From NCBI GenBank assembly GCA_021324735.1, contig JAJPIO010000010.1:1-47748 (forward strand): a stretch of 47,748 nucleotides of DNA. Reading direction: 5' to 3'. The notes below the pieces were generated by a model. That model made no database searches and was not told the DNA's origin. It was given only the letters and a program-made list of their open reading frames with translations. The DNA is from Bacteroidota bacterium (GTDB lineage: Bacteria; Bacteroidota; Ignavibacteria; Palsa-1295). Numbering within the stretch: the first letter of the stretch is position 1; each line of letters begins with the position of its first letter. Positions 1 to 47,748 of the stretch are shown piece by piece. The translations under genes and the position numbers were made by a program.

Positions 1-1275
1 ACCGGTGCCAGCGCGATCGGCAATTCGTCCATCACGGATAATGGTACGACGGTCAGCACCTCGGAAAATCTTCAGACGAGCGGCACGGGCACGATCACCT
101 CGGCGGGTCTCTTAACCGGCAGCGCCGGCGAGACGATCTCGGGTGGCGCGATCAGCTTGAATGATAACGCGACCACGAACACCGTGAGCATCGGTGGTGG
201 CACGACTACCGGCACGATCACGATCGGTGGTACGGGCACGCAGTCGATCGACGTTGGCGATGGCGCCGGCGTAAAGACGGTCGGCGTCGGAAGCTCGACC
301 GGAGCCAGTGCGACCAACCTGCTATCGGGTTCGGGTGGATTGAACCTCAATGCCAGCAATAACCAGCCGACCAATATCAACACCGGCACGAGCACCGGCG
401 CCGTTAACATTGCGAATGGCACGGGCGCGAACTCGGTCTTGATCGGTAATTCGAATACGACGGCGATCACGCTTACGGCGGCGGCCGGTGCAACGATCAC
501 GGCATCGCATCTCGATGCAACGCCGATTGGTGCGACCACCGCAAGCACGGGCGCCTTCACAACGCTTAGTTCAACTGCGCCAGCTGCGTCCGATGCTGTT
601 ACGATTACTGGTGTTAGTGGAAAGAATGATATTACCGCGACTAATTGGAGTATATCACATGCTGGTGCTATTACATCATCCACGGGTGCCCAGACAGCAA
701 CATTCACCTCGACCAGTACGACCGATGGTGATTTCGCAGTCAAGGGCAACGTAAGCGGTAGCGGTGCTGGTAGTCATCTATATGGTGTATACGGTTTGGC
801 AAGTAATACGACTACGACAAACGTCAAATCTATTGGTGTTTTGGCCCAAGGTAATGCTGTAACATCCGTTGGAAATACCAACGTAGCGTTGCAAGTCGAT
901 AAGGGCGAACTTACCGTAGGTAGGACAACGGATCCAAACACTGCTGATGGTACTGGTGTAACTATTGTAAATGCCGCTGCTACTGGGGGTCCGTCAGGAC
1001 AGGTAACTTTGGCGACGAGCTTCGCTTCAACTGCTACAGCTACTTCCGTTAGTCAATCGTTTACCGTTGGGAATGAATACTGCAAGACCTCAAGTATTAT
1101 TTTGGTATCAGTAAACAACGATCCTGATCCAGGTAACGCTGCATTCACTGTGACCGCAACTCCTGGCGCTGGGTCATTCACGGTAGTGGTGACAGCAACA
1201 GAATTGACAGGTGCCACAACTACTGCTAACCCGACTGTCAAGGTTGGTTACCTGATAATAAATCCTAGCAAGTAA
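1..1275 (+). CDS. Repetitive tail-fibre-like surface protein (5' partial)
   Basis: The frame is open from the first base of the window, so the N-terminus lies outside; the first ATG inside (157) is probably not the start. What is visible is rich in Gly, Thr, Ser, Asn and Ala and has short beta-type repeats, for example TTGTITIGG and GAVNIANGTGANSVLIGN. It also has the motif PIGATTASTGAFTTLSST, which is common in phage tail-fibre and related adhesin proteins. The last ~90 residues form a different, less repetitive domain with one Cys and end in VGYLIINPSK. No T9SS-type C-terminal domain is recognisable. From about base 600 the DNA becomes visibly AT-richer than the upstream repeat part. It is followed by a terminator at 1340. 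It is similar in style to the two surface proteins downstream. The role (adhesin or appendage) is inferred. Confidence 0.8.
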   Translation, partial: TGASAIGNSSITDNGTTVSTSENLQTSGTGTITSAGLLTGSAGETISGGAISLNDNATTNTVSIGGGTTTGTITIGGTGTQSIDVGDGAGVKTVGVGSSTGASATNLLSGSGGLNLNASNNQPTNINTGTSTGAVNIANGTGANSVLIGNSNTTAITLTAAAGATITASHLDATPIGATTASTGAFTTLSSTAPAASDAVTITGVSGKNDITATNWSISHAGAITSSTGAQTATFTSTSTTDGDFAVKGNVSGSGAGSHLYGVYGLASNTTTTNVKSIGVLAQGNAVTSVGNTNVALQVDKGELTVGRTTDPNTADGTGVTIVNAAATGGPSGQVTLATSFASTATATSVSQSFTVGNEYCKTSSIILVSVNNDPDPGNAAFTVTATPGAGSFTVVVTATELTGATTTANPTVKVGYLIINPSK

Positions 1276-1339
1276 AATGTCGCATAATCGGGCACTACTT
1301 TTCAGGAGTGTCTGATAATGAAACATACTTTAAGGAAAG

Positions 1340-1370
1340 GCCTCGATTTCAAGTTGGAATCGAGGCTTTT
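1340..1370 (+). terminator. Rho-independent terminator
   Basis: A perfect 9-bp stem GCCTCGATT (1340-1348) / AATCGAGGC (1358-1366) with a 9-nt loop is followed by TTTTCATTTT. It lies 65 bases after the stop of the first surface-protein gene. Confidence 0.85.
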
Positions 1371-1462
1371 CATTTTGGCATAGTATTGGTAAATAAATAG
1401 AGAGTATCTCGCTTTCTGGTAGAAGACTTCCCCACAAACGTCTTCGCATGGTTGTTCCAGAA

Positions 1463-1491
1463 TTGACGAGCGCGGTAACGTGCCGTTAGTT
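1463..1491 (+). promoter_or_regulatory. Possible promoter of the giant surface-protein gene
   Basis: TTGACG (1463-1468), a 17-base spacer, then TTAGTT (1486-1491) resembles a sigma-70-type promoter placed between the upstream terminator and the long leader of the next gene. The second box is a poor match, so this is a weak call. Confidence 0.2.
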
Positions 1492-1512
1492 GCGGGTTGC
1501 GTTTTGGTAAAT

Positions 1513-1676
1513 TGTTCTTTCTCGGAGTCGCTGGACTCTTTCGCTTAAGGGCGCCTGGTTCTTGTGACCGGCAACAACGTGATGTCATCGGATGTCGTGT
1601 TGCCGGATGTTTTAGAACGTGTGGCTGTCTTCGATCGTCAGGGCCTGGTCTCTCCTCAATCTCTTTAAGGAAAAAA
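1513..1676 (+). promoter_or_regulatory. Structured 5' leader of the giant surface-protein gene
   Basis: The leader contains, in order, TGTTCTTTCTCG (1513-1524), a small hairpin GAGTC/GACTC (1525-1538), CTTAAGGGCGCC (1544-1555) and a strong hairpin. The strong hairpin is CCGGCAACAACG (1568-1579) paired with CGTGTTGCCGG (1596-1606), with one bulged A. A similar order of elements occurs in the leader at 8629. The function is unknown; mRNA stability or translational control are possibilities. Confidence 0.35.
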
Positions 1677-4600
1677 ATGAAACTTCGTACGATCGCCGCT
1701 ATGGCGACCATGGGCCTAATTGTGTTCGCCGGAACGGGCCGGGCACAGCAGGCTCTGACTGCCTCGCATGACGTTCCTCACCAGCTTAGCTACCAGGGTG
1801 TTCTTCTGGACGCTCAGGGCCTACCAGCTTCGGATGGAGTTCAGCATCTTACGCTTCGCCTCTATGCCGACCAAAACGGTGAGACACCGGTGTGGGAAGA
1901 TTCCTTCGACGCAACGGTAAAGAGTGGTGTATTCTCCGTAATGTTGGGCAGCCAAAAGCCGCTTCCGGAAGTCACCAAACTTTCGAGCAATCTTTATCTC
2001 GGAGTGACGATCGGCGATGGCGCAGAGCTTCGCCCGCTTTCTTCACTCTCTTCAAGCCCCTACGCACTCAATGTTGCGAACGGAGCTATCACAAAAGAGA
2101 AGATGGGTACCGATTATGTTGGCTCGATCTCGATCAACGGCCAGCAGGTAACGGGCAAAGGCGGCAGCCTGAACCTCGTGACCGGTAATGGTATCGAAGC
2201 GACGTACGATGCAGCAACGAATTCACTCGCGCTTGCGAGCACGGCATCCCTTCAAAACAACACCAAAGGCGCAACTGCACAGGATGACGATGAGAACGAT
2301 CCGCATGGCAACCACGAAGGCGGAGTCGGTAACTCGAACCACTGGTGGTCGCATATTTTCGTCGATAGCATATACAATGGCCTTTCGGCCGGCGTCATTC
2401 ACTCGGTGGGCGCAAGCTATGCGTTCAAGAGCGGTCCGGTTGCCTTAGGCACGGAAGTATCGGGTACGCTCCCCATCGCTAACGGTGGTACCGGTGCCAC
2501 GACGGCTTCGGGTGCGCTCGCTAACTTGTTGCCGTCTCAGTCGGGCAATAGCGGCAAAGTGCTCACGACGAACGGCACCACGGCCTCCTGGCAGACTCCG
2601 AGCAGCAGCTCCAGTTCTGTAGCCTTCAACAATGTGACGAACGGTACGAATGCAAATGCCCTCGTCATCGGTAGCGGCGGTTCACTCAGTGCCACCGGGA
2701 CCGGTACGATCACGGCAACGAATCTCGCCGCCGGTTCAACACTTACGGCTGCACAGATCGCAACAGCCGGTACGCTTTCGAACAACACGACGGGTAACGC
2801 TGCAACGGCAACCAACGCAACGAATGCTACCAATGCGACGAACGCCACCAACGCTACCATAGCGACAACGGCGAACAATCTTGCAAGCACTGCAACGGTC
2901 AATGCCAATCAGATCGTAGGCACGCTTTCGAACAACACCACGGGTAACGCTGCAACGGCAACGACTGCGACGAATGCTACTACAGCGACGACGGCGAACA
3001 ATCTGGCCAGCACCGCAACGGTTAATGCCAACCAGATCGTAGGCACACTTTCGAACAACACCACCGGTAATGCTGCAACGGCAACGAATGCAACAACGGC
3101 GGCGAACCTTACGGGTAATATCAGCGAGAGCCAGGTGAATGGTCTTTCGAGCGACCTCAGCGGCAAGCTTTCGAAGTCGCTTAATGATGGTAACATTTTC
3201 GTTGGTAACTCATCGAACGTTGCAACGGGTGTTGCAATGTCGGGTGATGCGACGATCACCGACGCCGGTGTGGTAACGGTTTCCCATGCGGCGAGCGCGA
3301 ATAATGCGACCAACGCTACAAATGCTACCAATGCAACGAACGCGACCAACGCTACGCATGCTACGAACGCGGACAATGCTACGAACGCTACGCACGCCAC
3401 GAATGCGGACAACGCCACGAATGCCACGAACGCCACCACGGCAACGACAGCGAATAATCTTGCCGGCACCGCGACCATCAATGCCAATCAGATCACGGGC
3501 ACGCTTTCGAACAACACGACGGGTAACGCTGCAACGGCAACCAATGCCACTAATGCAACGAACGCTGCGAACCTGACCGGCACGAACCTGACGGGAGACG
3601 TGACGAATAACGGAGATGCCACGACCATCGCGAATAACTCGCAGGCCGGTCACGACATTGCGAATGCACTCACGACCTGGGGTGGTACACTGACGAATAA
3701 CACCTCCGGTAACGCCGCAACGGCAACAACCGCGACGACAGCGAATAATCTTGCTTCGACCGCGACGGTGAATGCGAACCAGATCACCGGTACGCTTTCG
3801 AACAACACGACCGGTAACGCGGCGACGGCGACCACAGCCAACAGTCTTTCGAATACGGCATCGGTCCCGGCGAGCCAGATCACGGGTACCGTTTCGAATT
3901 CGCAATTAGCGAATAACTCGATCACGATCAATACAGCTTCACCGCTTTCCGGCGGCGGCACGGTTGCGCTCGGTGGCTCGCTCAGTCTTTCCCTGGGCAC
4001 GGTCAGCGCGGCGAACGGAGGAACGGGGCTTAGCGCTTCGACCGGTACCCAATTCCTGCGTGGCGATGGATCGGGCGGATGGACCCAGGGCGCTATCGCT
4101 TCCGGTGATCTTCCTTCGACGATCTCCTCGAACACGACGGGTAACGCCGCTACGGCAACCACGGCGACGACGGCAAATAATCTTGCCGGTACCGCCACGA
4201 TCAACGCCAACCAGATCACGGGTACGCTTTCGAACAACACGACGGGCAATGCGGCCACCGCGACGACGGCGGCGAACCTGACCGGTAACATCAGCGAAAG
4301 CCAGGTGAACAACCTGACGAGCGACCTCAATGGTAAGCTTTCCAATTCGCTCACCGATGGTGACATTTTCGTTGGTAACTCCTCGAACGTTGCAACCGGT
4401 GTTGCCATGTCCGGCGACGCTACGATCACCGACGCCGGCGTCGTGACGGTTTCACACGCAACGAATGCCGACAATTCGACGAATGCAACGAACGCGACGA
4501 GCGCTACCACGGCGGCGAACCTGACCGGTAACATCTCCGAAAGCCAGGTCAACGGACTTACGAGCGATCTCAGCTCGATCAATAGTTCGCTCACCTCGAT

Positions 4601-6953
4601 CAATGCGAATGCCGTGTTCAAGAACGGTACGTACAACAATCCGGCCTGGATCACCTCGCTGGCTGGATCGAAAATTTCGGGTCCGGTTGCAAATGCGACC
4701 AACGCTACAAATGCAACGAACGCCACGAATGCAACGAACGCCACGAATGCGACCAACGCCACGAATGCGACCAACGCTACAAATGCGACCAACGCCACGA
4801 ATGCTGCAAACCTGACGGGTACCAACCTGACGGGCGACGTGACGAATAATGGCGATGCGATGACCATTGCGAATAATTCGCAGGCCGGACAGGACATTGC
4901 GAATGCGCTCACGACCTGGGGTGGTACGCTGACGAACAATACGTCCGGCAACGCAGCTACGGCGACGACGGCTACGAACGCCACGACTGCAACGACGGCG
5001 AATAATCTCGCCTCGACCGCTACGGTGAACGCGAACCAGATCACGGGCACGCTCTCCGCGAGCAATATTCCGGATTTGGGTGGAAGCTATATCAAGAACA
5101 GCACCTCGCAACAGACGGCGAACTTTAACATCAGTGGTAATGGCACGATGGGTGGTACGCTCACGGCGGGCGGCCTGAGTGTGACCGGACCGGGTAACAT
5201 CAGTGGTAATACGAGCGGTGTATTGTTAACCGTAAGCAACAGCAGCACCGGTCTGAATGCCGCGAGCGTGAAGGCGACGACCTCCAGCGGATGGGGACTC
5301 CTCGCCACCGAATCGAACGGCGGCGTTGCCATCGAAGGTGATGCCAACGGAACGGGTGGCGCGTTCGAGGCCGCCATTCTCGGCCGCTCGAGCGCTGCGC
5401 CTGCTTTCGAGGCCATGGCATCCGGAACTGCGGCGGCTATGCTCATCCATAATTCCGGAACCGGCTATGATATTTATAGCGGCCCGAATGGAAACAGCCA
5501 TAATTGGTATATCACCAACACCGGAGGAGCGGACTTCGCAAACCTTACCGTGGAGGGGAACGGCGTTGTGAACGGTCAATTTTCCAATGCAACACCGACT
5601 TCGAGCACGAACGTCATCGGCAGTAACGCCGAAGGCGAGAGCGGCCAGAGCATGCAGTGGGGGGTAACCCAGCGCGGCTATGCCGTCGGCATCTGGAATG
5701 CCTACGATCCTGGAACGACCGCCGGTAATTATGGTGGCGGTATGATCGTAAAAGTAAAGAGTACCAATTCGGGTCTTCGCGCCTTCGAAGTGGCTCAGGG
5801 CAGCACGGCTTCCGGCGCCGCCACGACGCTTCTCGGCGTTCAGGCCGATGGTACGCTCCTTACAACGCTCCCGACCGGCCTCGTACATAGCACGAGCGGT
5901 GTCCTTTCGAGCGCGGCGCTTTCCGCTTCGGACGTTGCAGCGGCCGGTACGCTTTCGAACAACACAACGGGTAATGCTGCGACCGCCACCACCGCGAGCA
6001 ACCTTGCGAGCAGCGCTACCGTGAATGCGAACCAGCTCACTGGTACGATCGCTTCCAGTAACCTTCCGGGTGCGGGTGGCGACCTTTCCGGCACGCTCAC
6101 CAATGCTGTGGTCGCAGGAATCCAGGGAGTGGCAGTTTCTTCCACGGCGCCAACCACGAACCAGTACCTGAAGTACAACGGCTCGGCGTGGGTACCGGCA
6201 ACGCTTACAGTTACCGGACTTACCAATCCGATGACCACCAAAGGGGACATGATCTACTCCTCGGATAACACGGGCACTGCGGCGCGCCTCGGTATCGGTT
6301 CGACCGGTCAGGTCCTTACCGTTGATGCGACAGGCGTTCCGGTGTGGTCCAGCAGTTTACCGGCCGTGACGAGCGTTTCAACCGGTACAATCACGGCTAA
6401 TTCGGGTTCGACGCTCAATATCAATAACTCGAACACAACGGCTGGAACTACGGCAATTAACATCAATAATACCGGCACTGGCAACATCAATCTTGCTGGC
6501 GGTGGGGGTGTAGTGATGATCAATGGTGGCTTTAGCTTGCATAAGTTAGTCATTAGCAATTCGGGAAGTTCGGTCACAACCTATACTGTTGATAATAGCG
6601 GAAGCTCATTGCCAAGAGATATGTTTATTGAGGTTGATGCTTCGGCTGCCGGATCTGCGACCCACAATTCAACGTCCACGACAAATGGGGATGTTGTAGT
6701 CCAGCTTCCCTCCGCATCTTCTGTGCCAGGACGCGTTATTTTCTTGGCGGCGAAAAGCCACTTATCAACCTGGACAACGGGCAGCAGGCCTGCCGGTGCG
6801 AATTACATCTTTGTAAGCCCCGCATCTGGTGAGACTATTTCGGGTAGTACCACGACCTTAAATTCTGGTCTCTTAAATACCAATGCCGCTGGTAATACGA
6901 TTACGCTTGTCAGTGATGGCACAAGCAACTGGTATATCATGGCCAGCCACTAA
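1677..6953 (+). CDS. Giant secreted NAT-repeat protein with tail-fibre-like modules
   Basis: The protein has 1758 residues from ATG 1677, preceded by TTTAAGGA. This start is preferred over an upstream in-frame ATG (1497) because it begins a clear signal peptide (MKLRTIAAMATMGLIVFAG, cleavage near GRAQQ). Residues ~35-145 form a 'LSYQGVLLDAQG...' module typical of secreted FCB-group proteins. The body repeats SNNTTGNAATAT about ten times, with runs of Asn-Ala-Thr triplets. Two longer modules each occur twice (LTGNISESQVN to VTVSHA, and TGDVTNNGDA to GGTLTNNTSG). A more complex region follows (about 5100-5900), then a tail-fibre-like segment (NPMTTKGDMIYSS) and a C-terminal domain ending NWYIMASH. 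The C-terminal ~140 residues are encoded by AT-richer DNA. A stiff, fibrous surface protein is inferred; no enzyme motif is seen and the partner is unknown. Confidence 0.85.
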   Translation: MKLRTIAAMATMGLIVFAGTGRAQQALTASHDVPHQLSYQGVLLDAQGLPASDGVQHLTLRLYADQNGETPVWEDSFDATVKSGVFSVMLGSQKPLPEVTKLSSNLYLGVTIGDGAELRPLSSLSSSPYALNVANGAITKEKMGTDYVGSISINGQQVTGKGGSLNLVTGNGIEATYDAATNSLALASTASLQNNTKGATAQDDDENDPHGNHEGGVGNSNHWWSHIFVDSIYNGLSAGVIHSVGASYAFKSGPVALGTEVSGTLPIANGGTGATTASGALANLLPSQSGNSGKVLTTNGTTASWQTPSSSSSSVAFNNVTNGTNANALVIGSGGSLSATGTGTITATNLAAGSTLTAAQIATAGTLSNNTTGNAATATNATNATNATNATNATIATTANNLASTATVNANQIVGTLSNNTTGNAATATTATNATTATTANNLASTATVNANQIVGTLSNNTTGNAATATNATTAANLTGNISESQVNGLSSDLSGKLSKSLNDGNIFVGNSSNVATGVAMSGDATITDAGVVTVSHAASANNATNATNATNATNATNATHATNADNATNATHATNADNATNATNATTATTANNLAGTATINANQITGTLSNNTTGNAATATNATNATNAANLTGTNLTGDVTNNGDATTIANNSQAGHDIANALTTWGGTLTNNTSGNAATATTATTANNLASTATVNANQITGTLSNNTTGNAATATTANSLSNTASVPASQITGTVSNSQLANNSITINTASPLSGGGTVALGGSLSLSLGTVSAANGGTGLSASTGTQFLRGDGSGGWTQGAIASGDLPSTISSNTTGNAATATTATTANNLAGTATINANQITGTLSNNTTGNAATATTAANLTGNISESQVNNLTSDLNGKLSNSLTDGDIFVGNSSNVATGVAMSGDATITDAGVVTVSHATNADNSTNATNATSATTAANLTGNISESQVNGLTSDLSSINSSLTSINANAVFKNGTYNNPAWITSLAGSKISGPVANATNATNATNATNATNATNATNATNATNATNATNATNAANLTGTNLTGDVTNNGDAMTIANNSQAGQDIANALTTWGGTLTNNTSGNAATATTATNATTATTANNLASTATVNANQITGTLSASNIPDLGGSYIKNSTSQQTANFNISGNGTMGGTLTAGGLSVTGPGNISGNTSGVLLTVSNSSTGLNAASVKATTSSGWGLLATESNGGVAIEGDANGTGGAFEAAILGRSSAAPAFEAMASGTAAAMLIHNSGTGYDIYSGPNGNSHNWYITNTGGADFANLTVEGNGVVNGQFSNATPTSSTNVIGSNAEGESGQSMQWGVTQRGYAVGIWNAYDPGTTAGNYGGGMIVKVKSTNSGLRAFEVAQGSTASGAATTLLGVQADGTLLTTLPTGLVHSTSGVLSSAALSASDVAAAGTLSNNTTGNAATATTASNLASSATVNANQLTGTIASSNLPGAGGDLSGTLTNAVVAGIQGVAVSSTAPTTNQYLKYNGSAWVPATLTVTGLTNPMTTKGDMIYSSDNTGTAARLGIGSTGQVLTVDATGVPVWSSSLPAVTSVSTGTITANSGSTLNINNSNTTAGTTAININNTGTGNINLAGGGGVVMINGGFSLHKLVISNSGSSVTTYTVDNSGSSLPRDMFIEVDASAAGSATHNSTSTTNGDVVVQLPSASSVPGRVIFLAAKSHLSTWTTGSRPAGANYIFVSPASGETISGSTTTLNSGLLNTNAAGNTITLVSDGTSNWYIMASH
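2770..5060 (+). repeat. In-gene repeat tract (NNTTGNAATAT modules and NAT arrays)
   Basis: The tract codes for repeated SNNTTGNAATAT modules and Asn-Ala-Thr arrays near 2812-2860, 3304-3440 and 4692-4799. Long module copies lie at about 3108-3293 and 4278-4463 (NISESQVN module), and at about 3571-3740 and 4810-4980 (NLTGDVTNNGD module). Synonymous sites differ between most copies, so much of the repetition is at protein level. The 4692 array is an exception (see next feature). Confidence 0.9.
4692..4799 (+). repeat. 18-bp tandem array, 6 units (12 NAT triplets)
   Basis: Twelve Asn-Ala-Thr triplets use AAT and AAC for Asn in strict alternation, giving six 18-bp units. Units 1 and 5 are AATGCGACCAACGCTACA, units 2 and 3 are AATGCAACGAACGCCACG, and units 4 and 6 are AATGCGACCAACGCCACG. 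The unit length is a multiple of three, so gain or loss of units keeps the frame. Confidence 0.9.
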
Positions 6954-6992
6954 TTAATTTTTCACACCGCGAGAGAGAGTTCACCTCGCAGC

Positions 6993-7031
6993 AGCCCCGG
7001 CACGAATCCCGCGCCGGGGCTTTGCATTTTA
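6993..7031 (+). terminator. Rho-independent terminator
   Basis: A 9-bp GC-rich stem AGCCCCGGC (6993-7001) / GCCGGGGCT (7013-7021) is followed by TTGCATTTT. It lies about 40 bases after the stop of the giant surface-protein gene and just before the REP cluster. Confidence 0.8.
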
Positions 7032-7043
7032 GGCGACCCGTCC

Positions 7044-7408
7044 GTGTACTGGCGATCTCCGGATCGCCAGCGAGTGGGGCGGGGTGGCTCCCGTGTACTG
7101 GCGATTTCCGGATCGCCAGTTCGTGCGGGTAAGTAGACTCCATCGGTTGTGCACTCTCGCGAGGTTCTCGCGATCAGAGATCGCGAGTACACACGTCCTG
7201 GTGTACTGGCGATCTCCGGATCGCCAGTTCGTGGGGGTAAGTAGACTCCACCGGTAGTGGCACCCTCGCGGGGTCTCGCGATCAGAGATCGCGAGTACAC
7301 ACACGTCCTCGTGTACTGGCGATCTCCGGATCGCCAGTTCGTGGGGGAGTAGACTGCACCAGTTGTGGCACCCTCACGGAGTTCTCGCGATCAGAGAGCG
7401 TGAGTACA
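7044..7408. repeat. Left REP/BIME-like cluster (7 units)
   Basis: Type A units consist of the tag GTGTA, a 9-bp stem CTGGCGATC/GATCGCCAG and the loop TCCG. They start at 7044, 7093 (one mismatch), 7201 and 7311. Type B units are the same design in inverted orientation (CTCGCGATC-AGA-GATCGCGAG followed by TACAC), at 7167, 7275 and, degenerate, 7384. Spacers share GTAGACTCCACCGGT- and GTGGCACCCTCGCGG-like text, and the A-to-A or B-to-B period is about 110 bp. Confidence 0.92.
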
Positions 7409-7434
7409 ACGCGAGACACCGGGCGTGCGCACCC

Positions 7435-8085
7435 CTACGCTGGTTCTTCGAAGCCGTAGTAATCGGGTGAGAGGTAGGTCCCGGGCCACTTCCGCCATTC
7501 GGTTACCAATCCAGCTTTTACCGGATTCATCAGCACATACCAAACGGCATTACCCAACCTTCCTTCGCGCACGACGTGATCGTACGTTTCCGCCTTCCAG
7601 AAATGTCCTCTTTGTTTGAGCATTCGATTAATTCGCAACGCCGTATACTTTTTATGCTCTTGCATGATACGAAACAGCGGCCTTGAATCAAGGCAATCAA
7701 AAACGGCGTGGACATGATTCGGCATAATACTATAAGCATGGATATAGATCGCACGTCCATTGAGATTAGCGAGCGACTCCATTACAATATTCCGAATTCT
7801 CTCTTCAGCCAGGTGATAGGGACCATTTCGATGCAGCACCTGCTCATACTCACGAAAATGATCGGCTTTTTCTTTTTCCGTTTTAGCGGTGCGCCACAAC
7901 TCGAGCAATCGTTTCGCTTCGGATTTTGGCACGGAGCCATGCAGTCGATATGTAACGAAATACGGCGCATCCTTTGGATCGAAGTGCGGTAGTCGGTGAC
8001 GATAAAAATAGTAGGGATTCGATTCCACCGAATCAATAGGGATCGAATCGGACAAAACCGAATCGGAACAGGGAGAAAGGACCAT
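7435..8085 (-). CDS. REP-associated tyrosine transposase (RAYT, Y1_Tnp family)
   Basis: The protein has 216 residues. It carries the HUH-type single-strand nuclease signature: the His-Val-His metal site in SIMPNHVHAVF (H124, H126) and a candidate catalytic tyrosine in AETYDHVVR (Y168). It also has the family's N-terminal HFDPKDAPYFVTYRL and the late AVWYVLMNPVKAGLV motif. Members (TnpA_REP, PF01797-like) bind and nick REP hairpins and are usually single-copy domesticated elements without terminal repeats of their own. Here the gene sits between two clusters of REP-like palindromes, fitting that role. Its DNA is AT-richer than the flanking repeats. The start at 8085 has only a poorly placed GGGG upstream; later starts are possible. 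All expected motifs are present, so it is probably intact. Confidence 0.9.
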   Translation of the reverse strand: MVLSPCSDSVLSDSIPIDSVESNPYYFYRHRLPHFDPKDAPYFVTYRLHGSVPKSEAKRLLELWRTAKTEKEKADHFREYEQVLHRNGPYHLAEERIRNIVMESLANLNGRAIYIHAYSIMPNHVHAVFDCLDSRPLFRIMQEHKKYTALRINRMLKQRGHFWKAETYDHVVREGRLGNAVWYVLMNPVKAGLVTEWRKWPGTYLSPDYYGFEEPA

Positions 8086-8126
8086 CCCCTAAAATACGAA
8101 TCTCAAGATACCCTCCGGCGAACTTT

Positions 8127-8483
8127 GTGTACCGGTGATCTCTGATCGCCGGTCGTGGGGTGGGGCACACTCCACCCGTGTGGCACCCTCGCGGGGTTCT
8201 CGCGATCAGAGATCGCGAGTACACACGGGGTCGTGTACTGGCGATCTCCGGATCGCCAGTGCGTGGGGTGGGGTGGCTCCCGTGTACTGGTGATCTCCAG
8301 ATCGCCAGTTCGTGGGGCGGAGCACACTCCACCCGTGTGGCACCCCGGCGGGTTCTCGCGATCAGAGATCGCGAGTACACACGTCCTCGTGTACTGGCGA
8401 TCTCCGGATCGCCAGTTCGTGGGGACGAGCACACTCCACCGGTCGCCCTCACGAGTTCTCGCGATCAGAGATCGCGAGTACAC
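8127..8483. repeat. Right REP/BIME-like cluster (7 units)
   Basis: Type A units start at 8127 (divergent: CCGGTGATC-TCT-GATCGCCGG stem), 8233, 8282 (variant) and 8389. Inverted type B units start at 8199, 8355 and 8458. The order from 8233 (A, A, B, A, B at offsets 0, 49, 122, 156, 225) matches the order from 7044 in the left cluster (0, 49, 123, 157, 231), so the two clusters share a directly repeated block of about 250 bp. Confidence 0.92.
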
Positions 8484-8610
8484 CGGTTCGCAAATTTTTG
8501 GAGATCCGGGAACTCGGTATTATTCATGAAATTACAACGCAAAACACAAACATAATTTCTGAAATCGCTTGCTAAAAGAATAAAAATGTAGGAAGGTGCC
8601 AAATTCTTCT

Positions 8611-8618
8611 TATATTTG
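8611..8618 (+). promoter_or_regulatory. Bacteroidota-type -7 box (TATATTTG)
   Basis: TATATTTG, followed by CA, matches the TAnnTTTG -7 element described for Bacteroidota primary sigma factors. It lies about 180 bases before the start of the third surface-protein gene and 10 bases before the structured leader. No convincing TTTG -33 element was found at the usual distance. Confidence 0.45.
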
Positions 8619-8628
8619 CAGTGTGGCC

Positions 8629-8796
8629 TGTTCTTCTCGCTTAGTTGCCTAAGTCTTAGTCCTGCTACGCGAGACCTGTTCTAGTAAAATCTCTTAAGCG
8701 CCGGTAGAAGCCCCTTCTGCCAGTTTAGGATTGTACCTGTTCACCAGACGATCGGGACAGTTATGTCGCGCTCGTCGCCTATGTCATGTGACTGAA
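8629..8796 (+). promoter_or_regulatory. Structured 5' leader of the third surface-protein gene
   Basis: Elements in order are TGTTCTTCTCG (8629-8639), the hairpin CTTAG/CTAAG (8640-8653), CTTAAGCGCC (8693-8702) and the hairpin GGTAGAAG (8703-8710) / CTTCTGCC (8714-8721). The arrangement parallels the leader at 1513. No clear Shine-Dalgarno sequence precedes ATG 8797. The function is unknown. The stretch 8484-8610 before the promoter box shows nothing recognisable. Confidence 0.35.
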
Positions 8797-10587
8797 ATGA
8801 AAATCTCGAAGCTGTGTGCAGCGATCGTTGTATCGTGTGTATTGGTATCTGCGTTGGCTCGCTCCACGAGCGCGCAAACGCGTCAGACGGTAGTGAGTAT
8901 CGATGATGGTACCGGCAAATTGCTGAATCTGGTTGTCGGTAGTATTACGGGTGCGAGCCAAACGCTGACGTTTCCGGGCTTGAGCGGGTCTGGTACGGCG
9001 GTCGTAAGCACGGGCGTCGTCGCGACAGGATCGATCTTGTACAAGACCAGCGGCGGGACCTACACGCCGGTCGGCGGAACGCCTGGCGTTCTGCTTGGCG
9101 GCACTACGCCGACGTTCGGGCCGGTCGACCTGACGAGTAACCTAGATGTTTCCGGACAGCTTCCGGTGGGGAATGGCGGAACGGGGACGAATTCGCTTTC
9201 GAACCTGGCGACGAATCTTAAGCCGTATGCAACGAATATCCTGCCTGCAAATGCGGCCGGCGCTCTTACGAACGATGGTGGTGGCAATCTGTCGTGGCAA
9301 GCCGCGCTGACCGATCCGATGACGACCGAAGGCGATATGATGTATCAGCACTTGGGTTCGACGAGCCGCCTGGCCGTTGGCTCGAACACTTATATCCTGG
9401 CTTCAACCGGTACCGATCCGGCTTGGACCGATCCTTCGACGATCACGGTCGGCACCGCAACGAATGCGTTGAAGGTAAATGGTAATACGATTCCTGCGAA
9501 TGCGGCGGGCGTTCTTACGAATGATGGTGCGGGTAACCTTAGCTGGGGCTCTGTGCTCACCAACCCGATGACCGCGACGGGTGATATCATCTACTCGAGC
9601 AGCAATACGGGCACACCGGCACGGCTCGGGCTCGGTACGAGCGGTTACATCATGACGGCTGGGGCATCGGCTCCGCAGTATACCAATCCTTCGACGATCA
9701 CGGTCGGCACCGCAACGAATGCGTTGAAGGTAAATGGTAATACGATTCCTGCGAATGCGGCTGGTGTTCTTACGAATGACGGCTCGGGTAACTTGACTTG
9801 GGGTTCTGCAGGAAGCGGCACTGTAACGAGCGTTGCACTGACCACACCTTCTTTTCTAAGCGTTGCAGGCTCACCGGTTACCACGAGCGGTACACTGGCA
9901 GTCTCGCTTGCAAGCGAAAGTGCGAACACTGTTCTGGCTTCTCCGGATGGATCAGCAGGGACGCCCTCGTTCCGCGCATTGGTCGCCAACGATATTCCCA
10001 ATCTGGATGCCTCGAAGATTACGACCGGTACATTATCTGCCGCGCGAGGTGGTACCGGTAATTCCAACTTAACCTTCCCCAACGTTACAGGTACTGTTGC
10101 GGTACAAACCGGAAGTAGCGGTTATATTCTTAACACGCAAGGACTTGCGCTTTCCGGTAGTGACGTTACAAATAATACGACAACGCTTGCTAACACTGGC
10201 CTTTCGTTCTCCGTCGGAGCTAACGAAACGTGGACGTTTGAATGCATGCTACTTGTTAATGGCGGTAACAGCACTGCTAAGGCCGGAATTGAAGTCGGTG
10301 TGACTGGGACCAACAGTCCAACGATTAAAGTGGCTACTTATGGTACTGGTGCCAGTGGAGCCGGTTCATTCACTTCTGCTAGACTTGCTTCAAGCGGCAT
10401 AGCAACGGCTGCTGGTTTTTGTGGTGCAAACCAAGCTGGCAATGATGGATTTATTATCATATATGGTACAATAAAGGCTGGAGCCTCGGCGAGCACAGTT
10501 AATATTCAATTTTGCGCTTCACAAAGCTCAAGCACGCCAACTGTTACAGTTCAAACCGGTTCGTACGTTAATGCACGCAAGATGTAA
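8797..10587 (+). CDS. Secreted tail-fibre-like surface protein
   Basis: The protein has 596 residues from ATG 8797, chosen because it begins a signal peptide (MKISKLCAAIVVSCVLVSAL, cleavage near STSAQ). An in-frame ATG at 8731 would add an unlikely Arg/Cys-rich extension. The body contains repeated units of the form VNGNTIPANAAGVLTNDG and NPMTTEGDMMY/NPMTATGDIIY. It also has TVTSVALTTPSFLSVAGSP and SFRALVANDIPNLDASKI, motifs seen in phage tail-fibre proteins and related bacterial adhesins. The last ~150 residues form a distinct, compact-looking domain (SGSDVTNNTTTLANTGLSFS to SYVNARKM) that resembles tail-fibre C-terminal domains and is encoded by AT-richer DNA. No SYQG module is present. Secretion is supported by the signal peptide; the function is inferred only. 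Confidence 0.85.
   Translation: MKISKLCAAIVVSCVLVSALARSTSAQTRQTVVSIDDGTGKLLNLVVGSITGASQTLTFPGLSGSGTAVVSTGVVATGSILYKTSGGTYTPVGGTPGVLLGGTTPTFGPVDLTSNLDVSGQLPVGNGGTGTNSLSNLATNLKPYATNILPANAAGALTNDGGGNLSWQAALTDPMTTEGDMMYQHLGSTSRLAVGSNTYILASTGTDPAWTDPSTITVGTATNALKVNGNTIPANAAGVLTNDGAGNLSWGSVLTNPMTATGDIIYSSSNTGTPARLGLGTSGYIMTAGASAPQYTNPSTITVGTATNALKVNGNTIPANAAGVLTNDGSGNLTWGSAGSGTVTSVALTTPSFLSVAGSPVTTSGTLAVSLASESANTVLASPDGSAGTPSFRALVANDIPNLDASKITTGTLSAARGGTGNSNLTFPNVTGTVAVQTGSSGYILNTQGLALSGSDVTNNTTTLANTGLSFSVGANETWTFECMLLVNGGNSTAKAGIEVGVTGTNSPTIKVATYGTGASGAGSFTSARLASSGIATAAGFCGANQAGNDGFIIIYGTIKAGASASTVNIQFCASQSSSTPTVTVQTGSYVNARKM
9431..9761 (+). repeat. Perfect 76-bp direct repeat inside the third surface gene
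   Basis: The copies at 9431-9506 and 9686-9761 are identical over 76 bases, 255 bases apart. They encode the STITVGTATNALKVNGN segment and its continuation. The 255-base period is in frame, so recombination between copies would remove or add one 85-residue module. Confidence 0.9.
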
Positions 10588-10610
10588 GCGTCTTAGCTAA
10601 TAAATTTTTC

Positions 10611-10637
10611 AACCCCGCTAGCTTAGCGGGGTTTTTT
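10611..10637 (+). terminator. Rho-independent terminator
   Basis: A perfect 10-bp stem AACCCCGCTA (10611-10620) / TAGCGGGGTT (10624-10633) with a 3-nt loop is followed by TTTT. It sits between the third surface gene and the convergent tamB-like gene. On the opposite strand there is no immediate T run, so it is probably one-directional. Confidence 0.88.
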
Positions 10638-10661
10638 ATTTGTGAACGCCTTGAAGATATT

Positions 10662-13600
10662 CTACCAAACAAACGGCGTCCAGATCAACTTGCCGAGGAA
10701 GAACGGCTGCTGCGTTAGTGTCGATGCGGTAGTACTTTGTTGATTCAGGTGTAACTGAATTTCGAGCAGCATGTTGCGACTCGCATTTCCGGGCATGAAC
10801 GTGTTGAACGGAATATCGGTAATAAAGGCTGCTTGCTGGCCCGTATTATTGTTGCCTACGGGTAATTCTGTTTTGAATGTGATGTTCCTGTAAGCAGCCG
10901 TGAGCTGCACTCCCTGACCGACCTGATACGTAGCAGAACGGATCGCGAACGCCGAACCGGATGAGCCGAGATAGTTACTTAAGAAATCGCTAAAGAGCTG
11001 GCTGCTTAAAGTAGAACCTGCTTGAGCAAGTACTTTTTGAGCTTGAGCGTCATTAGCCTCATTCTTAAAATATCCGCCGGTTGTAAGGAAGTAAATAGCG
11101 TCTTCCAATGCCTGATCGGAGGTTTCGGGACGCTGGACAAAATCTCCGGTCGCTCCGCTTTCGTAGACGCGAGCCGTCAGTAACGGATTTGACTTTGTAC
11201 CTGTGAGTTGTAATTCGATCTTTGCCTGTTGCTGATCGTATTGGTTTGTGCCGATATAATCGGCGGTAACATTGATCTCAGGGTTACTAAAATCATTTGT
11301 AAAGCGAATTCTTCCATCCGTAATATTAAACGTTTGATAGAACCGGAAAGAAGAATTCGGACTAAGGTCGAAGCCGCCGGTTGCAGTCGTTTGCAGGTTT
11401 TCACCACGTTCTAATTGTAAGCTGCCTCCGCTTTTTAATTCGGCTTTTAGCTGTGTACCCAACACCCCAAGGGCTCCGCTGAAGGGTATTGTTATTGTCG
11501 CATCGCCTTGAGTGTTAATGCGAAGATCCATTTGAAGGCGATCAGTAAAGGAAGTGGTGTTTGCGGTACCACTGCCTGCCGGCGTTGTGCCTGTTGTATC
11601 ATGCGAAAGAGCCGTCCCATCATCATTATAATAGATCTCTTTCATGTTATTAGGAAAGAGAGTGTCGTCGATCATGCTAAGGCGAATAGAGCCGGCCTCC
11701 CGTTCGAGCTTTGTGCGCTCTGTTTCTGTATAGGCCCGTCGTGCTCGCCTTAGGTTCTCGATCGAATCATTGGGCAGCGTCTCATAGATAATGTCACCAC
11801 CGGTCACGTTCTGGTTTGTTCCTCCGGTTTGCGGCATGATGACATTGGCGCTGACGATATTGATGGTGCCCCTAATGATTGGGTTCTGGAATGTATTATA
11901 GAAGTGAAAATCTTCTCCATCGGTATTGATCGTGACCGGACCATAAACTGTACCGAGCGATTCGCGGGCAGCGTTCGTGAGGACCATCAGGCGATCGGAG
12001 TGAAGGCGAAGATCGAAGTTGGTTATGTTGAAGCCTTGAAAATCGAGATTACCATTCAATGTGGCCATTCCATTAGGGTCATCGGCATCCACGTTGCGAA
12101 TCGTAAGGTTTTGCAGCTTGAGGGAATTGTCTGCAAATGTGAGGGGACCGGCTACCCGATACCACATGTTGGTCGATGCAAGCAGGAATGCTGCATCATT
12201 GATCGTTGCCTGACCGGTATATTGAACATTCTGGCGAGTACCGGTCACGGCAAAGTGAATATCTCCTGTCCCTTCGATCTTACTGAATGGCGGTATGAAC
12301 GGCGTAGCAACATCCAGCGGAAATTGGCTGGCATTGATGCTTGCGGATAGAGGACGTACGACCGCCGCTGCACTGTCTTGTTCGTAGGTTGGGCCGCGCT
12401 TCAATGCAATGGTCATCGGGATGCTATCGATCGTAGCCCGCAATTCGCTTCCACGGATCGTGCTCCCATTTTGCGCCATGCCAGTAACATTGGCGACATG
12501 AACGATCAAGCTTCCCCTCAAGGCCTGATCGCGATAGCTAATATCGACTGCATTAGAGTCGAAACTGATCTGACCTGATTGGTCATCGCCGTAGGTTAGC
12601 GAGTCGGCAAATAGCTTGGCTGTGATCTCGGGGCGCTCGAGTGTACCACTCAAGGTGCCGCGAACGTCGCGGACCTTGCCATTGAATTTTGCAAATCCAA
12701 ATGTTTTTGCGTTCGCTCGGAACGGAAGAATTCGTGGAAGTTGGTCCAACTGAAACGACGGAACTTCAACCCACGCATTTACACTGTCTCCTTGAAGAGT
12801 GCCACCCAGGCTCATACGCTGCATCGCCGAGTTGGCGCCATTCATCAGGGGATGGATAATATTAAGCGTATCGATCGTAAGGCGACCCGCTTTGGTCCAT
12901 ATGACATGACTTGGGTCTTCATTCATCCATATATACTGTCGTAGTCCCTCCCCCGAAGGATTATCGTATACGAACCGTAATGTATCGAAGATAAAGTCGA
13001 AGTCGCCATTGGGGAAGTGGGCAGTCCCTTTCACCTTGGCGCCGATCGAATTATTGTATTGAGTAGATACACCAAAGTTGAGCACCTGATTTTGGTACAC
13101 AAATTCTGCTTTAGGATGCTCGAAAAATGCCGATCCCAAACGGACAACTGAATCCGTCATAAAATCCAGAGCAGCATCTAAATGACCGAGGACTTTTTTC
13201 GGATCGTTCGATAGATTGTGTGCCACCAATCTAAAGGTAGTTGGCGTCACATGGACTCTTGGAATTCCCTGCCCAAATTGGGGAAGAGCCATTGGGGAAT
13301 GAGTTGAATCTTTACGAACGAGGCGTGCCGTATCAAAATGTGATACGGAATCACGGTGTGCAAGTACGAGGGAAGGTGTCTTGGAATTGGTATCTACAAC
13401 TGTAGATATAGAGTCTGCTAATAAGTCGGAATCTGGAATAATAGCAAGAGAGCTATCGATCGAGATTCTGTTTCGCAAGATCAGACCGAGGCTATCACCA
13501 TTGATGGTAATATCCATATCTCCATTAGGACAACCGCTCACCGATCCAGAAATTACTCCTTCTCCCAGGAGGAATGTTCGAGGCAGGAAATCGGCCAAAG

Positions 13601-15797
13601 GTCTCAAGTCCTTTATGGTGACTTTATAATTAAAGTCAGCAGAATCGGAACAAGTACGGATAACAGGATACTGTTCACCAGCTACAGGAAAGTCGCGTTG
13701 TTCAATTGCGGTAATAAGAGCATTTACATGTTCGGGAACAGCATGAATCAGATCGCCAAGGCGGAAACGATGTTGAACGGATACATCCGCCATCTGACTA
13801 TTTATAGTAAGCGCATTATCACCGGATCGCGTTGGGGCGAGAGTGGCGTCAGCGATCACATCCTGCATTGGATGTCCTTTGTATTCCAGATCGAAGAGTC
13901 GGGCGTGGAGTGTGCCAGTCAAGTCCTCAAAGTTTTTCGCTGTGCCTGCGACTTTCGCGTCGAGATCGACACGCGAAGGATTCGCAGAATTTTTTCCCAT
14001 CACTTCTGCTAATCGAAAGTCTTTGACGGTGCCATCGAACCGGAAGGGAATAGAAGGCGCAACCAAGTTAGCCGAGGCGCTTCGAACATGAACTTCTGGC
14101 CCACCTTGCACAACTGCATCCAAGTGATCGGTAGTAAGCGTGCCACTTTTCATTGAACCTGCCAAGTCCAAAGAATTGACGTGGTACTTTCCAAAAAAAG
14201 ATGGAGCAGTTTCTTTTAAAGTTATATCGGTTGTAAGAGTCTTCCAATTGGTACCAGTACCGGCCAGTTTAGCATCGGTGCTAATAGAGCTTTCAAACTC
14301 CGGCTTTTTTATCAGTGCAGCAATATTGAAGTTCTGTGTTTTAAGGTCGGCCGTATATTTAAATTGATGATTGTGAAGGTTCAACATTACGTCCGCGGTG
14401 ATATTACCTGCACCGCTCGACTTGGCGTCAAAGATCGTGTGGAAATTAAGAGGCTCGCCAGTATACGTTAGACTACCAATGTTAATATTGCCGAACCGGC
14501 TCAGGTCAGGAAGATGCAAGCCGGGGACATAGTCATTGAGGGTAGCATTAGAAAGATTGCGTCCCTGCAATTTAATATCCATCGTAAGAGAATCGGTATG
14601 ATGGAGATTGCTGAGGTCACCGGCAATTAGGATGTTGCCTCGATTTTTAAAATCGAGAGCAAGACGTTTTACATGGAGCTTACCAAATTCACCGTTCGTT
14701 TCCAGATCGATTCCAGGTGACCCAGCTAAGAATCCAAGCGGCTTTGGTAGAAACTGCTTTAATTCATATGTGCTGATGACCGGTCCATTCATCGAAACTT
14801 TCACGGAGGAATGTTGAAGCGAAGTAAAGAGGCCGGTCTTTACAATGCTTGGGGGAGCAAGTTCAACGGAAAAACCAACATCCGAATGGCCTGTTGTGAT
14901 CTTGGCGTCGTCCATTCGAGCCTGGATAGAATCGACGTAGCCGGAGAACTCGAGGTGCTGAACGAAGAATCCGCTCTGCTTTTCTGTAAAGCGAAGATGA
15001 CTCACCCGTGCTGATTGGGCCGAAGATCCGTGTGCATAAAATCGTGAATCGAGATCGATGCCTTGAACCTGGATATCCGCCCAGTCAATGTCACTTTCTT
15101 TTACTTGAGCAGCGAATTCGTGAAGCTGCGAAGGTGCTTGCCTGCTCGGTGCAGCACCGGTTACGATGGCGGTTTGCCGTGCCGGGAAATTATAGTTACG
15201 TACATAAAGCTCGCCATTGAGGATACGGAAGCTTGCTAGGTCCAGTATCTGGGTAAATGGTGTGGGTGGCGGCTTATTCGCCGTTGGAACCGGCTTTGTA
15301 AGCAGGCTATAATTCCAAACCGTATCTCCAGCAAACTTTACAAATCGAACGACCGGATGCTCCAGGACCATGCTCGTAATTCCGAACTCGTTCTTCCGCA
15401 GCCATCTAATGAGGGAATATTTTGCGAGAATATGATCGGCATGGAGGAAGGTGACAGAGTCGTACGCGGTGTTGGTCTTTAACTTCAAGGTAACATCGTT
15501 CATCACGAAGCCTTGAAGAAGATTGCCCTTAACTTCCTTAATGATCAGAGTCCCGTTCGTACCTTTTTCAACAGCGCTAACAAGTTCGTTAATAACAAGC
15601 CGCTTAAAGACAGGAAGTTGGATGAACAGAACCCCGGCAAACCCAATAAGAATAAGAAGAAGTAAAAGCCAAGCAGCAACCTGACGAGTGCGTCTCCAAA
15701 CCACGCTCTTCGTCTTTACGACGTGCGGTTTTGCATCGCCATGGACAGGCGGTGTTTGGCCGTTATCATTTGTCGATTGTGGCTCTATGTTCTCCAT
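10662..15797 (-). CDS. tamB: TamB-family translocation/assembly module protein
   Basis: The protein has 1711 residues, longer than E. coli TamB (about 1260). A cytoplasmic N-terminus rich in polar residues is followed by one membrane segment (~38-60, AAWLLLLLILIGFAGVLFIQ). A long AsmA/TamB-like beta-helical region of repeated short strands follows (for example NLLQGFVMNDVTLKL). The C-terminal TamB domain (old DUF490) has hallmark segments such as DLRINTQGDATITIPFSGAL, SSFRFYQTFNITDGRIRFTN and NPEINVTADYIGT. TamB-family proteins span the periplasm and are thought to carry lipids or help outer-membrane protein assembly, often with a BamA-like partner; none is visible here. The gene lies downstream of rfaE1-rfaE2 with a 278-base gap, so it may have its own promoter. 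Confidence 0.92.
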   Translation of the reverse strand: MENIEPQSTNDNGQTPPVHGDAKPHVVKTKSVVWRRTRQVAAWLLLLLILIGFAGVLFIQLPVFKRLVINELVSAVEKGTNGTLIIKEVKGNLLQGFVMNDVTLKLKTNTAYDSVTFLHADHILAKYSLIRWLRKNEFGITSMVLEHPVVRFVKFAGDTVWNYSLLTKPVPTANKPPPTPFTQILDLASFRILNGELYVRNYNFPARQTAIVTGAAPSRQAPSQLHEFAAQVKESDIDWADIQVQGIDLDSRFYAHGSSAQSARVSHLRFTEKQSGFFVQHLEFSGYVDSIQARMDDAKITTGHSDVGFSVELAPPSIVKTGLFTSLQHSSVKVSMNGPVISTYELKQFLPKPLGFLAGSPGIDLETNGEFGKLHVKRLALDFKNRGNILIAGDLSNLHHTDSLTMDIKLQGRNLSNATLNDYVPGLHLPDLSRFGNINIGSLTYTGEPLNFHTIFDAKSSGAGNITADVMLNLHNHQFKYTADLKTQNFNIAALIKKPEFESSISTDAKLAGTGTNWKTLTTDITLKETAPSFFGKYHVNSLDLAGSMKSGTLTTDHLDAVVQGGPEVHVRSASANLVAPSIPFRFDGTVKDFRLAEVMGKNSANPSRVDLDAKVAGTAKNFEDLTGTLHARLFDLEYKGHPMQDVIADATLAPTRSGDNALTINSQMADVSVQHRFRLGDLIHAVPEHVNALITAIEQRDFPVAGEQYPVIRTCSDSADFNYKVTIKDLRPLADFLPRTFLLGEGVISGSVSGCPNGDMDITINGDSLGLILRNRISIDSSLAIIPDSDLLADSISTVVDTNSKTPSLVLAHRDSVSHFDTARLVRKDSTHSPMALPQFGQGIPRVHVTPTTFRLVAHNLSNDPKKVLGHLDAALDFMTDSVVRLGSAFFEHPKAEFVYQNQVLNFGVSTQYNNSIGAKVKGTAHFPNGDFDFIFDTLRFVYDNPSGEGLRQYIWMNEDPSHVIWTKAGRLTIDTLNIIHPLMNGANSAMQRMSLGGTLQGDSVNAWVEVPSFQLDQLPRILPFRANAKTFGFAKFNGKVRDVRGTLSGTLERPEITAKLFADSLTYGDDQSGQISFDSNAVDISYRDQALRGSLIVHVANVTGMAQNGSTIRGSELRATIDSIPMTIALKRGPTYEQDSAAAVVRPLSASINASQFPLDVATPFIPPFSKIEGTGDIHFAVTGTRQNVQYTGQATINDAAFLLASTNMWYRVAGPLTFADNSLKLQNLTIRNVDADDPNGMATLNGNLDFQGFNITNFDLRLHSDRLMVLTNAARESLGTVYGPVTINTDGEDFHFYNTFQNPIIRGTINIVSANVIMPQTGGTNQNVTGGDIIYETLPNDSIENLRRARRAYTETERTKLEREAGSIRLSMIDDTLFPNNMKEIYYNDDGTALSHDTTGTTPAGSGTANTTSFTDRLQMDLRINTQGDATITIPFSGALGVLGTQLKAELKSGGSLQLERGENLQTTATGGFDLSPNSSFRFYQTFNITDGRIRFTNDFSNPEINVTADYIGTNQYDQQQAKIELQLTGTKSNPLLTARVYESGATGDFVQRPETSDQALEDAIYFLTTGGYFKNEANDAQAQKVLAQAGSTLSSQLFSDFLSNYLGSSGSAFAIRSATYQVGQGVQLTAAYRNITFKTELPVGNNNTGQQAAFITDIPFNTFMPGNASRNMLLEIQLHLNQQSTTASTLTQQPFFLGKLIWTPFVW

Positions 15798-15886
15798 CCA
15801 AGAGAGAGATCCGGTGTTTTCGCGTACCGATTTTAGCGGAATAGCTGAGTTTGTCGTCGAAGCATAAAAGTGCTGCGACTAAACTG

Positions 15887-15907
15887 CTTAGCAATCTTTA
15901 AGCTAAG
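15887..15907. repeat. Short inverted repeat upstream of tamB
   Basis: CTTAGC (15887-15892) and GCTAAG (15902-15907) are separated by 9 bases. It lies about 90 bases upstream of the minus-strand tamB start. It could be an operator or an mRNA hairpin; the arms are short and chance is possible. Confidence 0.3.
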
Positions 15908-16011
15908 ACTCGTCAGAATGACCTGCAAAAAAGCAAGTCATAAGAAAAACCGGGGGCAAAAGGGGCAAGTTCTTAAACCAACGGCTCTGAGAAAAGATTA
16001 ATCCAGAACCA

Positions 16012-16043
16012 GGATTTACAGGATTAGATGGATTTACCGGATT
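16012..16043. repeat. GGATTTAC direct-repeat pair in rfaE2-tamB gap
   Basis: GGATTTACAGGATT (16012-16025) and GGATTTACCGGATT (16030-16043) differ at one base and are separated by AGAT. The rest of the 278-base gap (15798-16075) shows only A/G-rich text and the short inverted repeat near 15890. Confidence 0.6.
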
Positions 16044-16075
16044 GATTTTTAAAGAATTGCGGGATTTTGGAAAGG

Positions 16076-16582
16076 TTATTTGTAACGCTCCAGAATTTTC
16101 TCGACGATTCCGGTCGTTGAACGGCCTTCGGCAAGCGGTATGGTGGTCACACGGCCGCCGTGAGCTTCTACAACGTCCGCCCCCACGATCGTTTCTCGAG
16201 AGTAGTCTGCCCCCTTAATTAAGATATCGGGAAGCACAAACGAGATTAGATCAAGCGGTGTCTCCTCGTCGAAAATGGCAATAGCGTCGGTCGAGCGAAG
16301 AGCCCCTAATACTTGCGCTCGATCAAGTTCATCCTGGAGCGGACGCTTCGGTCCTTTGATCGCTTGTACGGAAGAATTAGAGTTGAGTCCGATAATGAGC
16401 GCATCACCGGCATTACGGGCAGCCATGAGGTACGAAACATGACCGGCATGGAGAATATCGAAAACACCGTTTGTGAATACAAGCGACTTCCCGGCGTTTC
16501 GAAGATCGTCGCGCCATCGAGCAAGTGCTTGTCGGTCGGAGTCAGTTCGAAAAGTAAAAACAGGAGCGAAAGTAACTGTCAT
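16076..16582 (-). CDS. rfaE2: D-glycero-beta-D-manno-heptose 1-phosphate adenylyltransferase
   Basis: The protein has 168 residues from ATG 16582-16580. A longer in-frame start (16729) would run far into rfaE1 and adds an Arg-rich non-homologous tail, so it was rejected. The cytidylyltransferase-like nucleotide-binding motif FTNGVFDILHAGHVSYL (HAGH = HxGH) is present, as are IGLNSNSSVQAIKGP and ADYSRETIVGADVV, all typical of RfaE domain II. It transfers AMP from ATP to heptose-1-phosphate on the way to ADP-heptose for the LPS inner core. The rfaE1 stop and this start share one base (TAATG on the minus strand), indicating translational coupling. In E. coli both activities are fused in HldE; here they are separate polypeptides. 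Confidence 0.93.
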   Translation of the reverse strand: MTVTFAPVFTFRTDSDRQALARWRDDLRNAGKSLVFTNGVFDILHAGHVSYLMAARNAGDALIIGLNSNSSVQAIKGPKRPLQDELDRAQVLGALRSTDAIAIFDEETPLDLISFVLPDILIKGADYSRETIVGADVVEAHGGRVTTIPLAEGRSTTGIVEKILERYK

Positions 16583-17607
16583 TAGAGAGTGTTCGGAGTT
16601 GGCTCGATATCTTCGAGAAGTGCCGCGATCAGTTGATCGCGATAAATTGGTACGATGCCAAGTTCCTCGATCACAAGTCCCGCAGCTCGGTTTGCGATGA
16701 CCGCCGCTTCGCGAACGCTTAGGCCACATGCCATTGTAATGGCGAGCGTCGCGATAACCGTATCACCGGCACCGGAGACGTCCGCTACTTGCCGAGCGCG
16801 TGTTGGGATCGTGAAGGGTTCTGCGCCGTCACCTTTAATATGTTCAAAAAGCATCATGCCTTTTTCGCCGAGTGTTAAAAGTACGTTGTCGGCTTTTAAC
16901 GATTCGAGCAGGCGGAGTCCGGCGGCATTCGTTTCGGCATCGCTCGTTAATTTCGTACCGAGCGCATCTTCTACTTCTTTTCGATTTGGTTTGAAGACGG
17001 TGCAGTTCTGATACTCGAAAAAATTATGCATCTTGGGATCAACGAGCACCGGTACGGAGTGCTTTCGTGCGATCTCGATCGTTCGATGGATCATTGAGCG
17101 AGTAAGCACCCCTTTATTATAGTCTTCGAGGATGACTGCATCGAGCGAGCGGATATTCTCTTCGAGAATATCAAGGAGGCGATTCTCTGTTTCCTTAGAG
17201 ATCTCCTTCTTTACTTCATGATCGAGCCGCAGCATTTGCTGGCTACCGGCGATCACCCGAGTCTTGACCGTTGTCGGACGGTTGCGGTCAGTCACTATCC
17301 CTTCGAGCGGAAATCCTCGGTCGGTAAAAATACCCTTGAGTAAAAGACCCGAAGTGTCGTCACCGACGACGCCGAGCATCAGCGGTGAAGCCCCGAGACC
17401 AAGAATATTGTGGCCGACGTTAGCCGCGCCGCCAAGCCGCGCTTGTTCATCCTCGATTTCCAGAACCGGTACGGGGGCTTCGGGCGAGATACGCGATACG
17501 CTGCCAAATGTATAGCGGTCGAGCATAAGGTCGCCAATGACGGCGACACGGGCCTTCCCAAAGGCGGCTGGTAGCGCTTCAATACGTGTTTGGCTTAATT
17601 GGAGCAT
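16582..17607 (-). CDS. rfaE1: D-glycero-beta-D-manno-heptose-7-phosphate kinase
   Basis: The protein has 341 residues and belongs to the PfkB/ribokinase family. N-terminal IGDLMLDRYTFGSVSRISPE and LGGAANVGHN form the sugar-binding region. The C-terminal DVSGAGDTVIATLAI contains the GAGD anion hole and catalytic Asp. VDPKMHNFFEY and FKPNRKEVEDA are further family signatures. It phosphorylates heptose-7-phosphate at O-1 in the cytoplasm, feeding RfaE2, which is encoded immediately downstream and overlaps by one base. It is divergently oriented to the polysaccharide locus at 17816, with a 208-base intergenic space that must hold both promoters; no clear promoter boxes were recognised there. Confidence 0.93.
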   Translation of the reverse strand: MLQLSQTRIEALPAAFGKARVAVIGDLMLDRYTFGSVSRISPEAPVPVLEIEDEQARLGGAANVGHNILGLGASPLMLGVVGDDTSGLLLKGIFTDRGFPLEGIVTDRNRPTTVKTRVIAGSQQMLRLDHEVKKEISKETENRLLDILEENIRSLDAVILEDYNKGVLTRSMIHRTIEIARKHSVPVLVDPKMHNFFEYQNCTVFKPNRKEVEDALGTKLTSDAETNAAGLRLLESLKADNVLLTLGEKGMMLFEHIKGDGAEPFTIPTRARQVADVSGAGDTVIATLAITMACGLSVREAAVIANRAAGLVIEELGIVPIYRDQLIAALLEDIEPTPNTL

Positions 17608-17815
17608 TCGTTAGTTACCGGGCGATTACGATCGTTCAAGGAGTTAACGCAGCCGTAACAGGTCAAATTTCGAGAAAATTGCGACATGCGCTATCCTTTG
17701 GGTCATTTCTAAATCCCTTACATGAATGGGGAAGTATTTGCTGAAATGAGGCGTTAATCGGTGAATTCTCGAAACAGAAACTCCCGGACGCCCGTATTCC
17801 GGCCCAACTGATTAC

Positions 17816-19273
17816 ATGGCAACATCCATCGCGCAAGCCCCGGCTACAGCAGCAAGCGAAGTGCATTCGACGAACGGTCAGTTACCACTCACTGGTCTTG
17901 CCGGAGCCCTTGAATCCAAACTTCGTACGAAGACAGCCAAGATCGGCGTTGTAGGTTTGGGATATGTCGGCCTTCCGCTCGCGATTGAATTCGCGAAAAA
18001 TGGATTTGAGACGCGAGGTATCGATCTCGATCGAACCAAGATCGATCTCCTGAAGAAAGGCGAAAACTACATTCAGGATATTTCGAATGATGTCGTTCGT
18101 GAGTGTGTGAAGAAGGGCTCGTTCACAGCGCAGAATGATTATCACAATGCCGGCGACCTCGATGTTATATACATCTGCGTTCCGACGCCTTTCACGACCA
18201 ATAAGGATCCCGATATTAGTTACATCACGGGTTCTGCGGAGATGCTGGTGAAGGAATTGCGGGATGGCCAGCTTATCATTCTCAAATCGACGACATTCCC
18301 GAATACAACAGAAGGAGTGGTCCAGCCGCTTTTAGAATCGACCGGTAAAAAGGTCGGTGAAGACTTCTTTCTTGCATTTAGTCCGGAGCGTATAGATCCG
18401 GGTAATCAAAAGTGGACGACATCGAATACACCGATCGTAGTGGGAGGTGTTACTTCAGCATGTACCCGCTTAGCGGTGCTTGCAAATGAGCAGATCATTT
18501 CGAAGGTCGTCGCTGTCAGCTCGCCGAAGGTGGCGGAGATGGAAAAGCTGCTCGAGAATATTTTCCGCTCGGTAAACATTGCGTTGGTTAATGAGCTTGC
18601 GAAGCTTTGTGACCGAATGGGTGGCATTAATATGTGGGAAGTCGTCGAAGCAGCCGCTACGAAGCCCTTCGGTTTTATGCCATTTTACCCCGGACCAGGT
18701 ATCGGCGGTCACTGTATTCTTATTGACCCCTTTTATCTTTCCTGGCAAGCCCGCGCATACGATTTTGAGACGAACTTCATTACGCTTGCTGCAGAGACGA
18801 ATGAGTCCATGCCATTTTATGTCAAGGACCTTGTCTTTAAAGCTGTTGCGGAGCTTCCCATTCGTCTTCGCGACGCAAAGATCTTGATGGTTGGCGTAGC
18901 CTTTAAGCGTGATGTGGATGATACACGTCATTCGCCAGCGATTCGCATTATGGAGCTTCTTATCGATGACGGGGCGACCAATATTGAGTTTACCGATCCG
19001 TTTGTCGAGCATCTTTGGGTGAAAGGCCGTGATTTTGCCTCAAAACCGTTTAACGCTCAAACATTGCAAGAGGCGGATATCGTGATCATCACGACGGATC
19101 ATTCACAATATGATTATGATTTCCTCGTGCGTAATGCAAAACATGTGATCGATACCAGGAATGCGACATCCAAAGTAAGTGATCCATCACTTTGTGATAA
19201 GATCGTTTTACTCGGCTCTGGTGCTCGTCATGGGCGTCCGCAATCCGTTACTTCAAAAAAAGCAAACGTCTGA
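17816..19273 (+). CDS. UDP-N-acetyl-hexosamine 6-dehydrogenase (WbpA/WecC-type)
   Basis: The protein has 485 residues. The Rossmann nucleotide-binding motif KIGVVGLGYVGLPLA is at ~43-57, the substrate region CVPTPFTTNKDPDISYI at ~121, and the catalytic Cys300 in GPGIGGHCILIDPFYLSW. These fit UDP-glucose/GDP-mannose dehydrogenases acting on N-acetyl sugars, oxidising C6 to the uronic acid with two NAD. The PTPxxxxKxPD and GGHC-DPFYLxW text is closest to WbpA-type UDP-GlcNAc dehydrogenases, but WecC (UDP-ManNAc) cannot be excluded by eye. It has an unusual ~35-residue Ala/Thr-rich N-terminal extension before the Rossmann fold. It is the first gene of the polysaccharide locus and is followed after 3 bases by a UDP-GlcNAc 2-epimerase, so the two likely make an N-acetyl-uronic acid precursor. 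Confidence 0.9.
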   Translation: MATSIAQAPATAASEVHSTNGQLPLTGLAGALESKLRTKTAKIGVVGLGYVGLPLAIEFAKNGFETRGIDLDRTKIDLLKKGENYIQDISNDVVRECVKKGSFTAQNDYHNAGDLDVIYICVPTPFTTNKDPDISYITGSAEMLVKELRDGQLIILKSTTFPNTTEGVVQPLLESTGKKVGEDFFLAFSPERIDPGNQKWTTSNTPIVVGGVTSACTRLAVLANEQIISKVVAVSSPKVAEMEKLLENIFRSVNIALVNELAKLCDRMGGINMWEVVEAAATKPFGFMPFYPGPGIGGHCILIDPFYLSWQARAYDFETNFITLAAETNESMPFYVKDLVFKAVAELPIRLRDAKILMVGVAFKRDVDDTRHSPAIRIMELLIDDGATNIEFTDPFVEHLWVKGRDFASKPFNAQTLQEADIVIITTDHSQYDYDFLVRNAKHVIDTRNATSKVSDPSLCDKIVLLGSGARHGRPQSVTSKKANV

Positions 19274-19276
19274 CGA

Positions 19277-20416
19277 TTGAATACGAAGAAGCTGTTATTC
19301 GTCGTTGGTGCTCGTCCGAATTTTATGAAGGTCGCGCCGGTGCTGGAAGCGGTGCGCGCACTGCCTTCGAAGAAGTTCTCGACCATTCTCGTCCATACTG
19401 GTCAACATTACGATGCCAACATGTCGGATGTGTTTTTCAACGATCTCGAAATGCCGCAACCCGATCGCTTCCTGGGTGTCGGCTCCGGTTCGCATGCCGA
19501 ACAGACCGCCAAGGTGATGATCGAGATGGAGAAATTGCTGGCAGAAGAAAACCCAGATCTTGTGCTTGTAGCCGGGGATGTTAACTCCACTCTTGCAACG
19601 GCGCTTGTTGCAGCCAAAGCTGGAATAAAGTTGGCGCACATCGAATCCGGACTTCGCTCGTTCGATCGCGCGATGCCAGAAGAGATCAATCGTATTGTTG
19701 CCGACGAATTTTCAGATTACTGTTTTGTGACGGAGCCAAGCGGATATAAAAACCTGGCTCATGAAGGTATCGAGGGAAATAGAGTTTTCATGGTGGGAAA
19801 TACCATGATCGATTCCGTCGTAAAATATCTTCCACGCGCGAACGATCGTTTTAAGACATTAAGTAAGTCTCTTGCTATTGCGGATAAGCAGTATGTTCTC
19901 ATTACTCTGCATCGGCCAAGCAATGTAGATGAGAAACGAGCTATCGAAATGTTTATAGAGCTGTTCGAGCAAGTGGGCGCGTTAAATCCAGCCTTTGACT
20001 CAAAGGGTTCACGCCGGATCGTTTTCCCGATCCACCCAAGGACGAGAAAACGTTTACAGGAGTTCGGTCTTGCTAAGCGGGCCGAGCATAATTCCAGTCT
20101 TTTACTTGTCGATCCGATGGGGTATCTCGATTTTCTATCCCTTCAGGCTCATGCTGCGTTAGTACTCACCGATTCCGGTGGAATACAGGAAGAGACAACA
20201 GCACTTGGAGTACCGTGTATTACACTTCGGGAAAACACCGAGAGGCCGGTCACAGTGGAAGAGGGCACGAATGAACTGCTTGGCTTCGATCGAACACGAA
20301 TTTTAGAGTTTGTCCGTAAGGCACTCGAAGGCAAATGGAAGCATCACCAAATTCCCGCCCTTTGGGATGGACACGCAGCACAACGAATTGCAACAATATT
20401 AGAATCATCACTTTGA
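19277..20416 (+). CDS. wecB: UDP-N-acetylglucosamine 2-epimerase (non-hydrolysing)
   Basis: The protein has 379 residues from a TTG start only 3 bases after the dehydrogenase stop. Family motifs are VGARPNFMKVAPV, HTGQHYDANMSD, GDVNSTLATAL, HIESGLRSFDRAMPEEINR and DSGGIQEETTALGVPC. The enzyme interconverts UDP-GlcNAc and UDP-ManNAc, or the corresponding diacetamido-uronic acid in WbpI-type members. MPEEINR-type text is found in both groups, so the exact substrate is open. The stop codon overlaps the start of the Wza-like gene (TTGA, 4-base overlap). With the upstream dehydrogenase and the later DegT aminotransferase it likely provides an amino-uronic sugar for the repeat unit. Confidence 0.92.
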   Translation: MNTKKLLFVVGARPNFMKVAPVLEAVRALPSKKFSTILVHTGQHYDANMSDVFFNDLEMPQPDRFLGVGSGSHAEQTAKVMIEMEKLLAEENPDLVLVAGDVNSTLATALVAAKAGIKLAHIESGLRSFDRAMPEEINRIVADEFSDYCFVTEPSGYKNLAHEGIEGNRVFMVGNTMIDSVVKYLPRANDRFKTLSKSLAIADKQYVLITLHRPSNVDEKRAIEMFIELFEQVGALNPAFDSKGSRRIVFPIHPRTRKRLQEFGLAKRAEHNSSLLLVDPMGYLDFLSLQAHAALVLTDSGGIQEETTALGVPCITLRENTERPVTVEEGTNELLGFDRTRILEFVRKALEGKWKHHQIPALWDGHAAQRIATILESSL

Positions 20417-22155
20417 ACAGGATCGTCAAATACTCTTCGATCGCCGGAGTCTTTCTTTTCTTGCTTGCTCGGTCGAGCCAGGCACAGTTAACATCTCCGC
20501 TTAGCGCGGGATCTTCCATCCCCAAGATGACGGCGGATAAAACGATGACCCCGCCTACATCGGTAGAAGCGCAGGCATTCCAAAGTGGGATCGACCCCAA
20601 CGAATATCACATGGGGCCAGGCGATATTTTGCAGTGCCGCTTTTGGACGAGCGGTGATGCTTATTATCCGGTCGTTTCGAGCGATCAATCACTCGTCGTG
20701 CCGTTGCTCGGCTCCTTCGATGTTCGAGGGAAGACCCTGGATGCAGTTAGGCAAGAAATATTGCAAAAAGCAAGTGAGTCGTTTGCGAAAAGTAAGGTTA
20801 GTGAGCCGGTATCAATTACCTTGTACCAGCCGCGAAAGGTCTATGTTAAAGTACAGGGGGATGTATTAACACCCGGTGCGTATGTTCTTTCGGCCGCAAC
20901 TCGAGCTGATATTGTCGTTGATTTGGCTAATCATAAGAATACAGAAGCTACGACGCCCCCGGATTTTCAAGCTCAGCAGCGGTATCTCGATGAGCAGCGG
21001 CAAAGCAAGCAACTGCAGTCGATTTTTGGTAATCGAGATGTCATAACCGCGAGTCAGCGATATATTCAAGTGTCCCATAATGATGGTACAACCGACCGAG
21101 TTGACATTGTACGATATAATGCACTCCACGACCCTAAGTCATCACCGCCACTGCGCGAAGGGGATGTAATCGATGTTCCATTTCGCGATGTTACGGCTGG
21201 TGTTCTTGGCGTCTATGGCGCAGTCCGTTCGCCAGGTGATTTCGAATTTGTTCAAGGTGATTCGCTCTCCTCTGCCATTAAATATGCTTTTGGACCAACA
21301 GCACAAGCGGATTTAGCGCACGTGGAAATTAGTCGATCGAATGGTAACGGGGAAGTTCAGACCAAAGTATACAATGTAGAGGCGATTCTATCCCATAGTG
21401 CTCCCGATGTTCCCCTGCAGCGAGGCGATATCATCAACGTGCCTGGTAAGCATGAGAGCATGCATTCCGCTGTTGTTGCGGTTCGGGGAGAAGTGGAGAT
21501 GCCCGGCGTTTATCCGATCCGGGAGGGCGAGACTCATATTGCCGATGTTGTTAAAGAGGCAGGGGGGCTTACACCGTATGCATATCCCAAAGGAAGCCGC
21601 GTTCTTCGCCATGGCCCCAACAGCCTGCTTATGGCCGGCACAACGAATGATATTCAACGAGTTTCGAGATTAGCTAATATGACCGTCGAGGATACGGCAA
21701 GCTTTGCTCGGCAATTAGCAATGCGAGAGCCTGATATCGCTGTCGATCTCGATCGAGTTCTGACTCAGGGGGATAAATCAGCGGACGTTACTCTTGCTGA
21801 TGGTGACGAGATCATCATCCAACGTCGCCCAACTACGGTCTATGTTTCCGGTTTTGTAAATCGAAGCGGATACGTTTCCTATCAGGAGGGAGCGCCGCTC
21901 CGTTATTACATCGCACAAGCGGGCGGATACGCTCCTGGTGCTGTTAAGTCCGAAACGGTAGTTATTAAAGCTGGAACGAAGGCATGGTCCGATCCAAGTG
22001 ATACACGGATAGATGCCGGTGACGAAATCTTCGTCCCGAAAGAACCGGATATCCCACTTGACGTTAAGCGGAACGAGATTACTTCGTATGCAACGCTCGC
22101 GCTTGCGATCGCCAGCTTTGCTCTCACGTTATATAATACATTCCACAAGCCGTAA
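20413..22155 (+). CDS. Wza-like polysaccharide export protein (SLBB domains)
   Basis: The protein has 580 residues from TTG 20413, overlapping the epimerase stop by 4 bases. An upstream in-frame ATG at 20335 lies inside wecB and would hide the signal peptide. The signal peptide IAGVFLFLLARSSQA is followed by a polysaccharide export (Poly_export) domain (YHMGPGDILQCRFWTSG; VVPLLGSFDVRGKTL). Several SLBB-type repeats then follow (VKVQGDVLTPGAYVL, GVYGAVRSPGDFEF, VAVRGEVEMPGVYPI, VYVSGFVNRSGYVSY), and a C-terminal membrane helix near ATLALAIASFALTLY. These proteins form the outer-membrane/periplasmic export channel in Wzy-dependent systems. There is no lipobox Cys at the signal peptide end, unlike E. 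coli Wza. Wzi and Wzz follow directly. Confidence 0.9.
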   Translation: MNRIVKYSSIAGVFLFLLARSSQAQLTSPLSAGSSIPKMTADKTMTPPTSVEAQAFQSGIDPNEYHMGPGDILQCRFWTSGDAYYPVVSSDQSLVVPLLGSFDVRGKTLDAVRQEILQKASESFAKSKVSEPVSITLYQPRKVYVKVQGDVLTPGAYVLSAATRADIVVDLANHKNTEATTPPDFQAQQRYLDEQRQSKQLQSIFGNRDVITASQRYIQVSHNDGTTDRVDIVRYNALHDPKSSPPLREGDVIDVPFRDVTAGVLGVYGAVRSPGDFEFVQGDSLSSAIKYAFGPTAQADLAHVEISRSNGNGEVQTKVYNVEAILSHSAPDVPLQRGDIINVPGKHESMHSAVVAVRGEVEMPGVYPIREGETHIADVVKEAGGLTPYAYPKGSRVLRHGPNSLLMAGTTNDIQRVSRLANMTVEDTASFARQLAMREPDIAVDLDRVLTQGDKSADVTLADGDEIIIQRRPTTVYVSGFVNRSGYVSYQEGAPLRYYIAQAGGYAPGAVKSETVVIKAGTKAWSDPSDTRIDAGDEIFVPKEPDIPLDVKRNEITSYATLALAIASFALTLYNTFHKP

Positions 22156-23892
22156 ATGAAAAATTACGGCCACGTTTTCTTGGTTGGTGGGATTCTCGCG
22201 TTCCTCGCTGTCCGCCCAATCCCCACTTTAGCGCAAACGCTAACTTCGCGCCCTCACATTGGCGTAGAGCAGGTGCCGCTTGATGATGAGATCTATTCGT
22301 TCTTACGTCATCTTTCCGTTCAAGGTCTTATTGAAGGCTATTCCGAGGCGCAGCTTCCGTATTCGGAATTCGAAATCGCAGAATTCTTGAGGCAAGTTAA
22401 ACCAATCGATCTCTCCAATTCTGAAGAAGGACTGCTTCGGAAGTATCTTCGAACATTCGCCCATGAGCCGCGGGAAGCGGTAACGGTCTTTCCGGCACAC
22501 GACGCAGAGCCATTTTTTACTGGTGGTGTTTTCACTGATAAAGATAAATACATCTATCAGTGGTTTGATGACTCTACGAACTCGGATCTGTTCGTCCACG
22601 GTGTTGGAAGTTTAGAATATCGACACAAAACCTCTGATGGCTCGGTGGTGCTGGGGACTATCGGTGGCCGATTCGCTGGCACATTAAACGGTCATGTCGG
22701 ATATTTTCTTCAAACGACCAATGGTGAGCGATTCGGAGATTCGGCGTTGGCATTAGAGGATCCTCTCCTTGCAAAAAATCGTAATCTTTCTCTTTTTACC
22801 CACCAGTTTTACGATTATACTTCAGCCGAGTTAACATATAACAGTGATTGGTTTACAGGGAAGATTGCTCGTGAAGCCGTTGCTATCGGTGGTGGTTATC
22901 AGGATAATATCATTCTTTCCTCGAAGGTCCCAAATTACGACTTTATAAGCTTGGGTGCTCATGTCGGTGCTGTACGATATAAAGCGATGTTCGCGTCCCT
23001 GGTTGCCGATACCTCATTCGGAACCGACTACCCCGTAAAGTATATGACCATTCATGACCTGGATTTTTTTCTTGGTCATGACTTTGAGTTAGGCTTTAGC
23101 GATATTATGGTGTTCAATAAACGTGTTGAACTCGGTTTCTTAAATCCATTTTCGTTTCTCGACGTCGTAAAGCATGGTCTTGATGACAATGACGAAGATA
23201 ATTCGTTAATGGGTGCACACACGCGATGGCGCGTTACGCCCGGGTTCGAATTAAGAGGTGAAATGCTTTTGGACGATATTCTTGCCAGTGGAATTGGTAA
23301 GGGTTGGTGGGGTAATAAGTGGGCATGGCAGTTGGGCGGAATGTGGGCTGGAGCGTTCGGTATTCGCGATCTCGATTGGGCTGCCGAATGGATGCACATT
23401 GAACCGTATGTATACACGCACTGGAACACGGATATTGATCGCTATACTACTTCGCAATCTGTTCTTGGTGCGCAAATCGGGCCGAACGCGCTGAGCTATT
23501 GGTCGCAGCTACGATGGACGCCGACATCGAAATGGACGATCGATCTGGAAGGACAGTTGGTCGAAAAAGGCGAGAATATTTATGACACAACAGGTCAGCT
23601 CGTTTTTAATGCTGGTGGCGATTACAATGTCAGTCTCGGAAATCAGGGGACAGAGAGTAACACACATTTTCTGACAGGACGTCGCGTCAATATTACTACC
23701 GTTAGTCTTACACTGGAATATGAACCGTGGCGTGATATTGTGCTCTTCGCTCGCGGAACAAAGAAGAGTGTCGATTACTTAAGTGAAGCTCCTCAGACAC
23801 CAGGAGTCGATCTTAGCGGCGTAGCAGTTTCTACAGCGCCGCGAGAATTCCCAGGGACACTTATTGCAATTGGCGCGCGAGCGCTATTCTAA
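22156..23892 (+). CDS. Capsule assembly Wzi-family outer-membrane protein
   Basis: The protein has 578 residues and starts at the base after the Wza-like stop (TAAATG). The signal peptide VFLVGGILAFLAVRPIPTLA is followed by an N-terminal helical segment (VPLDDEIYSFLRHLSVQGLI ... PYSEFEIAEFL) typical of Bacteroidota Wzi-family proteins. A long alternating beta-strand region rich in aromatic residues follows (YIQWFD-, HLTGRRVN-, LTLEYEPWRDIVLFARG-type strands), consistent with a beta-barrel. The protein ends ... IAIGARALF with a terminal Phe, as usual for outer-membrane barrels. Wzi helps anchor or organise capsule at the cell surface. The position between Wza-like and Wzz genes supports this role. 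Sequence similarity to E. coli Wzi cannot be measured here. Confidence 0.82.
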   Translation: MKNYGHVFLVGGILAFLAVRPIPTLAQTLTSRPHIGVEQVPLDDEIYSFLRHLSVQGLIEGYSEAQLPYSEFEIAEFLRQVKPIDLSNSEEGLLRKYLRTFAHEPREAVTVFPAHDAEPFFTGGVFTDKDKYIYQWFDDSTNSDLFVHGVGSLEYRHKTSDGSVVLGTIGGRFAGTLNGHVGYFLQTTNGERFGDSALALEDPLLAKNRNLSLFTHQFYDYTSAELTYNSDWFTGKIAREAVAIGGGYQDNIILSSKVPNYDFISLGAHVGAVRYKAMFASLVADTSFGTDYPVKYMTIHDLDFFLGHDFELGFSDIMVFNKRVELGFLNPFSFLDVVKHGLDDNDEDNSLMGAHTRWRVTPGFELRGEMLLDDILASGIGKGWWGNKWAWQLGGMWAGAFGIRDLDWAAEWMHIEPYVYTHWNTDIDRYTTSQSVLGAQIGPNALSYWSQLRWTPTSKWTIDLEGQLVEKGENIYDTTGQLVFNAGGDYNVSLGNQGTESNTHFLTGRRVNITTVSLTLEYEPWRDIVLFARGTKKSVDYLSEAPQTPGVDLSGVAVSTAPREFPGTLIAIGARALF

Positions 23893-23910
23893 TTAATAGC
23901 TTTTATATAG

Positions 23911-25149
23911 ATGGATACTAATCCTTCTCAAATCTCAACGTCAGTTCCACCGGATGCTGTCGCAGCAGGTGGAGTGCCGCCGGCTTCAACACTGCCTCCA
24001 CTAACGCCAGCGCGCAAAGCGTGGGTGGAAAGCATAACGATTCTGCTACTTCATAAAAAGCTAATTCTAGGTGTTTCCCTCGCTGTCACAGCGATCGTGG
24101 GAGTGTATGCATTTACAATGATGCCCAATTATTATAAGGCCCGAGCGGTAGTCTTGCCTGCGCGACATGCTGGAGGTGCCTTGGATAATGTGACGTCAGG
24201 GCTTGCTTCCAGTCTTAAGGATCTTGGTATTAGTAAGCTACATGGAGGGGAAGATAGTTATAGCCCACTTTCTCTCTTGCGGAGTCGAGAATTAATGGGA
24301 AAATTAATTAAGCAGTTTAATTTTCAGAAAGTATACGAGGACAAGACTTTCGAAGATGCGATTGATGATTTTGCTACTAATCTCGATGGTGAATTAAGCG
24401 AAGAAGGAAATTTTATTATTTCCTTTGAGGATACCAGCGCGACTCGTGCTGCAGCCGTTACAAACGCCGCAGTTCAAGAGTTGAACAATGTAAACAGTCG
24501 GCTGGCGAAAGACGAGGCTGAGCATAATATTAGTTATGTCGAGGCTCGATACAAGCAGAATGAATCTGATCTCGATTCGATCGAAACGGCACTCTCCGTC
24601 TTCCAGAAGAAGTATGGAGTTTTTGCGCTAACTGAGCAAGCTAAAGCAGAATTAACTGCTGTCGCGGGGCTTGAAGAGCAAAAGAATATGGCAGAAATTC
24701 AACTCCGAAACGCTGAACTTATGTATGGTTCCAATGCCGGAGAGGTTGCCGCGTATAAAAATACGATAGCCGAACTTTCGTCCCGATTAGACCAAATGAA
24801 GTCGGGTATGGATGAAAAGGCTAGCTCCTTCGTGCCTACGAACGTTATGCCGGATGTTGCACTCGATTATCTGCGACTGACACGCGACTTCGAGATTCAA
24901 AGCAAATTGAAAGCCTTCATTCTTCCCGCATACGAACAAGCCAAGCTCGATCAAGAAAAAGACCTTTATGGCTTTGTGACGCTGGATAGCGCAACTGTTC
25001 CGGTTAAAAAATCGAGACCGCATAGGTCAATACTCTTATTAGGGGTTCTTTTCGGTAGTTTTATGCTTACTTCGATTATAGTAATTTTAACCTCTCAAAT
25101 GAACAAGCTTCGCACGCAATTCTATGTTGATCAGAAGATCATTAATTGA
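23911..25149 (+). CDS. Wzz-type chain-length determinant/co-polymerase
   Basis: The protein has 412 residues. A Pro-rich cytoplasmic N-terminus precedes TM1 (~49-71, KLILGVSLAVTAIVGVYAF) and the Wzz domain (PNYYKARAVVLPARHAGG ... SPLSLLRSRELMGKLI). A long periplasmic coiled-coil follows (DEAEHNISYVEARYKQNE, LEEQKNMAEIQLRNAEL), then a PVKKSRPHRS segment before TM2 (~375-397). This is the polysaccharide co-polymerase architecture that sets chain length. No C-terminal BY-kinase (Walker A/B and Tyr cluster) is fused, and no separate kinase gene is present in this window. The stop overlaps a TTG start of the next gene, so polymerase and co-polymerase are likely co-translated. Confidence 0.88.
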   Translation: MDTNPSQISTSVPPDAVAAGGVPPASTLPPLTPARKAWVESITILLLHKKLILGVSLAVTAIVGVYAFTMMPNYYKARAVVLPARHAGGALDNVTSGLASSLKDLGISKLHGGEDSYSPLSLLRSRELMGKLIKQFNFQKVYEDKTFEDAIDDFATNLDGELSEEGNFIISFEDTSATRAAAVTNAAVQELNNVNSRLAKDEAEHNISYVEARYKQNESDLDSIETALSVFQKKYGVFALTEQAKAELTAVAGLEEQKNMAEIQLRNAELMYGSNAGEVAAYKNTIAELSSRLDQMKSGMDEKASSFVPTNVMPDVALDYLRLTRDFEIQSKLKAFILPAYEQAKLDQEKDLYGFVTLDSATVPVKKSRPHRSILLLGVLFGSFMLTSIIVILTSQMNKLRTQFYVDQKIIN

Positions 25150-26633
25150 TAGATATGGCATTCGGTCCTTTTTCATATAAAGTTTTTTCTTCCTCCGAAG
25201 CAAATTTATCCTCTCTTGTTATTTCTCCTAAGCAACAGTGGATAATTGCTATTATCCTGATAGGAGTTCTGGGTGGCGGGACAATTATTTTTGGCTCGAT
25301 CATCCCGATCATTGCATTGATCGCAATTGCAATTATGAGTGTTGTCGTCATAAATCCCTTTTTATCCTTATTAGGGGTTCTCGTCGTCAATGTTTTCCTT
25401 GCAGTTCGATCCCCTGTTGCTGCTGTTACGGGAGCACCGTCTGCCATTGAGCTAATAATCGGTGTACTTCTTTCCCTAATTATAGGATATTGGTTGATTC
25501 AGCTTCGAATTTTGCAATGGAAGTCTCTTAGTACTTCGGTAGGGCAACTGCTAATCGTTTTTTTTGTAGCGTGGTCAATTATGGCGACCATAATTGGTCT
25601 CTCCCAGAATCCTACATCGTTTCAGTATTCTCTGCGAGAACTTCTTAATGTAATGCCGCTACTGTTTTTGCCGATTCTTTATGAACGATATATTCCTGCA
25701 TACTCTAGCAAGGAAAAACTGTTGTGGAAGATTATAGTGCTTTGTGGTATTGCGATTATTGTCGCTAGTATTTTACAAATACGAAGTCATCTCATTCAAG
25801 CGGTCTATCTTTATGAGGCGGGGCACAGCACTGCAGATGTAGTCTTTTGTAGTTTCTGGGTTTTATTTGTCGTATCAATAATGACGACGACTCAAAAGTT
25901 ACGTACGTTATTGATTTCGTACGGCGCGTTGGCCTTTGGTTTCATAGGAATTTTGATCTCAATGAAGAGAAGCTTGTACATATCTACCGTGATTTGTACC
26001 TTTATTGTTGTACTGCTTGGCTCGAAAGAAGAAAGACGCCGAGGTGTTTTTCGTCTTGGGATGGCTATTGTTGCAATCGTTCTGATTTTTATGCCAGTGT
26101 ATTTCTCTTCCCGTCTTACCCGACTAATGCTGGCGGCATACGTTCATCGCTTTTTAACGTCTCAGCATATTACTTCAGATCTCTCACTGCTGAACAGATA
26201 TGTTGAATATGGTTACGCTTGGAAAGCTGTTTTACACTCACCCGTGTTTGGTTACGGGTTCGGAGGGCGGTTTCGCACATTTGAGATCATTGATCGAGTT
26301 CATAAGTGGGTTGGATTTACACATAATAGCTATTTGTATATAGCTGTGAAGGCGGGCATTATTGCCTCGGTTTTATTTATTGCTGCATACTTCTCTTTTA
26401 TTATTAAAGGATTTAAGCTGTTACGCTCAAAAGGTACTTCTGTAATGGATAAAATGATATTAAGGGCATGTCTAGCAAGTCTTATCCTTTTCTTATTTTT
26501 TGCGTCAACAGAACCTGCCTTTGATTCAAAGACCGAGTTGGGATGGATTGCTCTAATGTGGGGATATTTTTTAGCTCTCGAACAGCAAAAAAAGACTAAT
26601 AAGACGAGCGAATTTTCCTTAAGTGGTAGTTAA
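25146..26633 (+). CDS. Wzy/O-antigen-ligase-type polymerase
   Basis: The protein has 495 residues from TTG 25146, whose TGA overlap with wzz mirrors other junctions in this operon; ATG 25155 (three codons later) is an equally reasonable start. About 11-12 hydrophobic segments are visible. A Wzy_C/O-antigen ligase-like region is seen (ISMKRSLYISTVICTF; SLLNRYVEYGYAWKAVLHSP; FGYGFGGRF ... WVGFTHNSYLYIAVKAG) with the large periplasmic loop expected for the family. It would polymerise the undecaprenyl-linked repeat units, or ligate chains. The DNA is visibly AT-richer than the flanking nucleotide-sugar genes. Polymerase versus ligase cannot be settled from sequence alone; the Wzz-Wzx context favours polymerase. 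Confidence 0.85.
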   Translation: MIDMAFGPFSYKVFSSSEANLSSLVISPKQQWIIAIILIGVLGGGTIIFGSIIPIIALIAIAIMSVVVINPFLSLLGVLVVNVFLAVRSPVAAVTGAPSAIELIIGVLLSLIIGYWLIQLRILQWKSLSTSVGQLLIVFFVAWSIMATIIGLSQNPTSFQYSLRELLNVMPLLFLPILYERYIPAYSSKEKLLWKIIVLCGIAIIVASILQIRSHLIQAVYLYEAGHSTADVVFCSFWVLFVVSIMTTTQKLRTLLISYGALAFGFIGILISMKRSLYISTVICTFIVVLLGSKEERRRGVFRLGMAIVAIVLIFMPVYFSSRLTRLMLAAYVHRFLTSQHITSDLSLLNRYVEYGYAWKAVLHSPVFGYGFGGRFRTFEIIDRVHKWVGFTHNSYLYIAVKAGIIASVLFIAAYFSFIIKGFKLLRSKGTSVMDKMILRACLASLILFLFFASTEPAFDSKTELGWIALMWGYFLALEQQKKTNKTSEFSLSGS

Positions 26634-26643
26634 TAGAGAGGTT

Positions 26644-28179
26644 ATGAAGCAACTCCAAACCCAACCATTAGGAATGCGAGTACTTCGAGGCGCGGCGGCT
26701 GGCTTCTCTATAGGTATCCTTACTAATATTATTCTTTTCGGGGGACAGATACTAATTCCGAGAAGATTATCCAGGTTGGAGTACGCCGATTTTACCGTTT
26801 CCCTAAGTTTTGTTGTGTTACTTTCCTTGATTGCGGATTTTGGTATGCTTCATATGCATACACGAATGTTAGCGCGAGCAGAAGAAGAAGTCAAGGTGGG
26901 CCAGCCTGATAATCGCGGGATTATACTCGGTAATATACTTGTGTCGCGCCTAGGTCTAGGGATCTTTGTGTATGCGTTGATTATATTGTTGGGTCTTGTA
27001 TTTTATCCAACAAGAATCGTGTCCTGTATGGCGATTCTAGGAATAACTCTTTTTATCTCTTCTAGGCTTCTTATAGTGCGGGCGGCTGGAGAGTCAGTGT
27101 TGCGCAGTCTTGGGAAATTTCATATCGCGGCTGGCTTTGCTTGCCTTGATGCAGTGCTATTCGCCCTTCTGCTGGCGATCCCAAGGAAGCTTTCGCTCAA
27201 TTATATTTTATGGACCTATACCCTCTGCCATACACCGGGCTTTATATTGCTTTCACTCTATGTGTTCCGGTGGATTCGCCGCGAGAGAATTCGCATTGTT
27301 ATCAGGCCACGGATGGTAATGATAATGTTAAAAACAGCAACGCCGCTTGCTTTATCAACGGCTTTCTTTATTGCGTATAATGAGCTTGATAAGCTTTTGC
27401 TTTATAGTTTAGGTACGCTGGAAAATGTATCCAGCTATGGAGCGATCATTCGGTTGACGGTAGGCTTGGCGCCGATTCCTTATATCTTGAGCGGCATAGT
27501 GGCACCGGAGTTAACAAGACTTTTATTTCGAGAGGATATCATTCGTGCTCAAAGATTGGTTGAGATCTCACTTCGCGGTCTTCTTATAGTTGCCGGTGGC
27601 GCCGCGTTGCTTTTTACTAGCGCAGCACATGTGGTTGTTCCTTTAATACTTGGTGCAAAGTATGCTTCGGATTCATCGAGTTTCATGTTGTTGAATTGGT
27701 TGCTACTTCCGTTGTTCATTTCAAGCTTTACAGCGGAAATGGCAATCGCTTCTGGAAGATTTTGGTTGTGTATGCGGTATATGGCCATTCTATTAGTTTG
27801 TATGCTCATAGGTGATCTTATTAGTATTGAGCGATTTGGTGTATCTGGAGCGGTTGTATCAAAAGTAATTGCCGCTACCGTTTCAACCGCGTATCTAATT
27901 TTTAGCTTGCGGGCATCATCTTTTTTGAATGTTAAAGGGGTACTAATAACAATTGCTAAAGTTATCTGTGCAATAGTTGTTGCTATAATCCCCTTTTTCT
28001 TCCTCAGAGGAAGAGGGTTAAATGATTTACTGGTAGCTACGGCCGTAGTTGTACTATATATTAGTACAATAAAGGTTCTCGGATTGTTTAACGTAACAGA
28101 ACTTCTCGCGATATTAAAGCGTCTCAAAAAGAATAATGCTGGGCAACGTTTTGATAAGTTAGAAGTCATAGAAGCTTAA
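26644..28179 (+). CDS. Wzx-type polysaccharide flippase
   Basis: The protein has 511 residues from ATG 26644, chosen because AGAGAGG lies 2 bases upstream of it and the alternative GTG 26623 overlaps the upstream gene. It has about 12-14 predicted membrane helices. Family text of the MATE/MVF-like polysaccharide flippases is visible: the N-terminal GAAAGFSIGILTNIILFGGQ with RRLSRLEYADFTVSLSF, and central helices with polar residues. It moves lipid-linked repeat units across the inner membrane. It is located between the polymerase and glycosyltransferases, in AT-rich DNA, as is usual for the variable part of a surface polysaccharide locus. Confidence 0.86.
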   Translation: MKQLQTQPLGMRVLRGAAAGFSIGILTNIILFGGQILIPRRLSRLEYADFTVSLSFVVLLSLIADFGMLHMHTRMLARAEEEVKVGQPDNRGIILGNILVSRLGLGIFVYALIILLGLVFYPTRIVSCMAILGITLFISSRLLIVRAAGESVLRSLGKFHIAAGFACLDAVLFALLLAIPRKLSLNYILWTYTLCHTPGFILLSLYVFRWIRRERIRIVIRPRMVMIMLKTATPLALSTAFFIAYNELDKLLLYSLGTLENVSSYGAIIRLTVGLAPIPYILSGIVAPELTRLLFREDIIRAQRLVEISLRGLLIVAGGAALLFTSAAHVVVPLILGAKYASDSSSFMLLNWLLLPLFISSFTAEMAIASGRFWLCMRYMAILLVCMLIGDLISIERFGVSGAVVSKVIAATVSTAYLIFSLRASSFLNVKGVLITIAKVICAIVVAIIPFFFLRGRGLNDLLVATAVVVLYISTIKVLGLFNVTELLAILKRLKKNNAGQRFDKLEVIEA

Positions 28180-28215
28180 ATCGTTCAAAGACAGATTCCT
28201 AATGACCTTCGAAGT

Positions 28216-29172
28216 ATGAAGATTTCAATAATCATTCCGACATTCAATCGGTGTCAGATTCTTAGCCGCTTGCTTGATTTCTTATCGCATGATACTCAGT
28301 CTATAAGTTCTGTTGATTACGAAGTAATTGTGGTTGACGATTGTAGTACAGATAATACCTGGGAGGTTGTTTCTAATAATTTCCCGAATGTAAAGCTGAT
28401 TAGAGGGGCTGGAAAAAACGCAGAACTTGCTAAACGGTTTGCTATTGAGGAATCTGTGGGAGATTATGTCGTAAATTTGGATGACGACTCAATGCCAGCA
28501 TATGGTTGGTTGGCAAGTGTAAGGCCAGCGCTTGAAAGGGGCGAGCAAATTGTTCAGGGCAAGATTGTTTTTGTTGATCTAGGAGAAAAAAACTTACAAG
28601 ATGAACGGACAAAAAAAACGTTCAGAACCGGCTTTAGATTTGATATGATGCCAGTGTCCATATTATATGGTGGGTATCGACCCCAGTACCTTAACAACTG
28701 CCACGAGTTCGGATGTTTTATTTCTCGAGATGTACTTGCGCGGGTGCCTTTGGACGATCATAACTTAATTTTCCATCATCTGGGCGAGTCGGCATCCTTC
28801 TATCTTCGTGCAACGAAAGCAGGGTATCGGGTTTGGTTTGAGCCTTCGGTTATAATTGAGCACTTAGGAGCAACTACTGGTGGCTGTGTCGAGCGAAGTA
28901 AAAAGGAGAGTCCCAAGAGGAATTGTACACCTTTTGCCATTGGCATGGTCCATAATTTTATGATTCTAGCTAGGATGTATCAGCCTCTTAGAATTCCTCT
29001 CTTGATACCTTATTATCTTTTAGGAGGTCTCTATCTATCGTTCAAGCAACGAAAAAATTGTCTCAAATATTTTGTGAAAGGACTTTATTCTGGTTTGACA
29101 AAACCATTCTCCGCTCCCTTGACATATAATTTCGAATATAATTCTGCTGAAGTCCTAAGCCGGAAATCGTAA
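28216..29172 (+). CDS. Family 2 glycosyltransferase
   Basis: The protein has 318 residues and a GT-A fold. The N-terminal ISIIIPTFNRCQILSRLLDF and VIVVDDCSTDNTWEVV bind the nucleotide-sugar. VVNLDDDSMPAYGW carries the acidic metal-binding cluster (DDDS). A HLGESASFYLRATKAGY segment matches the late acidic motif region of rhamnosyl-type GT2 enzymes. No membrane domain is evident except a weak hydrophobic stretch near IPYYLLGGLYLSF. The sugar donor and acceptor are unknown. It is AT-rich like its neighbours wzy and wzx, and it is the last gene before the decayed gap at 29.2-29.6 kb. Confidence 0.88.
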   Translation: MKISIIIPTFNRCQILSRLLDFLSHDTQSISSVDYEVIVVDDCSTDNTWEVVSNNFPNVKLIRGAGKNAELAKRFAIEESVGDYVVNLDDDSMPAYGWLASVRPALERGEQIVQGKIVFVDLGEKNLQDERTKKTFRTGFRFDMMPVSILYGGYRPQYLNNCHEFGCFISRDVLARVPLDDHNLIFHHLGESASFYLRATKAGYRVWFEPSVIIEHLGATTGGCVERSKKESPKRNCTPFAIGMVHNFMILARMYQPLRIPLLIPYYLLGGLYLSFKQRKNCLKYFVKGLYSGLTKPFSAPLTYNFEYNSAEVLSRKS

Positions 29173-29559
29173 ATGCCGAACTAAGAAGGTAGAAAGCAAT
29201 AAAAAGGCTTCCCTACGCGGTTGTGCGGGATCGAATGTAAAAAGTAGGCAAGCTTCTTTAATCGAAGCCGACAAGTTTATTGTGCTTTCATCGACGCAGC
29301 CTCGAAGGAATGATTGCCTAGTAATGTCGGCGTTGATCCGGGTAGATTCTCTGCGGCCTCGAACGGTTATGCCGGTTGTGTATACATTATCACCTCTCTA
29401 CAGTTCATACCATGGATACTGCGCTGGAATTACCTGACGAAAGAGACTGTGATTGCGAATTGTCCATGGAGCGATAATAGCAGCACATGCTAACAGAAAT
29501 TTCCGGCGATCAATTGTAAAAACGGCCTTAAGTAATTCCACGGTAAAGGGCGACTGAAT
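29155..29559 (-). pseudogene. Decayed GT-C (PMT/ArnT-like) glycosyltransferase fragment
   Basis: On the minus strand one frame stays open for 134 codons except for a single TAG (29398-29400). It has no start and is bounded upstream by TAA (29560-29562). Its first part reads RRKFLLACAAIIAPWTIRNH, followed by SLFRQVIPAQYPWYEL before the stop. A hydrophobic helix ending in PW-IRN is the hallmark after the last core helix of PMT/ArnT-like glycosyltransferases that use polyprenyl-phosphate sugars. The rest (GDNVYTTGITVRG onward) is not recognised. The identity rests on this one motif plus the open frame, so it could still be coincidental. It overlaps the end of the GT2 gene by 18 bases. Bases 29560-29653 show nothing else recognisable. 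Confidence 0.4.
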
Positions 29560-29653
29560 TTAGTCTTGGCCGTACCAAATGCTCATTGTTATTGAAATCG
29601 TTCAGGATAGCAGGTCGGAACATTAGCGGCTTAATCATGGATTATGCCAAGCC

Positions 29654-30877
29654 ATGAAAATCCTCCAACTAACCCCTCGAATGCCGTATCCCTTAACGGA
29701 TGGAGGAAATATTGGAATTTATAACATTACTAAGCATCTTGCAGCCTTAGGACACGAGATCACACTGGTCACTTTTCCTTTAGCGTCCCTATCTGATACT
29801 GAGAAAGCAATCAAGGATATATCTCGATTTGCGGATATTCGTGTCGTATCTCGTTCTTTACCATCGCGTTGGAAAGTGCTTGCTCGTACGGTTTTTCGAG
29901 GTGCTTATCCAATTGAGCGTCGGATGACCCGAGAGATGTTTTCTTTGCTTCGGAAGATCGTTGGGACAAAAGCATATGACATTGTTCATGTCGATCATGC
30001 CCATATGGGGAGATACGGCCTCTGGCTTCAAAACGAATTTCAATTACCAGCAATATTGAGGGAGCATAACTACGAATCCCTGATATACGAACGTTTTGCT
30101 GCAACTGAACCGAATATTCTGAAAAGCCTCGTTGCGAGGGTGCACGGTAAGCGACTTAAGATCGAAGAAGCAGGATTCCTAAGTAAGTTTGATGCCGTTG
30201 CTGCTATAAGCGATGAAGATGCGAAACTCATGCGATTGATTGCTCCATCATCTAAATTGACGGTAATCCCAGCGGGAGCCGATACTTATTATTTTACGCC
30301 ACTTAATCAGAAGCCGGATTCGAACAGGCTCCTTTTTGTAGGGACCTTAGCTTGGGATCCAAATTTCGATTCGCTTAGATATTTTCTGCGTGAGATTCTT
30401 CCTCTTATTCTTAAGGCTCGACCGAATACGGTTTTAGACATTGTTGGAAGCGAGGGACATAGAATTCTGCCGTATTCGAAAGATTTTGGTTCTTCGGTCA
30501 TTGTTAATGGTCAAGTGCCTGATATTCGCGACTATTTGGCCCGTGCTGCCGTTGTGGTGGTTCCGCTCAGAATTGGGGGAGGAATGAGGGTAAAGCTTCT
30601 CGAATTCTTTGCGGCAGGAAAGGCAATTGTCTCCACTTCTGTAGGTGCAGAGGGCAATATCGCCGAGGATTCTAAACATTTGCTTTTACGGGACGACAGT
30701 TTAGCTTTTGCGGAAGCGGTTTTGCAATTGCTGGCCAGTCCTAATGATCGTAAGAGCTTAGGTGAGAACGCTCGAGCGCTTGCCTGTTCCGAATACAGTT
30801 GGGAAAAGATCTCGATGCGGTTCGTACAGCTCTATCAGGAGGTCCTGAGTGCTTCCGCGAATCCAAGAATGGTCTAA
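29654..30877 (+). CDS. Family 4-type (GT-B) glycosyltransferase
   Basis: The protein has 407 residues in two Rossmann-like halves. The N-terminal MKILQLTPRMPYPLTDGGN acceptor-binding half contains the IYNITKHLAALGHEITLVT helix. The C-terminal donor half has KLTVIPAGADTYYFTP, LLFVGTLAWDPN and ADxRDYLARAAVVVVPLRIG-like text. GGGMRVKLLEFFAAGKAIV and TSVGAEGN supply the E-x7-E-type donor contacts. Such enzymes add a sugar to a lipid-linked intermediate at the cytoplasmic face. The specific sugar is unknown. It follows the decayed gap and is 10 bases upstream of the next glycosyltransferase, so those two likely form a transcription unit with the following genes. Confidence 0.88.
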   Translation: MKILQLTPRMPYPLTDGGNIGIYNITKHLAALGHEITLVTFPLASLSDTEKAIKDISRFADIRVVSRSLPSRWKVLARTVFRGAYPIERRMTREMFSLLRKIVGTKAYDIVHVDHAHMGRYGLWLQNEFQLPAILREHNYESLIYERFAATEPNILKSLVARVHGKRLKIEEAGFLSKFDAVAAISDEDAKLMRLIAPSSKLTVIPAGADTYYFTPLNQKPDSNRLLFVGTLAWDPNFDSLRYFLREILPLILKARPNTVLDIVGSEGHRILPYSKDFGSSVIVNGQVPDIRDYLARAAVVVVPLRIGGGMRVKLLEFFAAGKAIVSTSVGAEGNIAEDSKHLLLRDDSLAFAEAVLQLLASPNDRKSLGENARALACSEYSWEKISMRFVQLYQEVLSASANPRMV

Positions 30878-30887
30878 GAAATAAGCA

Positions 30888-32081
30888 ATGGTATACGTTG
30901 CGGTTTTTAGTATAGCATTACTGTTATATGCTTTTTTCGGTTTTCCGATGATCATCGGATTGTTAGCCAAAGCACGTCCTCGACGTTGGAAAAGGGATGA
31001 TACCTATCAGCCTCGGGTATCCATTGTTCTTCCAATCTATAATGAAGAACTGATTTTAAGGCAATGCCTTTCGGCTATTATTACTCAAAATTATCCTTCT
31101 GATAAGGTCGAAATCCTGTGCGGCTCGGACGGTTCGACCGACCAGACGAACGCAATCCTTGAAGATTTTAGCAGCCAATACTCCAATCTTCGTCCTTTCT
31201 TTTTTCCAAACCGAAGGGGAAAAATGATGGTGATGAATGATCTTGTTCGAGAGGCGCAAAATGAGATCCTTTTTTTTACGGACGCCGACGTTGTGTTAGG
31301 TCCGGATTGGATACGTTATCATGTTTCTAACTACGTCGATTCCGAAGTGGGTGGCGTAACAGGTCCCTTGCGTTTTGAAACTGAAAGAAAAGACGGTACA
31401 ACCTTGTCTGAGGCTGGCTTTCTTGAAATGGAATGTCAGCTTCGTCGGAACGAAGCGTTGATCTATTCTTCAACTGGTTTTTATGGTTGTAATTGGTCGA
31501 TGAGAAGAGAGAACTGGAAGGATTTGCCCAGCCAGACTACCTGTGATGATCTCTACGAGTACTTGGCTGTTATTGATAAAGGCAAGAGGTTGGTTTATGA
31601 CGAGCGTGCAATTGCTACCGAGATCTATGGACGAAGCTATCAAGATGAGTTCTCTCGCAAAACTCGGTATGCCGCACGAAGCCTCGACGCTGTAAGCCAC
31701 TTCCCTCAATTGTTATTTCGCTGGCCGGCCGCCGCATTTTTATGGCCTCGTAAAATGCTGCGATGGTTAACCTTTGTCCCGATTACTGTTTTAATTACTG
31801 CAATAACAATGGGGGTGTTTCGACACGAGTCATGGAGTTATGTTTTTGCTACAATTGGAATAGTGAGTCTTTCTCTTGTCTTTGTAGGTTGGCTTGGTCG
31901 CAATCTTAAACACAACATACCGATTGCGAGCCAATTATTCTGGTTTACACAGATGAATATTGCATTTCTTCGTGGTGTTTATGAATTCCTGTTTTCAAGG
32001 CAATCCGCATTGTGGCCGCAAACGACTCGATACGCTGGTTCTCCTTCGGCAGTAATTTCTGATCAGAAAACATTATCGTGA
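30888..32081 (+). CDS. Membrane-bound family 2 glycosyltransferase
   Basis: The protein has 397 residues. One N-terminal membrane helix (VAVFSIALLLYAFFGFPMII) precedes a GT-A domain with RVSIVLPIYNEELILRQCL, ILCGSDGSTDQTNAIL and the metal-binding FFTDADVVLGPDW. TTCDDLYEYLAV and SRKTRYAARSL follow in the positions of the D-x-D/E-D-x-x-L and Q/R-x-x-R-W-like motifs of processive or polytopic GT2 enzymes. Three or four C-terminal helices follow. It is related to the N-acetylglucosaminyltransferase-like inner-membrane group; whether it is processive is not clear. The stop overlaps the GTG start of the next gene (GTGA). Confidence 0.87.
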   Translation: MVYVAVFSIALLLYAFFGFPMIIGLLAKARPRRWKRDDTYQPRVSIVLPIYNEELILRQCLSAIITQNYPSDKVEILCGSDGSTDQTNAILEDFSSQYSNLRPFFFPNRRGKMMVMNDLVREAQNEILFFTDADVVLGPDWIRYHVSNYVDSEVGGVTGPLRFETERKDGTTLSEAGFLEMECQLRRNEALIYSSTGFYGCNWSMRRENWKDLPSQTTCDDLYEYLAVIDKGKRLVYDERAIATEIYGRSYQDEFSRKTRYAARSLDAVSHFPQLLFRWPAAAFLWPRKMLRWLTFVPITVLITAITMGVFRHESWSYVFATIGIVSLSLVFVGWLGRNLKHNIPIASQLFWFTQMNIAFLRGVYEFLFSRQSALWPQTTRYAGSPSAVISDQKTLS

Positions 32082-33544
32082 CCCAGCGTAAGGAACTCCT
32101 GCTTCTCTTGCTCGGCGATTTTATCGCGTTGAACGTGGCATGGCTCGCGTTTTATTGGCTGCGCGTGGATTCAGGTTGGTTTGTCTTCCATCATGGTCCG
32201 ACCGATCTCAGCCCCGATCAATTACCATCCTCTGCATTCTATCTCTATGTTTTTTGGATGGTGCTGTTCGTGTTTTTTGGTCTTTATCGTCCTTGGTATG
32301 TCCGCGCACCGTTCGATGAGATCGTTACCATCTTGAAGACGCTTGGGGTGGGTACGATTCTTATATCGCTTATTATTTGGTGGGATCCAACACATACTGG
32401 AAGTCAGGTTTCGAATGATCCGCGAGTGCTAGGGGTGACATACTGGGGGGTAACTTCCATCTTCTGTGTGGGAGTAAGATCACTTATTCGGTATGCACAG
32501 CGAAGATTGCTGGAGTCTGGTGTCGGCACCCGACCCTCCATTATTATTGGTGACCCTACTAATGCTAAGTCCTTAGCTGCTCGTGTCGTTAATTATCCGC
32601 GATTAGGATATGATGTGATCGGCTACGTAAGCCCAAACGGAGAAGCGAATATCCCAGTAAATATCACGCTTGAACAGCATAATGGTAGGGCAATGGAAGC
32701 GAAAAAAGTGATTCCTCGCCTGGGTTCTATCCACGAACTGGAGTCGGTTATCGATCAGCATCAGGTCAAGGAAGTGCTGATCACTTTGGGGTCAAATGAG
32801 CATGATAAACTCATGGAAGTGATTTCACGGGGTGCGAAGTCCAACGCTGGACTTAAAATCGTACCGGATCTCTATGATATTGTTTCCGGTCAGGCTCGAA
32901 CCCGCGAAATTTATGGCTTCCCGCTTATTGATATTAATCCTGTACTTTTACGCCCGTGGGAAGAAGCTGCAAAGCGTACTCTCGACATTATCGTGAGTTT
33001 TCTCGGATTAGTACTCGGCAGCCCCTTTTGGCTGATCGTTATTCTTGCGGTGCGTTTGACATCAAAAGGACCACTGATCTATTCTCAAGAGCGCCTGGGA
33101 AAAGATGGTAAGCTCTTTCGAATTTATAAATTCCGCTCAATGTATGTTAATGCGGAAGAGCGCGGTCCGCAATGGGCCTTGAAAAATGATCCTCGGGTTA
33201 CTCCTGTTGGCAGATTTATACGAAAATCGCACCTGGATGAGGTACCCCAGCTTTGGAACGTGCTGAAAGGGGATATGTCACTTGTCGGCCCCCGTCCCGA
33301 GCGAGAATTTTTTGTAAAGCAACTTATTCACGAAATTCCGTACTATACGCGTCGGCTGAAAGTACGTCCGGGAGTCACCGGATTATATCAGACTGTCGTT
33401 CATAAGTATGACGAAAACATTGACGATGTACGACAAAAAGTTAAATATGATCTCATGTACATCGAGTCAATGTCATTTCGGTTGGATCTTAAGATCTTGA
33501 TCCGCACGCTATACATGATGATCCGCGGCAAAGGGCAGGCGTAA
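32078..33544 (+). CDS. Undecaprenyl-phosphate glycosyl-1-phosphate transferase (WbaP/WcaJ-like)
   Basis: The protein has 488 residues from GTG 32078, overlapping the upstream stop by 4 bases. It has four N-terminal helices, then a CoA-binding_3-like Rossmann region ([20 protein letters not shown] ... [12 protein letters not shown]). The C-terminal bacterial sugar-transferase domain has a re-entrant helix ([20 protein letters not shown]), [15 protein letters not shown], the catalytic Asp-Glu in [27 protein letters not shown] and RPGVTGLYQ. It transfers sugar-1-phosphate to undecaprenyl phosphate, the first membrane step of repeat-unit synthesis. All catalytic motifs are intact, in contrast to the degenerate homologous domain in the gene at 35452. 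Confidence 0.93.
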
Positions 33545-33548
33545 TTCT

Positions 33549-34697
33549 TTGACTTATAAATTCACCACAGTGAGCTTAGATACTCTTTCAAAACCCATTC
33601 AAATGGTCGATGTACTCGGCCAATATTATCGCTATCAAGAGGAGATCGACAACGCGGTTCTGGAGGTCGTTCGAAGCGGTAAGTACATTAACGGTCCTTA
33701 TGTACAGCGCTTTGAAAAAGCCATGCAGGACTACCTTGGAGTAAGACATGCGATCGCGTGTGCTTCAGGTACAGATGCTTTGCAGCTCACCCTTATGGCT
33801 ATCGATGTTAAGCCTGGCGATGAGATCATTACAACACCGTTTACTTTCGCCGCAACGACTGAGACGATTGCATTGCTGGGAGCTACTCCAATTTATGTAG
33901 ATATTGATCCCAATACATTCAATATCGATGTCGAGCAGATAGAAGAGAAAATTACATCGCGCACTCGTGCAATTTTACCAGTGCATCTTTTTGGGCAGCC
34001 GGTAAATATGACTCGCATAAACGAGATCGCAAGGAAGCATAGGCTTATTGTGATTGAAGATGCGGCGCAAGCCGTTGGGGCAAAGTGGGAAGGTAAAATG
34101 GCTTGCTCGATCGGTGATATGGCCGCTATTTCATTCTATCCTTCGAAAAATCTCGGAGCGTTTGGCGATGGTGGAATGGTCACAACAAATGACGATAAAT
34201 TGGCCCATGTAATTAGAACGATTGCAAATCATGGTTCGGAGCGCGCATACTATCACGATCGGCTTGGAGTAAATTCACGGCTCGATGCAATTCAAGCTGC
34301 TATTCTGAATGTTAAATTGCCGTATTTAGACGAGTGGAATGCTACTCGTGTAGCAGCGGCAGCTACGTATTCAGAAATATTTGCTGCACATTCGGAACAT
34401 ATTAGTATTCCAAAAGTTGATCCTCATGCTGAACCGATCTGGCACCAATATTCAATTATATTGAAGAAGGGTCGCGAGCCCGTTATCGCATATCTGAAGG
34501 CCGCTGGAATTCCACATAATATTTATTATCCGGTACCGCTACATCTTCAGAAAGCTTACGCTCAAGGCAAAAAAGGAGATTTTCCTCACACTGAGTTTGC
34601 TGCTGAGCACATTTTGTCGTTACCAATTCACTCTGAGATAACGAGCACTGAAGCGGAGTTTATAGCAGGTCATGTATTGGAAGCATTAGGTCTGTAA
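33549..34697 (+). CDS. DegT/DnrJ/EryC1-family nucleotide-sugar aminotransferase
   Basis: The protein has 382 residues from TTG 33549. ATG 33603 (inside PIQMVDVLGQY) is a possible later start, but the family usually has residues before MVD, so TTG is kept with moderate certainty. It is a PLP enzyme: the internal aldimine Lys200 is in SFYPSKNLGAFGDGGM, with ACASGTDALQLTLMA, TPFTFAATTETIALLGATP, VHLFGQP and VIEDAAQAVGA. It aminates a keto-sugar nucleotide at C3 or C4. The closest functional idea is a WbpE-like C3 transamination, given the WbpA/WbpI-like pair at the start of the locus, but substrates cannot be read from sequence. Confidence 0.9.
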   Translation: MTYKFTTVSLDTLSKPIQMVDVLGQYYRYQEEIDNAVLEVVRSGKYINGPYVQRFEKAMQDYLGVRHAIACASGTDALQLTLMAIDVKPGDEIITTPFTFAATTETIALLGATPIYVDIDPNTFNIDVEQIEEKITSRTRAILPVHLFGQPVNMTRINEIARKHRLIVIEDAAQAVGAKWEGKMACSIGDMAAISFYPSKNLGAFGDGGMVTTNDDKLAHVIRTIANHGSERAYYHDRLGVNSRLDAIQAAILNVKLPYLDEWNATRVAAAATYSEIFAAHSEHISIPKVDPHAEPIWHQYSIILKKGREPVIAYLKAAGIPHNIYYPVPLHLQKAYAQGKKGDFPHTEFAAEHILSLPIHSEITSTEAEFIAGHVLEALGL

Positions 34698-34702
34698 CCC
34701 CA

Positions 34703-35446
34703 ATGTCCCGAGCATTAATTATTATACCGACCTATAACGAGCGAGACAATATTGTTCGGCTCGTTCATTTGATCTTCGATCAACAGACACTCTGTTCCGA
34801 TACAGAGCTGCACGTCCTGGTGGTGGACGATAATTCACCAGATGGTACTTCCACAGTGGTTGCCGATCTGCAGGCGAAAGAAGATCCAGACCATAAGCGA
34901 ATTCATTTGCTGACACGTCCAGGTAAAATGGGGCTGGGTACCGCTTATGTGGCCGGGTTCAAATATGGTCTCAAGGAAGGCTTTGATTATCTCTTTGAGA
35001 TGGATGCGGATTTTTCTCACGATCCCAAGGAAATTTCCACTTTTCTTCGAGAGATCAAAAACTATGATCTCGTTATAGGCTCGCGATACATTCCAGGGGC
35101 TCGTGTCGATAACTGGCCCCGTCGACGCTTATTATTGTCTTATAATGCTAATGTTTATGCCCGTCTTGTGACCGGTATTCCGGTTCGCGATGCTACAGGC
35201 GGTTTTAAGTGTTTTCGACGCAACGTCTTAGAAGCGATCGATCTCGAGGATATTCGTTCGAATGGATATGCTTTCCAGATCGAGATGAATTTTCGCGCGT
35301 GGCGCAAAGGATTTCGTATTAAAGAAATTCCGATCACGTTTGTCGATCGTCATGCTGGCACAAGCAAGATGAGTAAGGCTATTGTACGGGAAGCCGTAGG
35401 AATGGTCTGGAAGTTGAAGGCTCGGGCTGTCGCGGGAGAGCTATAG
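34703..35446 (+). CDS. Polyprenol-phosphate mannosyl/glycosyltransferase (DPM1-like)
   Basis: The protein has 247 residues, a short soluble DPM1-type GT2. Motifs are ALIIIPTYNERDNIVRLV, LVVDDNSPDGTSTVV, the donor/metal site FEMDADFSHDPKEI, LVIGSRYIPGARVDNW, DATGGFKCFRRNVLE and EIPITFVDRHAGTSKM. It forms polyprenyl-phosphate-linked mannose (or glucose) from the GDP- or UDP-sugar at the cytoplasmic face. That product is normally consumed by GT-C transferases outside the membrane. No intact GT-C gene is present in this window, but a decayed GT-C-like frame lies at 29.2-29.6 kb. It starts five bases after the aminotransferase stop. Confidence 0.9.
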   Translation: MSRALIIIPTYNERDNIVRLVHLIFDQQTLCSDTELHVLVVDDNSPDGTSTVVADLQAKEDPDHKRIHLLTRPGKMGLGTAYVAGFKYGLKEGFDYLFEMDADFSHDPKEISTFLREIKNYDLVIGSRYIPGARVDNWPRRRLLLSYNANVYARLVTGIPVRDATGGFKCFRRNVLEAIDLEDIRSNGYAFQIEMNFRAWRKGFRIKEIPITFVDRHAGTSKMSKAIVREAVGMVWKLKARAVAGEL

Positions 35447-35451
35447 CCCTT

Positions 35452-37470
35452 ATGGACATTTCCGTCATAATCGTTAGCTATAATGTCAAGGAATTCCTTC
35501 GCGGTGCAATAGCCAGTGTGAGGCGTTCTTTTGATGTTGGCAATCTCACTGGAGAGATCCTCGTCGTCGATAATGACTCGTCTGATGGCAGTGCTGAAAT
35601 GGTCGCTGCGGAATTTCCAGATGTCCGATTATTTGCTCTGAACGAGAATCTCGGTTTTGGTCGTGCTAACAATTTAGCATTGCGCGAGGCAAAAGGAGAT
35701 TACTTGTTGCTGCTTAATCCCGATACGATCGTTGCGGAGGATACGCTTCGAACGATGGTGGATTTCATGCGAGATCATCCAGATGCGGGCTTGGCAGGTT
35801 GTAAGCTACTAAATGGTGACGGTACATTCCAGCGACCGTGTCGTCGCGGTTTTCCTACCCCCTGGGCGAGCTTCACCAAACTCTTTGGCTTAGCCGCTCT
35901 CTTTCCGAATTCAAAACTTTTCGCCCGCTATCATTTAACATATTTGTCGATTGACGCCACTTATGAGGTCGATGCACTTTCGGGTGCGTTTATGATGCTA
36001 TCCCGAAAGGCATGGGAGAGTACACGTGGTTTCGACGAAGCCTTTTTTATGTATGGCGAGGATCTGGATCTGTGCTATCGTATAAAGGAGGCCGGATTAA
36101 AAGTCTATTATGTCCACTCGACGGCTACGGTGCACTTCCAAGGTGAATCTACGCGACGAAGCACAATCAATGAAGTAGCGGTCTTTTATGATGCCATGCA
36201 CGTCTTTGTGAAGAAGCATTATCGTGCATCAATCATCTTTAGCTTGCTGCTCCGGTTAGGAATTTTCTTGCGAGGAAAGCTCGCCGTAGTTCGAAAATAC
36301 CGGAGCTCGTTTGCACTTGCTGCGCTGGATTACCTTATGCTTGTTTTCAGCGTTCTTATTGGCTCATTCATATTGCTTGGTAGTTGGATGGGATTACCTG
36401 AAAAAGATTATCCGTCCGCCCTGATTTTCCCGCCGCTTGTTTCCTGTATTCTGCTCTATCTGCTCAAAGCCTATCATTCAAGCAGCCGCTGGAGTGTCCG
36501 GCCAGTGTTGATAGCCATTCCTGCTATGCTTGTCGGGCTTTCCTCCCTTACGTACTTCTTCAAAGAATTTACGGCGAGCCGTCAATTCGTCGTGGTGGTT
36601 ACCGTCATTGCGGGATTTCTGCTTTTAGCAGATAGACTCTTTCTGAGAATATTACGCCGCTCGTTCGGTATCGGCTCATCAGCTTCTCCTTTTCTTCGAC
36701 CTACACTTATTGTGGGCACCGATAAGGAAGCGGTTCGCATTGCAACATTGCTAAAACGGATGGAATTTTTACGCCGCTATCAGGTCGTCGGTTTTATCGA
36801 TAATACTTTGGAGCGGGTTGGACTGCATTTATCGCCAGGTATTCCGATCCTGGGTGACGTTCGGACGATTGCCAAAGTAGCTCGAGACAGGAAAATCTCT
36901 GAAATAATATTCGCTAATTCATCTTTAGCGTATATCGACGTTCTTGGAATCATGCAACGAACGTCCGAAAGCCTGCCCATCCGTGTTAATTTTTCGATGG
37001 TGCCAGTTGCATCGGATATTTTGATCGGCCGTGAAAAGATCGAGTTACTTACCGATGATTCCGGTGATTCATTGGCTTTGGTTTCCGTAGAGAATAATCT
37101 GGGCCGTTTATCTCATCGTTTTTCAAAGAGAGTGTTCGATCTGGCGGTCAGCAGTGCAATGCTACCATTTGTTGCTCTCGCAGCCGCAATAATGCCGAGC
37201 AATGAACGAGTCACGCAATTAAGGCTATGGGGAAGTGTGTTTCGAGGTGAGCGGACCTTGGTGGGTGTCGAAGATGCTCGTGAACGTGAAGTTTATTACG
37301 CAAAAGAAGGGTTTACAAGCCTTGCGGCTGTTACCGCCGGCAGTGAGTGGCGTGATGAAGATATCCGCCAATTCGACCGCTACTATGCTCGCAACCATAG
37401 TTTAGGGATGGACTGCGAAATTTTATTGAAAGCCGTGTTTGTCCGTCGGAATGCCAAACGCGGACACTAA
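35452..37470 (+). CDS. GT2 glycosyltransferase fused to degenerate glycosylphosphotransferase
   Basis: The protein has 672 residues in two parts. Residues 1-~235 are a rhamnosyltransferase-like GT2 domain ([70 protein letters not shown]). Residues ~290-400 hold four membrane helices. Residues ~415-540 form a CoA-binding_3-like Rossmann segment ([16 protein letters not shown] ... YQVVGFID). Residues ~553-664 align with a sugar-transferase domain ([18 protein letters not shown], then [19 protein letters not shown], then [20 protein letters not shown]). Compared with the gene at 32078, the KFRSM and LDEVPQ catalytic region is missing and VGPRPE is replaced by VGVEDA. The C-terminal part is therefore probably inactive as a transferase and may anchor or scaffold the GT2 domain. 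It is the last gene of the polysaccharide locus. Confidence 0.85.
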
Positions 37471-37481
37471 TAACTTCTGGA

Positions 37482-38504
37482 ATGGCAAAAACCGTATTAG
37501 ATTTTGAAAAGCCACTCGAAGACCTCGAAAATAAATACGAGGAAATGCGGCAGCTCTCAGAGACCGTTAACTTGACGAGTGAGTTGGCGGCTTTAAGGAC
37601 GCAAATTGAAGAGCTTCGCCAAGAGATATATCAGAATTTAACCCGTTGGCAGCGCGTACAATTGGCCCGTCATCCGGAGCGGCCATATTCTCTCGATTAT
37701 ATACAGGCTCTTTCTCCGGATTTTATCGAACTTCATGGAGATCGTTCGGTTCGAGACGATCCGGCGATCGTTGGTGGTTTTGGTACACTCGAAGGTATTG
37801 GCAGCGTCATGTGGATCGGCCATCAAAAAGGTCGTGATACGAAACAAAATGTTTATCGGAATTTCGGAATGCCGAATCCGGAAGGGTATCGCAAAGCGTT
37901 GCGGTTGATGAAGCTAGCAGAAAAATTTCGTAAACCGGTCGTTACACTTCTCGATACACCTGGCGCTTTCCCGGGTATTGAAGCTGAAGAGCGCGGACAA
38001 GCAGAAGCGATCGCACGCAATTTGTTTGAGATGGCGAGGCTGGAAGTGCCGATCGTGGTTGTTATTATTGGCGAGGGCGCTTCGGGCGGCGCCCTTGGTA
38101 TAGGTGTTGGCGACCGGATCCTAATGTTGGAAAATGCCTGGTATAGCGTTATTTCACCGGAAAGTTGTTCTTCCATTTTATGGCGTAGCTGGAATTTTAA
38201 GGAACAGGCGGCCGAGGCGCTAAAACTTACAGCAACAGACTTGCTTTCGGTCGGTATTATCGATCGCATTATTCCTGAGCCACTTGGCGGTGCTCATCGC
38301 TCACCAGACGTTATGCTCAATACTCTTCGAGAAATATTGGTCGAAGAGTTAAAGTCGTTACTCGAAGTCTCAAAATTTGAGACAACGACGGCACTTGCTA
38401 GGCGCTCTGAAAAATTTTCACGTATGGGAATGTGGAGCGAGAACTCGGATAATCTTCAAGCGCAATTTATAGACGACGTGGCGGTCGTGCAAGCTGCCAA
38501 ATAA
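37482..38504 (+). CDS. accA: Acetyl-CoA carboxylase carboxyltransferase subunit alpha
   Basis: The protein has 340 residues, slightly above the usual ~320. An N-terminal helical segment ([17 protein letters not shown]) is followed by [32 protein letters not shown] and [69 protein letters not shown] and [13 protein letters not shown] come next; these are the hallmark motifs. It transfers the carboxyl group from carboxybiotin to acetyl-CoA together with AccD, committing carbon to fatty acid synthesis. accD is not in the window. It is 11 bases after the last polysaccharide gene and begins the housekeeping group. Confidence 0.97.
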
Positions 38505-38516
38505 CGGGCCGAAGAC

Positions 38517-39068
38517 ATGCCGGTCTTTACAACTCTTCTTCTCATCTTTGTCGCATTAGCACTGCTTCCCTTGACGCTCCGTTCAAGAGAAGCAAAACGC
38601 GAAAAGCGCCGGGCGTCACAGTTAGAGGATAAATTTCGGCTGGCTGCAATGGCCTGTGAAGTGGCATTCCGAGATTCATTCAATGTCGAACTCGATCATA
38701 CTCGGCAAAGCATCGCGATACTTGACAGTAAGGTGACCTCCGAATGGCTACAAGGAACCAATAGTGAGAGCCAAAGTGGGGCTTCGAAAGAAAGTGTTTT
38801 TTTGCTGGCGGCTTACATTGGAGATGTATTGGCCCGGGATCTTAATGCTGAATGGCGTCGCAAAAATGAACAGTATATTCTTATGTTTCCCTCTACCACC
38901 TTTGAAGCACTGCCGTTCGAACTCGTTCAGAAGAAACTCGTTTCTCCAGCACACGTAGATTTAACTGTAGAAGTCAACGCGATCTATGAGGCTGTGAGCC
39001 CCTCGCCGAAGCCGCAACCCCCTGAAGTGCCAACATCCAGTTTTTCAGATGAGCCAATTTCACCATAA
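38517..39068 (+). CDS. Small membrane-anchored hypothetical protein
   Basis: The protein has 183 residues and is not recognised. One N-terminal membrane helix (LLLIFVALALLPLTL) is followed by a strongly basic stretch (SREAKREKRRASQLEDKF). An alpha/beta-like soluble part follows, ending in a Pro-rich tail (PSPKPQPPEVPTSSF). The topology suggests a membrane-tethered cytoplasmic or periplasmic protein. The last 20 bases overlap the thioesterase start (39049), and it lies 12 bases after accA, so it is probably co-transcribed with both. Confidence 0.75.
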   Translation: MPVFTTLLLIFVALALLPLTLRSREAKREKRRASQLEDKFRLAAMACEVAFRDSFNVELDHTRQSIAILDSKVTSEWLQGTNSESQSGASKESVFLLAAYIGDVLARDLNAEWRRKNEQYILMFPSTTFEALPFELVQKKLVSPAHVDLTVEVNAIYEAVSPSPKPQPPEVPTSSFSDEPISP

Positions 39069-39504
39069 GACGTATATCGAGCATGTTTCTCGCATGAGAG
39101 TCCGGTATGCTGATACGGACAAGATGGGTATTGTTTATTATGGTAAATACTTCGAGTATTTCGAGGTTGCACGAACGGAGCTATTGCGTGCTTGTGGACT
39201 TCCGTATCGAACCATCGAAGCGGCCGGATATGGACTTCCGGTATCGGAGGCAAGCGCTCGTTATTACCGTGGGGCCAAGTATGACGACGAGCTTTTTATC
39301 ACTGCAAGAATTCCTTCTGTTGCAGGACCACGTCTGGACATAGAATATGAGGTCCGAATCAATGGTGAAGAAGAGATTATAGCGGAAGGAAAAACAACGC
39401 TCGTTTTTGTTTCGAACGAAACTGGTAAGGCTACGCGGCCACCTCAGATATATAAAGAAGCGCTGGAGCGATATCACGAGCATTCAATGGAACACGCAAA
39501 GTAA
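39049..39504 (+). CDS. YbgC/4HBT-family acyl-CoA thioesterase
   Basis: The protein has 151 residues and a single hot-dog domain. The signature RVRYADTDKMGIVYYGKYF carries the catalytic Asp, and FEYFEVARTELLRACGL supplies the active-site helix. YYRGAKYDDELFI and LVFVSNETGKATRPP are further family segments. These enzymes hydrolyse short or aromatic acyl-CoA thioesters in the cytoplasm; the substrate is unknown. The start overlaps the upstream gene by 20 bases, and nadC begins at the next base after its stop. Confidence 0.9.
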   Translation: MSQFHHKTYIEHVSRMRVRYADTDKMGIVYYGKYFEYFEVARTELLRACGLPYRTIEAAGYGLPVSEASARYYRGAKYDDELFITARIPSVAGPRLDIEYEVRINGEEEIIAEGKTTLVFVSNETGKATRPPQIYKEALERYHEHSMEHAK

Positions 39505-40392
39505 ATGGAGCGACTCACCGACATCGAACGCCAAAGGATTCGTATTGCCCTCGTTGAAGATGGGGCAAGGGATGATGTTACCACTCAGGCAACGGTAGAT
39601 GAAGAACGCGAAGGGACAGGGACTCTTATCGCAAAAGCAGATGGTATTGTTGCCGGTCTGGATGTATTTCGGTATTCCTTTTTGCTTTATGAGGTTCAGC
39701 AGGGGATCGTCTCAACGGTCTTCGAATTCAAGGAACGAGTGCATGATGGTGATAGAGTAAAGTACGGAGATCATCTTGCAACGGTGCGCGCCCAATTACG
39801 CACATTATTAGCGGGAGAGCGGGTTGCCCTCAATTTTCTTCAGAGAATGTCGGGTATTGCCACGCTAACGAATCAATTCGTAAAAGCCGTAGAAGGGACG
39901 GGTGCCACAATCCTGGATACTCGCAAGACAGCACCATTGCTTCGTCCCTTTGATCGGTATGCGGTTCGAGCCGGCGGTGGTACGAATCATCGTTATTCTC
40001 TTAGCGATATGATCCTCGTTAAGGATAATCATATTGCCGTAAATGATGGCGATATACAGAGGGTAATTGGAAGGATACGAGAGTATTTTTCTCAACCGAA
40101 TATAAAGCGCCTGCCGGTGGAGATCGAAGTAACTTCGGTCGGGCAATTGGAGGATGTGCTTCGTTATGGCTCCGGGGTTGTTACCCGTATACTGTTTGAT
40201 AATTTTGATATAAAACTACTTAAGGAAGCGGTCTCTCTCAATCATGGCATCTATGAAACAGAAGCTTCGGGCGGTGTTACAATAGACACCGTTCGCCAAG
40301 TGGCGGAAACAGGAGTAAACTTTATATCGGTTGGAGCGCTTACGCATTCGGTCCGAGCGCTCGATATTTCGCTCGAGATCGTACCGCTATAA
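39505..40392 (+). CDS. nadC: Nicotinate-nucleotide pyrophosphorylase (carboxylating)
   Basis: The protein has 295 residues, near the usual length. The N-terminal domain has EDGARDDVTTQATVDEE. LRTLLAGERVALNFLQRMSG and the active-site run DTRKTAPLLRPFDRYAVRAGG, GGGTNHRYSLSDMILVKDNH and PVEIEVTSVGQLEDVL follow, with a late GGVTIDTVRQVAETGVNF. It converts quinolinate and PRPP to nicotinate mononucleotide in de novo NAD synthesis. nadA and nadB are not in this window. It abuts the thioesterase stop, suggesting one transcript. Confidence 0.96.
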   Translation: MERLTDIERQRIRIALVEDGARDDVTTQATVDEEREGTGTLIAKADGIVAGLDVFRYSFLLYEVQQGIVSTVFEFKERVHDGDRVKYGDHLATVRAQLRTLLAGERVALNFLQRMSGIATLTNQFVKAVEGTGATILDTRKTAPLLRPFDRYAVRAGGGTNHRYSLSDMILVKDNHIAVNDGDIQRVIGRIREYFSQPNIKRLPVEIEVTSVGQLEDVLRYGSGVVTRILFDNFDIKLLKEAVSLNHGIYETEASGGVTIDTVRQVAETGVNFISVGALTHSVRALDISLEIVPL

Positions 40393-40421
40393 CGTAGTCG
40401 GGTATGATTCGCTGATCGTTG

Positions 40422-40442
40422 TTTTTTGACATCGTCAAAAAA
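40422..40442 (+). promoter_or_regulatory. Inverted repeat upstream of TonB receptor ribosome site
   Basis: TTTTTTGAC (40422-40430) and GTCAAAAAA (40434-40442) form a perfect 9-bp inverted repeat with loop ATC. The right arm runs directly into the AAAGGAG ribosome-binding sequence (40441-40447) of the TonB-receptor gene. It could be an operator or an mRNA hairpin affecting translation. Confidence 0.45.
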
Positions 40443-40452
40443 AGGAGTTTGC

Positions 40453-42957
40453 ATGCTGAATCGTGTTAGAATACTTTTTTTCTCACTCTTTATTGTCGTT
40501 CTATATAACCCAGCGCGTGCTCAGCAGTCGGTCGGAACGATCGAAGGGCATATAGGTGGTGTATTTGGCGAAGAAGCAGAAGCCCTTAGGGTTGTAGTCG
40601 AGGAAGTTACAACAGAAGCAGTGATCGAAGCAGCGGAAGTTGACAGCTCTGGCAATTTCGCAGTTCGCAACCTTCCTTTTGCTACCTATGATCTCTATCT
40701 GAGCCTGCAGTCTCATTCAGCGTTTATTCGTCGGGTAGTTGTTCGTTCTGCCGTTCCAGTTTCCGTTGAGATCGATTCTGTTCCAAGCTTCCAGAATGCC
40801 GAGGTAACGATTACGGACACTCATCTCGAACCAACTCAACCGACCGTTCATACTCTGTTCACAGGTCCCGTGATTCAATCACTTCCCGTTTCCAATCCTG
40901 CCAAAGGGATAGAGGCTGTGCTGCTTAATAGCCCCGGTATTGTACCCGATGAGGATGGGCGTTTGCACATGCGCGGCGAGGATGCTATGTTGCAATACGT
41001 GATCGATGGTATTCCAATAACAAGTAACCAGACGCGTATTTATGCTCCGCTTTTCGATGCTAATTTGATCGAATCAGCAGATCTTTTGCGTGGTAGCCTC
41101 GATCCTGAATATGGTGTTGCTACGAGCGGCGTTCTTAATATAACAACTCGCTCTGGGTTCGATGCTACTAACTTCGCACATGCCTTTTATAGTCTGGGGA
41201 CGTTTAACAACGGTAGTGAGGGGGCTGACTTTGGTGGGCACATCGGGCAGTCCTTCGCGTATTTCGGTGCTTACGGTGACTTCCATTCCGATCGCTATCT
41301 CGATCCAGTGAGCGGATTCGATCCTAACCATACGTATGGTAATGGTAATGATTATTTCGGTAAGATCAATATTATTGCAACTGATAAATTGGATATTACT
41401 GCTCTTGGATATTATGGAGCGACCCATTTCCAAATTCCAAATAAAGATACGAATGGTAAACAGGACCAGGTTCAGGACGTAAAGTCTTTAATATTTGGTG
41501 CTCGTGCCAATTATTCGGTCACGAAGTCTTCAGTGTTAAGTTTGTTGGGATATACGCGTCGTCAGACGGCTGATCTAACGAGCAATGGACTTGACCGTAT
41601 TACGAATCTAAACGATAGTTCACAATTGGCTACTGCTCTTTTAAGTGAGCGCTATTTTGTTGGTGCACATCGAAAAGATATCGAGAGCGGAGGACAGCTC
41701 GAATATTCGCTTCAGACCAAGTGGCTGGGAGATGCAGATGAGATCAAGGTTGGCGCCGGGGGTGAGGTATTCCCGCTGTCGGAATTTTTTACTTTCGCTG
41801 TAACAGACACGAACGTTTCAAGTGCCCATTTCCCAGGAGGCGATACCCGATTACAACCGTATGATCTTCGACGCGGTGGTGCGCCGTTTTTAGTTGATAC
41901 CAGTGCAACTGGTAAGCGATTTTCTGCCTATGCCCAAGATCATGTAACGAATGGCGATTGGACAGTTTCTGGTGGTCTCCGTTTCGATTATTACGATTTG
42001 CTCGATCAGGAGAGCGGCCTTTCGCCGAGGCTCAATGTGATCTATCGAGCGAGCGATCGTTTAATATTGCGCGCTTCCTACAATAGGATGTTTATCGAAG
42101 CGCCCATAGAGAACGCGCTGGTATCGAGTTCATCGCAAGCGGGACAATTAACAGGTACTGAGCAAAATGGCATTCCACAGATCGTACAAAGCGAGAAATC
42201 GCATGTGATGGAAATCGGCGCAGGATACCGGTTAAATAAGTACATCAATATAGACCTGACAGGTTATGGTAAGCTGATCGATGATTTCATTGTGAAGGTT
42301 GAACTTGGTAATTCTGGCGTCATCTTCCCGGCTAATATTAAGCAGGGAATTGTGGGTGGAGGCGATCTTGAGATATTGTTACGTGATTGGAATAATTTTT
42401 CAGGCCGCCTTGCGTTTTCAACGATCGTCTCGAAAGGCAAAGTCCCTTCAGATGGTACCACTCCATTTGCTGCCGGCTTGGTGCTTGGTGAGGAAGGAGA
42501 GAATTATAGCCATCCCTTCGGAGGAGAAGATCTCTTCAATACCGAGCATAACCAGTTGTTGACCGCATCCTTTAGTATTCGCTACGATCATCCAAGCGGT
42601 TTCTTCGGGGTTATTGGTGGACGCTTCGATAGCGGTCTTCCGTTTGACTTGCTTGCGCCTACACCGGATTCCGCCCGCGCCATTCTCTTACGGCGGGGAT
42701 ACTCGAATGATGTTATCAATATGCTTGACCTTAGCACAGACATGCCTGGCTCACCCGACCGCTCTGTTGCCCCTCATGCCACGTTCGATGCCTCACTCGG
42801 GTATAATCTGGCTGCCTTTGGACTACCCGTTAAACTTACCGGTTCGGTGATCAACATCTTTGACACGCAATACCTGATAAAATTTGAATCGACATTCGGA
42901 GGGACCCACTTTGGTACTCCTCGCATGTTCCTGCTTAAAGCTGAACTCGTTCCGTAA
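40453..42957 (+). CDS. TonB-dependent outer-membrane receptor
   Basis: The protein has 834 residues from ATG 40453, chosen over an in-frame ATG at 40426 because AAAGGAG lies six bases upstream and it begins a signal peptide (FFSLFIVVLYNPARAQ). A carboxypeptidase-regulatory-like domain (IEGHIGGVFGEEAEALRVVV ... GNFAVRNLPFATYDLYL) is at ~25-120. The plug domain follows (ALLNSPGIVPDEDG-type VLLNSPGIVPDEDGRLHMRG, VIDGIPITSNQTRI, GVATSGVLNITTRSG), then a ~600-residue beta-barrel with aromatic girdles. The C-terminal residues RMFLLKAELVP are barrel-like although they do not end in Phe. Ligand is unknown; no SusD-like partner is adjacent. The stop overlaps the next start (TAATG). Confidence 0.9.
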   Translation: MLNRVRILFFSLFIVVLYNPARAQQSVGTIEGHIGGVFGEEAEALRVVVEEVTTEAVIEAAEVDSSGNFAVRNLPFATYDLYLSLQSHSAFIRRVVVRSAVPVSVEIDSVPSFQNAEVTITDTHLEPTQPTVHTLFTGPVIQSLPVSNPAKGIEAVLLNSPGIVPDEDGRLHMRGEDAMLQYVIDGIPITSNQTRIYAPLFDANLIESADLLRGSLDPEYGVATSGVLNITTRSGFDATNFAHAFYSLGTFNNGSEGADFGGHIGQSFAYFGAYGDFHSDRYLDPVSGFDPNHTYGNGNDYFGKINIIATDKLDITALGYYGATHFQIPNKDTNGKQDQVQDVKSLIFGARANYSVTKSSVLSLLGYTRRQTADLTSNGLDRITNLNDSSQLATALLSERYFVGAHRKDIESGGQLEYSLQTKWLGDADEIKVGAGGEVFPLSEFFTFAVTDTNVSSAHFPGGDTRLQPYDLRRGGAPFLVDTSATGKRFSAYAQDHVTNGDWTVSGGLRFDYYDLLDQESGLSPRLNVIYRASDRLILRASYNRMFIEAPIENALVSSSSQAGQLTGTEQNGIPQIVQSEKSHVMEIGAGYRLNKYINIDLTGYGKLIDDFIVKVELGNSGVIFPANIKQGIVGGGDLEILLRDWNNFSGRLAFSTIVSKGKVPSDGTTPFAAGLVLGEEGENYSHPFGGEDLFNTEHNQLLTASFSIRYDHPSGFFGVIGGRFDSGLPFDLLAPTPDSARAILLRRGYSNDVINMLDLSTDMPGSPDRSVAPHATFDASLGYNLAAFGLPVKLTGSVINIFDTQYLIKFESTFGGTHFGTPRMFLLKAELVP

Positions 42958-43559
42958 TGGATAATCGAGAGCGATCGATCGTAGAGCTGTCGGTCTTTGC
43001 AGCTCTCCCTGAAAGTAAGGACCAGCTTCGCGAGGCGCTATTGGCGGCGAAGAAGAATGAAATCTCACGCGAAGAGATATATGAAAGCTTTCTTCAGCTT
43101 TACCTTTTTGCTGGTTTTCCGGCTGCCTTGGAGGCGATGAGAGCATTGCAGACCGCATGGCCGGCAGAAGGGAATGTCACGGTTCGAGAGCCAGTCAGCT
43201 ATCCCGATTTTTTAGATCGCGGGAATAAGCTTTTCGAGCGAATTTATGGAAAAAACGCTTCTCGAGTTCGTGATGGCATGATGAAATTGAGTCCCGAGTT
43301 AGGGCGATGGGCTATGACGGATGGATACAGCAAGACGCTTTCTCGTCCCGGCCTCGATGTTAAAACGCGAGAATTAGCGATCGTGGCAGTACTTACACAA
43401 TCAGGTTGGGAGCGGCAATTAGGCTCGCATATTTTTGGTGCTTTAAATGCGGGAGCAGGGGAGCATGAGGTTCGAGAGGCCATCGCTATTGGTGCTCAAG
43501 AGAACTCTACCCGTTTTGAAGCCAGCATTAGCCTTATGGATCGCCTTCAAAAGTCATAA
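42957..43559 (+). CDS. Carboxymuconolactone decarboxylase-like protein
   Basis: The protein has 200 residues and its ATG shares one base with the TonB-receptor stop. Two AhpD-like/CMD helical units are seen: residues ~15-65 (LREALLAAKKNEISREEIYE, LQLYLFAGFPAALEAM) and ~110-190 (ELGRWAMTDGYSKTLSRPGL, TRELAIVAVLTQSGWERQL, HIFGALNAGAGEHEVREAI). The CxxC thiol pair of AhpD peroxidase is absent, so it is more like the gamma-carboxymuconolactone decarboxylase group; the real substrate is unknown. Co-translation with the receptor suggests a linked role, which is inference only. Confidence 0.85.
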   Translation: MDNRERSIVELSVFAALPESKDQLREALLAAKKNEISREEIYESFLQLYLFAGFPAALEAMRALQTAWPAEGNVTVREPVSYPDFLDRGNKLFERIYGKNASRVRDGMMKLSPELGRWAMTDGYSKTLSRPGLDVKTRELAIVAVLTQSGWERQLGSHIFGALNAGAGEHEVREAIAIGAQENSTRFEASISLMDRLQKS

Positions 43560-43631
43560 AGCACGCAATTCTTGCCCTGCCGTAATTGTTAGTGGCGTGT
43601 TTTTGAGCGAATTCTACACCTGTTACTTTTG

Positions 43632-44552
43632 ATGAACATTTTCAATCAGGCCGTTTCCTGGGTCCTCCCGATAATACCCAAGTCCATCGTTAAAAAAGTA
43701 AGTGAGCGATACATAGCTGGTGCCACATTAGATGATGCCATGCGGACTGTCCGTTCGTTGAACGCGAAAGGAGCTATGGCTACGGTCGATGTACTGGGTG
43801 AATTTATCCATAATCTTAAACAGGCCTGCGATAATACCAAATACTGTTGCGAGGTCTTACGACGACAGAACAAGGAAGGGGTCAATGCAAATCTTTCCAT
43901 TAAGTTAACGTCACTCGGGCTTGCGATCGATATTGCCGAATGTGAGAAGAATGTTAGAGAAATACTTATTACCGCTCGCGAGAATGGAAACCGGTTCGTC
44001 CGAATGGATATGGAAAATTCTCCCTATACACAGCAGACGATCGATCTCTATCGCAAGCTAAGAAAAGAATTTAATAATGTCGGCTTAGTTTTGCAAGCCT
44101 ATTTGCGCCGCACGGAATCCGATATTGATATGCTTCTAAAGGAAGGCGCCGCCCTGCAAATTCGGACGAATATCCGGCTTTGCAAGGGTATTTACGTGGA
44201 GGCGGAAGAAATAGCATATAAAAATCGGGAAGAGATACAGCATAATTATATGCGGTGTCTCGAACGGCTCGTTTCCGGAGGTGCTTATGTGGGAATAGCA
44301 ACGCACGATGACGTGCTCATTGGGGAAGCAAAAAAACTTATTAGCAAACACAATCTCACAAACGATGCCTTTGAATTCCAAATGCTACTTGGCGTACGAG
44401 ATCAAGTGCGGGATCACTTGATCCGGGAGGGGTATCGCTTGCGGGTATATGTACCATTCGGGGAGGATTGGTATGGCTACTCCATCCGCAGGTTGAAGGA
44501 GAATCCTCAAATGGCGGGCTATATTACGAAGGCTCTGCTGACCGGGAAATAG
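43632..44552 (+). CDS. Proline dehydrogenase (monofunctional)
   Basis: The protein has 306 residues from ATG 43632; TTG 43629 just adds one Met codon. It is an FAD-binding (beta/alpha)8 enzyme. TVDVLGEFIHNL, NLSIKLTSLGLAID, RFVRMDMENSPYTQQTIDLY and VGLVLQAYLRRTESDIDML are family segments. IRLCKGIYVEAEEIAY, GIATHDDVLIGEA, FEFQMLLGVRDQVRDHL and RVYVPFGEDWYGYSIRRL are the classic PutA-type motifs, with the RR pair binding proline. It oxidises proline to pyrroline-5-carboxylate and passes electrons to quinones. No P5C dehydrogenase is fused or nearby, so that step must be elsewhere. It stands alone with 72 bases before it and 44 after. Confidence 0.95.
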   Translation: MNIFNQAVSWVLPIIPKSIVKKVSERYIAGATLDDAMRTVRSLNAKGAMATVDVLGEFIHNLKQACDNTKYCCEVLRRQNKEGVNANLSIKLTSLGLAIDIAECEKNVREILITARENGNRFVRMDMENSPYTQQTIDLYRKLRKEFNNVGLVLQAYLRRTESDIDMLLKEGAALQIRTNIRLCKGIYVEAEEIAYKNREEIQHNYMRCLERLVSGGAYVGIATHDDVLIGEAKKLISKHNLTNDAFEFQMLLGVRDQVRDHLIREGYRLRVYVPFGEDWYGYSIRRLKENPQMAGYITKALLTGK

Positions 44553-44564
44553 AAGGTTCTTGGG

Positions 44565-44592
44565 TTGTGTTTTGACGGCTTTAATAAATTTG
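44565..44592 (+). promoter_or_regulatory. Bacteroidota-type promoter, possibly leaderless
   Basis: TTG (44565-44567), a 17-base spacer and TAAATTTG (44585-44592), followed by CA, fit the TTTG/TAnnTTTG layout of Bacteroidota promoters. The ATG of the DUF2203 gene is only five bases beyond the box, so transcription would start at or next to the start codon. Confidence 0.45.
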
Positions 44593-44596
44593 CAGC

Positions 44597-44983
44597 ATGG
44601 AGTTCAAACATCTCTTTACTCTTGAGGAGGCGCAGTTAATGCTGCACGAAATTCGACCAAGATTGGAGCGTCTGGCCGATCTTAAACAAACATGCGATCA
44701 TAAAGGCTATGACGTTTACCGTCACCAATACTTTGGCGGCATGGGGCCTAACGGTCAGAAGGCGTTTCCGCTCGAGATGGAGGAGTTGGTTGAGATTCTC
44801 ACCGATTTTAATGACAAGGGGATAGAGGTAAAAGATCTCGATAAAGGGCTGATCGATTTTCCTTATCGTCGGGCGAATGGGGAGGTTGTCTATCTTTGCT
44901 ATCTTTTAGGTGAACCGGCTATCGTCGCCTGGCACCGGATAGACGATGGATTTCGCGGACGGCAGAGTTTGAGCATGCTTTAG
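44597..44983 (+). CDS. DUF2203-family protein
   Basis: The protein has 128 residues. Recognisable family features are the opening HLFTLEEAQLMLHEIRPRL, a helix-rich middle with LEMEELVEILTDFNDKGIEV, and the closing DLDKGLIDFPYRRANGEVVY, LCYLLGEPAIVAWHRID and GFRGRQSL. The function of DUF2203 proteins is not known. The compact size and lack of signal peptide suggest a cytoplasmic protein. No good Shine-Dalgarno is present, which agrees with a leaderless start just after the TAAATTTG box. Confidence 0.85.
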   Translation: MEFKHLFTLEEAQLMLHEIRPRLERLADLKQTCDHKGYDVYRHQYFGGMGPNGQKAFPLEMEELVEILTDFNDKGIEVKDLDKGLIDFPYRRANGEVVYLCYLLGEPAIVAWHRIDDGFRGRQSLSML

Positions 44984-45035
44984 GCTGTTGTCGTATTTTC
45001 GCTCTTGAACGTTGACCACATTCAGGAAACACAAT

Positions 45036-45890
45036 ATGAATGGTACTTCAATGAACCGCACCTACGCTCTTTTATTTGGGGTCTGTTTTTTATTTGCGCT
45101 CGCTGGTTGCGAGCGGCGGGAAACAGCGGTCACCAAAGATACCACTCAGAGCGCCATCGATACTACTAAGCAAGCCGTTGTACCGCAACCAGCTAAAGCC
45201 CAAGGACCCGCGGTCATCTCTGGCGCTGCCCTCGACGGTCAAAAGATATTTTACAGCACAACCTACGGTAAAATTAAAGTTTCATGCGCCTCCTGCCATA
45301 CCGATGGCCAGCCTGCGACCGTGGATACCCGTTGGCGTGTGGGACACACGCTCGTAGGAGTAACAAGCCGTACGAGTACCTGGAATGGCGCATTCAAAGG
45401 CGATGCGCTACAAAAGAATGCCTATGGAGCAACAATGTGCGCGGTAATGTACGAGCATAAAGGGGACGATATGGCAACCGTGATGCCCCAAAGCGATATT
45501 GATGGACTAAATGCTTATTTCGATGCCATTAAAAATAATCCGAACGGAATCAAGACGAATCTCAAGATACAATGGGCTACGAAGCCGGCCATTCACGAAG
45601 AGGACAAAATAGATGAAAAAGCGGCAGCCGCTGCCGCAAAAGCGATCTTAAAGTTGCCAGGCGATCCCGTTGCCGGCAAAGATATTTTTGGACATACGTG
45701 TGCTTACTGTCACTCGATGAACGAGAAGAAAGTCGGGCCATCGCTTGATAAGGCAGTGAAGGATGCTCAGATGGCTGCGAAAGTAATTCGCTGTGGTTCG
45801 GGCGCAATGCCGTTCTATGCCAAAGATATTCTCACCGATCAACAGATCGCTGATGTTGTAGCATATCTGCAGCAGCAGTTGGGCAAATAA
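45036..45890 (+). CDS. Diheme c-type cytochrome lipoprotein
   Basis: The protein has 284 residues from ATG 45036, with AGGAAA (45024-45029) as ribosome site; TTG 45012 upstream is less likely, and ATG 45051 is also possible. The signal peptide ends in a lipobox (LFALAGCERRE), so it should be lipid-anchored. There are two heme-binding CxxCH sites, CASCH in the first half and CAYCH in the second. GAMPFYAKDILTDQQIADVV provides the Met ligand for the second heme. An Ala-rich KAAAAAAKA linker separates the halves. It is probably a periplasmic electron carrier; the partner is not visible. Its stop codon directly abuts the stop of the convergent gene (no spacer). Confidence 0.9.
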   Translation: MNGTSMNRTYALLFGVCFLFALAGCERRETAVTKDTTQSAIDTTKQAVVPQPAKAQGPAVISGAALDGQKIFYSTTYGKIKVSCASCHTDGQPATVDTRWRVGHTLVGVTSRTSTWNGAFKGDALQKNAYGATMCAVMYEHKGDDMATVMPQSDIDGLNAYFDAIKNNPNGIKTNLKIQWATKPAIHEEDKIDEKAAAAAAKAILKLPGDPVAGKDIFGHTCAYCHSMNEKKVGPSLDKAVKDAQMAAKVIRCGSGAMPFYAKDILTDQQIADVVAYLQQQLGK

Positions 45891-47297
45891 TTAGAGGCTA
45901 AGGATCACGTCCACCTTGGGCTCGATCATGGATTGAGTATGAAGGTGTCCATTATCGTCAATGGCAAAAGTCCAGCGGGAGAGTAAGGTTACGAGAATCC
46001 AGTTGAACGGTTTATAACTGGCTTCGGCGAACATAAGCGAGCGTTCGTCAAGTGCAAAGAGATCGGATACGCCGTTAATATCTTTTCTTGTATAGATCGC
46101 TTTTGCGAAGATCCGGTCAGTGATCTTCGGAAGTGCGACTTCCAATTCCATCCAATCTTTGCCGGTCAGGTTATCCAAATGCAGGTAATTACCCTGGAAT
46201 TCGAACTCATCCTGAACATTTAAGAATGCTCCTGCCCGAAATCCATTGCCATTGCCGCTGGTAGTATCGGAAAGAAGCGTTAGCTTGGTGATATAATCCT
46301 GGGGCTTCGCCTGGTCATCGAATCGATCCCGTTCGTAAAACCCATTGAAATAGCTCGGCAAGAACTGATCGCGATAGAACGAACGCTCGGCACGCAGATC
46401 GAGGAGGATATTTTCAGCAGGATAAAAGCTTGTACGCGCACCGACAATAAAGCCCTGATTAAAATGTTGAAAACGAACGTAATCGGCATAAATACGACCT
46501 TGGGTCTTCTCGGTCTGCCATAACAGACTTGTAATGTCAAGGCCCAATGCAGTTAAGGGAGCTGGTATCTGAGCCGAATCACGATTGACCACAACAGAAT
46601 CAAAGGTGCTGTCTGTCGCACTCTTAAAATGTGTTACCCACGGCTCATGATTAGGAATGATCTTCGTCGCATTAGTATCGAAATCGACAACGCCGGTAAC
46701 GCCAATTTCAAGGTTGTGAAGAATCCAGATATCAGTAAGAAGCGGCAACAATTGGAACGGCCGAACGAAGGGTCGCACTGCTGTGAGTCCGCCGCGCCAT
46801 GCTGCAATGTCGCTTGTTAGTCCTTCGGCACCGAAGAGACCCAGATCTACACGTGCAGCAGCGCCAATCTTTCGATCGTCGTAGGACGAGCCATTCCAGT
46901 AATCGCTGACAAGCGTACCATGACCGATAGAAGCATGTTCGAGACCGCCGATGCGAAGATAGAAATCGTCCTGCGGTTTGTAAAAACTAATGTAATTGAT
47001 CCACCGAAGAAGCGAATAAGCATCTTTATAATCCTCCTTGCGAATATGACCTTGCTCATCGATCCGAATATTGCCGTCAAACCCAAAGCCCCATGGCCCC
47101 AGGTCGAACTGAGGTGCTGCGTGTAGTAAAAAATAGGGTTTGCCGTCAATGATCGTACTACCGCCACCAAGTGCCATTCCGCGGTATGTTTCCCACGGGG
47201 AATGTGCGATGCCAAGCCTGTCCGTAAGCGATTGTGAGCGTGCCGCTATAGAAGACAGCAACAAAAGGCAAAGAATGTAGAGACTCTTTTGGGGCAT
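45891..47297 (-). CDS. Outer-membrane beta-barrel-like hypothetical protein
   Basis: The protein has 468 residues. The signal peptide SLYILCLLLLSSIAARSQ is followed by alternating short amphipathic strands with many Tyr/Trp/Phe (WGFGFDGNIRID, DDFYLRIGGLEHA, GRIYADYVRFQHF, WMELEVALPKI, SWILVT-type strands). The protein ends ... DVILSL. This fits a porin-like outer-membrane barrel with no close family that I recognise. It sits 27 bases downstream of the spmB gene on the same strand, so it may be transcribed with it. Confidence 0.75.
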   Translation of the reverse strand: MPQKSLYILCLLLLSSIAARSQSLTDRLGIAHSPWETYRGMALGGGSTIIDGKPYFLLHAAPQFDLGPWGFGFDGNIRIDEQGHIRKEDYKDAYSLLRWINYISFYKPQDDFYLRIGGLEHASIGHGTLVSDYWNGSSYDDRKIGAAARVDLGLFGAEGLTSDIAAWRGGLTAVRPFVRPFQLLPLLTDIWILHNLEIGVTGVVDFDTNATKIIPNHEPWVTHFKSATDSTFDSVVVNRDSAQIPAPLTALGLDITSLLWQTEKTQGRIYADYVRFQHFNQGFIVGARTSFYPAENILLDLRAERSFYRDQFLPSYFNGFYERDRFDDQAKPQDYITKLTLLSDTTSGNGNGFRAGAFLNVQDEFEFQGNYLHLDNLTGKDWMELEVALPKITDRIFAKAIYTRKDINGVSDLFALDERSLMFAEASYKPFNWILVTLLSRWTFAIDDNGHLHTQSMIEPKVDVILSL

Positions 47298-47324
47298 AGG
47301 GAACAGTCACTTACAAAGCGAATC

Positions 47325-47748
47325 TCAGGGGATCAGCCACTTGACCAGGATCACACTCATAATAAGCGCAACAACGTCGGAAAAGATGCCTGCCAATGGC
47401 GCATGCCGTGTCTTACGGACGTTCACAGAGCCAAAATAGACGGCTAAAACGTAAAACGTGGTTTCGTGGCTACCCATCATCGCCCCTGCAAGGCGACCCA
47501 TGAAACTATCCGGACCGTGGGTCTTCATAATATCGGTCATGAGGCCGAGGCTCCCCGAGCCTGAGAGGTTTCGCACAATTGCAAGTGGCACGAGTTCACT
47601 GGGGAAGCCCAAGGCATTTGTAACAGGACTAATAGCGGTCGTGAGAATATCCATTGCTCCAGAGGCGCGGAACATGCCGATAGCAACGAGCATGGCTACG
47701 AGATAGGGGATGATCCGAACGGCGGTTGTAAAGCCATCCTTCGCTCCT
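47325..47748 (-). CDS. spmB: Spore maturation protein B-like (nucleoside recognition domain), 5' partial
   Basis: The minus-strand frame is open to the window edge (reading GAKDGFTTAVRIIPYLVAM before the first internal Met), so the N-terminus is missing. The visible C-terminal part has the SpmB/nucleoside-recognition (Gate) signature: RIIPYLVAMLVAIGMFRASG, LGFPSELVPLAIVRNLSGSG, GSHETTFYVLAVYFGSV and a final membrane helix DVVALIMSVILVKWLI. Despite the name, such proteins occur in many non-sporulating bacteria as inner-membrane transport-like proteins of unknown substrate. An SpmA partner is often fused or adjacent; it would lie beyond the edge. Confidence 0.9.
   Translation of the reverse strand, partial: GAKDGFTTAVRIIPYLVAMLVAIGMFRASGAMDILTTAISPVTNALGFPSELVPLAIVRNLSGSGSLGLMTDIMKTHGPDSFMGRLAGAMMGSHETTFYVLAVYFGSVNVRKTRHAPLAGIFSDVVALIMSVILVKWLIP

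Follow-up and report, generated by a model that had tools for sequence, protein, structure and literature searches.

Among the large monotopic phosphoglycosyl transferases (PGTs), WbaP is known to be a homodimer held together by its DUF, a domain that binds uridine nucleotides (PMC10942596). The same paper names a class of Bi-PGTs, in which an active PGT is fused to another enzyme, and reports that PglF-like UDP-sugar dehydratases share N-terminal domains with the large PGTs, so that this platform had already been joined to other enzymes (PMC10942596). Our literature search found no description of a pseudo-PGT fusion, while an earlier mention may exist. The product of fpgA of Flavobacterium psychrophilum, considered as a possible known case, was discarded, being a 319-residue family 2 glycosyltransferase (GT2) and not a fusion (PMC4293000).

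The window, that is, the whole stretch of 47,748 nucleotides analysed here (contig JAJPIO010000010.1 of the Ignavibacteria assembly GCA_021324735.1), carries at 35452..37470 (+ strand) an open reading frame of 672 amino acids that encodes a GT2 enzyme joined to a pseudo-PGT. Its GT2 catalytic domain (residues 1-240, 35452..36171, +) is followed by a four-helix membrane bundle with a preceding helix (residues 268-410, 36253..36681, +), delimited from the secondary structure of the model and from conservation relative to active PGTs, by a Rossmann-like DUF (PF13727, residues 411-545, 36682..37086, +), recognized by Pfam, by models and by structural matching, and by a pseudo sugar-transferase domain (residues 553-665, 37108..37446, +), defined by Pfam, profile alignment and motif comparison. 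The helix bundle, PF13727 and a PF02397-like fold thus occur in the order found in large PGTs.

Elsewhere in the window, an IS200-like Y1 transposase frame (7435-8085, - strand; PF01797, E = 2e-7) had palindromic REP-like repeats on either side (7310-7415 and 8126-8485), and the region 7300-8555 as a whole resembles a RAYT/REP arrangement. A protein of 1818 residues rich in NAT/NATNAT-type repeats (1497-6953) had no Pfam match, and a TamB-like protein of 1711 amino acids was encoded at 10662-15797 (-; PF04357, E = 3e-18).

Pfam alone would read the fusion gene mainly as a family 2 glycosyltransferase. Glycos_transf_2 (PF00535) matched residues 4-138 with an E value of 9e-25, and the residues D40-N41, N89-P90-D91 and G202-E203-D204 were invariant across the fusion family, including the acidic D40, D91, E203 and D204 of the nucleotide- and metal-binding motifs of the GT-A fold. 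Since these motifs are invariant, the GT2 domain is presumably active. GT2 subfamily models of NCBIfam matched only below their cut-offs, among them the rhamnosyltransferase subfamily TIGR01556 (37.7 bits, cut-off 200.55). In the second half, CoA_binding_3 (PF13727) matched residues 349-507 above its cut-off (E = 1e-8). Bac_transf (PF02397) for its part matched residues 596-664 at profile positions 97-176 of 179 only, with an E value of 5e-5 and 23.3 bits, slightly below the curated cut-off of 27. TIGR03025, the model for exopolysaccharide polyprenyl glycosylphosphotransferases, gave an E value of 4e-31 and 108.6 bits, far below its cut-off of 295.

The preliminary description had recognized in the C-terminal half the complete architecture of the initiating transferase encoded from 32078 onwards. 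This architecture proved real but visible only with profiles, because BLASTP against that enzyme aligned the Rossmann part only (21% identity, E = 3e-5). With a family profile, hmmsearch found WbaP at an E value of 4e-34, and the alignment had a hole over the KFRSM...DE block. Structure prediction was in agreement with this result. The model of residues 268-672, built from 66 sequences, had a pLDDT of 89.8, and its best Foldseek match was WbaP (PDB 8t53, E = 2.9e-11). Alignment of the two with VIA-align gave a Z score of 13.3 over 334 residues with an rmsd of 15.7 A, a high value presumably due to shifted domains, so that the structural likeness to WbaP rests on the Z score, the sequence profile and the separate fit of PglC. 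The latter enzyme superposed with a Z score of 10.8 over 117 residues (285-401 of the model), and the predicted fold after residue 550 is thus PGT-like and not an unrelated one. Strands were predicted at about the position of the dimer hairpin of WbaP (residues 530-545), and in the model the dimer-forming elements of WbaP appear to be retained. In the full-length model (pLDDT 86.1), the best structural matches of the GT2 half were GT-A enzymes, which included the dTDP-rhamnose-using rhamnosyltransferase RmlT, though not specifically.

What distinguishes the pseudo-transferase domain from active enzymes is its catalytic region. The active large PGT of the window (32078..33544, +; PF02397, E = 1e-68; TIGR03025, 410.8 bits against the cut-off of 295) keeps KFRSM, LDEVPQ and VGPRPE intact. 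In the fusion protein, as the preliminary description had stated, the block from KFRSM to LDE is absent and VGPRPE has become VGVEDA, at residues 604-609. The deletion extends to the whole family. When 138 fusions were aligned jointly with 50 PGTs, the latter drawn nearly all from the same loci as the fusions, both residues of the Asp-Glu dyad (LDE.PQ) were found in 0/138 fusions and in 50/50 active PGTs, and KFR and PRP were likewise each absent from all 138 fusions and present in all 50 controls. The segment between KR..D and VG had a median length of 46.5 residues in the fusions versus 105 in the active PGTs. An alignment-free search for DE.P[QL] returned six matches in the fusions, none of which lay at the aligned dyad; they resemble the upstream linker 'DEVPLIEIEY'. 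KSB1 and some Neomarinimicrobiota have a longer remnant, with for example 'KLPYLWAILKGDVSFVG' at the place of the motif of the window's active enzyme, still without the dyad. Judged from these alignments, every catalytic motif is lost across the whole fusion family, and the deletion of the block is ancient and family-wide and no peculiarity of the window gene. Absence of the dyad, of KFRSM and of PRP rules out membership in the family of active monotopic PGTs (PF02397).

An assembly error, a frameshift or an internal deletion in the window's genome could in principle produce such a gene. Nevertheless, the same architecture occurs in independent genomes, and none of the other frames of 37001-37700 encodes the missing block; a sequencing error or frameshift is thereby ruled out, and we give an artefact of this kind practically no credence.

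The distribution of the fusion is wide. The C-terminal 406 residues matched 59 of 61 genomes, and the fusion was present in 58 of them, namely, in the window's genome and in 57 of its 60 relatives, normally once per genome; the 59th match (G020) is a 508-amino-acid frame of an ordinary transferase. A search of a wider collection found it in Ignavibacteria, Kryptonium, Bacteroidales, Flavobacteriales, Saprospiraceae, Hymenobacter, Rhodothermia, Neomarinimicrobiota, KSB1 and others. It was present in 71 of the 158 Bacteroidota genomes surveyed (37/39 in the window's class and 34/119 outside it), and several well-sampled Bacteroidota families in this survey lacked it. Among KSB1 it was found in 37 of 39 genomes, one of them with a partial frame, and among Neomarinimicrobiota in 23 of 26. 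The TA06/WOR-3 phylum yielded a single fusion in 40 genomes, for which transfer or a binning error is possible, and the matches in a Desulfobulbaceae (L111) and a Saccharospirillaceae (L149) metagenome bin, both perhaps mislabelled, were left out of any claim of proteobacterial spread. The viral collection gave a match at the level of the GT2 domain only.

In a tree, the fusions formed one clade separate from the active PGTs with a support of 99, the root not being inferred. Because of this single clade, one origin of the fusion, with loss of the dyad before the group spread, is the simplest explanation. Going by sequence, the C-terminal 400 residues most likely descend from a WbaP-type large monotopic PGT whose catalytic block was lost before the FCB lineages diverged. 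In agreement with such a descent, D293, Y341, R377, R395, G422, G599, V604-G605, G620, Y645 and D654 are common to fusions and active PGTs; the helix bundle keeps D293, Y341, S376-R377 and R395, and the Rossmann domain keeps G422, G447 and G468. The KR..D...Pro signature of the monotopic reentrant helix, whose topology is a prediction, is also kept (K559 in 131/138, R560 in 127/138, D563 in 133/138 and P572 in 123/138), and in the window's pseudo-transferase domain the KRxFD start of the membrane helix with Pro572 is accompanied by the C-terminal G620, Y645 and D654.

In seven of the eight close pairs compared, the dN/dS ratio of the dead domain lay at 0.06-0.17, and for the remaining pair it was undefined; the values are rough because dS was high and near saturation in the pairs used. 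These ratios point to purifying selection on the dead domain and, together with the breadth of occurrence, rule out recent pseudogenization. It could still be that the helix bundle alone matters, as a membrane anchor, while the transferase remnant slowly decays. In the dN/dS comparison, the remnant changes more quickly than the GT2 domain, and Calditrichota, like some Bacteroidota (for example, L203 and L204), have lost it completely. Neutral decay, however, would not be expected to give such low ratios, nor to leave K559, D563, P572, V604-G605, G620, Y645 and D654 near-invariant in most of the 138 sequences superphylum-wide, and we hold this explanation to be very unlikely. That the dead half is still useful follows from the once-per-genome upkeep of the fusion in a bacterial group of great age and breadth, and pseudoenzymes kept over so wide a span usually do real work.

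The usefulness of the dead domain has limits, as shown by relatives without it. The frames L144 8720-10405, L152 3700-5388, L202 2175-4028, L203 1869-3704 and L204 2473-4299 contain the GT2 domain and the helix bundle, plus the Rossmann domain in those scanned, with no recognizable PGT remnant; going by their domain content, they are natural deletions of the dead domain. Thirteen of 26 Calditrichota genomes were matched, only as far as the Rossmann domain, and the Pfam results for L144 and L202 of this phylum were consistent with the lack of any PGT remnant. Since Calditrichota and some Bacteroidota keep the GT2-membrane-Rossmann part without it, the dead domain is dispensable in places.

This pattern bears on a regulatory role, by analogy with WbaP, in which the Rossmann domain would bind a uridine nucleotide and act as a brake on the GT2 domain, the remaining dead transferase being a passive anchor. 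The DUF of WbaP is stabilized by UMP, UDP and UTP, the first of which also inhibits the enzyme (PMC10942596). The glycines G422, G447 and G468 are kept in the fusions, and Calditrichota drop the transferase part yet keep the Rossmann domain. On the other hand, the one Bacteroidia member scanned (L121) had no PF13727 match, nor any Pfam match in its second half, so the pocket may have drifted; we consider nucleotide sensing quite improbable as the main role.

In the window, the active PGT gene is followed on the same strand by a DegT-type sugar aminotransferase gene (33549..34697, +), kept between the PGT and DPM1 genes in many loci of the class, and by a gene for a DPM1-like GT2 of the polyprenyl-phosphate hexose synthase type (34703..35446, +), assigned from PF00535 and synteny with NCBIfam matches below cut-off. 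The DPM1-like gene is the most constant upstream neighbor of the fusion outside Bacteroidia and Rhodothermia. The gene downstream (37482..38504, +), identified as accA from its sequence, is the constant downstream neighbor outside Bacteroidia, a synteny traced by similarity to the window gene; it is metabolic and probably not part of the function of the fusion. Loci of the window's class conserve the order PGT-(DegT)-DPM1-fusion-accA, with DPM1 directly upstream of the fusion in 31 of 39 loci and accA downstream in 35 of 39.

An active PGT was located within 3.5 kb upstream of the fusion in 29 of 36 loci of the window's class and in 15 of 16 named Ignavibacteria-type loci, and a large PGT lay within 7 kb on either side in at least 43 of the 71 fusions of the phylum survey. 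Such proximity would be expected if the dead half paired with an active PGT in a mixed dimer, through the Rossmann hairpin and the bundle, and the GT2 domain added the second sugar beside the initiator, and retention in the model of the dimer-forming elements described for WbaP (PMC10942596) points the same way. Co-location, however, may merely reflect a shared operon, and the pairing breaks down in other groups: a PGT within 3.5 kb upstream was found in 0/26 Bacteroidia-type and 0/8 deeper-lineage loci and in none of the Rhodothermia-type loci. Apart from the fusion, genome G201 has a single PF02397 protein, a small PGT of 220 residues that has neither bundle nor DUF, and none was found in G200, both genomes being possibly incomplete. 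Nor is the enzyme encoded at 32078 the sole candidate partner in the window's own genome, since this genome has six intact PF02397 transferases (contigs C3, C6, C15 and C17). The scaffolding of the GT2 domain beside the initiator, as proposed in the preliminary description, therefore fits the window's class but, because the pairing is missing from other lineages and the PGT remnant from Calditrichota, does not stand as the general function, and as an explanation of the family we regard it as unlikely.

The neighborhoods of the deeper lineages differ. KSB1, Neomarinimicrobiota and Calditrichota show the order RmlD-DPM1-fusion-accA, with RmlD as the gene next upstream of the other three in 13 of the 20 KSB1 loci surveyed (L181-L200) and in ten deeper-lineage loci of another set (L098, L100, L106, L107, L122, L127, L144, L148, L152 and L155). 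The RmlD copy of L100 scored above the TIGR01214 rmlD cut-off. In L100 and L144, genes for a DUF4837 protein and an AIR carboxylase were observed farther upstream of RmlD. Adjacency of RmlD is confined to these lineages; in the window's own locus it is absent next to the fusion, and a PF04321 match (E = 3e-59) lies elsewhere in the genome. None of PGT, DPM1, RmlD and accA adjoins the fusion in Bacteroidia-type loci, and its surroundings in the two that were scanned are housekeeping genes, recR and purA among them. The rhamnosyltransferase-like character ascribed to the GT2 half in the preliminary description, and its fusion to a pseudo-transferase, were both upheld, the former being strengthened by the RmlD neighbors.

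Taken together, the data make it fairly probable that the protein is a membrane-anchored, L-rhamnosyltransferase-like GT2 acting at an early step on an undecaprenyl-linked glycan, with the dead PGT half as its anchor and probable dimerizer. The dead half is read as an anchor and assembly platform because it keeps the helix bundle, the DUF with its hairpin and the reentrant helix. The GT2 domain would add an early sugar to an undecaprenyl-linked intermediate, the four-helix bundle and the Rossmann domain would constitute a dimer-forming platform as in WbaP, and the retained reentrant helix would hold the GT2 domain at the cytoplasmic membrane face, on which the lipid-linked acceptor is located. 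In the window's class, this platform may also bring the GT2 domain near the active PGT encoded close by. The donor may be dTDP-L-rhamnose, as suggested for the deeper lineages by the RmlD gene that adjoins the module there, although RmlD may work for the DPM1-like enzyme or for a different gene. A broader reading, which we put forward tentatively and regard as rather doubtful, is that of an ancient, superphylum-wide class of glycosyltransferases in which a dead initiator serves as a dedicated membrane and assembly platform for a GT2 whose substrates are lipid-linked glycans; in some lineages it would dock onto the living initiator and channel the lipid-linked sugar. On this reading, envelope glycan assembly would make use of a conserved pseudoenzyme.

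The fusion offers a natural case for asking what holds the first membrane steps of glycan assembly together. If the proposed anchoring function is true, a single-copy gene set apart from its usual partners in Bacteroidia would gain a candidate function. Ready-made controls exist in lineages with a large remnant (KSB1 and some Neomarinimicrobiota), a small one (Ignavibacteria and Bacteroidia) or none (Calditrichota).

A close comparison is with WbaP and the large PGTs (TIGR03025, PF13727 plus PF02397; PDB 8t53), with which the fusion shares the bundle, the Rossmann DUF, KR..D with its Pro, VG, the C-terminal motifs and, as modelled, the fold; unlike them, it lacks the Asp-Glu dyad, KFRSM and PRP, has a catalytic domain about 60 residues shorter and carries a GT2 domain at its N terminus. 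With rhamnosyltransferase-like GT2 enzymes (TIGR01556, WbbL type) it has in common the GT2 fold, a shared motif type and RmlD neighbors in the deeper lineages, whereas those enzymes have no membrane platform and their model, with its cut-off of 200, gives the fusion a score of 37.7 bits. Active GT2-PGT fusions exist, so that the idea of such a fusion is already known: a Calditrichota frame (L201, 2217-4643) joins a GT2, of a type different from that of the pseudo family, to an intact large PGT with SLDEWPQL and VGPRPE. To our knowledge, no family-wide dead GT2-PGT fusion is known. PglF-like dehydratases have the platform before the dehydratase, whereas in the window protein it follows the GT2 domain. 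Like the Bi-PGTs, finally, the fusion unites a PGT module and another glycan enzyme in one chain, but in all members of its family the PGT half is dead.
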